Under the pieces are notes generated by a model. It did not search any database. It was given only the letters and a program-made list of their open reading frames with translations, and was not told the DNA's origin. From Aldrovandia affinis (Eukaryota > Chordata > Actinopteri > Notacanthiformes > Halosauridae), in assembly GCA_029706075.1 (NCBI GenBank), contig JAINUG010000054.1:4997074-5061073 (forward strand): DNA of 64,000 bases. The letters run 5' to 3'. Below, in pieces: positions 1 to 64,000 of the stretch; within the stretch, counting starts at the first letter, position 1, and each line of letters starts with the position of its first letter. The translations under genes and the position numbers were made by a program.

Positions 1-2394
1 AGCTTTATAAATCAGCGAATTATAGCATGCGTTCGGACTCGCCAACCATTTTGCAGCTATACGGTGCCACCCGCTGGTCAGTTGTGCCGTTTTATAGAAA
101 GCTGAAATTGAATAAATTGATATTGGCTACTTCTTTCCACTTACCGTTGTTCTGCCGTTTGTTGTGGTTGGTGTCCGTGGAACACGTGCTCTTTCACCAG
201 ATCGTAATAAGTTTGTCATCCGTACATTCTGTCAAGCTTCAGTCGGTTTGTTGTTGTGCCATTGTGTCTTTCTTATTCCACAGCTGTCATCGCTGTAGCT
301 CTATAAGACACGGCTTCCATAAAACAGCCACTTATTTTTGGCGAACTGCAATGCCCAATGGTTATTTGTCGTTGACTGTTGACTGTTGGCTGACACATGG
401 GAATTGACTCAAAGCTTGTAGACCCAACATAGTCAAGTCTCAGTCCTATGGGCTGAATTGGCTGCAGGTTTTTGCTCTAACCAATCAACTGAAACACCTG
501 ATGTCAATTAATTCACCTCTTAAACCAAGGGAGTATACTAATCAGTGACATCAGTTGTAATCAGTGCTTGGGTGGAACAAATACCTGAGGCTACTCTGGC
601 CCTCAGGATATAGATTTGAGTACCTATGTTGTAGACATTCATAAGAGATGTGCATGTCCCTAAAATTGTGCATGTTTGACCACAGTACCTGGCCCTGCAG
701 GGCATGGATACATGCACCATCCTTCTGGGGCAGGAATCCAAAATGTTACTACTTACCAAAGGCGTGCGTGACTGAAGGAACTTTCATCTGGTTGATTTTA
801 AGTTGGAATTTGCAATTGTGCAATCCATGCAAATGAAAGTAGGGTTTCCAAACCTTTTTAAGGTTTTTAATTTTTACAAGTTGTAATACCCAATGTTAAT
901 TCTTTTCAGACTTTTCAGTGTCACTTTCTGGCTGAATCCCAAAAAGAGTTATTTTTAAAACAATAATAAATTATTACTCTTTGAACAGTGTATAAATGCT
1001 TGTAACACATCAATGAAGTGCTGAGTAACAACAAAAACCAGCAGATCCTGCGGCTCCCCAGGACCAGGGTCGCCTACCCCTGGGTTAGACCATAACGGCA
1101 TAATGTGCGTTAATATATTGTGACCACAAGAGGGCACCCCAGGATATGGCCCCTGAGAAGAATTTGCTTTATTGTGGAAAATAAATCTTGAAAGTCTTTG
1201 ACACAAATAAAAGCATAAAGATTTTGGGCGTTTAAGGAAAGTTTACTTTGTTGCATTATTTTCTCACTTAAAATTCACTGATTTGCTGTTTAGTTAACCC
1301 TTAAAAATGGTTCCCCCACTTTACCTGACAAGCCATTTTTTACCTTGAACATGAAAAAAAAAAGAGTAGTGTTTCTTTGTGTAACATGAGGGATCTCATG
1401 CTAAGTGATATTACTCCAAACTCCAACAGACCTCAGGAAAGCAATTTTAATCAAAGTGTCCCACCTTTGCCTGAACTGATCAGTACTTTTCCTTTTAAAG
1501 TGATGCATTATGAGAATAGAAGTTCTGTAACTCTTGCTAGCTTTAGCATGTTGTCTTGTTTGAAAATGAAATGTAAAAGTAATAAATAAAATGAAGGTGG
1601 TCACAATTCAGCTTAAGTGCATTGACATCAAACAAATACTAAATAAAATGCATATCAACTTCAGAAATATCAATACAAGAATGACAAAGGTTGATATCCA
1701 TTTTTGAAATCCATTGAAATCCAAGACAATAATGTATTTCAGCGATCAGATCAAACTGAAATTTTAATTTATGAATTTAGATACATGCAACCTTGATGCC
1801 AAAAAGGAAAAATGAAGTATTGAAACAGCATTCCATATTATGCTAAACTGGATGCATTGTCTTGCCAATAAAGCACCTTGAATCAAATTGAATACAGGGG
1901 GAGAAAGGGAGTGCGAGGGAAAGAACGAGTGTGAGCGGCGTCTGTAAAGATGACAGCATGTAGCCCAGGGGAACAATGTGATGTTGTCAGAGAGGGCTTG
2001 CAATGATGGAGGGACAAGATGTTTTCAAGGACACCTTTTCTGCTTTCTCCTTTGTTTTATTGTCTTGCAAATTCCCTCTGAAAACCTTTGACAACGTTGC
2101 CTCACGCGCTTTGCAACGTGCAATCCAGAGGCCAGACCAGCAAGGTAAATGTGATAGATAAGTACCTCACTACCTCCATTACAACTTATGAGATTAAATG
2201 GAAGAACAAACAGACATAGGGCATATAATTATCCAAAGGACAACACTTGTAATTATAAGAGACTGGGCTTTATGAATAAGACAGCCAGCCGTCAGTAAGT
2301 GCAGTATGTAGCAGGTGTTCTTGTCCTTGTCCGCGCTGCGGATCAGTCTGCGGAGAATTGCCCGTGCTTTCATTCACAGCCGCTGATTCTGGTG
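1..2394. other. gene-poor flank, no gene recognised
   Basis: No reading frame here resembles a known protein and none shows convincing exon boundaries. Around 426-630 the two ends look like imperfect inverted copies of each other (CATAGTCAAG... against ...GTACCTATG), as in the palindromic hAT-type MITEs found elsewhere in the window. At 1018-1085 the text CAGGACCAGGGTCGCC followed by TACCCCTG looks like the end of another dispersed element. Neither could be bounded. Confidence 0.5.
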
Positions 2395-2545
2395 GTTCGT
2401 GGTTCTGTGTGGCTCAGTTGGTAGAGCACGGCGTTGGCAACGCTTAGGTTGTGGGTTCAATCCCCACTGGGACCACATGTATGTACGCATTCACTACTGT
2501 AAATTGCTTTGGATAAAAGCATCTGCTAAATGGCATATATTATTA
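2395..2545 (+). repeat. tRNA-derived SINE (type a)
   Basis: The head reads like a tRNA promoter: GGCTCAGTTGGTAGAGCA is box A and GGTTGTGGGTTCAATCCC is box B. The body continues through CACTACTGTAA to the tail GGATAAAAGCATCTGCTAAA, common to many fish SINEs. It ends in a TA-rich 3' end. There is no anticodon arm, so this is not a tRNA gene. Confidence 0.8.
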
Positions 2546-3609
2546 TATTGTTATGATTGCACCCAGACAGACCTGGCGAAAAGCAGCTTGTTACAATCCG
2601 CAGGGTCTCGCTGCCCCTGGAAGCCTACAACAGCAGTGCCCCACCTGGGTATTGAACCTGCAACCTCTGAGTTACAAGCCCAGCTCCCCAACCATTACAC
2701 TACACTGCCAGACGTGGTTGATTGGTTGAATCAACTGGTTTTCTGTCAGGGATCAGTGCAGCAGAACCCTGCAACTAACACTGCAGGCTCTTTAGGACCA
2801 GGGCGGGGCGGAGTGAACAAACTCTGGTGTTAAAACTGATGAGCGTCGAGGATGATAAACATCCAATTTTTTGGTTGTCTGCAGCATAGCTGTCATTAAT
2901 ATTCAGCAGTCTTACACTGGAGCTAATCAGCAAGACTTCTTCTGTATATCTCACAGACGGGGCAAGTTTTTCCACTCTCCACCTCCATGCACAGACGGCA
3001 GCCACCGGGCCGCTCTGAAAAGCACTGATCTCAAGTCTGCATCTAATAGTTTCCCCACAGTTGCTGCCACATCAGCCGCACCACGTGCCGCCTCGCTTGG
3101 GCAGGGCGTGCGGAAATAAAGGCATCAATAAATAAGATGGTGTTCCCAGCAGGAAGGAGCTTGAGTGCCCGTCTTTTCACGTCACTAATCGGCCATCACC
3201 AGCTCTGGAAAGGTGGCTATTTTTGGATCCTGGTGAGGGTTTGCTGCTTGTGTGTATGTGTGTGTGTGTGTGTGTGTGTGTTTGTTTGTCCCATTATTTT
3301 ACCTGGTTGAGAACACATTTTCTTTTACAACAATGACCAGGCCAAGTGGTTAACTGGGTACAAAGGCGTACAAAGTCGTAAGGGAACAAAAATGGAACTT
3401 CCAAACATGTAGACATTCAGCAGACACTCTTGTCCATAGTAACTTACACAGGTTACCTTTTCTTTCGTTTTTTGAATCCTCTGCTTTTATACAGCTGGAT
3501 ATTTACTGAACACACATTTATACAGCTGGATATTTACAAGAACATACATTTATACATTTAATATTGACTAAACACCCCTTATTTTTGAACAGTGTGCCAC
3601 TAGGGGGCA
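2546..3609. other. intergenic, (TG)n tract and repeat debris
   Basis: No gene recognised. A (TG)n microsatellite lies at 3249-3281. The stretch at about 3290-3420 (TTTTACCTGGTTGAGAACAC, then GACCAGGCCAAG) looks like a dispersed fish repeat; a similar motif order is seen near 57.2 kb inside the topoisomerase gene. Confidence 0.5.
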
Positions 3610-3860
3610 GAAATTGACTGTCTGAGTGGAGGGAAGCTGATGTAATCTCGCTGCGAGAGTGGTTCTACATGCACCGGAGTCTAAGTGTATCTGGCGAGTG
3701 CCGGATCGGAGGAGGCAGTGCATCGCCTTTGTCACCACCGATTTTAGGACTACGGCAGCAAGTTCACCTCGGGGGGGGTAGTTGACATGAAAAAAGGGTG
3801 ACTGGTCACTAAATTGGGAGAAAATGGGGCAAAATTAGAAACAAATCTTTAAAAAAAAAC
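3610..3860 (+). repeat. diverged SINE remnant (type c)
   Basis: It carries the right-hand part of the type c SINE seen more intact at 41.4, 50.2 and 53.9 kb. There is a GGCGAGTGCCGGATCGGAGG-like block, then GGACTACGGCAGCAAGTTCA, a G-run, and the typical end AAATTGGGAGAAAATGGGGC with an A-rich tail. The tRNA-like head is missing or eroded. Confidence 0.55.
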
Positions 3861-4093
3861 GAATGAACCGCTTGGCTGAGCGACTTGGCTTGAGGTTACT
3901 GGAAGTAAGTCACTTATTATTTGCTAACGATGCTAGCCCTTGGTGGATTCAGCGTTCACGTGGACAGTAAATTTGCTAAACAACTCTTCTTTGGATACGT
4001 AGTACATACAAAAAGATACTTGCGTTGATTTTGTGTGAATTATCACTTTAGGTTTACATTCAACTGAAAAACAGGTGGATGGTCTTTCTATCC

Positions 4094-4305
4094 TTAGTCA
4101 CAGGTTAGATATATATTTTCTTCTTGTGGGTTTTCATCTTCTATGAGCTGGCTGCAATTCTCATAGTCGTCTTCACTTACGTCCTCATCCTCCTCCACCT
4201 CTTCAAACGCATTGGCACAGAACGATTCCACATTCACGTAGTCTTGCTCCTCCTCTTCCTCCTCCTCATTGGTCTCTCCTCGAGTAGAGTAAGCCTTGGT
4301 GGCAT
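4094..4305 (-). CDS. receptor exon: acidic cytoplasmic tail and stop
   Basis: After a TTGCTTCAG acceptor the tail reads A-T-K-A-Y-S-T-R-G, then a run of glutamates, and ends I-Y-L-T-C-D and TAA (4094-4096). Tyrosine motifs are DYVNV and DYENC, both Y-x-N and so matching the known Grb2 SH2 preference, plus IYLTC. DYVNV also approximates an ITIM, but its -2 residue is Gln. The tail therefore suggests direct adaptor recruitment. That is inference from motif rules. Confidence 0.7.
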
Positions 4306-7300
4306 CTGAAGCAAACGCGCACGTCAGAATTGATATAATTGAGAGCAATTGATCACCCATAATCAATATGTGAAACCAATGAGATCACTGTAAGAGATGG
4401 GTTTTGAGATAACTTGACAAGACATTCATTAACAATGAATGTATGAACAAAACGTTATAAATGAAGGGAAATGTTATTGATTGGTCCGAGATAATAGTTT
4501 ATAACCACAAATCCATAAATCCAACAAAGGATTTATAACAAGCTATTTCATATCTTCATACGTATATCAGGGGTGCCTGATGTATGTTTGTTTCTGTTCC
4601 AACCACTAACCTTCGATGAATTTGTTGTATATATTTTTACGTTTTAGGCTGAGGGTATTCAAAACCAACCAACCACGCACTACACCACCTGATTTCGAAT
4701 AATTTGTTTACCTCCTTGGTCCAGGAAGTGAGCTAATTAGTGAAATCAGGTGGTGTGATTTGGACAAATGCGTGGTTGGAGCAAATACCTGCAGACACTG
4801 CAGACCCCGAGGCCTGGATTTGAATACCCCTGTTTTAGGCTAATACATTTCCAAAACAAATACTGTGAAAAAGAAAGTATACTGTACTCAAATATGTCAC
4901 AACAGGGTGCATTTAATCTTTTATTTTAACATGAAATGCCAAATTGAGTAAATTATTGGGGGGGCTCGGAAATTAGCAGAGTTTGGAGGGTAGGCCCAAA
5001 CCCTGCAGGAATTTGACACCCCCATATAAACAAACAGGAATTGCCCTATTAATGTGTGTGTATACATTTTTAGACAATATAAATTGCATTCTTAAAATAC
5101 AATGCTAGTGAGAACCGGTGTTTGTTCTAATGAGTTTGTTCCTCTGTAAGGAAATGCGTACTGACATGCATTGCTGACTTTCTTCTGAGCTCGTCCCTGG
5201 TTGCGTCTTCTATGCCGGAACACCAGGAAGATGATAAGTGCCAACAGCACAGAGAGCAGCAGTCCTGCAGACACTGCTATGATGACTGGAAGGACCAGTG
5301 ATGCTGAGGATGACAACATTTCACAGCTCTATTACTGTATCTCACAGAAATGGCTCACTCCGATACAGCAGTGAACCAGCATTGGTGTATATAGCCGTTT
5401 AGAAAATAAAGCCAGAGTAATTGGTTGCAATGAAAACCAGCATACACACTGGCTCTGGAGTTGGAGCAATGGAATTGTGCACCCCTGGTCTATTGTATAG
5501 GAAAAAAGACACAACAAATTACATCCTCGTGTTAGTGACTAACTTTTGGCAAAAACGTCAGATAGCAGATGACAGATAGTATCCTATAATTCTAAACTAT
5601 CAAAATGCCCTGCTCAAGCTGGAAAGCTAACCCATCCGTAGTAGCTAAATCACCGCCAGCTTGACACAGCTAGTGGTATTGAACATGCCTCACTTTAAAA
5701 TCACATACTTTCTACTTTAAGACCCAGTTGCAGATTTGTGATAGAAAGCATCAACCCTCACCATTCATTTTTAATTAAATCTGGTGAAAATTGTATTTTG
5801 AGTAAAAACACTAATTGATGCAAAAGTTATTAGAAAAGTCTTAAGTTACAAAATAGACATTTTTAACTGCTTTTTAATCCCCATTTTGGAATGGCCAATC
5901 ATAGATGTAGGCTCGTCCCATTGCTGAAACGTCCTCCATCAATTTGGAAGGGTGCGAAGTGAACTAACATCCTCCAAAACATGCGCAATCAGGCAAGAGT
6001 TTGATCGTCCGGAGGAGTCACTATTGGCTGATGAGGCGGAGAACATGACTGAAACCTTCCCTCCCTGGGTGTCGCATCGTGGGACTCAAGGCCACAGTCA
6101 GCACTGGCCATGTCCGTATTTGATTCCGGACTGGATTCGCAGGTCGGGTCACGTCACTGCACTGACAGCCAGTGCTTTAGCTGATCGTGACCACTCAGAG
6201 TCCGTATCCAGTGTGGATTGATTACTTTTGAACAATTATATTAATTGATTTACCCTCTACTACTATGTAGATCAAATCATGTCTAATAAAATCAAGGCTG
6301 AAATTACCATATATATTGGGGGGGACACATCCCCCCCAATATTCAGATATGCTCAAAATGTACCCCCAATATATAGCCTAGCTGATATAAAAAATATAAA
6401 TAAATTGATTTGGTCCCCCCCAATGTTGACTCCATGGTTACGGCCTTGAATAAAATACACGAGTGATAAGCTGTGCCTACAAGCTTTCTCTCTCAACCGG
6501 GTTCAGATAAATGTATAGTGCCGAGGACTTATGGCGTCCATTTTCCCTCCTTACCTCTGACAATGAGGGGCAGCGACTCACTCCCCGGAGAGCTGAAGTT
6601 GCGGGTGGACACTGTTGTGCTGTAAACGCAGCTGTAGTTCCCCTGGTGGGAAAACTCTGCAGCAGGAAATATGAAGGAGGCATAATGATTGACAGCAGTC
6701 TCAGTCATGTTGGACCCTGGGATGGTGAGGTGGAAGAAGCCTCCTGGGTACTGTGGTGCAGTGGAGCAAGTGATTGTGAAGCTGTGGCCCCTGATCACCT
6801 CTGGCCCCTGGGGGCCCCAGGTCACTGCTTCTGCAGGATCACTGAGGGAAATGTTGGGCTGCAGTAGGACCACTGAAACAGAATTGGAATAAATATTGTA
6901 AGGATTGCTTCAACAACACCCACACACACACACACACGCACACACACACAAACATGGGGGTTCCCTACCTATCACATAAAAACTGACAGAGTAACTGTAT
7001 GGAGAAGTGAAGGGGCGATTAGATACCCTGGCATTATACTGACAGTGGTAAGCCCCATGGTGAACAAAGCCCACTGCAGTGATGGTGAAGGTAGCAGAGA
7101 TGGAGCTGCTGCTCCTTGTTTCTCTGTACGATCCTGAAAGCTTCTGCAGGGTAAACGTGCCACCTGAGTGCTCTGTTGTGATCGAGCAGGTGATGTCAAC
7201 ACTGTGACGCCAGGTAATCTCTCTCGCACTGAGAGAGATATGTGGCTTCGGAAGGCTCAATCGAAAAGTAGAACTGGGAACTTAGTCATGTTAAACATAT

Positions 7301-10300
7301 TTGGTCTTTATTGCATAATACTGTATAAAATTACATATTTTAGGTTTTGTACAAAACAAAACAGGCTTCGCAACACATTCAATGTTTTCATCTGAGGCAG
7401 CCCTTCCTAGCCATTGCATCATTCATTAACGGTGCGATAAGCAGTTAAAGTTGAGCTGGATAGCCACCTCTCAACAGTCGACCGCTGGTCCATTTGCAAT
7501 GTTCCCTCGCTGATGCTGTGTCTTATATGACATAGAGAGAACCGTCCCTCGTTAGCTATAAACTCACGGACTGGACCGTGCCCCCTTCTAGCTATCGCAT
7601 TTGTTGGATATTCAATATGTATCTGAAATAGACACACATGCATTTTTAGTTTTTGCCATTTCAACTAACAGTTTGGGATGTTTGCGTTTTTGAGGACACA
7701 AGGTGGATAGTATCTTTTTGCTAACCGTTGTCAACTAGTGCGAGTTTCACTATGAGTTATGTGACTCTGTGAGCTATTAGGGGCGAATTATAGAGGAAGA
7801 GGCGTATTACAGGAGAAGGGGAAGCTATCATGCAACTGAAAATTTACATTTTATAGTTACATACAATCTATGCAAAAATCATAAGAAGATGTTTTTCAGG
7901 AGTGTATATTCTAAAAACATTCCTGGACCCGAAGACAAAATGTCTTATTCGGACACCCAACATTAAGTTAAAACAAATACTTGTCAAATCAGATGATGCT
8001 GTTTTAGCCAGGCAAGTTTTGTGACATATATGCCATTTAGCAGATGCTTTTATCCAAAGCGACTTACAGTAGTGGATGCATACATTTTTCATTATATGTG
8101 GTCCCGATGGCAATCGAACCCACAAATTAAGCATTGTCAACGCCATGCTCTACCTACTGAGCCACACAGAACCACAATGCACAAATGATTTCATGTCTCC
8201 GGTATTGTATTTGACATTCATATATACATATGACAATACACATAATAAAATGCCACTCACCAACAGTGATATCGAGCGAGTTGCTGTGAGGAGAGCTGAT
8301 GGCTGATCGGCTCCCCTGGATTCTGTACGTGCAGCTGTAGCTGCCCTGATGTGACGCGTCCATGTTAGACACGGTCATCACCGCACTGGTCCCACTGGAC
8401 TGATATACCTGGGCCAGTGGAGTTCCAACACCGCTCTTGTGCAAGTGGAACTCAATGGGGGAGCAGACACCAGCGCAGCGGAATTGAACCTCCTCTCCAG
8501 GAGAGAACAAGGAATAGGAAGATTTTTGGGAGAGGGTGGGCTGCTCTACATTACCTACAAAAACCCATAAAAACCCTAGTCACTTCACAGACATGAGCAG
8601 CTATGTAAAGAATGTCTGCAAAGCAAATATATCGTATTATTTCTAACGATACCCTTGCGGAATCTATTTAGTGATTAAGGGCAAATATATTTGGTATTGT
8701 CTTGTAAACACTTACTCAAAAACCTTTTGTATATAGTGCACAATGCCTGGTTTATAATACATTTGGTTTATCGTCAGTGAACCCCTGGAAAGTGCAGGTG
8801 TCAGGCAAATCCACTTACATTTCAGGCCTCATGTCAACCACATTAATCAATCCACCTTAATCAACCTCAGTATTGGTATAAAAATGAATAAATAGAAATG
8901 AAATAACAATAAAGTTTTTTGCAGCTAAGATAAAACAGCTGTTTCACTGCATTATATTACTCTTTTGTTCAAATTTAAGTTGTCCATGCACAAAACAAAA
9001 CATGTATTCCCCGACTCAATGTGACGTTTACCGTAACCACTATAAGGGTTTGTTATGTCACCCGCTAGAGTAAGAGTGAAGCAAGTCACCCAGACAAAGA
9101 ACAAGTGACTTCCTTACCTGAGCAGGTAACACCAGCATCTTCCGCATGGGTACAGTCTTCATTTCCAAACCCAGGGTGTTTACACTGTGCGAGGGAGCAC
9201 TCACTGCCTCTACAAGCGACATCATCCAACCAGGTGGGCTCACTCCCCTGGCCAAAGTGAGCTTTAACATGAGCGTACAAAGCACTACCACAGCCCAGCT
9301 CTCTACAAACCACTGCGGCATCCTTCATATCCCAGAAGTCATCACACACGGTTCCCCACTTGCCACTGTGATAGACCTCCACTCTCCCAGAGCAGCGACC
9401 GGTCCCATTGACCAGTCTGATCTGGTCTAACGTTACAAAAGAAAATACTGATCAGGATTCAGTTCATCTCCTCAGTTATAATGATGACATCAAAACCTTA
9501 AACAGTAAACAATTCAATTGACATCAATATGCAATGTGATAAATATTTCTTCTCTTTTAATTCATTCAAGAAGCAGACCTCTGCTATGCGATGACTCTTA
9601 CTACAGACTGCATTGTACTGTAGGCTAGTATAGACTGTAATGTCTTACTGACTAAAATTGTATTATTTTTCCAAAACATGCATTTCCATTTATATATCAG
9701 CTCTATTGTTTGGCTAAGAAAATAACATGTTATTTCGATTTTCTTTTTTTTTCTTTTTTTTGTGGCAAAGGAAGCTGATTGATATCCTGAGCAAAGCATT
9801 TATAGTTCATATAACTTTTTTGAGAGCCATACAATCAATATCATCACAGATTTGACTAAAGTTAATTCATTGACAAACCTGGCAACTACAAAGTAAACAC
9901 ATTGTCCTGGATTCAATCAACATTTGTCTTTAACATTTACTCTCAATTAAATGCTTAATTAAAGTTTTTTTCACAAAAGCAATTTGGCGAGTTCAGGAAA
10001 TCGCCAAAATTAACTTGCCAATCTGTATTTCTGAAGAAATAAACTGATACTTGAATTTGCTTGCAAGTGAAAGTTAAGGATTAAGTGCTATTTTAATCCA
10101 GGCCACTGTCAAGTAGTAAACCAACAATATGTTCAAATGTCAATGGAAGGCACCGAGAAATGTATCACCTTCTACAATGACAATGTATGGATTTTATTGT
10201 AAAATGTTATTATTGCTGAGGGTGTATAAAGAGAAAGTAACATCCTTACATGAGCAGGTAACACCAGCATCTTCCGCATGGGTACAGTCTTCAGTTCCAA

Positions 10301-10716
10301 ACCCACGGTGTTTACACTGTATGAGGGAGGTCTCATTGCCTGTACAAACGACATCATCCATCCAGGTGGGCTCACTCCCCTGGCCAAAGTGAGCATCACG
10401 ATGAACGGACACAGCACTACCACAGCCCAGCTCTCTACACACCACTGTGGCATCCTTCATATCCCAGGAGTTATCACACACGGTTCCCCACTCGCCACTG
10501 TGATAGACCTCCACTCTCCCAGAGCAGCGACCACTCCCATTGGCCAGTCTGATCCGAGCACCATCTGAATGTCAGAGGTAAAGAGACTGGTAAGGATCAA
10601 GAACACCCATCCGAGTTCAGATGGCATCTAATTATACAATAACAAATCAGTTATTATCTCTTTATCAGTAAAGAGAATCCACTTACCTGCTTGTGAACCC
10701 ATACCAAGAATGTGAA
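4094..10716 (-). CDS. SRCR-SRCR-Ig-Ig-Ig transmembrane leukocyte-type receptor (5' start exon not found)
   Basis: Eight exons on the minus strand encode, in order, a leader fragment, two SRCR domains, three Ig-like domains, a transmembrane helix and an acidic tyrosine-bearing tail. Coordinates are 10687-10716, 10250-10564, 9118-9426, 8261-8554, 6969-7280 (5' edge uncertain), 6555-6872, 5166-5303 (3' edge uncertain) and 4094-4305. The well-supported boundaries are all phase 1, as is normal for shuffled extracellular modules. The product should be a type I surface protein of immune cells. The domain mix recalls Fc-receptor-like proteins with an SRCR module (mouse Fcrls is the known mammalian case) and fish CD5/CD6/CD163-like receptors. 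The ligand is unknown. No ATG-bearing signal exon was found upstream. Exon assignments are my splice readings, not transcript evidence. Confidence 0.75.
4650..4832. mobile_element. hAT-type palindromic MITE with 8-bp target duplication
   Basis: The element is flanked by the perfect 8-bp repeat TTTTAGGC (4642-4649 and 4833-4840). Its ends are TGAGGGTATTC and, inverted, CAGGGGTATTC. The interior is an imperfect palindrome (CACCACCTGATTTC against GAAATCAGGTGGTG). It sits in the receptor's last intron, within or beside an older piece that begins CAGGGGTGCC at 4568. An 8-bp duplication is the hAT hallmark. Confidence 0.75.
5166..5303 (-). CDS. receptor exon: transmembrane segment
   Basis: After a GTCATCCTCAG acceptor the reading is [17 protein letters not shown], continuing hydrophobic for about 25 residues, then F-R-H-R-R-R-N-Q. 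This is a single-pass helix with a basic stop-transfer cluster, so the tail is cytoplasmic. The helix has no charged residue, which argues against pairing with an ITAM adaptor. The 3' edge is a guess: the T/gtcagt donor gives the phase-1 frame needed by the last exon, but a further small tail exon may lie in the following intron. Confidence 0.7.
6555..6872 (-). CDS. receptor exon: Ig-like domain 3
   Basis: This 318-nt phase-1 exon has a CTGTTTCAG acceptor and a gtaagg donor. The Ig pair is in SFTITC and GNYSCVY. Possible N-glycosylation sites are N-I-S, N-M-T, N-Y-S and N-F-S. The exon opens [18 protein letters not shown], close in style to Ig domain 2 ([13 protein letters not shown]), so the two are likely duplicates. 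It is the membrane-proximal domain. Confidence 0.8.
6969..7280 (-). CDS. receptor exon: Ig-like domain 2 (5' edge uncertain)
   Basis: The Ig pair is in SVDITC and GAYHCQY, and the domain ends SVSFYVIG before a gtaggg donor. The upstream edge is not clear. A phase-1 acceptor that keeps the frame is ACTAAG at 7281-7282, but its pyrimidine tract is poor. The alternatives CCCAG and GATTGAG, closer to the domain, give the wrong phase. It is followed by a (CA)n tract in the intron. Confidence 0.7.
8021..8172 (-). repeat. tRNA-derived SINE (type a), inverted
   Basis: Read on the minus strand it has the box A region GGCTCAGTAGGTAGAGCA, the box B region GGGTTCGATTGCC and the tail GGATAAAAGCATCTGCTAAA. 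It lies in the intron between Ig domains 1 and 2 of the receptor and just touches the region downstream of the Ig 1 donor. Confidence 0.8.
8261..8554 (-). CDS. receptor exon: Ig-like domain 1
   Basis: This 294-nt phase-1 exon has a TTTTTGTAG acceptor, and the preceding SRCR exon supplies the G of its first Gly codon. The domain holds the Ig cysteine pair in EEVQFRC and GSYSCTY, with an [13 protein letters not shown] block that matches the D-x-G-x-Y-x-C signature of strand F. An extra cysteine sits shortly after the first (RCAGVC). The donor is gtgagt. Style and length fit the C2-set domains of fish Fc-receptor-like proteins. Confidence 0.8.
9118..9426 (-). CDS. receptor exon: SRCR domain 2 (nine cysteines)
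   Basis: This 309-nt symmetric phase-1 exon opens [11 protein letters not shown] and ends [15 protein letters not shown] with a gtaagg donor. It aligns along its whole length with SRCR 1. Between the fifth and seventh cysteines it reads [11 protein letters not shown], where the family and SRCR 1 (GNETSLIQC) have no cysteine after Glu. That gives nine cysteines, an odd number, so one may be free or pair between chains. Confidence 0.85.
10250..10564 (-). CDS. receptor exon: SRCR domain 1
   Basis: This 315-nt symmetric phase-1 exon encodes a complete group B SRCR domain. It opens [19 protein letters not shown], continues through [17 protein letters not shown] and the DDVVC block, and closes with [14 protein letters not shown] count eight cysteines, the full group B set, which would form four disulphides. 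The donor is gtaagg. The neighbouring SRCR exon at 9.1-9.4 kb is a close paralogue, so the pair arose by exon duplication. Confidence 0.85.
10687..10716 (-). CDS. receptor exon: 30-nt second leader exon
   Basis: A TTTCACAG acceptor and a GCAG/gtaag donor bracket exactly 30 nt. In phase 1 they read H-I-L-G-M-G-S-Q-A and then a split codon that becomes Asp when joined to the first SRCR exon. A tiny phase-1 exon carrying the end of the signal peptide is typical of SRCR and FcR-like genes. The exon with the initiator Met must lie further upstream, beyond or within the transposon-filled stretch after 10.72 kb. Confidence 0.6.
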
Positions 10717-10904
10717 CTGTGAAACAAGGAGAAATGTAACAACTTTAAAATGTGCAAATAGTCTGATCCCCCTCATTTGGGAAATTTTACAATGCCGAAA
10801 GCAATTTTCTTATAAGCATTTTATTTCAGTAAAACAATACATCCTTCACTAGAATGAGGTATGTACTGTGTCGCTGTCTTCTTTTGAAAATGTGTTTGGA
10901 TCTC

Positions 10905-12178
10905 AGTAATGTCAGCAGAGTCTGATCCTGCCAATTCCCCTGCCAATAAATACGTAATGCTAGCTTCCGTGGTTGGCTATAGAAAGCCACAGGAGGTATT
11001 TCCACCTGATTTGGAGATGCAGCTTGTTCATTATATCGCTAGGTCAGCTGACATTTATTTTGGTCTGTCGCCAAGTGAGATCTAAAGACTTGCCTACCAG
11101 TTTGCTGTGGCACACAAGCTGAAGTTCACACCAATGTGGGCAGAAACAGAAAAGGCCAGCTCGGAGTGGTTTACAGCCTTCTTAAAACGGCACCCAATGC
11201 TGTCGCTAAGAAAGACATCAATTTGGACAAGGGGACATATGGAATGTCGACAAAATTGGGGTGACCACGGTCCATAAACCTGACAAAGTAGTGGCCAGAC
11301 ACGGATTCAAACAAGTAGGGCCACTGACCTCCGCTGAAAGGGGGACGCTTGTCACACTGGCCTGTGCTGTCTCAGCCACAGGAAATAGTATACCTCCATA
11401 TTTCATATTTCCCCGTGTCAACTTCCGTGACCATTCTTTAAATAACGGACCACCTGGCAGCAAGGGAGCGGCAAATCCCTCGGGGTGGATGAAAGATGTG
11501 CACTTTTTTGACTTCCTGAAACATTTCATTGAGCATACAAAATGCTCAAAGGAGAAACCATGTTTACTCCTTTTGGACAACCACAAATCTCATATGTCCA
11601 TTGATGGATTCAATTATGCTAAAGAAAACTGCATAATTATGGTGTCATTCCCACCCCACTGCTCTCATCGGCTTCAACCCTTAGACAGGTCTGTCTACGG
11701 GCCGCTAAAAAGGCACATCAACACAGCGTGTGATGCATTGATGAGGAACAATCCTGGGAAAACAATGTCAATTTATGACATTCCTGGGATTGTGGCAATC
11801 GCTTATCCTGTGGCTGCAACCCCCTTGAACATTCAGGCTGGCTTTAGGGTAGCTGGGGTACAGCCTTAGAACAGGGACGTATTTTTGGAAACTGAGTTTG
11901 CGCCATCCTATGTTACGGATCGCCCTGCCCCGCCAGGCCCCAGTACCAGCCCTGCCCTGCCAGGCACAAGCACAGACGCAGACCCGTTCAGTTCCCATGC
12001 CAGCTCACCCTTACCCAGCAATGCCAGTGCTGGCAGCAGACTACCAAGTCCAGAGGACCTCCGGCCATTCCCAAAAGCTGGTCCCCAAAAACAAACTAAT
12101 AATGGAAGAAAGTGGCGTAAAAACGCAATTCTAATAGACACACCCGTGAAGCAAGCACTACAAATGGAAAAATTCTGA
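10905..12178 (+). pseudogene. decayed pogo/Tigger-type (DDE_1) transposase
   Basis: The N-terminal part ([13 protein letters not shown], then [11 protein letters not shown]) looks like the CENP-B-type helix-turn-helix of Tigger/jerky proteins but has a TAA inside it. The linker to the catalytic domain is deleted near 11.22 kb. The catalytic part runs [13 protein letters not shown] (first Asp), LLLLDNHKSHM (second Asp), and PPHCSHRLQPLDRSVYGPLK, the classic DDE_1 block. A TAG at about 11866 breaks the frame before the C-terminal EFAPSYVTDRP stretch, which continues in the same frame to 12178. The element is dead and lies upstream of the known exons of the receptor gene. Confidence 0.8.
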
Positions 12179-12315
12179 TTAGTTAAGACTAAGCATTTTG
12201 TTCTTTAATGAATGAGTTCTGTAATGAAATGTACTTGGTTTTGAATTTGAAAGTAATAAAATTATATTCACAATTATTTAGTTTTAGTTTAGTTCTTATT
12301 TGTTGATAGTCCAAT

Positions 12316-12575
12316 GTGACAACTTACCCCACATACTATGACATAGTGTGACAACTTACCCCCTGATGGGGTAAGTTGTCACAAGTGCACACCCTCTATT
12401 TAACTGTCTACAACTCCATACTGAAATAAGATATGAATATGTAATGAATACAAAATATGTGCCCAAGACTTCCACCTTTCATTTGGTATGACATTTATAC
12501 CATTGCGATGTATTGCGCCCAGTACAGGTAAGACAGAGTGAAAAGTGTGACAACATACCCTGCTCTCCCCTACAT
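12316..12575. repeat. inverted GTGACAACTTACCCC repeats, likely transposon 3' end
   Basis: GTGACAACTTACCCC occurs near 12317 and again near 12348, followed by its inverse GGGGTAAGTTGTCAC near 12367. The end GTGACAACATACCCTG plus CTCTCCCCTA near 12546-12571 looks like a terminal inverted repeat. Their position just downstream of the pogo-type transposase suggests they are its 3' end. No matching 5' end was seen. Confidence 0.5.
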
Positions 12576-12599
12576 CATGCAAGGTGTTACACTTACGCC

Positions 12600-14150
12600 T
12601 TTTACTGTAAACTGTTTGCGATGTTCATAGAAGACATTGAGCAAAATCAGTTGGTGCTTAACTTCCTCTTTGTTTCCTTAAATGTGCGTGTTCTTTCACT
12701 TGGTCTCTGAGAAATACTTTCTCTTTGTTACTGTTAGCACGGACAGCTAAACAGCTGAATTTAGAAATGTATATACTGTAGCCTATGTATAGAGTAAAAT
12801 ATAGTTCACAATGAGTGTCAAATGATCAGAGCAATTTGGGTTTTACAGAGAGGGATACAATATCCAAGTAGACTAAATCCAAAGAACATGGGTGAAGTCA
12901 CTAATGTATGTCATAATATCATGTTACAGTGCTTTATTTTATGAATGACCCAACAGCACCATCGCCTCCTTAATGTAGGCTACACATGGCAGAAATATAA
13001 TGTAAAACTAAAATGTATTCATCAAAATTATTTGAATTTTTTTTTTCCCCACTAGAAATATAGCTCAAACTAGTTTTCGACTAACTTTGGAATGCACAAT
13101 TAGATTCGTAAGCCTTTGAACTGTTTTCACAGTTCTGCAGCTGAGCTGCGCAATCAATAGATTGGAAGAGAGCACTTTATGCACTGCTTGTGTAGGGAGA
13201 CTGCAGGTGGCCAATCAATCTTAGGAGCTGGTCTTGGGACAACCTTCCCCGGCAGAGGCACGAGAAGGGTCATGGTGTCTTGTATACAGGTAAAGGCCAC
13301 AGCTCTCTTGGCAGTAGACCACACTGTTTCAGTTTGCTGTGTCCTTTACCACCCTGTCATATCACCCACAAAGTCTTCTGACTGGCATCGGAAATGCCCA
13401 ATAGTGACGAAGTGACTGTTAGAAAAAGTTTGAAGAATATTGTTTATTAAACAATCGCACATGAAATTCTCCCTCTTCTTCTCGTGTTTAATTTAATGTC
13501 AGAACATTTAATGGCAGAACATGCCATTGCCTTTCTCTTGACACTCTCTGACTTCTCCGCAGTAGGCACATGCAAATCAACTCCTCTTCCAGCATAGAAG
13601 TCGTCTCCTTTGTGCAATGAAAAAAAAAAGCGCGCGGTAGGTGGACGTGCAGCAGTATAAAATCTGTTTGCGGACTGTGTGCGCGCGCCCCCTTTAATGC
13701 ATCAACTATACATCTAGCATAAGACGTAAGACATAAGACAACGAAAGTTTGCACGCTTTCCGTCGTTACCATGGGGACTCAGTCAAATTTAGCGGGAGTT
13801 GGACAAAATAGAGAAAAATAGGATTACTATCAAGCCATGGCCCACAGGAAGTTGTTTTGACTTCGGGGTGCTGAAATCCGAAGCGAAAAAATATGACGTT
13901 ATAATTCCGCAACAGGGATTGAATAGTAGACTATTGTTTTGAATAGTAGGCGTACTTGCACTGACCAGTGCCAAGTAGAAGGTAAAGGGCAAACTTGTGT
14001 TTTTAATCGTGTGCAGTAATGTTGTGGTGAGCGCTGTATAATCGACAATGGGTTTTAATTTTAGGTTCTCTACTGCGGCCGCCTAGCAGGAGCGATTCGT
14101 TGGTGCCGGCATACGCGGGAGGTTAATTTTGGAGGTAATTATGTAATTGA
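12600..14150. other. no gene recognised
   Basis: AT-rich sequence with short frames only. I searched it on the minus strand for the receptor's start exon and found no ATG with a hydrophobic run and a phase-1 donor. Confidence 0.4.
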
Positions 14151-14154
14151 ATTA

Positions 14155-14298
14155 TTAAAAGAAACGTTTATAAAATGTAATTGTCAATGTTTAAAGGACA
14201 TGTTTATAAACTGTATTGGTCATTTTTAAAGGAAATGTTTATAAATTGTATTGGTCATTTTTAAAGGAAAGATTTATCAAATGTATTTGTCATTATGC
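14155..14298 (+). repeat. short tandem repeat, about 45-bp unit, three to four copies
   Basis: The unit is roughly TTTAAAGGAAATGTTTATAA followed by a TGTATTGGTCATT block. The first and last copies are more diverged. Confidence 0.75.
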
Positions 14299-14658
14299 TT
14301 AGCAGCAAAACTACTCACACTGGCCTTCACGGCAGTGTACGGGGGCAGTCCTGATTTTTATATCAGGTATGCAAATAAATATGTATTGTGGTTTCTTACA
14401 AGGTTCTAATGGTGTAAGAGGCATGAAGCTGATAATTTCCCTGTCTTTTGGTTCAGGAGTGTTTTTGTGTAACCACTGTTTTTCCTACGGATGTTAATAT
14501 AACCACTGTACTGCATAAAGAGTTGCCTAGAGCCTATGTTTGTGCCAAACCACTTCCATAAACTGCAGGATATATGTTTTCACCTAGAGGCAGGGCTTAT
14601 TCCGTCAGCTGTGGGCTGGGTCTCCGCGGGTGGCCCTAGTGTGTCATCTTTATTCACC

Positions 14659-14850
14659 TTATAGTGTGTAGTGAATCACTCACTGTGACCCCAGTTTTGA
14701 TGTGTAGTGGAATACTGAGTGAACTCCACCTTATAGTGATTGGGATATTCCCCTTATAGCGTGTATTGAATTGCTCATTGTGATCCATAGTTGGATGTGT
14801 AGTGAAATACTGAGTGAGCCCCACTTTATAGTGTTTGAGTATTATCACCT
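14659..14850 (+). repeat. 95-bp direct repeat, two copies
   Basis: Copies begin at TTATAGTGTGTAGTGAAT (14659) and TTATAGCGTGTATTGAAT (14754). Both pass through GATGTGTAGTG and ATACTGAGTGA to end near the next TATAGTG. Divergence is moderate. Confidence 0.7.
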
Positions 14851-14890
14851 ACCGTTTGTAAATCACCCTGCTGTGTGAAGCGCATTACTT

Positions 14891-15080
14891 AATAATAATA
14901 ATAATAATAATAGCTTTATTTGTATAGCACCTTTCATACAAACAGTAGCTCAAAGTGCTTTACAGGGAAAGTAAGGCATAAAAATATATATACATATATA
15001 TATACACACATATACATATATACACGCATATATATATACATATACACATATAAATACATACATACATACATACATAGGCA
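14891..15080. repeat. (AAT)n and (TATACA)n tracts around a dispersed repeat end
   Basis: (AAT)n at 14891-14912 is followed by CTTTATTTGTATAGCACC and CTCAAAGTGCTTTACAGGG, a text common in fish repeats. A TATACA/TACA microsatellite then runs to about 15080. Confidence 0.6.
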
Positions 15081-15139
15081 TAAGACAAAGGTTTAAAAAA
15101 AGAATAATAAAAATAAAAATCAAGAAAATACACATAACA

Positions 15140-16825
15140 ATCATACTCAATTCTAAGGTTTAAAACAGAGACAATAAAAGTATAGTCAACCTAATAAATT
15201 AATTAATGCAGACTCTCTCTCTGACCGTGATGTTGTTCAGGGGGCAGTAGCTTTCATTCACCAGAAGAATTAAACCCCCACCCCGCCGTTTGCCATTCGT
15301 TTGCCATTCATTACTTGGGTCCCTTTCAGACAGCCCAGTCCACACTGACTCCTCTCCCCTTTTGCCCCCACGTTAGCGCCCCCCTCTGGGAGGCTCCTTA
15401 TTTATTTGGGGTTATTATTTTATGTATTATTTTCTGTCCCCACTCACTGTCCTGCCCTAGGTTAACTTGTGTCCATTTGACTCATAAGTCCAGTTGTACT
15501 GGTTGTCGCTATTTATTTATTTTTAAACGTGATCTCCAAACAAAAGTAAATCGCATCTATTGTTGCATACAGTCTTTGTATCATTTCCTTCAGTTGAATA
15601 CCTGTAGCGGGGAAGTGTTTCTATCCTGAGCCACACAGTCTGCGGGTCTCTCCCCCAAATAGGAGAGTGGCGTAGTCTTTCATAAAGTAAGCCCTAGGCT
15701 AGTGGGTGTTACAGAAGTAACTTGCATCACCATTTGGCATTATGATTTTTAACAGACAAAAAAATAGTACACTCACCTATTTCAAGCGCAATTTTGACAC
15801 TAACAAAGAGGTATCGAAAATCGCAGCACATTTTGTTGTGCTGAAATGTTCAGCTCAATGTTCCAGTTTCGTACTGACTGTAGGCACTAGGGTTGCCAAC
15901 TTTATATCATCCAAACGGCGACTGTTGAAGTAAGACTCAGGAAAGTTTGCTTTTCCATAATCGCGCTACCAGCTTTACTACAACAAAGCTCATAGACACA
16001 GGGCACAACCAAAAACGGAGAAACCCACGGGGGTCACTTCTTAGACGTACAAACACATTCACGGTTACAACACTACTCCACTCAATGACACAAGGGGTGA
16101 TGGGGAACTGGCACACAAGGAATTATTATTAGCTGTACGATTAAGTACATATTAAATAAATGTAAAACCATTTAACTGATATGGTAATGTATATCATGTA
16201 TATGTGTACATACTGTATACGTGTATATATATATATATATATATATATTTCCCAGGAGAAAGTATATTTTATAGTATATATACATTGTGGGGCAGGAAAT
16301 CAAACTCACCAAATGCCATGAGACGCATTCCCAGCATCCTGGTCTTGATGGTGTCTCCCAAAGGAAAGTCACAATTGTACACAGAGTTTGTGTATCTGAG
16401 AAACTGATCCCGTAAGCAGAGGAATTCACTGAAAAACGTGACTAGTACAAGACAGCATAGTCTTTCTAATGAGGAAGAATCGCTCGTGCGACCTCACTTG
16501 AACACATTTTTAGCTGCTAGTGTTACTTCTCCATTTTCTACTTCTTTTTTTCTCCGATTTCTTTCTTCGATTTTTCAGGTCAACAAGATGTTTTAAGACC
16601 GAAGACACAGACATAGCAACCAAAGATATGGCCTCAGTTGAAAAGAAAGAAAAAGCCTCTCTCGAGCAACCAACAAAGATAAGAGTCTGGAGATTGCTAA
16701 ACGGCATTGGAACTCTGACTGGAACTGTTGTTCTGGTCAGATAAGACCAATATGTAGCTTTTTGGCCTGGCACACCGGCAGTGGATTTGGTATTCTGTGA
16801 CTTGTAGGAGCTCTAAGGTTTCTTC
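15140..16825. other. no gene recognised
   Basis: Contains an (AT)n tract at about 16220-16248 and short frames with no family resemblance. The frame around 16520-16744 is lysine-rich and low in complexity, and is not convincing. Confidence 0.4.
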
Positions 16826-17217
16826 CGGGGATATCAATGCATACAATTAAGGGATCTTTTTGAAATTAAACTACGAGCCACATTTTGTGGCAGTAAATTA
16901 TGTCCCATTTCAGTTCTAGAAAAACGTCCTAAGTTATATGTGTAACCCGTGTTAGTAGCCTACGTTTCTTTCCTCTCATAAAAATGTTGGTACATCCAAG
17001 TAAATGCGTGTATTCTTAACTGTCATTCATTGTCATCATCATCATCAAGCGCAGCAACATCAACAATACTACCACTACTAGTATCACTGCTACTACAAAT
17101 AATAATAATAATAATAAAAAAATTGCAAAGAGAAAATGTGATCTTTTTAATGACATGTTTAAACGTGATTTGAAATTGCATTACTGTCATGAACAAATAA
17201 GAGATCTGCGCGTGCCT

Positions 17218-17235
17218 TGACGTTATCTTTAAAAC
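17218..17235 (+). promoter_or_regulatory. upstream Pol III element of type B (CRE-like half site plus TATA-like)
   Basis: TGACGTTATCTTTAAAAC places TTTAAAA at about -33 to -27 from the proposed RNA start, the position of a TATA-like element. TGACGT is a CRE half site. Vertebrate vault RNA genes are known to use upstream elements besides the internal boxes. Repeated in most units that retain type B. Confidence 0.5.
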
Positions 17236-17260
17236 CTTGTTCTTACTGAGTGTGAAGTGA

Positions 17261-17360
17261 GACGATTTTAGTCAGTGGGCACTTCGCCCACAACTAATTC
17301 CTGTTTTCTTGAACTCTACCTTCTCCGGGCTGTAGAACCACGGTCGCGGTTCGACGTTTT
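17261..17360 (+). ncRNA. vault-like RNA, type B copy 1
   Basis: Aligned to type A it keeps the box A side as ACGATTTTAGTCAGTGGGC then ACTTCG, the box B side as GTAGAACCACGG, and a CGACGTTTTG end with T4. The terminal stem is not well paired in this copy. It may be a pseudogene or a diverged functional form. Confidence 0.55.
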
Positions 17361-17662
17361 GCTTCCTGTTTTTATTGCCTAAATAGTATATTGCAGCTTT
17401 GCGCTGATGCATAAAGTTTAACAGTGTGTAGGAACATGGCACAATATATCTGTTTATTTGAATGATATGTTTAATCGTTAAAGAAGTATAGGATAATATT
17501 ATTTGTATATAGTACTGTAGAAGAACACATTTTAAAACGATATCTTGATTGGTGGATATACAAATATTTTTTTAGCAACACGCAATGCACACTATGAAAC
17601 AGTAGGAGGCACTGTGTGCACTATGTTGTCTTTAAAAGCTTATTTTTTAAGCGTTTTTTCGT

Positions 17663-17746
17663 GCGTCGGTTTAGCTCAGTGGTTACTTCAGTTGCCATAC
17701 TCAATCTTCTCCGGGAGATCGAACCCCGGGCGCGGTCCGACGTTTT
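17663..17746 (+). ncRNA. vault RNA-like gene, type A copy 1 (short class, 84 nt)
   Basis: It starts GCGTCGG and ends CCGACGT plus T4. The two ends can pair over seven positions including one G-U. Box A lies in TTTAGCTCAGTGGTTACTTC, which differs from the mammalian vault RNA sequence by one base. The box B counterpart is GATCGAACC, then CCGGGCGCGG. The centre is shorter than in most other copies, so the length resembles the 88-nt human vault RNAs. Confidence 0.85.
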
Positions 17747-18301
17747 GTGCTGTTTTTAATATCCTAAATGGTATATTGCAGTTTTTCTTAGATGGATGCA
17801 TTTGAACAGTATTAGTAATACGGACAAAATTTTGCCGAAAGTTGTGGATCGTGAAAGAACCTCGTGACCGGTGATATCAATGCATACAATTAAGGGATCT
17901 TTTTGAAATTAAACTACGAGCCACATTTTGTGGCAGTAAATTATGTCCCATTTCAGTTCTAGAAAAACGTCCTAAGTTATATGTGTAACCCGTGTTAGTA
18001 GCCTACGTTTCTTTCCTCTCATAAAAATGTTGGTACATCCAAGTAAATGCGTGTATTCTTAACTGTCATTCATTCATCATCATCATCATCAAGCGCAGCA
18101 ACATCAACAATACTACCACTACTAGTATCACTGCTACTACAAATAATAATAATAATAAAAAAATTGCAAAGAGAAAATGTGATATTTTTAATGACATGTT
18201 TAAACGTGATTTGAAATTGCATTACAGTCATGAACAAATAAGAGATCTGCGCGTGCATTGACGTTATCTTTAAAACCTTGTTCTTACTGAGTGTGAAGTG
18301 A

Positions 18302-18401
18302 GACGATCTTAGTCAGTGGGCACTTCGCCCACAACTAATTCCTGTTTTCTTGAACTCTACCTTCTCCGGACTGTAGAACCACGGTCGCGGTTCGACGTTT
18401 T
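18302..18401 (+). ncRNA. vault-like RNA, type B copy 2
   Basis: Differs from type B copy 1 at only a few bases (GATCTTAGTCAG and CCGGACTGTAG), consistent with a recent duplication of the whole unit. Same CGACGTTTTG end. Confidence 0.55.
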
Positions 18402-18703
18402 GCTTCCTGTTTTTATTGCCTAAATAGTATATTGCAGCTTTGCGCTGATGCATAACGTTTAACAGTGTGTAGGAACATGGCACAATATATCTGTTTATTT
18501 GAATGATATGTTTAATCGTTAAAGAAGTATAGGATAATATTATTTGTATATAGTACTGTAGAAGAACACATTTTTAAAACGATATCTTGATTGGTGGATA
18601 TACAAATATTTTTTTAGCAACACGCAATGCACACTATGAAACAGTAGGAGCACTGTGTGCACTATGTTGTCTTTAAAAGCTTATTTTTTAAGCGTTTTTT
18701 CGT

Positions 18704-18787
18704 GCGTCGGTTTAGCTCAGTGGTTACTTCAGTTGCCATACTCAATCTTCTCCGGGAGATCGAACCCCGGGCGCGGTCCGACGTTTT
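18704..18787 (+). ncRNA. vault RNA-like gene, type A copy 2 (short class)
   Basis: By my reading the 84-nt RNA is identical to copy 1, and the upstream leader (CTTTAAAAGCTTATTTTTTA) matches too. The pair shows recent duplication or homogenisation. Confidence 0.85.
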
Positions 18788-19113
18788 GTGCTCTGTTTTA
18801 ATATCCTAAATGGTATATTGCAGTTTTTCTTAGATGGATGCATTTGAACAGTATTAGTAATACGGACAAAATTTTGCCGAAAGTTGTGGATCGTGAAAGA
18901 ACCTCGTGACCGGTGATATCAATGCATACAAGTAAGGGATCTTTTTGAAATTAAACTACGAGCCACATTTTGTGGCAGAAAATGATGTACCATTTCAGTT
19001 CTAGAAAAACTTCCTACGTTATATGTGTAACTCGTGTTAGTAGCTTACGTTTCTTTCCCTCTCATAAAAATGTTGGTACATCCAAGTAAATGCGTGTATT
19101 CTTAACTGTAATT

Positions 19114-19144
<31 letters not shown>

Positions 19145-19428
19145 CAAAGAACAACAGCAATATCAGCAATACTACTAGTACTAGTAGCACTACTACTATA
19201 AATAATAATAATACAATTGCAAAATAAAATTATGATGATATTTTTAATGACATATTTGAACGTGATTTGATCTACTTTGAACATGCATTACAGTCATTAA
19301 CAAATAAGAGATCTTTGCCTGCATTGACGTTATCTTTAAAACGATCTCTTGATTTGTGGATAGAAAATCGTTTTCTTTAAAAACAACTAAATGTAGACTG
19401 TGAAACAATAGGAATTCCTATGTGCACT

Positions 19429-19450
19429 ACGTTCTCTTTAAAATATTAAT
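19429..19450 (+). promoter_or_regulatory. TATA-like upstream block of type A copy 3
   Basis: TCTTTAAAATATTAAT ends 18 bp before the RNA start, so its TTTAAAATATTAAT core spans -31 to -18. The same block, preceded by ACGTTC, stands before most type A copies. It shares the core TCTTTAAAA with the element before type B, which supports common Pol III promoter architecture. Confidence 0.55.
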
Positions 19451-19467
19451 TTCAAGCAGAATTCTGT

Positions 19468-19567
19468 GCGTCGGTTTAGCTCAGTGGTTACTTCGTTGTC
19501 AAACTTTCAGTTTCGCCGAACTCTACCTTCTCCGGAGGGTCGAACCACGGGCGCGGTCCGACGTTTT
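19468..19567 (+). ncRNA. vault RNA-like gene, type A copy 3 (long class, 100 nt)
   Basis: The reference copy for the long class. It has a GCGTCGG/CCGACGT terminal stem, intact box A, a central part running from AAACTTTCAG to GCCGAACTC, box B as GGTCGAACC followed by ACGGGCGCGG, and T4. The RNA is identical to copy 13 about 11.7 kb away. Confidence 0.88.
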
Positions 19568-19615
19568 GCGCCCTGTTTTTAGCCTAAATGGAATATTGCA
19601 GCTTTGCCTAGATTA

Positions 19616-22103
19616 CAGTTTTTTTCGATTGCATAAACACTAAAATCAAAAGTATTACACAATTATCAAAACCTTACACTCAAGGAGCAAAACATCGGCC
19701 CAGATTTGCACCACTATAAGCACAATGTCAGCCTCACACTTTTTGCAAAACAATACACACAGTGATTTGCAAAACATGAAACACACTTGTATACATTAGA
19801 CACAGAAGTATATCATGATGTCACTTCCTTGCAATTCCAAAGCACTGACTGTCAAATTACCACACCTATGAGCCAATTGGTTAAACACAGCCATCAGGTG
19901 CGCAAACACATGATTGCTTAATTGTAGACACACCAATCAGGTTTAAGCACTATAAAAATGCAGCAGGTGAGTTCACCCTGTCTTCAACCAAAATGGAAGG
20001 AGTCAGAAGAAGAAGAGTGAGGGTGAGAGGGAATCCATGGAGGAGGAGGAGGAGAGGAGGTAGAGGTAGAGGAAGAGGAAGAGGAAGAGGCGGAGGCTGT
20101 GCCAGAGGTAGAGGTAGAGGCCGAGGTGGAGGTAGAGGAAGAGGAAGACCTGAAGCAGGAGGAGAACGTGCTCAAAGAAGAAGAGGACCAAATTTATCAA
20201 ATGAAATTCGCGCAACACCAGTTGACCATGTCGTGAACCACGGATTGACACTGAGGGAGGCTGGACTAAGAGTTCAGCCAAATCTTAGCAGATATACAGT
20301 GGCATCTGTCATTAGGACATTTCGACAAGAAAACAGGTTAAAAAAAATCTGTCTACAGTTACAGTAATCAGCTGCTTATTGTATCCACCATATCAGCACT
20401 TTTGATACCTCTTCCTGTGACATTTTACAGTAGGTTACATGTATTTTTTTCTACATAGGATTGAGGGTCGAGAACGACAAGGAGGAAGGGGGCCCATATT
20501 CACGCAAGAACAAGAGAGAGAGATCATAAACATGGTTTTGGCCAATAATGCTATTAGGCTCAGAGAAATTCAAGCCAACATTATCGGTGACCATGCCATT
20601 TTCAATAATGTCCATCAGGTCTCTCAGTCAACACTGGCATGCATCCTGAAAAGACATCAGGTTCAAATGAAACAACTTTATCGAGTGCCTTTTGAGCAGA
20701 ATTCAGAGAGGGTCAAACAGCTGCGGCATGAGTATGTGGAGGTATGTATTATTCACTTTAGCACTGTGATGTTGCATACTGCACACGTAACCTTTTTACA
20801 TGTACATTTACTGTATACTAGATCTATGCTGAACTACACAATCTTGTCTTTCACTGTATTTCAGAGAGTTTTACAGATGGATGCTGAGGAAGTCCCGCAT
20901 GAATTCATATACATAGATGAGGCAGGGTTCAACCTCACAAAAGCAAGAAGGAGAGGCAGACATATCATTGGCCACAGGGCTATAATCAATGTCCCAGGGC
21001 AACGTGGGGGTAACATCACCCTTTGCGCTGCCATTACACAGAATGGGGTCCTCCTCCGTCATGCCAATATGGGCCCTTTCAACACACCTCACATTCTCAC
21101 ATTTTTGTACCGATTGCACAACATCATCACAGCAGTAAACCAAATGCACCAGATGCAATACATTGTCATCTGGGACAATGTGTCATTCCACCGCTCTGCT
21201 CTGGTCCAGAACTAGTTTCAACACCATCCACAGTTTACAGTACTATACCTTCCACCATACTCTCCGTTTCTAAACCCAATCCAAGAGTTTTTCTCGGCAT
21301 GGCGGTGGAGGGTTTACGATCTCCGGCCCCAGGCTCAGGTAACCCTCATTCAGGCCATGGAGGAGGCCTGTAACCAAATCGACGCCACAGCTGTGCAAGG
21401 ACGGATTCGACATTCAAGACGGTTCTTCCCACGTTGTCTTGCCAATGAGGATATCGCCTGTGATGTTGATGAAATTCTCTGGCCAGATCCAGCTAGGCGA
21501 AGAGATAATGTCTAGTGTATTTTCAGTTTTTTCAGATTTGTTATTTTTTTTTTTTTTTTTACTGTAATTGTAACCTGTACTGGATACAGTATTTAATGTT
21601 TGTCTGATATTTGCTGAGCTTACAGTGTTATGCACACTACTGTAGTAGCATGAAAACTGGGACGTGTTTTGTTGTGATTCTCCATGTTGACATGTTGACT
21701 GATTTGGGTATATGGAGAGAAATAAATTATATTTTCATCAGTCTGCAGCATTGGTCTTGTGTAGTGTTTGGTGAATTTATTGTATATTTGCACTTTCTCT
21801 GTGTACTTCACTTACAGTACTCTATTACTCTATCTACACTGAGAAGTAGAATTGCTAAAAGTGTTTTAGGTTAGCAACAGCAGTGTGTAACTGGTTCAAA
21901 CAGAATTAAGTCATATGAAACGTGTGTGTTTCATATGGTAACAAAATATGTTTTTTATTAATTAGTGCATAGTTTTTACAAGAGTGTTTCATTTCGCAAA
22001 GGATCTGAGGTGTTCTGCTAATTGGGTGTGTGGTTGTGCTAATTGTGTGTAGTGTTTTGAAAAACCGGGCCCTGTTTTCAAAATTGTGCTCAAGCAATCG
22101 CAA
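19616..22103 (+). mobile_element. IS630/Tc1/mariner-type DNA transposon inside the array
   Basis: It sits at a TA dinucleotide (19614-19615). The left end CGATTGCATAAACACT and the right end, inverted, CGATTGCTTGAGCAC, form imperfect terminal inverted repeats. The outermost CAGTTTTTTT of the left end has no counterpart on the right, so the 3' tip is lost. The left flank is the end of type A copy 3 and the right flank is the leader of copy 4, so roughly 0.7 kb of array unit, including a type B gene, was removed with or after the insertion. Confidence 0.75.
19993..21515 (+). pseudogene. transposase with DDE_3-type catalytic domain, one nonsense codon
   Basis: Three exons read through as join 19993-20336, 20459-20741, 20865-21515 (426 codons including stop). 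TATAAAAA lies about 40 bp before the ATG. The N-terminus is an Arg/Gly repeat (RGRGRGRG), then a Homeodomain-like HTH segment (GLTLREAGLRVQPNLSRYT). Catalytic residues are seen in FIYIDEAGFN, IVIWDNVSFH and, third, the Glu of NPIQEFFSAW after PPYSPFLNP. A single TAG at 21213-21215 lies between the second and third catalytic residues. Otherwise the frame is clean, so the copy is young. Confidence 0.8.
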
Positions 22104-22266
22104 TAGGATATTATTTGTATACTGTAGAATATCACATTTTAAAATGATCTCTTGATCTGTGGATAGAATCTTTTTTTAAGCAACACATAATGCAGACTTT
22201 AAAACAGTAGGAGGCGCTGTATGCGCTACGTTATCTTTAAGACCTTAATTTCACGCGGAACTCTCT

Positions 22267-22363
22267 GCGTCGGTTTAGCTCAGTGGTTACTTCGTTGCAA
22301 AACTTTCAGTTTAAAACTCTACCTTCTCCGGAGGGTCGAACCACGGGCGCGGTCCGACGTTTT
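22267..22363 (+). ncRNA. vault RNA-like gene, type A copy 4 (97 nt)
   Basis: Terminal stem and both boxes are intact. The central loop has lost a few bases (CAGTTTAAAACTC in place of CAGTTTCGCCGAACTC). It is the first copy after the transposon. Confidence 0.85.
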
Positions 22364-22780
22364 GCGCTCTGTTTTTAGCCTAAATGGAATATTGCAGCTT
22401 TGCTTAGATTAATGCATTTGAACAGTATTAGTAATACGGACAAAATAGCTTTATTTTGCCGAAAGTTGTGGATCGTGAAAAAACCTTGGGACCGGTGATA
22501 TCAAAGCATACAATTAAGGGATCTTTTTTAAATTAAACTACGAACCACTTTTTGCGGCAGTCAATTATGTACTATTTCAGTTCTAGAAGAACTTCCTAAG
22601 TTATATGTGTAACTTGTGTTAGTAGCTTACGTTTCTTTCCCCTCATAAAAATGTTGGTACATCCAAGTAAATGCGTGTATTCTTAACTGTAATTTTCATC
22701 ATCATCATCATCTTCATCATGAAGAACAACATCAATATCAATAATACTACTACTACCAGTGCCACCACTACTACAACAAC

Positions 22781-22825
<45 letters not shown>

Positions 22826-22838
22826 AATTGCAAAGAGG

Positions 22839-22940
22839 TACTTGATTTCGGTTAGTGGGTACTTCGCCCACAACCAGCTCTTGTTTTCCCGAACTCTACC
22901 TTCTCTGAACGGTAAAACCACTGGCGCGGTTCGGCGTTTT
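22839..22940 (+). ncRNA. vault-like RNA, type B copy 3
   Basis: GATTTCGGTTAGTGGGTACT, CGCCCACAACCAGC and GGTAAAACCACTGGCGCGG lead to TTCGGCGTTTTG. The microsatellite (AAT)n before it is expanded to about 17 repeats. Confidence 0.5.
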
Positions 22941-23241
22941 GCTTTACGATTTTATGCCCTAAATAGAATATTGCAGCTTTGCGCGGATGCATACAGTTAA
23001 ACAGTATTCAGAAATATGGCACAACATCTTTGTTTATTTGAATGACATGCTTAATCGTTAAAGAAGTATAGGATCATTTTATTTGTACACTGTAGAAGAT
23101 CACATTTTTAAAACGATATCTTGATTTGTGGACAGAAAATATATATCATTTAAAGCAACACGCAATACACACTATGAAACAGTAGGAGACGCTGTGTCCA
23201 CTACGTTCTCTTTAAAGCCTTATTGTCAAGCAGTATTTTCT

Positions 23242-23342
23242 GCGTCGGTTTAGCTCAGTGGTTACTTCGGTTGTCGAACTCTAGGTTTCGCCGTAGTCTA
23301 CCTTCTCCGGAGGGTCGAACCGCGGGCGCGGTCTGACGTTTT
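23242..23342 (+). ncRNA. vault RNA-like gene, type A copy 5
   Basis: The 3' strand of the terminal stem reads CTGACGT instead of CCGACGT, which converts one G-C to G-U and keeps the stem. Central variants are GGTTGTCGAACTC and GCCGTAGTC. Box B reads GGTCGAACCGCGGG. Confidence 0.82.
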
Positions 23343-23896
23343 ATGCTCTGTTTTTATCTTAAGTGGAATATTGCAGCTTTGCTTTGCATTTTAACAGCAT
23401 TAATGATAGGGACAAAACAGCTTTATTTTGCCGAAAGTTGTGGATCGTGAAAAAAACCTTGTGACCGGTGATATCAATGCACACAATTAAGGGATCTTTT
23501 TGAAATTAAACTACGAGCCACATTTTGTGGCAGTACATTATGTACTATTTCAGTTCTAGAAGAACTTCCTAAATTATATGTGTAACTTGTGTTAGTAGCT
23601 TACGTTTCTTTCCCTCTCATAACAATGTTGGTACATCCAAGTAAATGCGTGTATTCTTATCTGTCATTTTCATCATTATCATCTTCATCATGAAGAACAA
23701 CATCAATATCAATAATATCACTAATACTATCACTACTACTACAACAACTATAAATAATAATAATACATTTGCAAAGAAAATGTGATATTTTTAATGACAT
23801 ATTTGAACGTGATTTGATCTATCTTTGAACATGCATCAGTCATGAGACCTGCGCGTGCACTGACGTTCTCTTTAAAACGTTGTTTCAAGGTCGATG

Positions 23897-24298
23897 GGAG
23901 CCGATTTAGGTTAGTAGCAGTACTTCGCCATAGCCATTTCCAGCGCAGAGTGCGAGATAGGTTTCTCACAGATGAATCTAATCTGCACGTCAACAAGAGC
24001 GTCTTTAAAAACAGCAACCATATCACCGCTTCTGTTTTTAACTCTTGTTGTTCTACCACTGGAAAGTTACCATTAGACCAGAGGGAGGGACAGAAATGCA
24101 GCGACACAGAGGTAGGAAAGGTTTACGCGGGGGGGGAGGCGTGAGGCGTGTGGTTGGGGGAGGCGAGTTGAGCCCCGGCATCTCTTATTTTACAAATTAA
24201 GCACTGGTTAGTAGGCACTTAATCCACAACCAAGCTCCTGTTTTCCCAAACTCTACTTTTTTCCGGACGGTAGAACTACGGGCGTAGTTCGGCGTTTT
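23897..24298 (+). pseudogene. vault-like RNA, type B copy 4, split by an hAT element
   Basis: The 5' part GAGCCGATTTAGGTTAGTAG and the 3' part, from GTTAGTAGGCACTT to GTTCGGCGTTTT, are separated by an hAT element with the duplicated target GTTAGTAG. The GCCGA/TCGGC terminal stem would still close if the insert were absent. Not transcribable as one intact RNA. Confidence 0.65.
23918..24206. mobile_element. internally deleted hAT element (289 bp) with 8-bp target duplication
   Basis: Flanked by GTTAGTAG at 23910-23917 and 24207-24214. It contains a fragment that translates like the hAT C-terminal dimerisation region (SSAECE-GFSQMN style). Its left end is damaged: CAGTACTTCGCC replaces the CAGTGCTTAATTT seen in the 29-kb copy. 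Confidence 0.7.
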
Positions 24299-24596
24299 GC
24301 TTTCCGATTTTATAGCCTAAATAGAATATTGCAGCTTTGCGCGGATGCATAACGTTTAACAGTATTCAGAAATATGGCACAATATCTCTGTTTATTTGAA
24401 TGATATGTTTAATCGTTAAAAAGTATAGGATCATTTTATTTGTTCACTGTAGAAGATCACATTTTTTAAACGATATCTTGATTTGTCGATAGAAAATCTT
24501 TTTTTAAAGCAACACGCAATGCGCCACTATAAAACAGTCGGAGGCGCTGTATGCACTATGTTCTCTTTAAAATCGTAATTCCACGTGGAATCCTTT

Positions 24597-24696
24597 GCGT
24601 CGGTTTAGCTCAGTGGTTACTTCGTTGTCAAACTTTCAGTTTCACCAAACTGCATCTTCTCCGGAGGGTCGAACCACGGGCGCGGTCCGACGTTTT
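24597..24696 (+). ncRNA. vault RNA-like gene, type A copy 6
   Basis: 100 nt, stem and boxes intact. The central part is variant (TTTCACCAAACTGCATCTTC). No type B gene separates it from copy 7, because the unit between is shortened to about 500 bp. Confidence 0.85.
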
Positions 24697-25102
24697 GCGC
24701 CCTGTTTTTAGCCTAAATGGAATATTGCAGCTTTGCTTAGATTAATGCATTTGAACAGTATTAGTACTACGGACAAAATAGCTTTATTTTACCGAAAGTT
24801 GTGGATCGTGAAAGAACCTCGTGATCGGTAATATCAATGCATACAAGTAAGGGATCTTTTTGAAATTAAACTACGAGCCACATTTTGTGGCAGTAAATTA
24901 TGTACCATTTCAGTTCTAGAAAAACGTCCTACGTTAAATGTGTAACTCGTGTTAGTAGCTTACGTTTCTTTCCCTCTCATAAAAATGTTGCTACATCCAA
25001 CATATAATTTTTTAAGCAACACATAATGCAGACTATAAAGCAGTAGGGGGCGCTGTATGCGCTACGTTCTCTTTAAAACCTTAATTTCACGCGGAGTCCT
25101 GT

Positions 25103-25202
25103 GCGTCGGTTTAGTTCAGTGGTTACTTCGTTGTCAAACTTTCAGTTTCGCCGAACTCTACCTTCTCCGGAGGGTCGAACCACGGGCGCGGTCCGACGTT
25201 TT
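25103..25202 (+). ncRNA. vault RNA-like gene, type A copy 7 (box A variant)
   Basis: Identical in layout to copy 3 but box A reads TTTAGTTCAG, with T for the C of the consensus, which may weaken TFIIIC binding. Downstream the unit is cut short, running straight into AAAATAGCTTTATTTTGCCG. Confidence 0.8.
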
Positions 25203-25767
25203 GCGCCCTGTTTTTAAAATAGCTTTATTTTGCCGAAAGTTGTGGATCGTGACAGAACTTTGTGACCGGTGATATCAATGCATACAATTAAGAGATCTTT
25301 TTAAAATTAAACTACGAGCCACATTTTGTGGCAGTAAATTATGTACTATAACGAACTTTAAAATTCAAAATTAAAGTAAAGTAAAATAAAAATATATATA
25401 GGCTATATATACAGTATATATACTGTATATGTGTGTGTGTAACTCGTGTTAGTAGGCCTACGTTTCTCTCCCTCTCGTAAAATGTTGGTACATCCAAGTA
25501 AATGCGTGTATTCTTAACTGTAATTTTCATCATTATCATCATCATCATCACAAAGAACAACAGCAATATCAGCAATACTACTAGTACTAGTACCACTACT
25601 ACTATAAATAATAATAATACAATTGCAAAAGAAAATGTGATATTTTTAGTGACATATTTGAACGTGATTTGATCTACTTTGAACATGCATTACAGTCATT
25701 AACAAATAAGAGATCTTTACCTGCATTGACGTTATCTTTAAAACCTTGTTTTCAATGTGCGTAAAGT

Positions 25768-25868
25768 GAGCCGATTTAGGTTCGTGGTACTTCGCCCACA
25801 ACCAATTTCTGTTTTCTAGAACCCTACTTTCCTCGGAGGGTCAAACCACGAGCGCAGCTCGGCGTTTT
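25768..25868 (+). ncRNA. vault-like RNA, type B copy 5
   Basis: GAGCCGATTTAGGTTCGTGG opens it and AGCTCGGCGTTTTG closes it, so GCCGA pairs with TCGGC. The box B region reads GGTCAAACCACGAGCGC. This is one of the better paired type B copies. Confidence 0.6.
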
Positions 25869-26156
25869 GGTTTCCGTTCTTGTAGCCTAAATAGAATAGG
25901 CTATAAAGTAGGCTATAACAGTATTTAGGAGCATGGCACAATATCTCCGTCTATTTGAATGATATGGTTAATCGTTAAAGGCCAATAGGATAAAATTATT
26001 TGTATACTGCAGAAGATCACATTTTTAAAACGATATCTTGATTTGTGGATAGAAAATCGTTTTATTTAAAAACAACTAAATGTAGACTGTAAAACAATAG
26101 GAGTTCCTATATGCACTACGTTCTCTTTAAAATATTAATTTCAAGCAGAACTCTCT

Positions 26157-26256
26157 GCGTCGGTTTAGCTCAGTGGTTACTTCGTTGTCAAACTTTCAGT
26201 TTCGCCGAACTCTACCTTCGCCGGAGGGTCGAACCACGGGCGCGGTCCGACGTTTT
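26157..26256 (+). ncRNA. vault RNA-like gene, type A copy 8
   Basis: 100 nt, differing from copy 3 by my reading only at CCTTCGCCGG for CCTTCTCCGG in the centre. Leader TCTTTAAAATATTAAT is present. Confidence 0.87.
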
Positions 26257-26822
26257 GCGCCCTGTTTTTAGCCTAAATGGAATATTGCAGCTTTGCTTAT
26301 ATTAATGCATTTGAACAGTATTAGTAATACGGACAAAATGGCTTCATTTTGCCGAAAGTTTTGGATCGTGAAAGAACCCAGTCACCGGTGATATCAATGC
26401 ATACAATTAAGGGATCTTTTTGAAATTAAACTACGAGCCACATTTTGTGGCAGTAAATTATGTACTATTTCAGTCATAGAAAAACGTCCTAAGTTATATG
26501 TGTAACCCGTGTTAGTAGCCTACGTTTCTTTCCCTCTCATAAAAATGTTGGTACATCCAAGTAAATGCGTGTATTCTTAACTGTCATTCATTGTCATCAT
26601 CATCATCAAGCGCAGCAACATCAACAATACTACCACTACTAGTATCACTACTAATACAAATAATAATAATAATTTTAAAAAATTGCAAAAAGAGAAGATG
26701 TGATCTTTTTAATGACATGTTTAAACGTGATTTGAACTTTTGCATTACTGTCATGAACAAATAAGAGATCTGCGCGTGCATTGACGTTATCTTTAAAACC
26801 TTGTTTTCAATGAGTGTAAAGT

Positions 26823-26925
26823 GAGCCGATTTAGGTTCGTGGGCACTTCGCCCACAACTCATTTCTGTTTTTCTTGAACCCTACCTTCTCGGAGGGTAGA
26901 ACCACGAGTCGCAGTTCGACGTTTT
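26823..26925 (+). ncRNA. vault-like RNA, type B copy 6
   Basis: GAGCCGATTTAGGTTCGTGG start, GCCCACAACTC and GGTAGAACCACGAG inside, GTTCGACGTTTTG end. The terminal stem has one mismatch relative to copy 5. Confidence 0.5.
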
Positions 26926-27226
26926 GGTTTCTGTTCTTATTGCCTAAATAGTAATAGCAGCTTTGCGCTGATGCATAAAGTTTAACAGTGTGGTAAACAT
27001 GGCACAATATATCTGTTTATTTGAATGATATGTTTAATCGTTAAAGAAGTATAGGATAATATTATTTGTATATAGTACTGTAGAAGAACACATTTTTAAA
27101 ACGATATCTTGATTTGTGGATAGAAAATCGTTTTTTTAAAAACAACTAAATGTAGACTGTAAAACAATAGGAGGCACTATGTGCACTACGTTCTCTTTAA
27201 AATATTAATTTCAAGCAGAACTCTCT

Positions 27227-27322
27227 GCGTCGGTTTTCAGCGGTTACTTCGTTGTCAAACTTTCAGTTTCGCCGAACTCTACCTTCGCCGGAGATCGAAC
27301 CACGGGCGCGGTCCGACGTTTT
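27227..27322 (+). pseudogene. vault RNA-like, type A copy 9, box A deleted
   Basis: Four bases (AGCT) are missing from box A, so it reads GGTTTTCAGCGGTTACTTC. The box B region also lost bases (GGAGATCGAACC). The stem and T4 remain, but Pol III initiation is likely impaired. Confidence 0.7.
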
Positions 27323-27890
27323 GCGCCCTGTTTTAATAGCCTAAATGGAATATTGCAGTTTTGCTTAGATGGATGCATTTGAACAGTATTAGTAATACGG
27401 ACAAAATGGCTTCATTTTGCCGAAAGTTTTGGATCGTGAAAGAACCCAGTCACCGGTGATATCAATGCATACAATTAAGGGATCTTTTTGAAATTAAACT
27501 ACGAGTCCAATTTGTGGCAGAAAATGATGTACCATTTCAGTTCTAGAAAAACGTCCTAAGTTATATGTGTAACTCGTGTTAGTAGCTTACGTTTCTTTCC
27601 TCTCATAAAAATGTTGGTACATCCAAGTAAATGCGTGTATTCTTATCTGTCATTTTCATCATCATCATCTTCATCAAGAACAACATCAACATCAATAATA
27701 CTACTACTACTAGTATCACTACTAATACAAAACTAATAATAATAATTTTAAAAATTTGCAAAGAGAAGATGTGATCTTTTTAATGACATATTTAAACGTG
27801 ATTTGAAATTGCATTTTGTCATGAACAAATAAGAGATCTGCGCGTGCCCTGACGTTATCTTTAAAACCTTGTTCTTAATGAGTGTAAAGT

Positions 27891-27992
27891 GAGCCGATTT
27901 TAGTCAGTGGGCACTTCGCCCACAACTCATTCCTGTTTTCTTGAACTCTACCTTCTCCGGACTGTAGAACCACGGTCGCGGTTCGACGTTTT
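27891..27992 (+). ncRNA. vault-like RNA, type B copy 7
   Basis: GCCGATTTTAGTCAGTGGGC start with a TTCGACGTTTTG end. It is intermediate between copies 1-2 and copy 6 and marks a patchwork of unit variants. Confidence 0.5.
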
Positions 27993-28295
27993 GCTTCCTG
28001 TTTTTATTGCCTAAATAGTATATTGCAGCTTTGCGCTGATGCATAAAGTTTAACAGTGTGTAGGAACATGGCACAATATATCTGTTTATTTGAATGATAT
28101 GTTTAATCGTTAAAGAAGTATAGGATAATATTATTTGTATATAGTACTGTAGAAGAACACATTTTTAAAACGATATCTTGATTAGTGGATATACAAATAT
28201 TTTTTTAGCAACACGCAATACACACTACGAAACAGTAGGAGGCACTGTGTGCACTATGTTGTCTTTATAGGCTTATTTTTTAAGCGTGTTTTCGT

Positions 28296-28398
28296 GCGTC
28301 GGTTTAGCTCAGTGGTTACTTCAGTTGCCATACTCAATCTTCTCCGGGAGATCGAACTTTAAAATATTAATTTTTAAGCGGGCGCGGTCCGACGTTTT
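28296..28398 (+). pseudogene. vault RNA-like, type A copy 10, leader fragment inserted in box B
   Basis: A short-class copy in which GATCGAAC is followed by about 23 nt (TTTAAAATATTAATTTTTAA, then GCG) before GGCGCGGTCCGACG. The inserted text matches the promoter leader found before copy 12. It breaks the box B region and the stem it forms. Confidence 0.75.
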
Positions 28399-28966
28399 GT
28401 GCTCTGTTTTAATATCCTAAATGGTATATTGCAGTTTTGCTTAGATGGATGCATTTGAACAGTATTAGTAATACGGACAAAATTTTGCCGAAAGTTGTGG
28501 ATCGTGAAAGAACCTCGTGACCGGTGATATCAATGCATACAAGTAAGGGATCCTTTTGAAATTAAACTACGAGTCACAATTTGTGGCAGAAAATGATGTA
28601 CCATTTCAGTTCTAGAAAAACTTCCTACGTTATATGTGTAACTCGTGTTAGTAGCTTACGTTTCTTTCCCTCTCATAAAAATGTTGGTACATCCATGTAA
28701 ATGCGTGTATTCTTATCTGTCATTTTCATCATCATCATCTTCATCGTGAAGAACAACATCAATATCAATAATACTACTACTAATAGTATCACTACTACTA
28801 CAACAACTAATAATAATAATAATAATACATTTGCAAAGAGAAAATGTAATATTTTTAATGACATATTTGAACGTGATTTGATCTATCTTTGAACATGCAT
28901 CATTAACATGAGACCTGCGCGTGCACTGACGTTCTCTTTAAAACGTTGTTTGTAAGGTCGATGGGT

Positions 28967-29521
28967 ACTTGATTTAGGTTAGTAGCAGTGCTTAATTTAT
29001 GCCGGGGCAAATGCCAATAATCCGATTTTGCGCCCGGCAAATGTTTTACTCAGAATCTGGGCCCAGGGCTCATAAATATATAAAGTGGGACAACAACCCG
29101 TATTTTAACAGACTTAACAGCCGAGAAACAAATCGTGCTTTCACAGTGTCCACAGAGACATCAGAAGAACAAGTTACAGCCCTTGAAGGATCTAACCGCT
29201 GTTAACACCATAGCCATTTCCAGCGCAGAGTGCGAGATAGGTTTCTCACAGATGAATCTAATCTGCACGTCAACAAGAGCGTCTTTAAAAACAGCAACCA
29301 TATCACCGCTTCTGTTTTTAACTCTTGTTGCTCTACCACTGGAAAGTTACCATTAGGCGTGAGGCGTGAGGCGTGAGGTTGGGGGAGGCGAGTTGAGCCC
29401 CGGCATCTCTTATTTTACAAATTAAGCACTGGTTAGTAGGCACTTAATCCACAACCAGCTCCTGTTTTCCCAAACTCTACCTTTTCCGGACGGTAGAACT
29501 ACGGGCGCGGTTCGGCGTTTT
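28967..29521 (+). pseudogene. vault-like RNA, type B copy 8, split by an hAT element
   Basis: The 5' part GATTTAGGTTAGTAG and the 3' part GTTAGTAGGCACTT to GGTTCGGCGTTTTG flank an hAT insertion at the same target as type B copy 4. The 3' part is closely similar to that copy. Confidence 0.65.
28986..29431. mobile_element. hAT element (446 bp) with terminal repeats and 8-bp target duplication
   Basis: The left end CAGTGCTTAATTTATGCC and the right end, inverted, CAGTGCTTAATTTGT with GCCGGGGC further in, are the terminal repeats. The target GTTAGTAG is duplicated at 28978-28985 and 29432-29439. The interior has a remnant that translates like the hAT C-terminal region (SSAECE-GFSQMN style) and a GAGGCGT repeat. 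It is fuller than the 23.9-kb copy. Confidence 0.85.
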
Positions 29522-29825
29522 GCTTTCCGATTTTATAGCCTGAATAGAATATTGCAGCTTTGCGCGGATGCATATAGTTGAACAGTATTCAGAAATATGG
29601 CACAATATCTCTGTTCGATATCTCTGAATGATATGTTTAATCGTTAAAGAAGTATAGGATCATTTTATTTGTACACTGTAGAAGATCACATTTTTTAAAC
29701 GATATCTTGGTTTGTCGATAGAAAATCTTTTTTTTAAAGCAACACGCAATGCACACTATAAAACAGTATGAGGCGCTGTATGCACTATGTTCTCTTTAAA
29801 ATCTTAATTTCACATGGAATACTTT

Positions 29826-29905
29826 GCGTCGGTTTAGCTCGGTGGTTACTTCGTTGTCAAACTTTCAGTTTCACCAAACTGCATCTTCTCTGGAGGGTCG
29901 AACCA
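29826..29905 (+). pseudogene. vault RNA-like, type A copy 11, 3' truncated
   Basis: Normal through box B (GGTCGAACCA), then it jumps to TATTTGAACGTGATTTG, text that normally lies upstream of type B. The 3' stem strand and terminator are gone. Box A is GCTCGGTGG. A deletion between two units explains this. Confidence 0.75.
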
Positions 29906-30121
29906 TATTTGAACGTGATTTGATCTACTTTGAACATGTATTACAGTCATTAACAAATAAGAGATCTTTGCCTGCATTGACGTTATCTTTAAAACAATCT
30001 CTTGATTTGTGGATAGAAAATCGTTTTCTTTAAAAACAACTAAATGTAGACTGTGAAACAATAGAAATTCCTATGTGCACTACGTTCTCTTTAAAATATT
30101 AATTTTTAAGCGTTTTTTCGT

Positions 30122-30206
30122 GCGTCGGTTTAGCTCAGCGGTTACTTCGTTGCTTCGAACTCCATTTTCTCCGGAAGATCGAACCACGGGCGCAGTCCGA
30201 CGTTTT
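30122..30206 (+). ncRNA. vault RNA-like gene, type A copy 12 (short class, 85 nt)
   Basis: Box A reads TTTAGCTCAGCGGTTACTTC, the same 20-nt text as human vault RNA 1-1 as I recall it. Box B is GATCGAACC then ACGGGCGCAG. Stem and T4 are intact. Confidence 0.87.
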
Positions 30207-30775
30207 GTGCTCTGTTTTAATATCCTAAGTGGTATATTGCAGTGTTGCTTAGATGGATGCATTTGAACAGTATTAGTAATACGGACAAAATTGCTTTATT
30301 TTGCCGAAAGTTGTGGATCGTGAAAGAACCTCGTGACCGGTAATATCAATGCATACAAGTAAGGGATCTTTTTTAAATTAAACTACGAGCCACATTTTGT
30401 GGCAGTAAATTATGTACCATTTCAGTTCTAGAAAAACGTCCTACGTTATATGTGTAACTCGTGTTAGTAGCTTACGTTTCTTTCCCTCTCATAAAAATGT
30501 TGGTACATCCAAATAAATGCGTGTATTCTTAACTGTAATTTTCATCATTATCATCATCACAAAGAACAACAGCAATATCAAGAATACTACTAGTACTAGT
30601 ACCACTACTCTATAAATAATAATAATACAATTGCAAAATAAAATTATGATGATATTTTTAATGACATATTTGAACGTGATTTGATCTACTTTGAAATGCA
30701 TTACAGTCATTAACAAATAAGAGATCTTTGCCTGCATTGACGTTATCTTTAAAATTGTTTTCAAAAAGAAAAGTG

Positions 30776-30846
30776 ATTTAGGTTTTTAATGATTTCTGTT
30801 TTTTAGAACTCTACTTTTCGGAGGGTCAAAACGTAGCTCGGCGTTT
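30776..30846 (+). pseudogene. vault-like RNA, type B copy 9, degenerate
   Basis: Only GATTTAGG, a shrunken centre, GGTCAAAACG and CTCGGCGTTTTG remain. About 30 nt of the box A side are deleted. Confidence 0.55.
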
Positions 30847-31141
30847 TGGTTTCCGTTCTAGCCTACATAGAATATTGCAGCTTTGCGCGGATGGATAAAG
30901 TAGGCTATAACAGTATTTAGGAGCATGGCACAATATCTCCGTTTATTTGAATGATATGTTTCATCGTTAAAGAATTATAGGATATTATTTGTATACTGTA
31001 GAATATCACATTTTAAAATGATCTCTTCATTTGTGGATAGAATTTTTTTTTCCAGCAACACATAATGCAGACTATAAAACAGTAGGAGGCGCTGTATTCG
31101 CTACGTTCTCTTTAAAACCATAATTTCACGCGGAGTCCTGT

Positions 31142-31241
31142 GCGTCGGTTTAGCTCAGTGGTTACTTCGTTGTCAAACTTTCAGTTTCGCCGAACTCTAC
31201 CTTCTCCGGAGGGTCGAACCACGGGCGCGGTCCGACGTTTT
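31142..31241 (+). ncRNA. vault RNA-like gene, type A copy 13
   Basis: Long class, RNA identical to copy 3 by my reading. Its 3' flank jumps directly to AAAATAGCTTTATTTTGCCG, as in copy 7, so copies 7 and 13 share a deletion and probably a common parent unit. Confidence 0.88.
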
Positions 31242-31504
31242 GCGCCCTGTTTTTAAAATAGCTTTATTTTGCCGAAAGTTGTGGATCGTGACATAACTTT
31301 GTGACCGGTGATATCAATGCATACAATTAAGGGATCTTTTTAAAATTAAACTACGAGCCACATTTTGTGGCAGTAAATTATGTACTATAAATAACTTTAA
31401 AATTCAAAATTAAAGTAAAATAAAAATATATATACTGTATATGTGTGTGTGTAACTCGTGTTAGTAGGCCTACGTTTCTCTCCCTCTCGTAAAACTGTTG
31501 GCAC

Positions 31505-32185
31505 ATCCAGGTACATGCTCAAAAAAACACATTTTTATTGAGTACGCATGCTATACCCCCCCTACACATTTATGTCCCTTATCCGATGTTCCGGTCAATT
31601 TGACACATGAAACAAATAGGTAAATATGAAACAAAAAGGTGACTTCACTTCTTGTCACACTACCTTAATCTCTAATTGGTCTCACATCTGTGTATGCACA
31701 CATGTACTGCATTTTTGTCTTTTCGCTCAATCAAATTTGCAACGCATTTCATAGATTGAACACAACCCTCTCCACCATGTAATGGACAATATTGCCAAAT
31801 GAAAATGTCCCAAGCCTAGTCCCACCACACCTACTCCTACTCCCACCACCACCCCCAACACCTCTTCCTACTCCACCCCCCATACACACAACCCCCCCCT
31901 TACTCTTGGTCCATAAGGATTCTCCCACTGTATTTATTTTCTTTTCAAAATCACCTCCCAGTTTCGCACTCCACCTATGTCTTCATTGTAGTGGATTTTT
32001 TAACATAAATCACAACGAATGACACTATATATGTTATCTATATTGTTTGGAGTTGAGATAGAGACAATATATATTAAGTATTTTTACATTCATTTTTATT
32101 TATGTATTGCTTTAAAATCCCAATAATGTCCTGGGTCAATTTGACCCGGCACACAGTATCAAAAAGTGAACTTCACACAAGGGTT
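31505..32185. mobile_element. palindrome-ended element in the last array unit
   Basis: CCGGTCAATTTGAC near 31592 and GGTCAATTTGACCCGG near 32132 are related inverted motifs. Array text stops at about 31505 (ACATCCAGGTACATGC) and resumes at about 32186 (AAGTGCATTCGTATCTG). GGTCAATTTGACC termini occur on some fish DNA transposons. The class is uncertain. Confidence 0.5.
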
Positions 32186-32275
32186 AAGTGCATTCGTATC
32201 TGTAATTTTCTGTGCATTCTTATCTGTAATTTTCATCATCATCAATAATAAAATAATTATATTATTGCCACAAGC

Positions 32276-32790
32276 AGCAATCGACGGGGTCCAATAAAAA
32301 TGTTCAAGAAGGCATTAACAAGAAGGTAATTGTGTTATTGTATTAGTCGTTGCATTGTTCATTGCAATGCAAGTCCCATGTTCATAGATCAAACAGACCC
32401 TGAAATATGGCCGTTTCGAAAGTCGCGTGATAGTGCTACCAAATGGGGAAAGAAAAACGTTTTTGGGCCCAAACGTTTTGGGTTGGTTACTCTCGTACAA
32501 AGCGTTGAGGAATTACGCCTCACTTCCTGTTAATGTGTCTTCGTCATCAACTTTATTCGCGCATGACAGCCAAACAGTTTGAAACATCCTAAAACAAAGT
32601 TAAATATTTTGTGGGCCCCCATTTTTTCTGTTCTCTCCGAACTCCAAAACCCGAACGGGGGCAACTTGTACTCCCAGAATTCAACCAGGAATACTACGTT
32701 TTCGAGGAGGAGCACACGAACGCAGCATTACTTGTGGTTGGTCGAAGAATCTAAATGGGTGGGACCAGATTTTCAAAAGAGTCTACAGAT
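32276..32790. other. spacer between array and top2a promoter region
   Basis: No repeats of the array unit and no convincing gene. The frames seen are short and lack family resemblance. Confidence 0.4.
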
Positions 32791-32796
32791 AAAGGC

Positions 32797-32883
32797 ATTG
32801 GTTACCTTTGTTATAGACTCCTCCTTCGCTGTGATGCGAGTGGTTTCTGTTAGGGGAAGGACGGCAATTTTCGAAATTTTGAA
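32797..32883 (+). promoter_or_regulatory. candidate top2a promoter motifs (inverted CCAAT and CHR)
   Basis: ATTGG (32797-32801) is an inverted CCAAT box, and TTTGAA (32878-32883) matches the cell-cycle homology region. Mammalian TOP2A promoters are known to rely on inverted CCAAT boxes and a CHR for G2/M expression. Both motifs are short and occur by chance often. No transcription start can be placed. Confidence 0.3.
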
Positions 32884-33110
32884 AAATACCCGCACTTTCA
32901 GTCAGACTGCTGTGTTGGGTATTCGAGGGCTAGGGCGGATAGATAGGATAGCCAACATAATATAATTATATATTTTTTTCTTCCCAGTTTCAACAGGTTG
33001 CACCGACTTCATCTTTAATAACCCGAAAAACATTTGTTGTACTGACTTGCTTGAAATCTGGTCATTTGTGTTTTGAAATAACGCTAGCTAATTTATTCAT
33101 TTTTAAAAAA

Positions 33111-36100
33111 ATGGCTGAAACCGATGGACCATTGAAGGTAAGATTTCGAGAAATCGTAGCTAGAAAGTTAACTAATGTTAGCTTGTGATTAACTGAAGCC
33201 GAAAATTAGCTGGATGTTTGCGGTGGTGTGCGTTAGCTAGCCAACATTAGCGAAGTCAGTTTCTATGTACGTTAAGCAACGCAGTTCGCTCGCCCTGCTT
33301 TGTTCTGAAAGCATCTACATGCTTTTAAGGCCTTTAAACGTTCGCTAACCCATTTCAGTTCGCCAATTAGCTAAAACTTGTTGGTGTCTTCAGGTAATGT
33401 TAGGCAGCGTGAACTAGTTGGCTAATTTCGTTTCTGTATAATGTCTAACTTTCATCGTGGATGGACAAGTTGACAACTGTTGTATAACTAGTTCGCTTGC
33501 TTGCTAAATAGCGTGCTGGATCAAATTATTGTTAGCTACCTAACTCGTGCTGGTCCACACGAAATTCGTAACGTTAGCTACTGTTAGCGTTTATTAGTTG
33601 TTTAGTAAATGATAATAAAGATGGCCAATTTTCTGTGCTAGGCATTATAGCTTGCCATCTTAAAGCGACAGGCGACGATTCTCGTTTTGGAGGGAATGGT
33701 GACATGTGAACATTGCTGGTTGGATCAGTCCTAGTACGATGAATGGAGGAAATGGTGCTAGAACGGTAGCAAGAGGACAAATCACAGGGTTTCGATATCG
33801 AACCCAAAATCGATGTGTCATTTCCCCTTCCCTTTCAATCCGACGTATTAACGTAACGCACCCAAATAAAAGTTTTTGTCTGTTTATTTTTGTTTGAGTG
33901 AATTCGCTAAACACCCCCAAAAAAAATAAAAACACACAAAAAAACTCATTTGGATGCGTAACTTGGTAAATAGTCAAACATTTTTACTTGCACCGGTTTT
34001 GGGTGAAATAACGTTAGCACGTTATTTTTCAGAAATCGTTAAGGTGGGATTATATTCATGAAAATGAATTCAGAACGCAGTTGATAATTGACACCAATGA
34101 AACGAACGTTAGGTCGCAACCAGCTGCGCGCTTCTCCAGAGGAGGTGCATGCTAGTCATGCTAGTCTGGAATTGATGGAGCATTGGATTAATTGGGTTGG
34201 GCCGATAAATACGATTTAGCATTTCAAATTGGGAGGGGGTGGGCGGTTAAAACAGTTTGTTTATTTTATTGCTTTGTAATGCTGATACCACTTGTCCTTG
34301 CTTCAGGCTCTCTTTGAGAACAAGCCTCTGAACAAGACCAAGAAGGATGACAAGCGGCTGTCAGTGGAGAGGATCTACCAGAAGAAGACCCAGCTGGAGC
34401 ACATTTTGCTCCGCCCGGACACCTACATCGGCTCAGTGGAGCCCGTCACCCAGGTGAGCGCATGCCCCACGGCGTCATGGGAATAATTTGTCCTTTTGGG
34501 CATGGGTGTGATTGTGTTGTTTAAATGTTTACTTTATGTTTAAGTAAGACAGCCATCTTCCTCTTCAGTTAGCCTTATTTGGTTTTGTTCGTTTATCTTC
34601 GATTTGGCAACACTCTTTTCCCTGGTCTTGTGTCCTGTTATGTGTTTGTGTAGTTGTATATATTGTAAATATGTAAATAGACACGAAATATATATTTGAT
34701 TGCACCGTACCCTCTGCCTCAGTTCCATTTCTCCACCCTACATCTTATCATTGATTCAAATTTTCCCGTATATATAATTAAAAACATTGTTACACCCCTC
34801 CCCAAATACCCCTAGACCAACTGGGGTTGTAACAGTGATCTATGTTGTTCATGTATAAATTGACTCTTTAAACAGCTTGATGTTTAGAGCACGTTACACG
34901 CAGTGTTCAGAAAGCCTTCGAATCAGTGAATAAAAGTTTTCTAATCACAGCGCCATACTGCTGCCCATAATAAGCTCTCTAAACGGACTGTGATGATCCA
35001 TACGGTGGCTGACGCCCTGTGGAATTGACACACTCGGGGAGATATTGTTCAAAATGTACACCATGGAACCCAACATGCATTTTTATACATTTCCAGCAAA
35101 TGTGGGTGTTTGACGAGGAAATCGGGATGAACTTCAGGGAAGTGAGCTTCGTCCCTGGTCTCTATAAGATCTTTGATGAAATCCTGGGTGAGTAAATGGG
35201 CCGGTCTGGCACAATGATGATGTGAATCAGTGTATTACCACAGGTAACTGCCTAAATAAAGGAAACTTGAGTGGTCACCTTCATCCTTTGGTGAAGCATT
35301 TCGATCCTGATAGGAGGCGGCTCTTCCAGGATGACAATGCCCCCATCTACAGGGCACAAACGGTCACTGAGTTGTTCGATGCGCATGAAAACAATGTAAA
35401 ACGTATGCCATGGCCGTCTCAACCGCAAGATCTCAACCCAAATTGAACACATGGGAGATTATGGAGCAGCGCCTGAGACGGCATTACCGTCACCATCAAC
35501 AGAACACCAAATGGTGGAATTTCTTGTAGAAGAATGGGGTTTTGTCCCTCCCAATAGTGTTCCAGACACCTGTAGAATCTATGCCAAGCTGTTCTGGCAA
35601 CCTGCGATGGCACTATGTTGGTGTTTCCTATATTTTGGCAGTTACCTGTATGTTCATGTTCATGTTCTTTTGGAAGTTGCATTGGGGTGATGAATTCCGT
35701 TTCTGGAGGGCCGGTGTGTATGCAGGTTTTTGTTTCTACCAATTACCCTTGCTCAATTAGCTAATTAGTTGGATACGGCAATGCTGGTTAACTTGTGGAT
35801 TAGACCACAGTAACATGTTTCATATGGGAACACAAGAAGAGTCTTTGGCTGTCATGCATGGGCTTATCAAGAAATGTAACTAAAATGTCAGATCATGTCA
35901 ATCAGGGGTGTTAAACTCATTCCATCGAGGGCCGAGTGTGTGCAGGTTTCTGTTGTAACCAATGCATTACACCAGGTGATTTCAATTAGATTCTTAGTTG
36001 AAGAAGTGAGCTAATTAGTGAAATCACCTGGTGTAGTGCATTGGTTGCAACAAAAACCTGCATACACTCGGCCCTCAATGGAATGAGTTTGACACCTGTG

Positions 36101-36797
36101 ACGTAAATGATTGGGCTAATTAAATCATTAAGAACAGAAGTTGGCATGAAATCCAGAAACGGGTATGGCCCACCTTGCCCATCCCTGATGTAGAGTGTGA
36201 ATTTGCTATTAAAAAAAAAATAAATATCTCTTGGATGCGTAATACAAAGGAATGGTGCGTAGATCAATTTTGGGTGAACTATGGCTTTATGCTGAACTAA
36301 TCTAGCATGACGTGGAAAATGTAAAGGAAATCGCACGTTGCATTCCATTTAATTTGCGTTTGAATTTCTGTCTCTGCAGTGAACGCTGCGGACAACAAGC
36401 AGAGGGATAAGACCATGTCCTGCATCAAGATCAACATCGACCCGTGAGTGTCTGTCCTGAGGGGACACTATGGGGCAGGGGTCAATTTAAACACCCAGCA
36501 CCTAAGATGGTCTCACGAGGCAATTTGAACAAGAAAAGCACACAAGCGTTCACGAAAGGCCCTGATTATAGGAATTCATTTTTCCCCATACCTGATTCCT
36601 GCATCCATGTTTCACCTCATAGTGTGGATTTTTTAGGTGTTTGTTGCGATCAACCACACCTTTTTCCTTTGCTGTTCCATACAAACAAAAAATGTATGTG
36701 CCCAACTGATTAAGAAAAAGAAAAAGGGTGTGTGATTAATATAATATACACACGCAACTTTTTTCTTTTCTTAATCAGTTGTGCACATACATTTTGC

Positions 36798-36839
<42 letters not shown>

Positions 36840-39800
36840 CCTTTTTTTTCTTTTCTTATATACACACACATACACACATACACACACACACGTAACTAAA
36901 TAAACAACATTTGGTGTAAATAAACAACATTTGGTGTAATTTGACAAATTACTTTTTTGGCTAAACAAATCCTTGACAGTTGCACTCAAGTCTTCAAGCC
37001 CTTTGTAGAGAATTTTGTTAAAGGGTTTGTGGATAGAACAAGCCCACAGCAACAGTCTAGCATGGAGAACTTGTAACCAGGCGGTCCGAGGTTGACAACA
37101 ACAGCAACAACTTCACACACAATTGGTGAGGCATCCGATAGCGTAGTGGTCTAACGCACCCGTATTGGCTGGTCCTCTACGAGTATGAGCTGCCTGTCAC
37201 GGTTGCGGTTCGAAACCCGACTACCAGACCAGCGCTGTTGGGGAGCCCCGAGCGGGGGCGGCATTTGGCTGTCCGCCTCAGGGGGAGGCGGGAGGGAGAG
37301 CTGGCACAGGCTCGCCGAGGAGCAGTAGCGGGACCTGGTAAAAAAAAAACGGGTTCGTGGGGGAGGGTAAATCGAAGAAGAAATGGAGGGTATAATTGGC
37401 TACCAAATTGGCCAACGGGGGGGAAATCAGAAAGAGAGAAGGGGGAAAAAAGACAATTGGAGACTGCTACGAGCGAGTGGTGACTGCCTGCTCTTCTGTG
37501 GACAGGGAGAACAACATCATCAGCGTGTGGAACAACGGGAAGGGGATCCCTGTGGTGGAGCACAAGGTGGAGAAGGTGTTCGTTCCGGCCCTCATTTTCG
37601 GCCAGCTGCTGACGTCGAGCAACTACGACGACGACCAGAAGAAGGTCGTCGGTGAGAGCGCACAAACCGTCCTTTGCACACCGCGTTCGCACACAGCGAA
37701 ATCAGCAGCGTGGGAAATCTGATTGGAGGGCAGCCGGAGCGGTTCTGTCGACGTGCCGTTAAAATGCACATGTACATCTAATTCATGAAAATGTTCTCTT
37801 AGATTTTTTTATTTTTATGGTTAACCGTCTCGTTCACTGCAGAGACCGAAATTCGAACACAAATGAAATGGAACTAAGCGTTTGATTTCATTACATTACA
37901 TTACAGGCATTTGGCAGACGCTCTTATCCAGAGTGACGTACAATCAGATTTCCCCACTGGGGCCACATAGACTGAAAAATGTATGCATTCACTACTGTAA
38001 GTCGCTTTGGATAAAAGCGTCTGCTAAATGGCATATATGATATTATTATTATATTACAACAAAGTGTTAACCGTAGTCAAGAACAGTTTAGCTGAAAGCC
38101 ACCCTAGAGGGAAGTACAATTCCAGGTGCTAGGAGCAACCACATAGTTAAAGATTTCCTTTACATTTTCCACAACACGCCGCACCCCTCTTTCCTGCACC
38201 AGGTTTGTCGCCACGTGTTAAATCTCCATATACATTTCTGCTTCCCCTTTACTAGCACGTGGCATGGGCATAATTCCCGAGAAGACCACCGTGGAGGTTC
38301 AGCTCCTGATCTTTGATCCTAATTGTATAAATTTGTCCTGCAGAACCTCAAACCTACCCTTACCTAAGTCATTGGCTCCAACATGGACCATGTCCACCGT
38401 ATCCACCCCCACTCTGGCCAGGAGATTGTCCGCGTGTTCCAAGAGGTCTCCGACCTGGGCACCAATGGGCCATTCGAGACTCCTTTTCCCGCGAACAGAC
38501 TATACTGACTACACCTCTAATAACTGAGTCTCAGCACTGATAACACTGCTGCGGTGGGATTCTCCCCTCAAATCCGATTGGGTTTGAGCCTTTCCTATGT
38601 GCCTGTGTCAGTCAGTAACGCACGCATGCTGTGCAGAATTCCTGAATGACGTGGAAACCGAGCGCTGTCTGTTTCGTTTTATTCGTCCGCCAGGTGGGCG
38701 CAACGGGTACGGCGCCAAGCTCTGCAATATCTTCAGCACCAAGTTCACCGTGGAAACGGCCTGTCTGGAGTCCAAGAAGTCCTTCAAGCAGGTAGGAAGG
38801 GGCAGTTCTGCGCTCCGTGGGCCGCGATCGCGGTATGTATTATAATCGATCCCGCTCGGTTGTTAGCCTACGCAGCCAAAGCAACTGTGCATCGCCGCAC
38901 TCCACAGGAAAGCCGACTCTCGCGTCGAGTGAAAACGTCCTGAAATGCTGCGTTGTCGCTGCGCCTGTGCTGGGCGTGGCGTGAGCTCACCACCTCTTGT
39001 CCCCTCGCAGACCTGGTACAACAACATGGGGCGGGCGGGCGAGTCCAAGATCAACCCTTTCGCCGGGGAGGAGTACACCTGCATCACCTTCCAGCCCGAC
39101 CTGTCCAAGTTCAAGATGCAGACCCTGGACAAGGACACGGTGGCCATCATGACCCGCCGGGCCTACGACATCGCCGGCTCCTCCAAGGGGGTCCGGGTGT
39201 TCCTCAACGGCAAGAGGCTGCCCGTGAGTACGGCGCCGCCCCGGCCCCGTCCACAGCAGTCTGGACCTAGAGGTGGTTCCGTGCGGCTCAGTAGGTAGAG
39301 CACGGCGCTGACGACGATTAGGTTGTGGGTTCGGTTCCCATTGGGACCGCATATACTGAAAAATGTATGCATTCGGTACTGCGAGTCGCTTTGGATAGAA
39401 GCGTCTGCTAAATGGCATGTACTACATATATTGCTTATGTTATTATATTAGATCTGTAACAGGGCCGCTGGCATCAGTCTGTTGACTGATCTCTTCAGTC
39501 TGCAACATATTTGGAAAAGGTTAGATCTATGGAAATGGTAAAATTCAACTGCTTTAGTCTGCTCACCATGCAAGTAAATAATTCAGCATTTTCAAGATTT
39601 GTTTCAGTTAAAACTGTGTTTAGTATTTTCTCTGAGGTTTAGACTGGGTTGCTTTGCTAAATTGCTCCGGTATATTTAACCTCTTTAAATTGCACCGTAA
39701 AAGCACACCTGCGATGCATTTTATTGAATTGAAAATGGTGTTTCCATGGCAACAAACCTAAACGTCCTTACATTAAAGGTAAATGAAAGATCGATTTATG

Positions 39801-42800
39801 TAGTCAAAGGTATATCGTGTAAAAAAAGAAAGTGGCGATTTGATTGCGTTCTCAGCTTTGTGGGCCTCTGCATTCACACAAGTTGATGGAGCCTCTCGTT
39901 GGCACGAGGTGGATCTATTATTGTTCTTGCTCTCCCCCGGACGTGCAGGTGGTGGGCTTCCGCAAGTACGTCGACCTCTACCTGAAGGACAGGGTGGACG
40001 AGACGGGCACCCCGCTGACCGTGGTCCACGAGGAGGTCAACGGCCGCTGGGAGGTCTGCCTGACCATGAGTGAGCGGGGCTTCCAGCAAGTCAGCTTCGT
40101 CAACAGCATCGCCACCACCAAGGTGCCCGCCCCAGACCCGCGACGCTCAGCGCAATGAACGACAAGGCCGCGATCCCGCGAGGGAACCGCGATCCCGCGT
40201 GTCGAATCCTTCTGTCTTACTGGACCTGGCCCCTTCTCTGTCAGGGAAGAATATAGCGTTACGTTCTGGCTGCATTGTCTTTGTGGAACTGGATCCTCTG
40301 TACCGGGCAAGAGCGCATTATGTTTTGTGTGCGTGCGCGAGATCGTTTTGTCTTACTGGAGCCAGTTCCTCTGCGCATCAGGGAAGAGTGCATTACGTAG
40401 TGTCAGGGTGTCAGAGGCTTAAATGCACTTTAAATACGCGTGCACAAGATGGCTGCCGGGCGGGTATCCTGCGGTCCTTGGGAGCGTCCTTTGCGCACGT
40501 CCTCGGGGTATTAGCGTTGGGCGTACGCGAGGTGCAATACCGACATAAATCGTGGGGGCGGGCCAGAAAGCGGAGGGTGACGGCAAGCCGCTCTGCTTCA
40601 GCCACTGGCTCACTCTGCGTGCTTTGATGTGTAATGAGCGGGGCCACCCGACGGACGTACGGAAATGCTGATGGTGCTTTTCATCGTCCGTTTCTCTCAT
40701 CGGTAGAATGAGTGAAACGTGCTCTCTCTTGTTATGCTGGGATACATTTAATAGGGCCCGATGCAATACGTTAGATTTTTCCACAAATTCCGTGTTATTT
40801 TTTTTATACAGTTTTGCCCATTTTTATCATCAAAAAGTGTCTCGTCAAATGAATTCATAAAAATGAGAACATAACAATTTATCGTTATTTTTCATCAAAT
40901 AAAGTGCTTCTATTTTCATTTGTTCTAGATTATATTACTCATTATGAATGAGCAATATCAATGCAATTAGCAAATTAAATTATGAACATAGCAGCCATTT
41001 TTTTATCCACTGACACTGTACAGGCACAAAGCCCCGCTCCCCACATATACCACCCCAAAGCGGGGAAATATCTTTTTCTATTTGACATTTTATTTGACAA
41101 ATAAACCAAATCAGATTCCTGATATTTCCACTAATGCAAGCAGCCTTTTGAACTAATTCTATGGTCTAACAGTTTGTTTATAGTATAGTTCTATATAGTT
41201 TATGTAGTATAGTCCTAATTCTATGGTCTAGTATAGTTTGTTGTTTAGTTTATTTGACATTTCACCCAAAAAAAAACAAACTCAAAAACATACATGTGTA
41301 CATCCCGATGTACATGTTGGTGCCGCTGTTTCTGCTGTCTTCTCAAGATGTGCGTGTGATTAAGTGAAGTGTATTATTCCGTTTTTCTCCCAATTTGGTA
41401 GCCAATTACACCCGCTATTTTCAGTTCAATCCCTCCCTCATAGTTCGCTGCCGTAGCCCTGTGACCGGTGGCGACGAAGGCAAAGTATCGTCTCCTCCGG
41501 GATGGCACTCGCCAAGCCGACGACCGTAACTCCGGAACCCCAGAGCCACTCCTGTGCGCAGCGAACATCTTGTCGGCTTCCCTCCATACAGCCAATTGGC
41601 ACTCCCAGCCAGAGCCGACTCTGGCGCGGCCGGGGAATCGAACCCCGGTCACCGTGGCCAGCGTCGGATGTTGAAACCACTAGACCACGCGGGAGGCCCC
41701 AAGTGAAGTGCATTTAAGCCCTTTGTGAAAGTGGTCCCTCTGTTTCTCAGGGCGGGCGGCACATCGATCACGTGACGGACCAGATTGTGGGGAAGCTCAT
41801 CGACGTGGTCAAGAAGAAGAACAAGGCCGGTGTGACCGTCAAGCCCTTTCAGGTGCGTCCCGCCGCGGGGCCGAGCCACGGAGACGTTACAGACCCCCCC
41901 CCGCCGGCAGCACTAACCCCCACCCTGTCCCTGTCCGTTCCCAGGTGAAGAACCACCTGTGGGTGTTTGTGAACTGCCTGATCGAGAACCCCACGTTCGA
42001 CTCCCAGACCAAGGAGAACATGACCCTGCAGCAGAAGAGCTTCGGCTCCACCTGCCAGCTCAGCGACAAGTTCGTCAAGAGCGTGAGTGGCCACGATTGG
42101 GGTCCTCTCCTTTTCCTTCTCCCCTCCTCCCTTTCCTCCTCCTCTTCCTGTTCCTCCTCCTCCCCCTCTGCCTCCTCCTGTCACTCGCCTTCCTCCGCCT
42201 CCTCTCGCTCCTCCCTTTCCTCCTCCTCTTGCTCCCCCTCCCCCTCCATTTCCTCCTCCCCCTCCTCCTTCACCTCACCCTCTTCCCCCCCTCCCCTCTC
42301 CCCCTCCATTTCCTCCTCCCTCCCCCCCCCTCCATTTCCTCCTCCCCCTCCTCCTTCACCTCACCCTCTCTCTCCCCCTCCATTTCCTCATCCTCCTCCT
42401 CCTTCACCTCACCCTCTCTCCCCTCCCCTCTCCCCAGGCCACCAACTGCGGTGTGGTGGAGAGCATCATGAACTGGGTGACGTTCAAGGCCCAGACGCAG
42501 CTCAACAAGAAGTGCTCCTCCGTCAAGCACACCAAGATCAAAGGCGTCCCCAAACTGGACGACGCTAACGATGCGGGTGAGCACCCCCCGGCCAGGCCAG
42601 GCCACGTTAATGCGTGCAATTATGCCCATGCAAAAATACGTGCAACTGAGTCAGTTGAAAGGACCTTTGGTACGGTTTCCACTCCCGCTTTCAGTTTCTC
42701 TGTGTGAAGACTCGAGTGCGGAATGGACTGCGTGTGTATTGCCCTCGGCTTTTTGTGTGTGCGATGTCTAGCGCTCACAGGGCGTAACCGTGCACGGTGG

Positions 42801-45800
42801 TTAAAGGTTCTCCTTCGAGGCTTTCGCAAGCCTTTGACCACGGTTTCAGTTCTGTAAATTCTGCTCGTTGGCATTCTCACGAAACACTCACTCTCACGGT
42901 CTCTCTCTCCCTCCCTCCCTCCCTCCCTCCCTCCCTCCACAGGGGGTAAAAACTCCTCCTGCTGCACCCTGATCCTCACAGAGGGCGACTCGGCCAAGAC
43001 GCTGGCCGTGTCCGGGCTGGGCGTGGTGGGCCGCGACCGCTACGGGGTCTTCCCCCTGCGCGGTAAAATGCTCAACGTGCGGGAGGCCTCCCACAAGCAG
43101 GTCTGTCTCCTCCCATGCACCGCGCGCGCACTCGCTCGGTCGCTCTCACTCGCTCTCACTTTCCCACTCAGGGACCCTTGGCCTCAATTGACATTTCTCC
43201 CAGCGTTCCTTTCCTTCTTTTCAAACCGATTGGCAAGTGAATTTTGGTCATTCTTGAATTGGCCTTGAAACACTTTAATTTACTTGCAAATCCAACTTTT
43301 TATTAATATATTTTTTTTGTTTTGTTTGTTTTTGTTTCTGATATGTCCCCGTTTTTCTCCCCAATTTGGAAGCCAATTATACGCTCTATTTATTTCGATT
43401 AACCCTCCCCCATGAACTCGCTGCCCATCTCTACGGGGGCAAGCTAATCTCCTGAGTCGGGTGATGATCCGCCTCCTTCCAGACGGAACTCACCGACCCC
43501 CTTCCTGGAGACACCCTTACGTGCTTCACGGCGAGTTCGTGCCGACCACCCTCCCCCCTCCCTCAGGAGCGGACAGCCAAATGCCGCCCCCGATCGGGGC
43601 TAACGGCCAGGGCCGGTCTGGCAGAGACTGGTTTCCAACCGCGTCCCAGATAGGCAGCCTGCACCCGTCCAAGAGCAGCCAAATGCTTTAGACCGCCACA
43701 CTGTCCGCCAGCCCCGTCCACCTTTTGATTGCTGATTGAAATGTTGCTTGAATCCAGGCCCACGAGAGTAAGACCGTAGTCATTTTTAAATGTATTCACG
43801 CTCATAGATTTCAAAGAATCCCAATTTGTATCCTCATTACACATTGTAAGTCAACCGAGTGCAAAGACCTCCAGTTCGGAACATACACATGCGTACACAG
43901 ATGAGTCAATTAAATCGAACAACGTACCAACAGAAGGTAGTGTCTGCCTGAAACTAGCTCCATTTGTTTCCCCCTATATGAGAACGAGTGTTCTTGTTAC
44001 ATTATGATGAAGTGCCAAACCGATGCTGGCTCAGGCCTGACTGAGGCAGCGCGCTCGCAGAAGCGCACCCGATGCACGTGCGTGCGTGTCCTCTGGACTG
44101 TTGAGTAAACGTGACCTCCGACCCCCCCTCAGATCATGGAGAACGCCGAGATCAACAGCATCATCAAGATCCTGGGGCTGCAGTACAAGAAGAACTACAC
44201 CGACCCCGAATCCCTCAAGTCCCTGCGCTACGGCAAGCTCATGATCATGACCGATCAGGTGCGCGCCTCCCTCCGTAACCGCGCTCGCCCTGGTCGAAGC
44301 AGAGCGCAGCTTGCACGACTGTCGGAGAATGGGGGTTCTGTTTTGTCCGCCTCATAGCCTAGAGGCTTTGTCTGATGTCTCTTTTAGTGCCATGGCTTAG
44401 TCACATTCAGATAAGTACTTGGAACTGTGGCTAAATATGAATGTGTGCTAATATAGTAGTATTTTGTTAAATGGCATAGTAAGGGGGATATTGTTAGTTG
44501 GAACATTTCCCTCCCCCTTTTGCTATTATTAATGCCTAAGCCTGTATTGTATTAGGCTTAGGCATTCTTTTCTGCATTGATTGCTTTATTGCTACCTTTG
44601 AATTGTGGCTCCAGATTTACCTACAGGGTCCTAGTTTAACTATGTGGTTCCTCCTAGCACCTAGGAACTGTACTTCCCACTAGGGTGGCTTTCAGCTAAA
44701 CTGTTCTTGACTACGGTTAACACTTTGTTGTGCTTCGCTCTGGATAAGAGCGTCTGCCAAATGCCTGTAATGTAATGTAATGTAATGCATGTTGTCCGGG
44801 CTGCTAATGTTTGCTATGTCTCCCCCTGGTGGACAGGATCAGGATGGCTCCCACATCAAGGGTCTCCTCATCAACTTCATCCACCACAACTGGCCCTCGC
44901 TTCTGCGGCACAAATTCCTGGAGGAGTTCATCACGCCCATCATCAAAGTACGCGTGCGCGCGTTTACGCGACGGACACGAGTATTCCTGTGCCACGTTTT
45001 TGCGGGCCATTTGGGTGTAGCCGTTTTGGGGTGCTGAGAAGGGGCGATTCGATCGCAGGTTTCCACGTGTACGTGGATCAGGAAATGCAGATTGCTCGTT
45101 CAGTTCCAGTTGGAGAAATCCCTGGCCCTGACTCGCAACAAAGATGACTGTGACTGAAATTCCCCTATCCCCCCATCTCCTCAGGCCTCCAACAAGAAGC
45201 AGGAGCTGTCCTTCTACAGCATCCCCGAGTACAACGAGTGGAAAGACAACCAGCCCAGCATTAAATCCTGGAGAATAAAGTACTACAAAGGTTTGTCTCA
45301 AACCCCTGTGTGGTAGTGCAGGCAGCCAAGTAAGCAGCCCCCGCTTTTCGATTCACAATTCTCACGCGTGGGGACCTTATGGGAATTCCAGGCTCTGCAG
45401 GACACAATCCCTATTGATTTTATTCTGTTACGGTTCGATTGAAAAAAAAAAAAAAAAAATCCTCACCGTGTTCTCGTCTTTATGAATGTGTAATTGCGTA
45501 ACGTCGCGCAGTGAGGTGCCATTGATTGAGAGGTTAAGGTTAATGACTACGACTTGAATCCTGCCGAGCCTGCGCGCACGTTTAAACGCGCTTTGCTTGA
45601 AGTGTACCTGCGGTCGTGAGACCTCTGCAGTGCACGAGCGGTGTGTGTGTCACCGGCATTGTGCGCGGAGAGGCTTCTGACGGTGTCATAAGCTGTTCTG
45701 AGCTCAACGTCGACATGAGCCGTTCCTTGCCAATGGGTCCACCTTTTATGAAGATACACTTCGAGTAAAGTGCTGGAATTATTTACTGATGTGCCCAGCT

Positions 45801-46007
45801 CGCTTTGAGCACCTTCTGTATTTTGGACAATGTCTCGTCACATTGGTACGCTTGTGGTGTTTGTCTTAGAACGGTGTGCACGAGGCTTCTTGTAGCTTGC
45901 TCTCCGATGAAGAGCGGCGTATCGCATGACGCAGTCTTGGGCTTTTGGCACGAATGAAAGAGTTTGCATTGGAATCGTTGGCATTCCGTTGACTGAAAAT
46001 AGTCCAG

Positions 46008-46066
<59 letters not shown>

Positions 46067-49000
46067 TCCCTCTCCCTCTCCCTCTCCCCCTCCCCACCTC
46101 CCCCCGGCAGGTCTGGGTACCAGCACTTCGAAGGAAGCGAAGGAGTACTTCTCTGACATGGAGCGCCATCGCATCCTCTTCAAGTACGCTGGCCCTCAGG
46201 ACGACGAGGCAATCACCCTGGTGAGCAGGCCTCCCGCTGTCGCGCTCTGATGACATCAGAGCACGGCCCTCCAACCAGAGGGTGGCGCTCTGCACCGGAA
46301 ACTCTTGCTATTGAGCGCCGGAGCATGTCTGAGCCCTTGGCTCAGTGCGTATGCGCACTTTCAGACCCGGAGGCGACAAATGGGCGTTAGGGACTTCCTG
46401 TCGCCGTTTGCTTCCAGGACGAGGTTTGCTTGGCTCCACCGATCAGGGCTTTTCCCTCTCCTAAGTACAGTGTGGGGCTGTAGGGGCTCAAATGGTCACA
46501 GGCTCACACAGAGTGTGCGTCAGAGGAGTGCGCGCGTCTCAGCCGCTCTTCTGGTGCGCAGGTGTGCGGTATAGTGGTTAGGGAACTGGGCTTGTAACGT
46601 TAAGGTTGCAGGTTCGATCCCCGGGTGGGACACTGCCGTTGTACCCTCGAGCAAGGTACTTAACCTGAATTGCTTCAGTTAATATCCAGCTGTATACATG
46701 GATTGTGAAGAAATGTAAACTGTAAGTCTGCTAAATGCCTGTAATGTAATGTGTGGGTGGCAACTTAGCGTTTCCAAGTTGAGAAGCGAGAAGGAAAAAA
46801 AAAAAAAAGGTATTTTGAGAGGAAAGGGAAAAGAAGCAGCAGGAAAAACGCACCCTCAATGTCTTGGCTTTTTGCGCAAGTCCCCCCTCGACTATATGTA
46901 AAGGATTTCACAGGGATCAGTGTCATTAGATGCTGCTTTGGGCAGGGGGCCTCCAGGTCCCGATTGGAGGGCCCCTTCGTTTTGCGCGCGGCGCCACGCT
47001 CATCTTGGCGGCTCTCTGAAGCTCAGGCCCCTCCTGTCCTCCCACCAGGCCTTTAGCAAGAAGAAGATCGAGGAACGGAAGGACTGGCTGACCAGCTTCA
47101 TGATCGATCGACGTCAGCGCCGGGAACACAACCTGCCGGAGGTGAGCGACCTCTGACCCAGTGACACCCCCCCTCCCCGGCCTGGCCCGGCGCAAACACC
47201 CCCTCTCGTGCTGACCCTGCCCGCATGCCTTCCTTCCCCCACAGGACTACCTGTACGGTCAAGCCACCAAGTCCCTCTCCTACCACGACTTCGTCAACAA
47301 GGAGCTGGTGCTGTACTCCAACTCGGACAACGAGAGGTCCATTCCCTGTCTGGTGGACGGTGAGCTGACGCGCTGGGCTTGGGCCTGTTCACTCTGTTCT
47401 GCAAACCGAGGGAGTTGCGATCAGGGCTGCAATTGTTGTACAACAGCCGGTGGCTCACAAGAAACTAACCTGTAATCAGCGGAGACTATTTTATTGGTCA
47501 TTCGTTTGTTTGTTTGTTTGTTTGTTTGTTTGTTTGTGTGTGTGTGTGTGTGTGTGTGTTGTACAAGTGCTGATCTGTGTTATGCAGGTCAGGCATACTC
47601 TGGACCTTCAGTTCAGGAGGTGAAACGGTCACCTTTTAACATACTCGTCTTGTGTTAAGTATGAGCGCTTGAAATACTTAGAAGGTGATGAGAAGGTCCT
47701 CTTGGCAAACCTCAGCCACCCGTAACGTGCAGCGTGTGAAAGTCGTCTTACCCGCCTGCCTCCCCGCGCCTCAGGTATGAAGCCCGGCCAGAGGAAGGTC
47801 CTGTTCTGCTGCTTCAAGAGAAACGACAAGAGGGAGGTGAAGGTGGCCCAGCTGGCCGGCTCCGTGGCCGAGATGTCCGCCTACCATCACGGAGAGGTGA
47901 GCACCTCCCCGAAAACCGGAAAAAGGCCACGCGCCGCCGTTTTCATTCCAGCCGTTTTGTGTCGAGCGAGAGCTGCCTCGGACCATTTTGAACCATCTGT
48001 TCTTACCATTTTGAACCATCTGTTTTTAGACGAAACGGGGCCCCGAGCTCGTCTTTTGACAAAATAAGTGCAAGTGTTTGACCAACCGAAACATGAGTAA
48101 ATGGGCTATGGAAGAGGACCTTTAATAGATGTGTACTTGACTTTTCCCCAGAAAACGGAATTCATTTCGAGCCTACACTACACTACACTACACTACACCA
48201 TTTCTTCACATTGAATTGCTTGAATATGGAAAACGAGTTCTGGCTACACGCCCACCTGTAACACTCCATATATAGAAAAGTGGAAATGTGGATACGGTGA
48301 CAGAAATTTCGGGCCGTTTCAGAAATTTCTGACCGTCGATCAAAAGCTGGGTTAAACACGCAGTGGTTACGGCTGAAGAATTGCATCCACCTTTACCAGA
48401 GGGTATTGGATAAGCTGTAGCGAGATGTCCCTTCACCCTGCTGTGTCTCTCTCTCTCTCTCAGGTTTCTCTGATGATGAGCATCGTTGGCCTGGCACAGG
48501 ACTTCGTCGGCAGTAATAACCTGAACCTTCTGCAGCCGATGGGTCAGTTTGGCACCCGGCTGCACGGCGGCAAGGACTCTGCCAGCCCTCGATACATCTT
48601 CACTATGCTCAGGTCAGTGCCCGTTTCCACTGTTGCACACACTCTCAGCCCTCCATACATCTTCACTGTTCTCAGGTCAGTGCCCACTTCCACTGATGCA
48701 CACACTCTCAGCCCTACACTGCCAGCCCTCCATACATCTTCACTGTTCTCAGGTCAGTGCCCACTTCCACTGTTGCACACACTCAGCCTTACACTGCCAG
48801 CCCTCGATACATCTTCACTGTTCTCAGGTCAGTGCCCGTTTCCGCTGATGCACACACTCTCAGCCCTACACTGCCCCCCCTCGATACATCTTCACTGTTC
48901 TCAGGTCAGTGCCCACACCATAACCTTAAACCTTAAACACTGGGCAGCAGTGTAGTATAACGGTTAAGGAGCTGGGCCTGTAACTGAGAGGAGTTTTTGG

Positions 49001-52000
49001 TTCAAATGCCTGGTGGGGTAGTCTCGCCGTACCCTTGAGCCAAGGTACTGAACCCAGTCACCTCAGTAAAATATCCCTTAAACAAGGCTGTGTGCTAAGC
49101 AACTACATCATGCAAATTGAAACTCACCCAGATGAGCATGACTTGAATTGCAGTTGAAATTATGGGATGTTACTCCATGTCAAAAAGGGAAGTCCCCCTG
49201 CCTTCTCTGATGAACAGAGTTAAGCCAATCGTTTTCCCACATACGGGCAGTAAGCAGCTTACTTCTCCTGGAAAAGATCCAGAACATTTGACCCGAACAC
49301 AAGAATTGAATGTATTGATCACAGCAAGGACCTCTGGCACGGACTCCAGATTTCATTGGAGGAAAGTGCATGTCGACCAGAGCTCTTGGCAGGCGTGCTC
49401 CTATAACATAACATAACATAACATAAGGGGAAGACGAGAACAGGCCATTCAGCCCAACACTGTCTCGTCCATTTCTACCACTAATCTGCTCACAATGCTT
49501 AGTTTACCCAATTTTTATTGAATTTATATTATATTATATAATAAATATTAATTAAATTTTATGCTCACTGATGACTCCTGCTGGCTTTAGAGAACTCCCA
49601 ATGACAAAATGGTACATGATGGCCAGAACGGGCCATTCGGCCCATCTAGGCTTACAGCAGGAAGTACCCTCCCCCCAAGGCACAATAATGACATCTGAAG
49701 TCTCTCTGCGTCCCTCTCTGCAGCCCGCTGGCCCGGCTGCTCTTCCCCCCGGTGGACGACAACCTGCTCAAGTACAACTTTGACGACAACCAGCGGGTGG
49801 AGCCCGAGTGGTACATGCCCATCTTGCCCCTGGTCCTGGTCAACGGTGCCGACGGCATCGGCACGGGCTGGGCCAGCCGCATCCCCAACTTCGACGTGCG
49901 CGAGATTGTCCAGAACATCCAGCGCATGCTCAATGGCGACGAGCCACTGGCCATGGTGAGCAAGGGCGGTCCCCGATTTACCGTTGGCCCGTTTTTAACC
50001 CCAGCAAGAGCTTCTCAGGAGTTATCACCGTCTTCACAGAATTGAATAGGCATAGGCAAAATCATGAGAAAGAAAAAAAAATATATATATTTTTTTTTAA
50101 ATTAAATTTTTGGGCCACTGGGGAACAGAAGGAACCTTTTTTATTTATTTAAAAATTTGTTTCTGATTTGATCCCATTTTCTCCCAATTTGGTAGCCAAT
50201 TAGACCCGCTATTTTTTACGTCAATCCCCCCCTAGTAATGTGAGTTCGCTGCCGTAGTCCTGCGACCGGTAGTGACGAAGGCGAAGTGATGCCTCTTCCG
50301 AGACGTCACTCGCCAAGCCGTCGACCGAATCCCGGTACTTACAGGGCCACTATACGCAGCGAACGTCACGTCGGCTTCCTCCCCCTCCCTGGGGCGGACA
50401 GCAATCGCCGCCCCCTGGTGGCACTCCCGGCCAAAGCCGACACTTGGCGAGACGGCGAATTGAACCCCGGTCTCCGTGGCCAGCGTCGGACGTTGTAACC
50501 ACTGGACCACGCGGGAGGCCGGAACCTTTTTAAAAATATATATATTTGTAATTTTTTTTTACACACCATCACTGCCAAAGCTCTAACGAATTCATCGTTA
50601 CTACGTCTTGTCATTTGCATGACTGCGTATACGACTCTCCTAAACCGTTGCTTTTTCCCCTGTTAGCTTCCAAGCTATAAGAACTTCAAAGGCACCATCG
50701 AGGAGTTGCTGACCAACCAGTACATCAACAGCGGAGAGGTGGCCATCATCGACTCCACCACCATCGAGATCTCCGAGCTGCCGGTTAAAACCTGGACGCA
50801 GGTGAGTGACCGCAGAGCACAGCTGATGACCGTAGATACTGTCTGTCCTTCACGTGTGTCAGGGTCTCCTCCAGCTTAATGCGCCTCGGTCACCACTGGT
50901 TCCAACAAAGAGAACTGGAATGCGCGTGGAACCGTGGCCCATAATTTAGGACTTTACGACGTGTTCATTACAATGCCTGTACAAATAGGCCGCCGGTGAC
51001 CAGGTCGGTCGCTGGTGGCAACCGTTGACCGGTTGCCGCGACACGTTTTGTCTGTCACATTGGTACGTCGTGTGCACATTTTTGCTGTACGTGCGCAGGA
51101 CGGGTGAAGCACAGAGGTCTCGCTCTTCCTCGCATTCTTTCTAACTGCGCTGCGTTTTTCCCCCGCCTACAACGTGGCCCCTCAGGCCTACAAAGAGAAC
51201 GTTCTGGAACCGATGCTCAACGGCACGGAGAAGGTCCCGGCCCTCATCACCGACTACAAGGAGTACCACACCGACACCACGGTCCGATTCGTGGTCAAGA
51301 TGACCGAGGAGCGCCTGCGGGAGGCGGAGGCCGCCGGGCTGCACAAGGTCTTCAAGCTCCAGAACCCCCTCACCTGCAATTCCATGGTAACGCCTCCGCT
51401 CGACGTTTTGACCCTGGACATGCTTTAGAGCAGGGGTGGGCAATTCCGGTCCTGGAGGGCCGGTGTGTATGCAGGTTTTTATTTCTACCAATTATCCTGG
51501 CTCAGTTAGCAAATTAGTTGGATACGCCAATGCTGGTTTACTTGTAGATTAGGCCACAGTACCACGTTTCATATGGGAACACAAGAACAGTCTTCAGCTG
51601 ACATTCATGGGCTTATCAAGAAATGTAGCTAAAATGTCAGATCACATAAATGATTGGGCTAATTAAATAATTAAGAGCAGAAGTTGGCATGAAATCCAGA
51701 AACGGATACGGATTGCCCACCCCTGCTTTAGAGTGAGATGTGCATGCTAGTGGCCATGTCTTTCCAGTGAATAGGTTTCCAATTCCAGCTTTTCCAAAGA
51801 ATACGGTTTTTCTCTTTTTTTGAAGGGCAGCTATTCTGAGCTTTGTGGTAAAAATGTACGTTGTGCCCACCAGGTGCTGTTTGACCACGTGGGCAGCCTG
51901 AAGAAGTACGAGTCGGTGCAGGACATCCTGAAGGACTTCTTTGAGCTGCGGATGAAGTACTATGTCCTGCGCAAGGACTGGCTGGTGGGCATGCTGGGGG

Positions 52001-55000
52001 CAGAGAGCCAAAAGCTCAGCAACCAGGCCCGCTTCATCCTGGAAAAGATCGAGGGCAGCCTGGTCATCGGTGGGTCCCCCTCTCTTAACCACCGATAACT
52101 CTGACCTCCGCCTACAATGGGGCCAGTGAACTAGGCTTTCGGTGCAGCAGTGGGTAACTTCAGGGGCTTTCTTGCTCTCCTTCATTACATTACATTACAT
52201 TTTAAGCATTTAGCAGGTGCTCTTATCCAGGGCGACTTACCAGATGTGCATAAATACATGGTAGGAACAATCATAGTGTGCGCGAGAGATCAGTGCAGTA
52301 ATACAGCAATAGACATCATTTCAGGCATCTGCATACCATACCTGTAACACTGGGAAGGAAAAGGTTAGTAATTTTTTAAAACATTTTTATTAAATGGAGT
52401 AAGCTGGGGTATATAGTGTTGGGCACAATTAGCTAGATGTACATTATTCAGTGGTAGTGGAGTCTGAAAAGGTGGGTTTTGAGTCTCTTCATAATAGCAT
52501 AAAAGTATGCAGCCATTCGTACTTCGATTCTGGTCCTAAAGATCTGACACAGTAACATTTAAAATTTGGTACCCAGTTTAAAGGCTCGTCCTGCTACGTT
52601 GTTCTCGTGGACCGTGGTTAACTAATTTAAGGGGATCAAGCTTTACGATCCTCGTCTTCTGTAATCCAGCTGGTTCAGTCCCCTTATTCTTCTGGCCTTC
52701 TACTTCAAAACCAGTCAGCAGCTACAGGCAAATCATCCCATATGCTCTCTGGAAGAGTTCCCTATAGAATGCAGGTAACATGCTCCCTGTAGTTTCCTAG
52801 AGCACAGCCATAGGGAACTCTAGGTAGAGTTCCCTATGGCTGGCAGTGTAGTGTAGTGTAATGGTTAGGGAGTTGGGCTTGTAACTCAGTGGTTGCAGGT
52901 TCAATTCCCAGGTGGGGCACTGCTGTTGTACCCTTGAGCAAGGTACTTAACCTGAATTGCTTCAGTAAAAGTATCCAGCTGTATAAATGGATTGTATGTA
53001 AAGAAATGTAAACTGTAAGTCGCTCTGGATAAGAGCGTCTGCTAAATGCCTAAAATGTCAAATGAGTGCAGGTAACATGCTCTAGGTATAGTTCCCTATG
53101 GAGACATGCTCTAGGTAGAGTTCCCTATCGATTAGTGCAGCTAATTGGATGTCCTGCTTCCCACACAGAAAACAAGCCCAAGAAGGTGCTGATCCGCATG
53201 CTGCAGGAAATGGGCTACGACTCCGACCCAGTCAAGGCCTGGAAGCAAGCCCAGGAGAAGGTGAGCCACACTCTGGACCCCTTCCCCAGCCCTCCCCTCC
53301 ATCACTCCAAACCCCACGTCCCTGCTCACTAGGTCTCCCGCTTCCCTGACACAGGGAATTATGCTTTTTGCTTCGCCGTTAACTGAAAGTGCAGACTCGG
53401 CTGAACTCGCTTCGTTGTTTAGCTGGAAAGAAATGTAAACTGTAAGTCGCTCTGGATAAGAGCGTCTGCTAAATGCCTAAAATGTCAAATGAGTGCAGGT
53501 AACATGCTCTAGGTAGAGTTCCCTATGGATTAGTGCAGCTAATTGGATGTCCTGCTGACTGATTTCTCCTTCCCACACAGAAAACAAGCCCAAGAAGGTG
53601 CTGATCCGCATGCTGCAGGAAATGGGCTACGACTCCGACCCAGTCAAGGCCTGGAAGCAAGCCCAGGAGAAGGTGAGCCACACTCTGGACCCCCTTCCCC
53701 AGCCCTCCCCCTCCATCACTCCAAACCCCACGTCCCTGCTCACTAGGTCTCCCGCTTCCCTGACACAGGGAATTATGCTTTTTGCTTCGCCGTTAACTGA
53801 AAGTGCAGACTCGGCTGAACTCGCGCTTCGTTGTTTAGCTGGCCACGGAGACCGGGGTTCAATTCCTCGTCTCGCCAGAGTCGGCTCTGGAGTCCGGGGG
53901 CGGCGGTTGGCTGTCCGCCCCAGGGAGGGGGGAAGGAAGCCGACATGAGATTCGCTGCGCATAAGAGCGGCCCTGCAGTATACCGGGTTACGGTTGATAC
54001 TTGGGCGAGTGCCGTCTCGGAAGAGGCGTCAGGTCGCGTGTCGCTACCGGTTGCAGGACTACGGCGGTGAACTCGCATTACTAGGGGGGGGATTGACTTA
54101 AATAGCGGGTCTAATTGGCTACCAAATTTGGAGAAAATGAGATAAAAATTAGAAACAAAAATTATATTAAAAAAAGAAATGTAAACTGTGTAAGTCTGCT
54201 AAATGCCTAAAAATGTCGATGCAATGGATGTTTCCCAGTCGGTGGGTGGGTATCGTATCGGGGTTTCTCTGAGGACACTGTCGAAACCGACCGTCTCTGT
54301 GGGTCCCAGGCATCCGAGATGGAGGACTCGACCGAAGCGTCGGAGGAGGAGGAGAAGGAGGAAGAAGAGTCCTCAGGCCCGGACTACAATTACCTGCTGA
54401 GCATGCCCATGTGGTTCCTGACCAAGGAGAAGAAGGAGGAACTGTGCAAACAGAGAGACACCAAGGTCAGGATATCCTCCTTTGCACTGTACTTCCTGCC
54501 ATCCCATGACGCTCCAGGGCACTCCGAAGCGGAATGTGACGTGACACAATCGGATATTGTGTTTCGGCGTGCGCCAATTCTAGCAGCAGAGTTAATACCG
54601 TTGTTAAATGGACCCTGGGTAGATTGCTCTCAGGTGAGACAGTGTGTTAAGCAGAGCTCTGTATTAATGCATCCATGCCGCTCTCACTGGTGTGCAGTTG
54701 ACGGAGCTGAATACGCTGAAGGAGAAAACCCCGGATTACCTGTGGAGAGAGGATCTTGCTGCCTTCACCGAGGAGCTGGAGGTGAGTCGGGGGTAGTCTG
54801 CAAACTACTGCAGCTGGATCACAGGGAAACGCTGGGTAATCGGGCTAATGGCCTGCAAGACCAAACTTCCCCTTCATGGCCCGGCCCTAGTTCATTTGCC
54901 TCACTCAAAAGACCATAGCTCAAGTGCGTTCTTCTCCCCCCCTCCCAAGCGCGTGGAGGCGAAGGAGAAGGAGAGCGCGGCGGTGGTGGTGAAACCAGCG

Positions 55001-58000
55001 AAGGGCAAGGCGGCCCGGCAGAAGGTGGTGAAGGTGAAGGAGGAGACCATGCCCACCCCACAAGGGCGCCGCGTCATCCCGCGCATCACCAACGCCATGA
55101 AGGCCGACGCCAACCGCAAGGCCATCGCCAACAACAAAGGGGACGGCAAGAGGGGCAAACCTTCAGTCAAGGTCAGTTTGCAGTTGATGATCAGACTTAT
55201 GATGGTGTTTAGGTAAGCTGATCCTGGATCAGCTCTTGGGTCAGGAACTACGAGGAGCATTTAAGCAAGGCCTGAATTAGGTCAAAACCAGTTCGCCCAG
55301 TTGGCTGAATGGGGACATTTAAGTTCACATACTGTTTTAAGGTCACCTGCCAGACAACTGACAATGGATTCTGTGCCACATCACTCTAACAGAGACGTCG
55401 CCAAGGCGACGTGTGTTGCAAATTTTGATTATTGTGTGCGTTCTGCTCAGACTGAGGGCGACGACGACGTGGTTTTCAAGATGTCCTTCGACGAAGAGGC
55501 AGGGGAGAGCGAGAACTCGCAGGAGATGGGCCTGGCGGCCAGGCTGGCCAAGGCCAAGAAGGCTACTAGCAAAGAGAAAGGTAACTCATAACATCCATAA
55601 GGGGCTTTCAGCCCTGAGACTGATGTTGCTGTAGGACGTGCCTTGAAAGTTGTTGCGCGCTGACCAGTCAGAGCGAATTGCGCCATTCATGCAGTGACAC
55701 GCGCTAGTGGCACCTCACCCGCAGTTGCTGAACTGCCACGATTCCCCCCCGCGTTTTTCTCTTTCTGAATTGATGCATGGATGCGTCTGTGCATGGCCGC
55801 CCATGAACATGTGTCCTCTGGCAGCAGCGAAGAGCGGGAAGCAGACCACCCTTCAGTTCCAGCCAGTGAAGAAGAACTCGTGGTCCGATGACGAAGCTGA
55901 CGAAGACCACAACCACTCCGACGCTATGGAGGTGGAATTGGCCCCCAGGGAAAAGGTGGTGCGCCAAGCCAAAGGTGAGACCTGGCTCGGGTTCTGGCTC
56001 TTTGGCACGGACCGTAGTGGGTGGGAGACACTGACACTGTTTTTTTTTGTTTTGTTTGTTTGTTTTTTCGAAGCAGCCAATAAAAAGTACAGCATGTCCA
56101 GCAGCGAGAGCGAGGATGAGGACGAGTTCAAGGGCAAGGTGACCAAGAGGAGGGTGGTGGAAAGTGACGACGAGGACTTTGACCTGCAGGAGTCCAGCGA
56201 CAAGGAAGCGCCAGCGCCAGCTCGTCTGCCCGAGTTGAAGTGAGTCTCGTCTGTCTGAGCGCGCTAGGGAAACCAGTGTAATCTACTCCGGAGCAAATCG
56301 TTTTTCTACATTGGTGGTAAAGCACTTTGGATCAGTGGGAAATTTGTGATCGACAGGCACATTTCTGTTCCAAGCATGATAGTATGATTACATTGCTCGT
56401 TTTTCCCTTGTATTGTTCATAAGTTTTACTTCAGTTCTTCTATGTAGTTAATGCTGGAGGGATATTTTGTCACCAAAGACTTGTTTCTTCTGGTTTGGAT
56501 GCAAAAATCATGATTGGGAAAAGACTAAGTCAAGGAGATCAAGTCGGTTCCAGGCTCAACTCCCCAAGTATATGCCTGATAGTTCTCTCCGAGTGGCAGT
56601 CCGCCCACCTCTCTTGCAAGGTGGACGCTTGGCAGAGCAATACGTGTTGATTGTTGATGTTTTACCTGGAACCGGCACAATCCCCATACACAAGCAGTCA
56701 TTGCAGCAATGATTTTGGCACCCAAACAGGAGAAGAGAAACTGAAGACCGTATGTGAACTTAAATATTTTGTGTTAAAGTTAAAGAACTTAAAGTTCAAC
56801 TGACCCTCGTTTACTTCTCACAGGAAAAAGCCAGTGAAGAGCAAACCAAAGAAGACTGAAAAGGCAGAGGCAAAGGGTAATCCGGACTGTAAGTGTAGCT
56901 CCCTGCAAAGCTAGGCTTGTTATAGACACCACCTGACCTGCGGTCTTGAACGGGAACGAGTAAGCCAACTAGACGTTTTTGCCTGTACAGCTCAGTCCAG
57001 TCTGGATGAGGTGGCCGTCGCCGTGACCTCTGATGTTCCAGCCAAGCCCAAAGCTGCCGCCAAGAAACCTGCAGCTGGCAAGAAAAAACTCTTGGGTAAT
57101 GCGTGCTGTCGGATATGCATGCATGCGTGCGTGCGCGCATTTGTGTAATGTGCTGGTTTGTTTGGCTAATCAAAGATGTGGTAGGCATGAACGTTTTGTG
57201 TGTTTATTATTATAATTTTTTTCCTTTATTTAACCAGAAAAGCCACATTGAGATTAAAAATCTATTTTTCAAGTGTGTCCTGGCCAAGACAGGCAGCAAG
57301 AAAACAATGAGTTGCATACATACAAAACGTATAACATATAACAGAATCAAAGTTTAAAATAGAAGTGGTGTTGAGATGAAGTGGTCCCAAGCAGAGGACG
57401 ATGGGATTGAGGTCTCTCATTCTGTCTATGTCCCCCCCCCACCCCATCTCTAAAGACGTCAAGCAGCCATCCATCCTGGATGCCCTGTCCAAGTCCAAAG
57501 CTGTGCCTAAAGGCGCGCCCAAAGCCGCCAGAAAGGAGGCCACCAAAGCAGCAGTCCCCGCGAAGGCGACCTGGGTGTTCTCCAGCGACTCGGAGGGGTC
57601 CCAGCCCGCCCCGCCCGCCAAGGAGAAACCGGCCCCCAAGCCACAGGCCAGCCGCAAAAGAAAGACGGTGCAGGACAGCGAGGACTCTGACAGCAGCTCC
57701 GACGACCTCATGTCCCGCATAAAAGCCCAGAAGACTGCGGGAAAGGTGAGCATGGCCCGGATACTCCTCACCCTGCGAGAACCAATAAAAATACACGTTT
57801 AAAAAACTTAGCATTTACCGATAGCTTCAGTTTACTCTGAGAAGTGTAGCTTTTGAGAAGGGTTTCAACCGTTTTTAACAAAAGCCATAACAAAAACCTA
57901 ACTCCGAAGGCGCAAAGTCATTCAGCCCTGAGTCACCTTGGACTGACCATGATGTGGTCTTTTTTGGACACACCCTGTGCAGGCCAGAAGAGGATGGCTC

Positions 58001-58987
58001 CCCCCCCCTTTTAGTCTGGTTCCTCCCAAGGATTCTCCCTACCAAGGGAGTTTTCCTTGCCACTGTTTTAGGTTGCCGTTTTAGGCCTTTACGCTTGCTT
58101 TTGGGGGTCTAGGCCTGGAGGCCTAAGCGTTTTGTGACCGTTCGACTGTGAAAAGCGCTATACAAATGCATTTGATTTGATTTGATAACTTTTGTTCAGA
58201 TAATGCCAGCTGTTTATTGTTTGTAGGCTGCCATATCCAAACAGACCATATTTGGTATTCATTTCCTAAGATTGGTTCCCTTTGAATAGTTTTCTATCTA
58301 AAAATGTATTGTACAAATGTTCAAGGTTGTGATACAGTGGGCAAAATGTAAAATAATGAGCGGAGTCATGGCGTTCCCACAGTTCCGTAAAACCCCATGA
58401 AAATGATTGATTTTGAATGTGAAAATTGAAGTGCTCCTTATTTCATAGCTATAAGTATCCCATACAATGAGAACAAACTGGTGAATTCAGTGACGTCGAT
58501 CTTCTTTCTTCTAAAGCACACAATCTCCCTGATAAACTGACTACGTTCCGAGGACGTGGTTTTCAATCAAAACATGTCTCATCAACATCATGAAATAATT
58601 TTATTACAAATAAGGTTCTTGCAAAATGTTACATTGTCCTTGAATATCACTTGTTTGAATATTTGTATACGAATAATACATTGTATTGAATATTATCCAA
58701 GGAGACCTGCAGAGATTCCATTTTAAACGTTTTTCTAGTTGTGGTTACGTTTCTTGATGAAGGCGGCGTCTCCCCCTCCCCAAACCTATTTCATTTTCCC
58801 CCGCTTACGCTGTGTCCTTTCCGTCTGGCAGAAAATCAGGTCTTGGGAGGAGGACGATAGCTTCACACTGCCGGGGGAAGAAAGCAACGATGCCAAGGAG
58901 GTGCCCCCCAAAACCATGACGGGACGCACCAGGAAGCCAGTCACATACAAGCTGGACTCCGACTCGGAGGATGACTTCAGCCCCTAA
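33111..58987 (+). CDS. top2a: DNA topoisomerase II alpha-type, 35 coding exons, 1602 aa
   Basis: The enzyme passes one DNA duplex through a transient double-strand break in another, using ATP, to decatenate chromosomes. The ATG at 33111 starts M-A-E-T-D-G-P-L-K on a 27-nt exon. My 35 coding exons sum to 4809 nt with consistent phases. Exon ranges are given in the five segment entries. Motifs from N to C: GHKL ATPase with Glu86, NNGKGIP (119-125) and GRNGYGAK (160-167); the QTK loop (375-377); TOPRIM EGDSA (460-464) and DQDQDG (540-545); catalytic Arg803-Tyr804; an acidic C-terminus ending SDSEDDFSP. The alpha call rests on the [12 protein letters not shown] stretch and the N-terminal [16 protein letters not shown]. 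The core is also close to the beta form. Exon 25 is duplicated; only one copy is counted. Confidence 0.95.
34307..42082 (+). CDS. top2a: top2a exons 2-10: ATPase (N-gate) domain
   Basis: Exons: 34307-34453, 35097-35187, 36380-36443, 37506-37651, 38694-38791, 39011-39223, 39949-40122, 41751-41852, 41945-42082. They encode residues 10-400. The GHKL fold is marked by FDEILVNAADN (Glu86 is the expected general base and Asn90 binds Mg), NNGKGIP and the ATP-lid glycines of GRNGYGAK. The transducer part carries [12 protein letters not shown] and [11 protein letters not shown], where Lys377 should contact the ATP gamma phosphate. No active residue is missing. Donors are canonical GT. Intron 5 holds an SGNH-like relic on the opposite strand. 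Confidence 0.93.
35222..35640 (+). pseudogene. Tc1-like transposase C-terminal fragment
   Basis: [20 protein letters not shown] followed by [18 protein letters not shown] matches the last catalytic region of Tc1 transposases, in which D-N-x-P-x-H and DLNPIE are expected. A frameshift separates it from the downstream [15 protein letters not shown] part. It lies in top2a intron 3. Confidence 0.75.
35684..36186. mobile_element. palindromic MITE with a second MITE nested in it
   Basis: The left part GAATTCCGTTTCTGGAGGGC and right part GAAATCCAGAAACGGGTATG are inverted. The same element stands intact at 51.4 kb. At 35903-36100 a second element is nested: CAGGGGTGTTAAACTCATTC against, inverted, CACAGGTGTCAAACTCATTC. 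Its flanks ATGTCAAT and ACGTAAAT look like an aged 8-bp duplication, and the empty site in the 51-kb copy reads ACATAAAT. Confidence 0.7.
36686..36796. repeat. inverted repeat with 38-nt arms, then (TA)n/(CA)n
   Basis: AAAAAATGTATGTG then CCCAACTGATTAAGAAAAAG is mirrored by CTTTTCTTAATCAGTTGTGC and ACATACATTTTG. A hairpin or small foldback element in intron 4. (TA)n and (CA)n tracts follow to about 36895. Confidence 0.7.
37125..37440 (+). repeat. diverged type c SINE directly before exon 5
   Basis: The tRNA-like head GCATCCGATAGCGTAGTGGT and CGGTTGCGGTTCGAAACCC is followed by a GGCTGTCCGCCTCAGGGGGA block and the end ATAATTGGCTACCAAATTGG. It ends about 65 bp before the acceptor of top2a exon 5. 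Confidence 0.65.
37886..38050 (+). repeat. composite SINE fragments
   Basis: TTACATTACATTACAGGC with GCAGACGCTCTTATCCAGAG is an inverted tail of one SINE family. It abuts a type a tail in plus orientation (TAAGTCGCTTTGGATAAAAG). Confidence 0.65.
38055..38150 (-). repeat. dispersed repeat, inverted copy of the one at 44.65 kb
   Basis: ACAAAGTGTTAACCGTAGTC and GTTTAGCTGAAAGCCACCCT are the inverse of text at 44645-44735. The family is unidentified. Confidence 0.6.
38249..38469 (-). pseudogene. SGNH-hydrolase-like fragment, retroelement-associated type
   Basis: On the minus strand the frame reads [20 protein letters not shown], then [14 protein letters not shown], a TGA, and [18 protein letters not shown] matches the G-x-N-D block of SGNH/GDSL esterases, and V-V-F-S-x-I-x-P is typical of the fish repeat-encoded version. 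The plus-strand frame at 38264-38527 is its shadow. Fragment only, in top2a intron 5. Confidence 0.55.
39273..39430 (+). repeat. tRNA-derived SINE (type a)
   Basis: GGCTCAGTAGGTAGAGCACG, GGTTGTGGGTTCGGTTCCC and TGGATAGAAGCGTCTGCTAA mark head and tail. Located 50 bp after the exon 7 donor. Confidence 0.8.
41385..41700 (-). repeat. tRNA-derived SINE (type c), inverted
   Basis: On the minus strand: GGCCTCCCGCGTGGTCTAGT is the head, ACCGGGGTTCGATTCCCC is box B, and the end is AATTGGCTACCAAATTGGGA. It stops about 50 bp before the acceptor of exon 9. Confidence 0.8.
42095..42436 (+). repeat. polypyrimidine tract filling intron 10
   Basis: About 340 bp that are almost purely C and T, built from CCTCCTCC, TTCACCTCACCC and CCCCCTCCATTTCC units that recur several times. 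It runs straight into the exon 11 acceptor. Frames through it are meaningless Pro/Ser repeats. Confidence 0.85.
42438..46220 (+). CDS. top2a: top2a exons 11-16: TOPRIM domain
   Basis: Exons: 42438-42576, 42943-43100, 44133-44258, 44837-44947, 45185-45290, 46111-46220, covering residues 401-650. [16 protein letters not shown] contains Glu460. The [11 protein letters not shown] motif is split between exons 13 and 14 and holds Asp540, Asp542 and Asp544, the metal ligands for cleavage and resealing. [13 protein letters not shown] and YYKGLGTST are also conserved. Acceptors of exons 11, 12 and 16 follow long pyrimidine tracts. Confidence 0.93.
43345..43690 (-). repeat. diverged SINE-like remnant (type c)
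   Basis: Inverted relative to the gene: CCCCAATTTGGAAGCCAATT is the type c end in minus orientation, followed by CGCTGCCCATC and GGAACTCACCGACCCC-like blocks. Confidence 0.5.
44640..44790 (+). repeat. dispersed repeat plus SINE tail
   Basis: The unidentified repeat (CACTAGGGTGGCTTTCAGCT, ACGGTTAACACTTTGTTGTG) is followed by the type b SINE tail CTCTGGATAAGAGCGTCTGC and (TAATG)n. It ends 46 bp before the acceptor of exon 14. Confidence 0.65.
46014..46090 (+). repeat. (CT)n microsatellite before exon 16
   Basis: A long (CT)n run grading into CCCTCT, 20 bp from the exon 16 acceptor. It may serve as an extended polypyrimidine tract. Confidence 0.9.
46562..46752 (+). repeat. tRNA-derived SINE (type b)
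   Basis: GTATAGTGGTTAGGGAACTG is box A and GGTTGCAGGTTCGATCCCC is box B. The body has GAGCAAGGTACTTAACCTGA, and the tail is TAAGTCTGCTAAATGCCTG with (TAATG)n. Confidence 0.8.
47049..49955 (+). CDS. top2a: top2a exons 17-21: winged-helix, catalytic tyrosine and tower
   Basis: Exons: 47049-47141, 47245-47359, 47775-47896, 48464-48612, 49724-49955, covering residues 651-887. Exon 19 encodes [20 protein letters not shown] and the [16 protein letters not shown] block of the CAP-like winged helix. Exon 20 holds [18 protein letters not shown]; the codon for Tyr804, which forms the covalent phosphotyrosyl link to DNA, is at 48593-48595. Its donor leads into a minisatellite made of copies of this exon end. 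Exon 21 starts the tower ([14 protein letters not shown]) with GADGIGTGW. Confidence 0.93.
47505..47559 (+). repeat. (GTTT)n(GT)n microsatellite
   Basis: A (GTTT)n run changes to (GT)n in intron 18. Confidence 0.9.
48582..48912 (+). repeat. minisatellite made of the catalytic-tyrosine exon end and its splice donor
   Basis: The 3' end of exon 20 plus the first part of intron 20 is repeated. Donor-like CTCAG/gtcagt sites stand at 48613 (real), 48676, 48753, 48828 and 48905, spaced 63, 77, 75 and 77 bp. Each copy keeps ATACATCTTCACT. The added copies read GTT where the exon has ATG. Upstream of each is a TCTCAG- or CCAG-type site that could act as an acceptor. Confidence 0.9.
48946..49075 (+). 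repeat. SINE (type b), 3' truncated
   Basis: GTGTAGTATAACGGTTAAGG and GAGCCAAGGTACTGAACCCA match the type b head and body. No tail remains. Confidence 0.65.
50168..50520 (-). repeat. tRNA-derived SINE (type c), inverted
   Basis: On the minus strand: GGCCTCCCGCGTGGTCCAGT head, GACCGGGGTTCAATTCGCC box B, the GTGGCCCTGTAAGTACCGGG middle, and AATTGGCTACCAAATTGGGA end. Near full length, in intron 21. Confidence 0.85.
50667..53672 (+). CDS. top2a: top2a exons 22-25: tower, coiled coil and C-gate (exon 25 in two copies)
   Basis: Exons: 50667-50801, 51186-51386, 51874-52069, and exon 25 as 53169-53260 or 53581-53672. They cover residues 888-1095. Conserved blocks are [42 protein letters not shown], and [19 protein letters not shown] at the C-gate. 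Exon 25 reads [17 protein letters not shown] and ends AWKQAQEK. It enters in phase 1 and leaves in phase 0, so it is 92 nt and cannot be used twice without a frameshift. Confidence 0.92.
51431..51725. mobile_element. hAT MITE, 295 bp, perfect 8-bp target duplication
   Basis: CAGGGGTGGGCAATTCCGG and, inverted at the right, CAGGGGTGGGCAATCCG are the terminal repeats. CTTTAGAG is duplicated at 51423-51430 and 51726-51733. It is the unnested sister of the element at 35.7-36.2 kb. In intron 23. Confidence 0.88.
52808..52839. repeat. perfect 15-bp-arm hairpin
   Basis: CCATAGGGAACTCTA and its exact inverse TAGAGTTCCCTATGG are separated by GG. The half-unit TAGGTAGAGTTCCCTAT recurs at about 53110 and 53510, upstream of both exon 25 copies. 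Confidence 0.8.
52840..53054 (+). repeat. tRNA-derived SINE (type b), near full length
   Basis: AGTGTAATGGTTAGGGAGTT head, GGTTGCAGGTTCAATTCCC box B, GAGCAAGGTACTTAACCTGA body, and the tail CTGTAAGTCGCTCTGGATAA to GCTAAATGCC. Its tail is the left boundary of the exon 25 duplication. Confidence 0.85.
53009..53840 (+). repeat. tandem duplication carrying exon 25 of top2a
   Basis: Two units of about 420 bp start at the type b SINE tail (AAATGTAAACTGTAAGTCGC near 53009 and 53427) and include exon 25 and its flanks to GCTTCGTTGTTTAGCTGG. The exon copies are identical. The introns differ mainly by a short insertion before the first exon and by GACTGATTTCTCC before the second. A third SINE tail follows at about 54174, after an inserted type c SINE. 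Confidence 0.92.
53841..54165 (+). repeat. SINE (type c), 5' truncated
   Basis: It begins in box B (GACCGGGGTTCAATTCC) and runs through GGCGGTTGGCTGTCCGCCCC to TAATTGGCTACCAAATTTGG and an A-rich tail. It is inserted right after the second exon 25 unit. Confidence 0.8.
54310..58987 (+). CDS. top2a: top2a exons 26-35: acidic and lysine-rich C-terminal domain
   Basis: Exons: 54310-54465, 54698-54781, 54950-55171, 55451-55580, 55825-55974, 56074-56239, 56824-56888, 56991-57095, 57456-57745, 58832-58987, covering residues 1096-1602. The [20 protein letters not shown] helix is conserved. Beyond it the domain is low-complexity with K-rich clusters (nuclear signals) and S-D/E clusters that fit CK2 sites. 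[13 protein letters not shown] recalls the human alpha RNPWSDSES block. Exons 30 and 31 have NAGNAG-like double acceptors (GCAGCAG, AAGCAG). Exon 32 could instead end at 56876, losing four residues. Stop TAA at 58985-58987. Confidence 0.88.
57215..57330. repeat. dispersed fish repeat
   Basis: CCTTTATTTAACCAGAAAAG then GTGTCCTGGCCAAGACAGGC is a motif order common in fish genomes. Located in intron 33. Confidence 0.55.
57915..58185 (+). repeat. dispersed fish repeat ending (TTTGAT)n
   Basis: TCCCAAGGATTCTCCCTACC, GAGTTTTCCTTGCCACTGTT, GGGGGTCTAGGCCTGGAGG and AAAGCGCTATACAAATGCAT lead to a TTTGATTTGATTTGAT end. This is a widespread teleost element. I cannot assign its class from memory. Confidence 0.65.
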
Positions 58988-59489
58988 AGGACGTCCTTGG
59001 AAGGCTTGGAGCACTTCACCGTTCGCAGTCAGGCTTTGGTTTTGACACAATGTGTACATCATGAAGTGGGGAATTTAAGTGAATCTGCTAATCACACCTC
59101 GCACGTTCCAGGAAGGAAAAAAAACATCGGATTTGTCCCGCAGGGTTTTTAAAATATTTTGGCTGTTGTTTTTGATCATCGATCTTCCATTAACGGCTCA
59201 CGATGCCATGCTGAATGCACTGCACTGTTGGACTCCCTATAGAACATAATTTGAGTTATGTTTAATCGTAGTATCGCCTTATTATTAGTATATACTCTTC
59301 ACTCATTGGTGTGATGTCGTTTGTCTTCTAAAAACTTTTATTCTTGTTCAGACCAATTTCCAGACATTTTTATCACTGTTTTGAGATTTTACTACTCCCC
59401 TTCTTTGTATGTGTTTGTCATTTTCAATGTTGTCTCGTCTTGTAAATATTCTCAAATGTACGTTTTATTTCCTTTCTTTTGTTTGTTCA

Positions 59490-59495
59490 AATAAA
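59490..59495 (+). terminator. top2a: top2a polyadenylation signal AATAAA
   Basis: AATAAA lies about 500 bp after the stop codon and is followed by the T/G-rich GTAGTTTTTGGTACATTTGG and TCGTCTTTTGGTACGTTGTC, as expected of a cleavage region. The 3' UTR would then be about 520 nt. Confidence 0.75.
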
Positions 59496-59514
59496 GGTAG
59501 TTTTTGGTACATTT

Positions 59515-62500
59515 GGCTTTTAGTCCTCGTCTTTTGGTACGTTGTCAAAGTTGAAGGGACCAATTTTAAGGAATATCCATGATCGATTGCCCAGCCCTTA
59601 AGGAACAATAATCGATTAATCTTTAACTAAATATAGTTTATGACATACAAAATACGAAGTGCACTTTTCAGGTGGTACATTAACGGACTCGTGGCGTTAT
59701 ATTTCTAAATGACATCATGTTGGCAATGCACATTTTCTTATTTCAAAACGACATCACAATGTTGGCAATGCACATTTTATTATTTTTTTCTCTTTAAACG
59801 TTCCCACATGGGACATGATCGTTTGGTTAACATCCCGCTATTTCATGGTTGACTTGACTAGGCATTTTTTTTTTTTTGCGTCATCTTCTGTGTAATGCAA
59901 ACATTCGTCCTTTAATAATTACATTGCGTCCCTTTGTGTAGGATTTGAATAATGATTTTATTTCGGTTTCAACTCTCTTCAATAGCATTACAATGACACT
60001 TCAATGTTAGGAATAACAGCCAAAATATTCAATTTCATTGTTTAATGAGTAATTTTTTTCCACCATATGTCTGCAATATAACGTAGCGGTGAGATATGCC
60101 CGTGTCCCTCGATCCAACATCTTGTTTCCGAAATTTGATTAAACATTGCATCGGAAATTTGGTCATATGCTACACTTCAGTGTCAGACTTGTGTTTAGTG
60201 CTTTCAAAAAAATGAAGTTCAGGACTAAATAAAAGGTATCCAGGACCTCAATTTAACATTTTATCTTGTTTCTGGTGAAATTTAATTGAAATCTGTCGAT
60301 GCGAAATGCAATATTTTTGACCCAGAATGTGAGATATCTGTGTCCAAATGCTCACTGCCTGCCTGTGGTTTCGCGGCGTGTGCGCAACATGTAATTATGT
60401 GATTAATTGATTATGTAATGCAATTTCAGATAATTCCAATTAAGATATATCATATCTTTTTTTGAATGCTTCAATCTGTAATTACTGAAAATCATGCAAT
60501 TATCTTTATTTTTAAGAAAGTTATGGGCATTTATGTTATTGAATCACAGCTTTTGTTTCAAGATCATAACAATAGGGGTCAATATGCAAAGTTTCCGAGT
60601 ACAAATTACCTTAACTTCCTTAAAACTTAAGATACTCTTAAGAGAGTGAATAGGTATCAAATTAAAGGTGTTTTCATGCTCTATCTGGTGGGATAATGCT
60701 ATATTTCAAACATCTCAAAATTTTGTAACACCTACTTTAGAAAACACGGTCGTGTTCGCGAAAGGCCAGTTGACCCCAGTGGCGGCCCGTCCACTGATGC
60801 AGAGGCTTGACCTCCCTTTATAAGCTGTCAATTATTTATTTATTTAGATTTTGTTTAGATTTTTCCAGTTTTTCCTCACAATTAAGTAGCAGTAGCAACG
60901 GCAATAGGTTTTTGTCAGTTCGCTCGGTGGGAATGCATGATTTCAGCTTGCATTCCGCAGCCGTTTCTTCCGGGTCGCTCCTGCGTAAAGCGCCGTAAGC
61001 TCAAGCATTCATCGTTCCTGGCGTGTAGCGCTTCTAGGCCGTAGCTGAGCTTTACGCCTCTCGGTTCCGTTTGTACATGGCGCGCTTATTATAATTTTTT
61101 TCCCCCGCGGTTAGTGTGGAACCGAAAAACTTGCACCTGATATTGTGGGCACCTTTCAGTCTGGGACGTGTAACAGCTAGTTTTCAGAGGATCTAAACTT
61201 CAATTTCAAGGTCCCTGTCTTTTGTATATTCTTTATAATTTGGGAGTCGCCGTCTTTGTAGTATCAGTTTAAGTAAAGTAAAGTATTTGTGGGTTCATAT
61301 CTGAGAGTGCTCTTTTTCGCCAGCTGTTTTATTCATAAAATGAAGTGACCACGAAAGTTATCAGACAGTGAAATGTCTGTTGAAACCCGCACTGTTCACT
61401 CCGTGCCAGCAGGGGGCAGCCTTGTATTAATGTTAAGAATGTTGTTGCCGTCTGTAATTTCACGGTGGCTGAGACGGAAATTGAGAGTAAAGAGTGAAAT
61501 TGTTGAAAGTGGTATCGCTGTAAACAGGCTGACCTTGTGTGTGTGTGTGTGTGTGTGTGTGTGCACTTGACAAAGTGGCATCTACCCGGTGTAGGCTTGA
61601 GTTTGGGATTTTTATTGATGTTTTTTATTGATATTCCTGCTAGACCCCAAGGACAGGATGGATTAGTCTGGTGATTGATGCTTTGTGTGGCCAAACCGCA
61701 CATCAGGAGCAAGATCGCCATCATATAGGAAGGCCAATCTGACGGGGTCTTTTGAGGTAGTATTATGGGATGTTTCTGTGCTCCTTTTACTCAGTCAGAT
61801 GTTCCTGACTCAAGGTCTAAAAGGTCCCCCTCAGCCCCACCTCAACAAAATTGTTAATGTTTGACATCCAACACCCACCCCTCAACCTCACCTCAACAAA
61901 GGTGCTGGCCTGGCCCTGGTCTTGGAGGACCACAGGGTTTTCTGGGTTTTGTTTGCACCTTAAAAAAAAAAATCAGCAACCAACTTAGACCAGTGAAACC
62001 AAGAGAGGCGACCTGACCAATCAACCGCTTTAATCAATTCAATGCTGAGTTGAGATGAAAACAAGCAGACACTGTGGCTGTCCAGGATCAGGGTTAGTGG
62101 GTCACCCAGACCTCCCGGCCACTGCTCCACATCTTGGACCGAGTCCAAGGGAGAAGGCCGCTGGGTTCTGAAGCAATCCTATCCCTGCTCACCTTACTAA
62201 GTCCTGCCAGACAGACCGGGGGAACCATTAACTGCACCCTCCCATCTCTCTGTCACTATCTTAATCCCAGTGAGTAACGTGGACCAGACAGGGGTGTACA
62301 ATAAGCCGGCAGGCAATGTGACGTGCGGTTACCCATGGCCCTTGGTGCTGTTCTTCGCAGAGGTCCGCTCTATCACCCACACTCCCGGTCTCTTGTCCTT
62401 CTCGTTGACTTCTGCCTGTTGGCTCTCCCTCAACGGCCCAGGGTTACCGTTTCTCAGGAGGCGGTGAAGTGCTTGCGCCTGAAATGGTCCAGAAACGCTG

Positions 62501-63300
62501 GACGAGGACTGATTCAGCCGTAAATCGCCATGCGCGAACAAGAGGTAGCGTTTCCGTACATTCTCCCCCAAAAAAATTGTCAGGCTCAAATCATTAAGCT
62601 TTTGGCCTCGGGCCTGAAAGCTTTGAGCCAAAATGTTTCGATGCACTTATCCGCTTATGGCAAACTAAAATGGCTGCACTGTTGCTAGAAGCACCCCCTG
62701 ATAAACTGTTACTATCGTGACTCATCGCCGAGTACAATTCGCATTCGGACAGTTTCTGTTAGAATGTGTGCGTGCCTGGGTATGACGCGCTGCATTATGC
62801 TGCCTATTCAACGTCAGGCTGAACTAGACCGCGTACATATAGGCTCTGATGCACTCCGTCCAGGACCTGCCATCTTGCTCCATCAGAGCCAACATGGCCA
62901 CCGTGACCTTCGGTTGCCTGTGACCATATGGGATTGTGGGAAATGGCAATTCGGGTGGTAACGCAGCCCTGGCCGCTGTCGGCCATTTTGACCTGGTTGA
63001 ACGCATCGCGCGCGTGATGTTGTGCATTCAATACAGTTGACATTCCTGCTTTCTGACGCTCCCCAGTGGACCCGTCCCTGACATTTTGTTGCACGCTTCC
63101 TCCGCCCCAAACCGTCTGTCGCATTTTGAATGGCTCTCTTTCCCCCTTTCTCACGCGTCATGCATATATGAGTGAATGTAAAATGGTGTTTGTACATAAT
63201 CTACTCGTATAGCCATTTGACTTCAAAGGTCAACCCTTGGACTAAATGTCCTGCCCGAATGCCTATGAATGATTTATGAAACGGTCACGCCGTGTTAACC
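59515..63300. other. downstream intergenic, no gene recognised
   Basis: AT-rich sequence followed by a more mixed stretch after 60.8 kb. A (GT)n run lies at about 61538-61562. Frames around 62270-62520 have no family resemblance and no splice support. Part of the 60.9-61.1 kb stretch is GC-rich but lacks clear promoter motifs. Confidence 0.4.
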
Positions 63301-63359
63301 AAAGCATTACGTCAGCTTCATGACGACTGTAGAAATACAGCATATACTGTAAGTATGAT

Positions 63360-63517
63360 CATATACACACACAAAATGTTTATGTTTTGCATGCGTTTCC
63401 ATGTACGTGTATTGGTGTGTCGCTATGTGTATGTGTGTACTTCAACATCCATCGTTGTCTATGACTGTGTGTGTGTGTTTGCGTTCGCATATGTATACGT
63501 GTATTGGTGTGTATCAC

Positions 63518-63551
<34 letters not shown>

Positions 63552-63985
63552 CATGTGCATGCATGCATATATTCTCATATCGGTGTGTGTGTGGTTTTTT
63601 TCCCCCTGCGTATATGTTTACATGTATTGGTGTGTGCTTGTGTGTATTTATGTGTGCATATACTTATATGTGTATTGGTGTGTGTGTGTGTGTGCGTGTG
63701 TTTATGCATGCATATACGTGGATTGGTGCGTGTTCGTGTGTGTTTTTGCACGTGTATATGTATACATGTTTTGGTGTGTGTGCTTATGCGTGCGGATGTG
63801 TGTGTGTGCGCGTGCGTGCGTGCGTGCGTTCGTTCGTTCGTTTTTGCACAGGTATACGTGTATTGGTGTGTGCATGTGCGTGTTTGTTTTTCCACAGGTA
63901 TACGTGTATTGGTGAGTGTGCGTGCATACCAGAGTGCGTGCTTAAGCATGTATAAGTATGCGTGTGTGGGTGCGTGCGTGCGGTG
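63360..63985 (+). repeat. long GT-rich low-complexity tract
   Basis: GTGTGT, GTATTGGTGTGTG and GTGCGTGCGTGC units alternate, with the phrase ATACGTGTATTGGTG recurring roughly every 60-80 bp. This suggests a degenerate minisatellite. The long Cys/Val/Tyr frames through it are artefacts of the repeat. Confidence 0.8.
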
Positions 63986-64000
63986 TAGCTCGCCCGGCGC

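Follow-up and report, generated by a model that had tools for sequence, protein, structure and literature searches.

Organization of the locus

The window, a 64-kb stretch of Aldrovandia affinis DNA, carries an array of vault RNA genes upstream of a topoisomerase II gene. Homology among the units of the array spans approximately 16825 to 31518, and a short repeat lies at 32188-32234. Twelve copies in the window match the Rfam Vault covariance model (RF00006) above its gathering score of 34 bits, all on the + strand and with scores of 39-70 bits. A truncated thirteenth copy at 29826, below the RF00006 gathering score, is recovered with a locally built model (R1). The original prediction of at least 13 vault RNA copies is thus borne out, 12 of the 13 by RF00006 itself. 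The box A text named in that prediction, TTTAGCTCAGYGGTTACTTC, has 12 matches at three or fewer mismatches (10 exact and 2 with one mismatch, with 0.01 expected from shuffled sequences), and its other features are seen as described: a paired end stem, a box B-like sequence (GGTCGAACC or GATCGAACC) and the T4 terminator. Its picture of a tandem array stands for the copies, boxes and stem but needs amendment elsewhere: type A copies are spaced irregularly (296-2799 bp), a DNA transposon interrupts the series, a second type of unit (type B) was overlooked, and a sister array exists on another contig (C1967). Flanks of approximately 1 kb are common to the copies as direct repeats.

The transposon occupies 19657..22048 (+ strand), as bounded by the inverted arms found (38 nt, 79% complementary), and contains matches to the DDE_3 domain (PF13358). 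We take this element to be Tc1/mariner-like. Downstream of the array lies an alpha-like topoisomerase II gene at 33111..58987 (+ strand, both ends placed by eye). The topoisomerase neighbour had been correctly named; twelve joined exon pieces resemble TOP2A slightly more than TOP2B (1025.7 bits with 6zy5 and 1015.8 bits with 7yq8, respectively). ARAGORN reports two tRNA-like genes in the window and none inside the array, and ordinary tRNA genes were rejected as an identity for the repeat. The window also contains tRNA-headed SINE-like elements with UnaL2 tails.

Type A copies

The thirteen copies, here type A, all lie on the + strand, and each RF00006 match begins at the first coordinate given. 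Predicted RNA lengths are 85-102 nt, falling in the window into loop classes of 85-86 and 98-102 nt, with a different loop on C1967. Ten copies have the appearance of intact vault RNA genes. The short-loop class comprises A1 (17663..17747, 57.9 bits with RF00006, with box A, box B, TTTAAA at -32 and T4), A2 (18704..18788, 57.9 bits) and A12 (30122..30207, 64.3 bits). A3 (19468..19568, 67.2 bits) belongs to the long-loop class, and none of 200 shuffles of its sequence folds equally well. The remaining intact copies are A4, with the upstream element TTTAAG (22267..22364, 70.0 bits), A5 (23242..23343, 61.7 bits), A6 (24597..24697, 68.4 bits), A7 (25103..25203, 59.9 bits), A8 (26157..26257, 67.2 bits) and A13 (31142..31242, 67.2 bits).

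Three of the 13 copies look dead from their sequences. A9 (27227..27323, 39.3 bits with RF00006) is a probable pseudogene in which box A is missing three bases. A10 (28296..28399, 39.6 bits), also a probable pseudogene, has extra sequence inserted where box B ends; the inserted segment is identical to the upstream region of copy 30122, with a 24-nt identity to 30089-30112. A11 (29826..29905, 65.2 bits with R1) ends just after box B and is fused to spacer at a junction at 29904/29905, beyond which the sequence is 98.5% like 19251-19452. Copies 28296 and 29826 are chimeras of array sequence.

Promoter elements and RNA structure

The combination of box A, box B, TTTAAA or TTTAAG near -31 and T4 is kept in 10 of the 13 window copies. 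This reproduces the earlier count of promoter-competent copies, the exceptions being 27227, 28296 and 29826. When the internal boxes and T4 are considered across the genome, they are kept in 10 of 13 copies in the window and 6 of 10 on C1967, as well as in a single copy on a third contig (C2011). TTTAAA is found at -31/-32 in 11 of the 13 window copies, the remaining two having TTTAAG or TTTATA. The region preceding A13 (31061..31141, + strand) is representative, with ACGTTC at -39 and TTTAAA at -31. Constraint on an external promoter was looked for and not found, because a comparison of the two arrays shows the upstream promoter regions to be conserved only to the degree that spacer is.

Covariation in the stem was assessed on an alignment of 20 of the 24 A copies. 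In the 19-pair structure, which was derived from the same alignment, 97.5% of cells are paired, vs. 32-51% when the structure is slid along the alignment. Three pairs are altered on both sides in a compensatory manner, and 7 of 500 shuffles reach as many.

A diverged paralogue upstream of type A

The repeating unit is mostly a dimer, in which a diverged paralogue, type B, lies approximately 400 bp upstream of A. Type B precedes 9 of the 13 window A copies, and the distance from B to A is 389-405 bp in 8 of the 9. All nine are on the + strand. Five score 18.6-24.5 bits with RF00006, under the cut-off of 34: 17259..17361 (24.2 bits; 47.9 bits with R1), 18300..18402 (21.3 bits; R1 47.2 bits), 25768..25869 (24.5 bits), 26823..26926 (18.6 bits; R1 40.6 bits) and 27891..27993 (23.7 bits; R1 48.8 bits), the last of which is predicted to fold into a GTGGGC-ACTTC-GCCCAC hairpin. 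Seven type B matches on C1967 also fall below the cut-off (28.5-30.2 bits). In the two arrays the copy at 25768..25869 and its A copy are colinear, 25607-26451 aligning to C1967:4780575-4779733 at 67%. For the copy at 22840..22941 (R1 49.0 bits) neither TGACGT nor TTTAAA was found upstream, those at 24201..24299 (R1 31.4 bits) and 29426..29522 (R1 37.9 bits) are degenerate, and a remnant with internal deletions was recognized by eye at 30775..30848, 367 bp upstream of copy 31142, where R1 gives no match at E 0.1.

Type B looks like a decaying relative. That it might instead be no relic at all, and have served as a second working small RNA beside A since before the arrays split, seems unlikely. 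Type B is present in both arrays at an equal distance from A, the C1967 copies listed keep GGTCGAACC in 7 of 7 and a T4 end in 6 of 7, and 5 of the 9 window copies combine a full-length body with upstream TGACGT and TTTAAA. Between arrays, however, the B body has diverged like spacer (73% vs. 72% identity; p 0.69-1), and this identity gives no support to type B as a constrained second RNA, a reading retained as a rival. The box A and box B patterns used match none of the nine window and none of the seven C1967 B copies, with box B on C1967 off by one letter, and in three B copies the predicted fold stands out less from shuffled sequence (z -1.5 to -2.1).

Distribution in the genome and conservation between arrays

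A family search of the 1.22-Gb assembly, in which 49 of 73,666 first-look candidates were scored, places vault RNA copies on three contigs: the window array, ten copies on C1967 and one on C2011. The resulting 23 copies are a lower bound, because only those 49 candidates were scored. DNA searches reach the two arrays only (36 matches with an A copy, and 18 each with a window B copy and a C1967 B copy). The C1967 array lies approximately 17 kb from a wnt exon and is built from the same A/B dimer as the window array. The single C2011 copy is the best scorer of all (70.9 bits) and has a protocadherin-type exon (Cadherin, Cadherin_C_2) 2.8 kb downstream; ZMAT2 was not found in the nearby pieces examined, 5 kb of which is N. 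It is the protocadherin-type exon that suggests synteny of this copy with the protocadherin locus. Protocadherin linkage is present for the C2011 copy and absent for the window array, which adjoins top2a. Such linkage is not a strict criterion for a vault RNA, because human VTRNA2-1 sits elsewhere (PMC10491885). The genome also encodes major vault protein repeats (PF01505, four matches on contig C335).

Between arrays the A body is 87% identical, vs. 69-72% for upstream, spacer and downstream sequence (30 unit pairs). Fisher tests of A body against flanks give p values of 0.0007-0.058 in six pairs tested, which are not independent, with two at 0.049 and 0.058. Inside the window array, A-body identity is 93.4%, which does not clearly exceed that of spacer (92.4%) and falls short of that of downstream sequence (95.5%). 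Inside the C1967 array it is 92.6%, lower than for spacer (97.3%) and for B (99.3%). There is no excess of A-body conservation within arrays, and therefore single copies may have been carried along by duplication.

Origin of the array

Very probably the array arose by tandem duplication, in an amplification of vault RNA genes specific to this lineage. The founding unit would have been a dimer of one vault RNA gene (A) and, approximately 400 bp upstream of it, a second, diverged copy (B); this dimer may have arrived at two chromosomal places, beside top2a and on C1967. The protocadherin-linked single gene on C2011 may mark the ancestral location, and unequal recombination would have enlarged and reshuffled each array. 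RNA polymerase III would transcribe the intact A genes through their internal boxes A and B together with the upstream TATA-like element and would stop at T4. The predicted RNA, approximately 85-102 nt long, would have a closed end stem and a loop that varies, and vault RNA dosage or loop variety would be the benefit. We put forward, more tentatively and at somewhat below even odds, that two separately located arrays derived from an ancient vault RNA dimer, one of them adjoining a cell-cycle gene, have been reshaped by recombination and have turned a few-copy RNA gene into approximately 17 intact genes of several loop classes. This would be a naturally occurring diversification of vault RNA dosage or sequence in which the central loop is what changes.

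A tRNA-like SINE head, matching the vault model through common Pol III boxes, would also be a repeat of 100 nt with tRNA-like boxes A and B, and SINE-like elements of this kind do occur in the window. The original prediction had named two observations that would count against it. The first, failure of the covariance model on every copy, is contradicted by the RF00006 matches of 12 of the 13 copies. The second was dispersal of a SINE head, and the genome-wide search found the family at 23 or more places on three contigs of the 1.22 Gb, not dispersed; with DNA matches restricted to two arrays, long common flanks as direct repeats and UnaL2 matching none of the A copies, the SINE head was rejected on the whole-genome searches and retains a vanishingly small probability. 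An array consisting mostly or wholly of vault RNA pseudogenes, with the real vault RNA made from the C2011 gene or from a few copies, is a more serious proposal and yet improbable. Of the 13 window copies three fail the box or T4 test, as do four of the 10 on C1967, the A body has no excess conservation inside either array, and vault pseudogenes are known in human (PMC8287541, PMC13404743). Both internal boxes and T4 are nevertheless intact in ten window and six C1967 copies, the A body is conserved above its flanks between arrays, and stem changes in A copies are compensated.

Relation to known vault RNAs

The mammalian vault RNA locus lies beside PCDH and ZMAT2 (PMC10491885, PMC11185573). 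Mouse has one vault RNA gene, and is viable without it, and human has four (PMC11185573, PMC13404743). The A copies resemble vertebrate vtRNA1 (VTRNA1-1, 1-2, 1-3; Vaultrc5) in their match to RF00006, boxes A and B, TATA-like element, end stem and T4, and copy 30122 has 18 nt of box A text in common with a mouse Vaultrc5 primer (PMC11185573). Predicted lengths of 85-102 nt compare with 88 and 98 nt among human vault RNAs (PMC13404743). Whereas human has three genes between ZMAT2 and PCDH and one elsewhere, there are 13 here beside top2a, 10 on C1967 and one found to be protocadherin-linked. Type B is comparable to human VTRNA2-1 (nc886) and to vault pseudogenes in being a diverged paralogue off the main locus; unlike these, it is in most units the neighbour of an A gene, with which it has been co-amplified. 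Among fishes, Nothobranchius furzeri has 12 annotated vault RNAs (PMC5584509, Table 1 and passages, which give no arrangement for them), a likeness in that a fish carries approximately a dozen such genes, and a difference in that here there are about twice as many (at least 23 vs. 12). Apart from these killifish genes, no earlier report of such an array was found among the titles and abstract openings listed from a largely open-access literature. A dozen or so vault RNA genes in a fish is thus known already, the present array being large.

The role of vault RNA is unsettled, and the approximately 17 intact-looking genes, mostly in two arrays, offer a natural test of whether dosage or loop variety is important. 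Comparison of the copies also offers a means of telling the constant parts of the RNA, namely the boxes and the end stem, from the changing loop. The arrays also show that expansion of vault RNA genes is possible away from the protocadherin locus.

Type A Vault RNA Genes in the Window

The Rfam Vault covariance model (RF00006), proposed in the original prediction as a check, finds 12 vault RNA copies that reach its 34-bit gathering score (39.3–70.0 bits), all on the + strand of the window between positions 17663 and 31242. The predicted minimum of 13 (here type A copies, named by start position) is reached with copy 29826, which ends early after box B and scores 65.2 bits with a second covariance model, trained here on 20 A copies. 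Allowing up to three mismatches, the predicted box A text is matched 12 times (10 exact), against 0.01 expected from shuffles. The end stem and terminator had also been read correctly: GCGTCGG starts all 13 copies. In intact copies box A is found at base 10, and a loop whose length varies separates it from box B, which is followed by the pairing strand CCGACG (in copy 23242, CTGACG) and by T4. There is a short loop class (17663, 18704, and 30122; 85–86 nt) and a long one (98–102 nt in intact copies). Upstream, TTTAAA is found at -31/-32 in 11 of the 13, with TTTAAG and TTTATA in the remaining two, and every copy carries ACGTT or ATGTT at -39/-40.

Box A, box B, and T4 are all present in 10/13 copies, the number originally judged promoter-competent. 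The broken copies are 27227, with three bases deleted from box A; 28296, which carries an insertion, 24 nt identical to 30089–30112; and 29826, which is joined to spacer 98.5% like 19251–19452. The latter two look like scars of between-unit recombination.

RNA Structure

The genome has 24 known A copies, of which 20 entered the RNAalifold alignment (absent are 28296, 29826, one copy from the second array, on contig C1967, that is split at a locus edge, and one copy of duplicate sequence); the consensus has 19 pairs and an energy of -21.4 kcal/mol. Pairing holds in 97.5% of 321 cells vs. 32–51% with the partner strand slid by 1–3 columns. Three pairs are changed on both sides, a count equalled in 7/500 shuffles, which is not a probability because the structure was derived from that very alignment and the copies share ancestry. 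Single-sequence folds give z-scores of -1.9 to -3.3 for five A copies (two identical) and -1.5 to -2.1 for three copies of type B, a diverged vault paralogue.

Genomic Neighborhood

The neighboring topoisomerase II gene was rightly recognized; it starts at ~33111 and, with 12 exon pieces joined, scores 1025.7 bits for TOP2A vs. 1015.8 for TOP2B. A tandem repeat of 63–152 bp units (48583–48916) lies within its span. Inside the array, the spacer after copy 19468 holds a DDE_3 (Tc1/mariner-like) transposon (19657–22048), recognized by DDE_3 pieces and 38-nt inverted arms; its transposase frame is broken by a stop. Upstream of the array, on the - strand (6529–9451), lie two exons of immunoglobulin type and one of scavenger-receptor (SRCR) type, perhaps parts of immune receptor genes. 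At 2410–2539, 8027–8166, and 39275–39421 are SINE-like elements that pair a tRNA-like head with a LINE tail of the type of UnaL2, an eel element. Such tails and the gene content point to a fish.

The Dimer Unit

Type B lies upstream of 9/13 window A copies, at a distance of 389–405 bp in eight of them and 367 bp in the other, the start points of degenerate B copies being placed by eye. Eight of these nine are found by the model built here; the ninth (30775) was assigned by eye. All RF00006 scores for type B fall below 34 bits, ranging over 18.6–24.5 bits in the window (five copies) and 28.5–30.2 bits on C1967 (seven B matches), where the model built here finds eight full-length B copies and one weak one. 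Window 25607–26451 aligns over its full length with C1967:4780575–4779733 at 67%, B pairing with B and A with A, and the dimer therefore predates the separation of the two arrays. A FastTree phylogeny of copies with flanks, omitting five truncated copies, separates B copies and the single gene on contig C2011 from A copies with support of 0.88; the node that bears on a union of the two B groups has a support of only 0.36. On C1967, GGTCGAACC is kept in the seven B copies printed and T4 in six of them. The window B copies read as relics, and those on C1967, with GGTCGAACC and mostly T4, could still be readable.

Copies Elsewhere in the Genome

Across the 1.22-Gb assembly, RF00006 gives at least 23 matches above cut-off on three contigs: 12 in the window (C2067:4997074–5061073), 10 at C1967:4761716–4783843 (- strand), and one at C2011:2395562. 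This is a lower bound, since 49 of 73,666 first-look candidates were scored. As DNA queries against the assembly, an A copy yields 36 matches, a window B copy 18, and a C1967 B copy likewise 18, none of them outside the two arrays, in keeping with the expectation of a locus-bound rather than genome-dispersed sequence. The C2011 gene with its flanks, as a DNA query, matches only itself. Downstream of it, at 2.8 kb, is an open frame of 865 codons that combines Cadherin, Cadherin_2, and Cadherin_C_2 domains, as protocadherin variable exons do, and the site of the C2011 gene is taken as the ancestral vault RNA location.

Units at C1967:4774789–4783843 (pieces L011–L013) measure ~1.27 kb and are 98% identical over >4 kb; this array was therefore homogenized recently. 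Its main loop is unlike the window loops. A wnt exon lies ~17 kb from it (piece L009), and a forkhead-like frame was noted nearby by eye only (piece L015), where a Pfam scan of one frame gave no match. Major vault protein repeats are found on contig C335.

Lineage-specific vault RNA clusters were reportedly described by Stadler in 2009. Human has four functional genes at two loci (PMC13404743), mouse one (PMC11185573), zebrafish and medaka one sequenced gene each, with >100 predicted candidates in deuterostomes (reviewed in PMC10491885), and killifish 12 annotated vault RNAs (PMC5584509). Given these counts, lineage-specific clusters are a known kind of event; the literature searched yielded no report of such a copy number, of two places outside the protocadherin locus, or of a dimer unit.

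Constraint between and within Arrays

Over 30 unit pairs (five window dimers, each complete for both B and A, by six C1967 dimers), between-array identity is 86.7% for the A body, 72.6% for B, 72.1% for the spacer, 71.7% upstream, 69.4% downstream, and 69.1 and 65.0% for the A and B promoters. The A body exceeds spacer plus downstream in six pairs tested singly (p 0.00066 to 0.058, four <0.01), which through common ancestry are in effect one comparison. In the same six pairs neither B (p 0.69–1) nor the promoters show an excess over spacer plus downstream. Within the window array, A identity is 93.4%, scarcely more than that of spacer (92.4%) and less than that of downstream sequence (95.5%); within the C1967 array it is 92.6%, below spacer (97.3%) and B (99.3%). 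Copies inside either array are too recent or too homogenized for selection to show. Judged by the between-array divergence, the A gene reads as having been under selection for as long as the arrays have been separate, if not longer.
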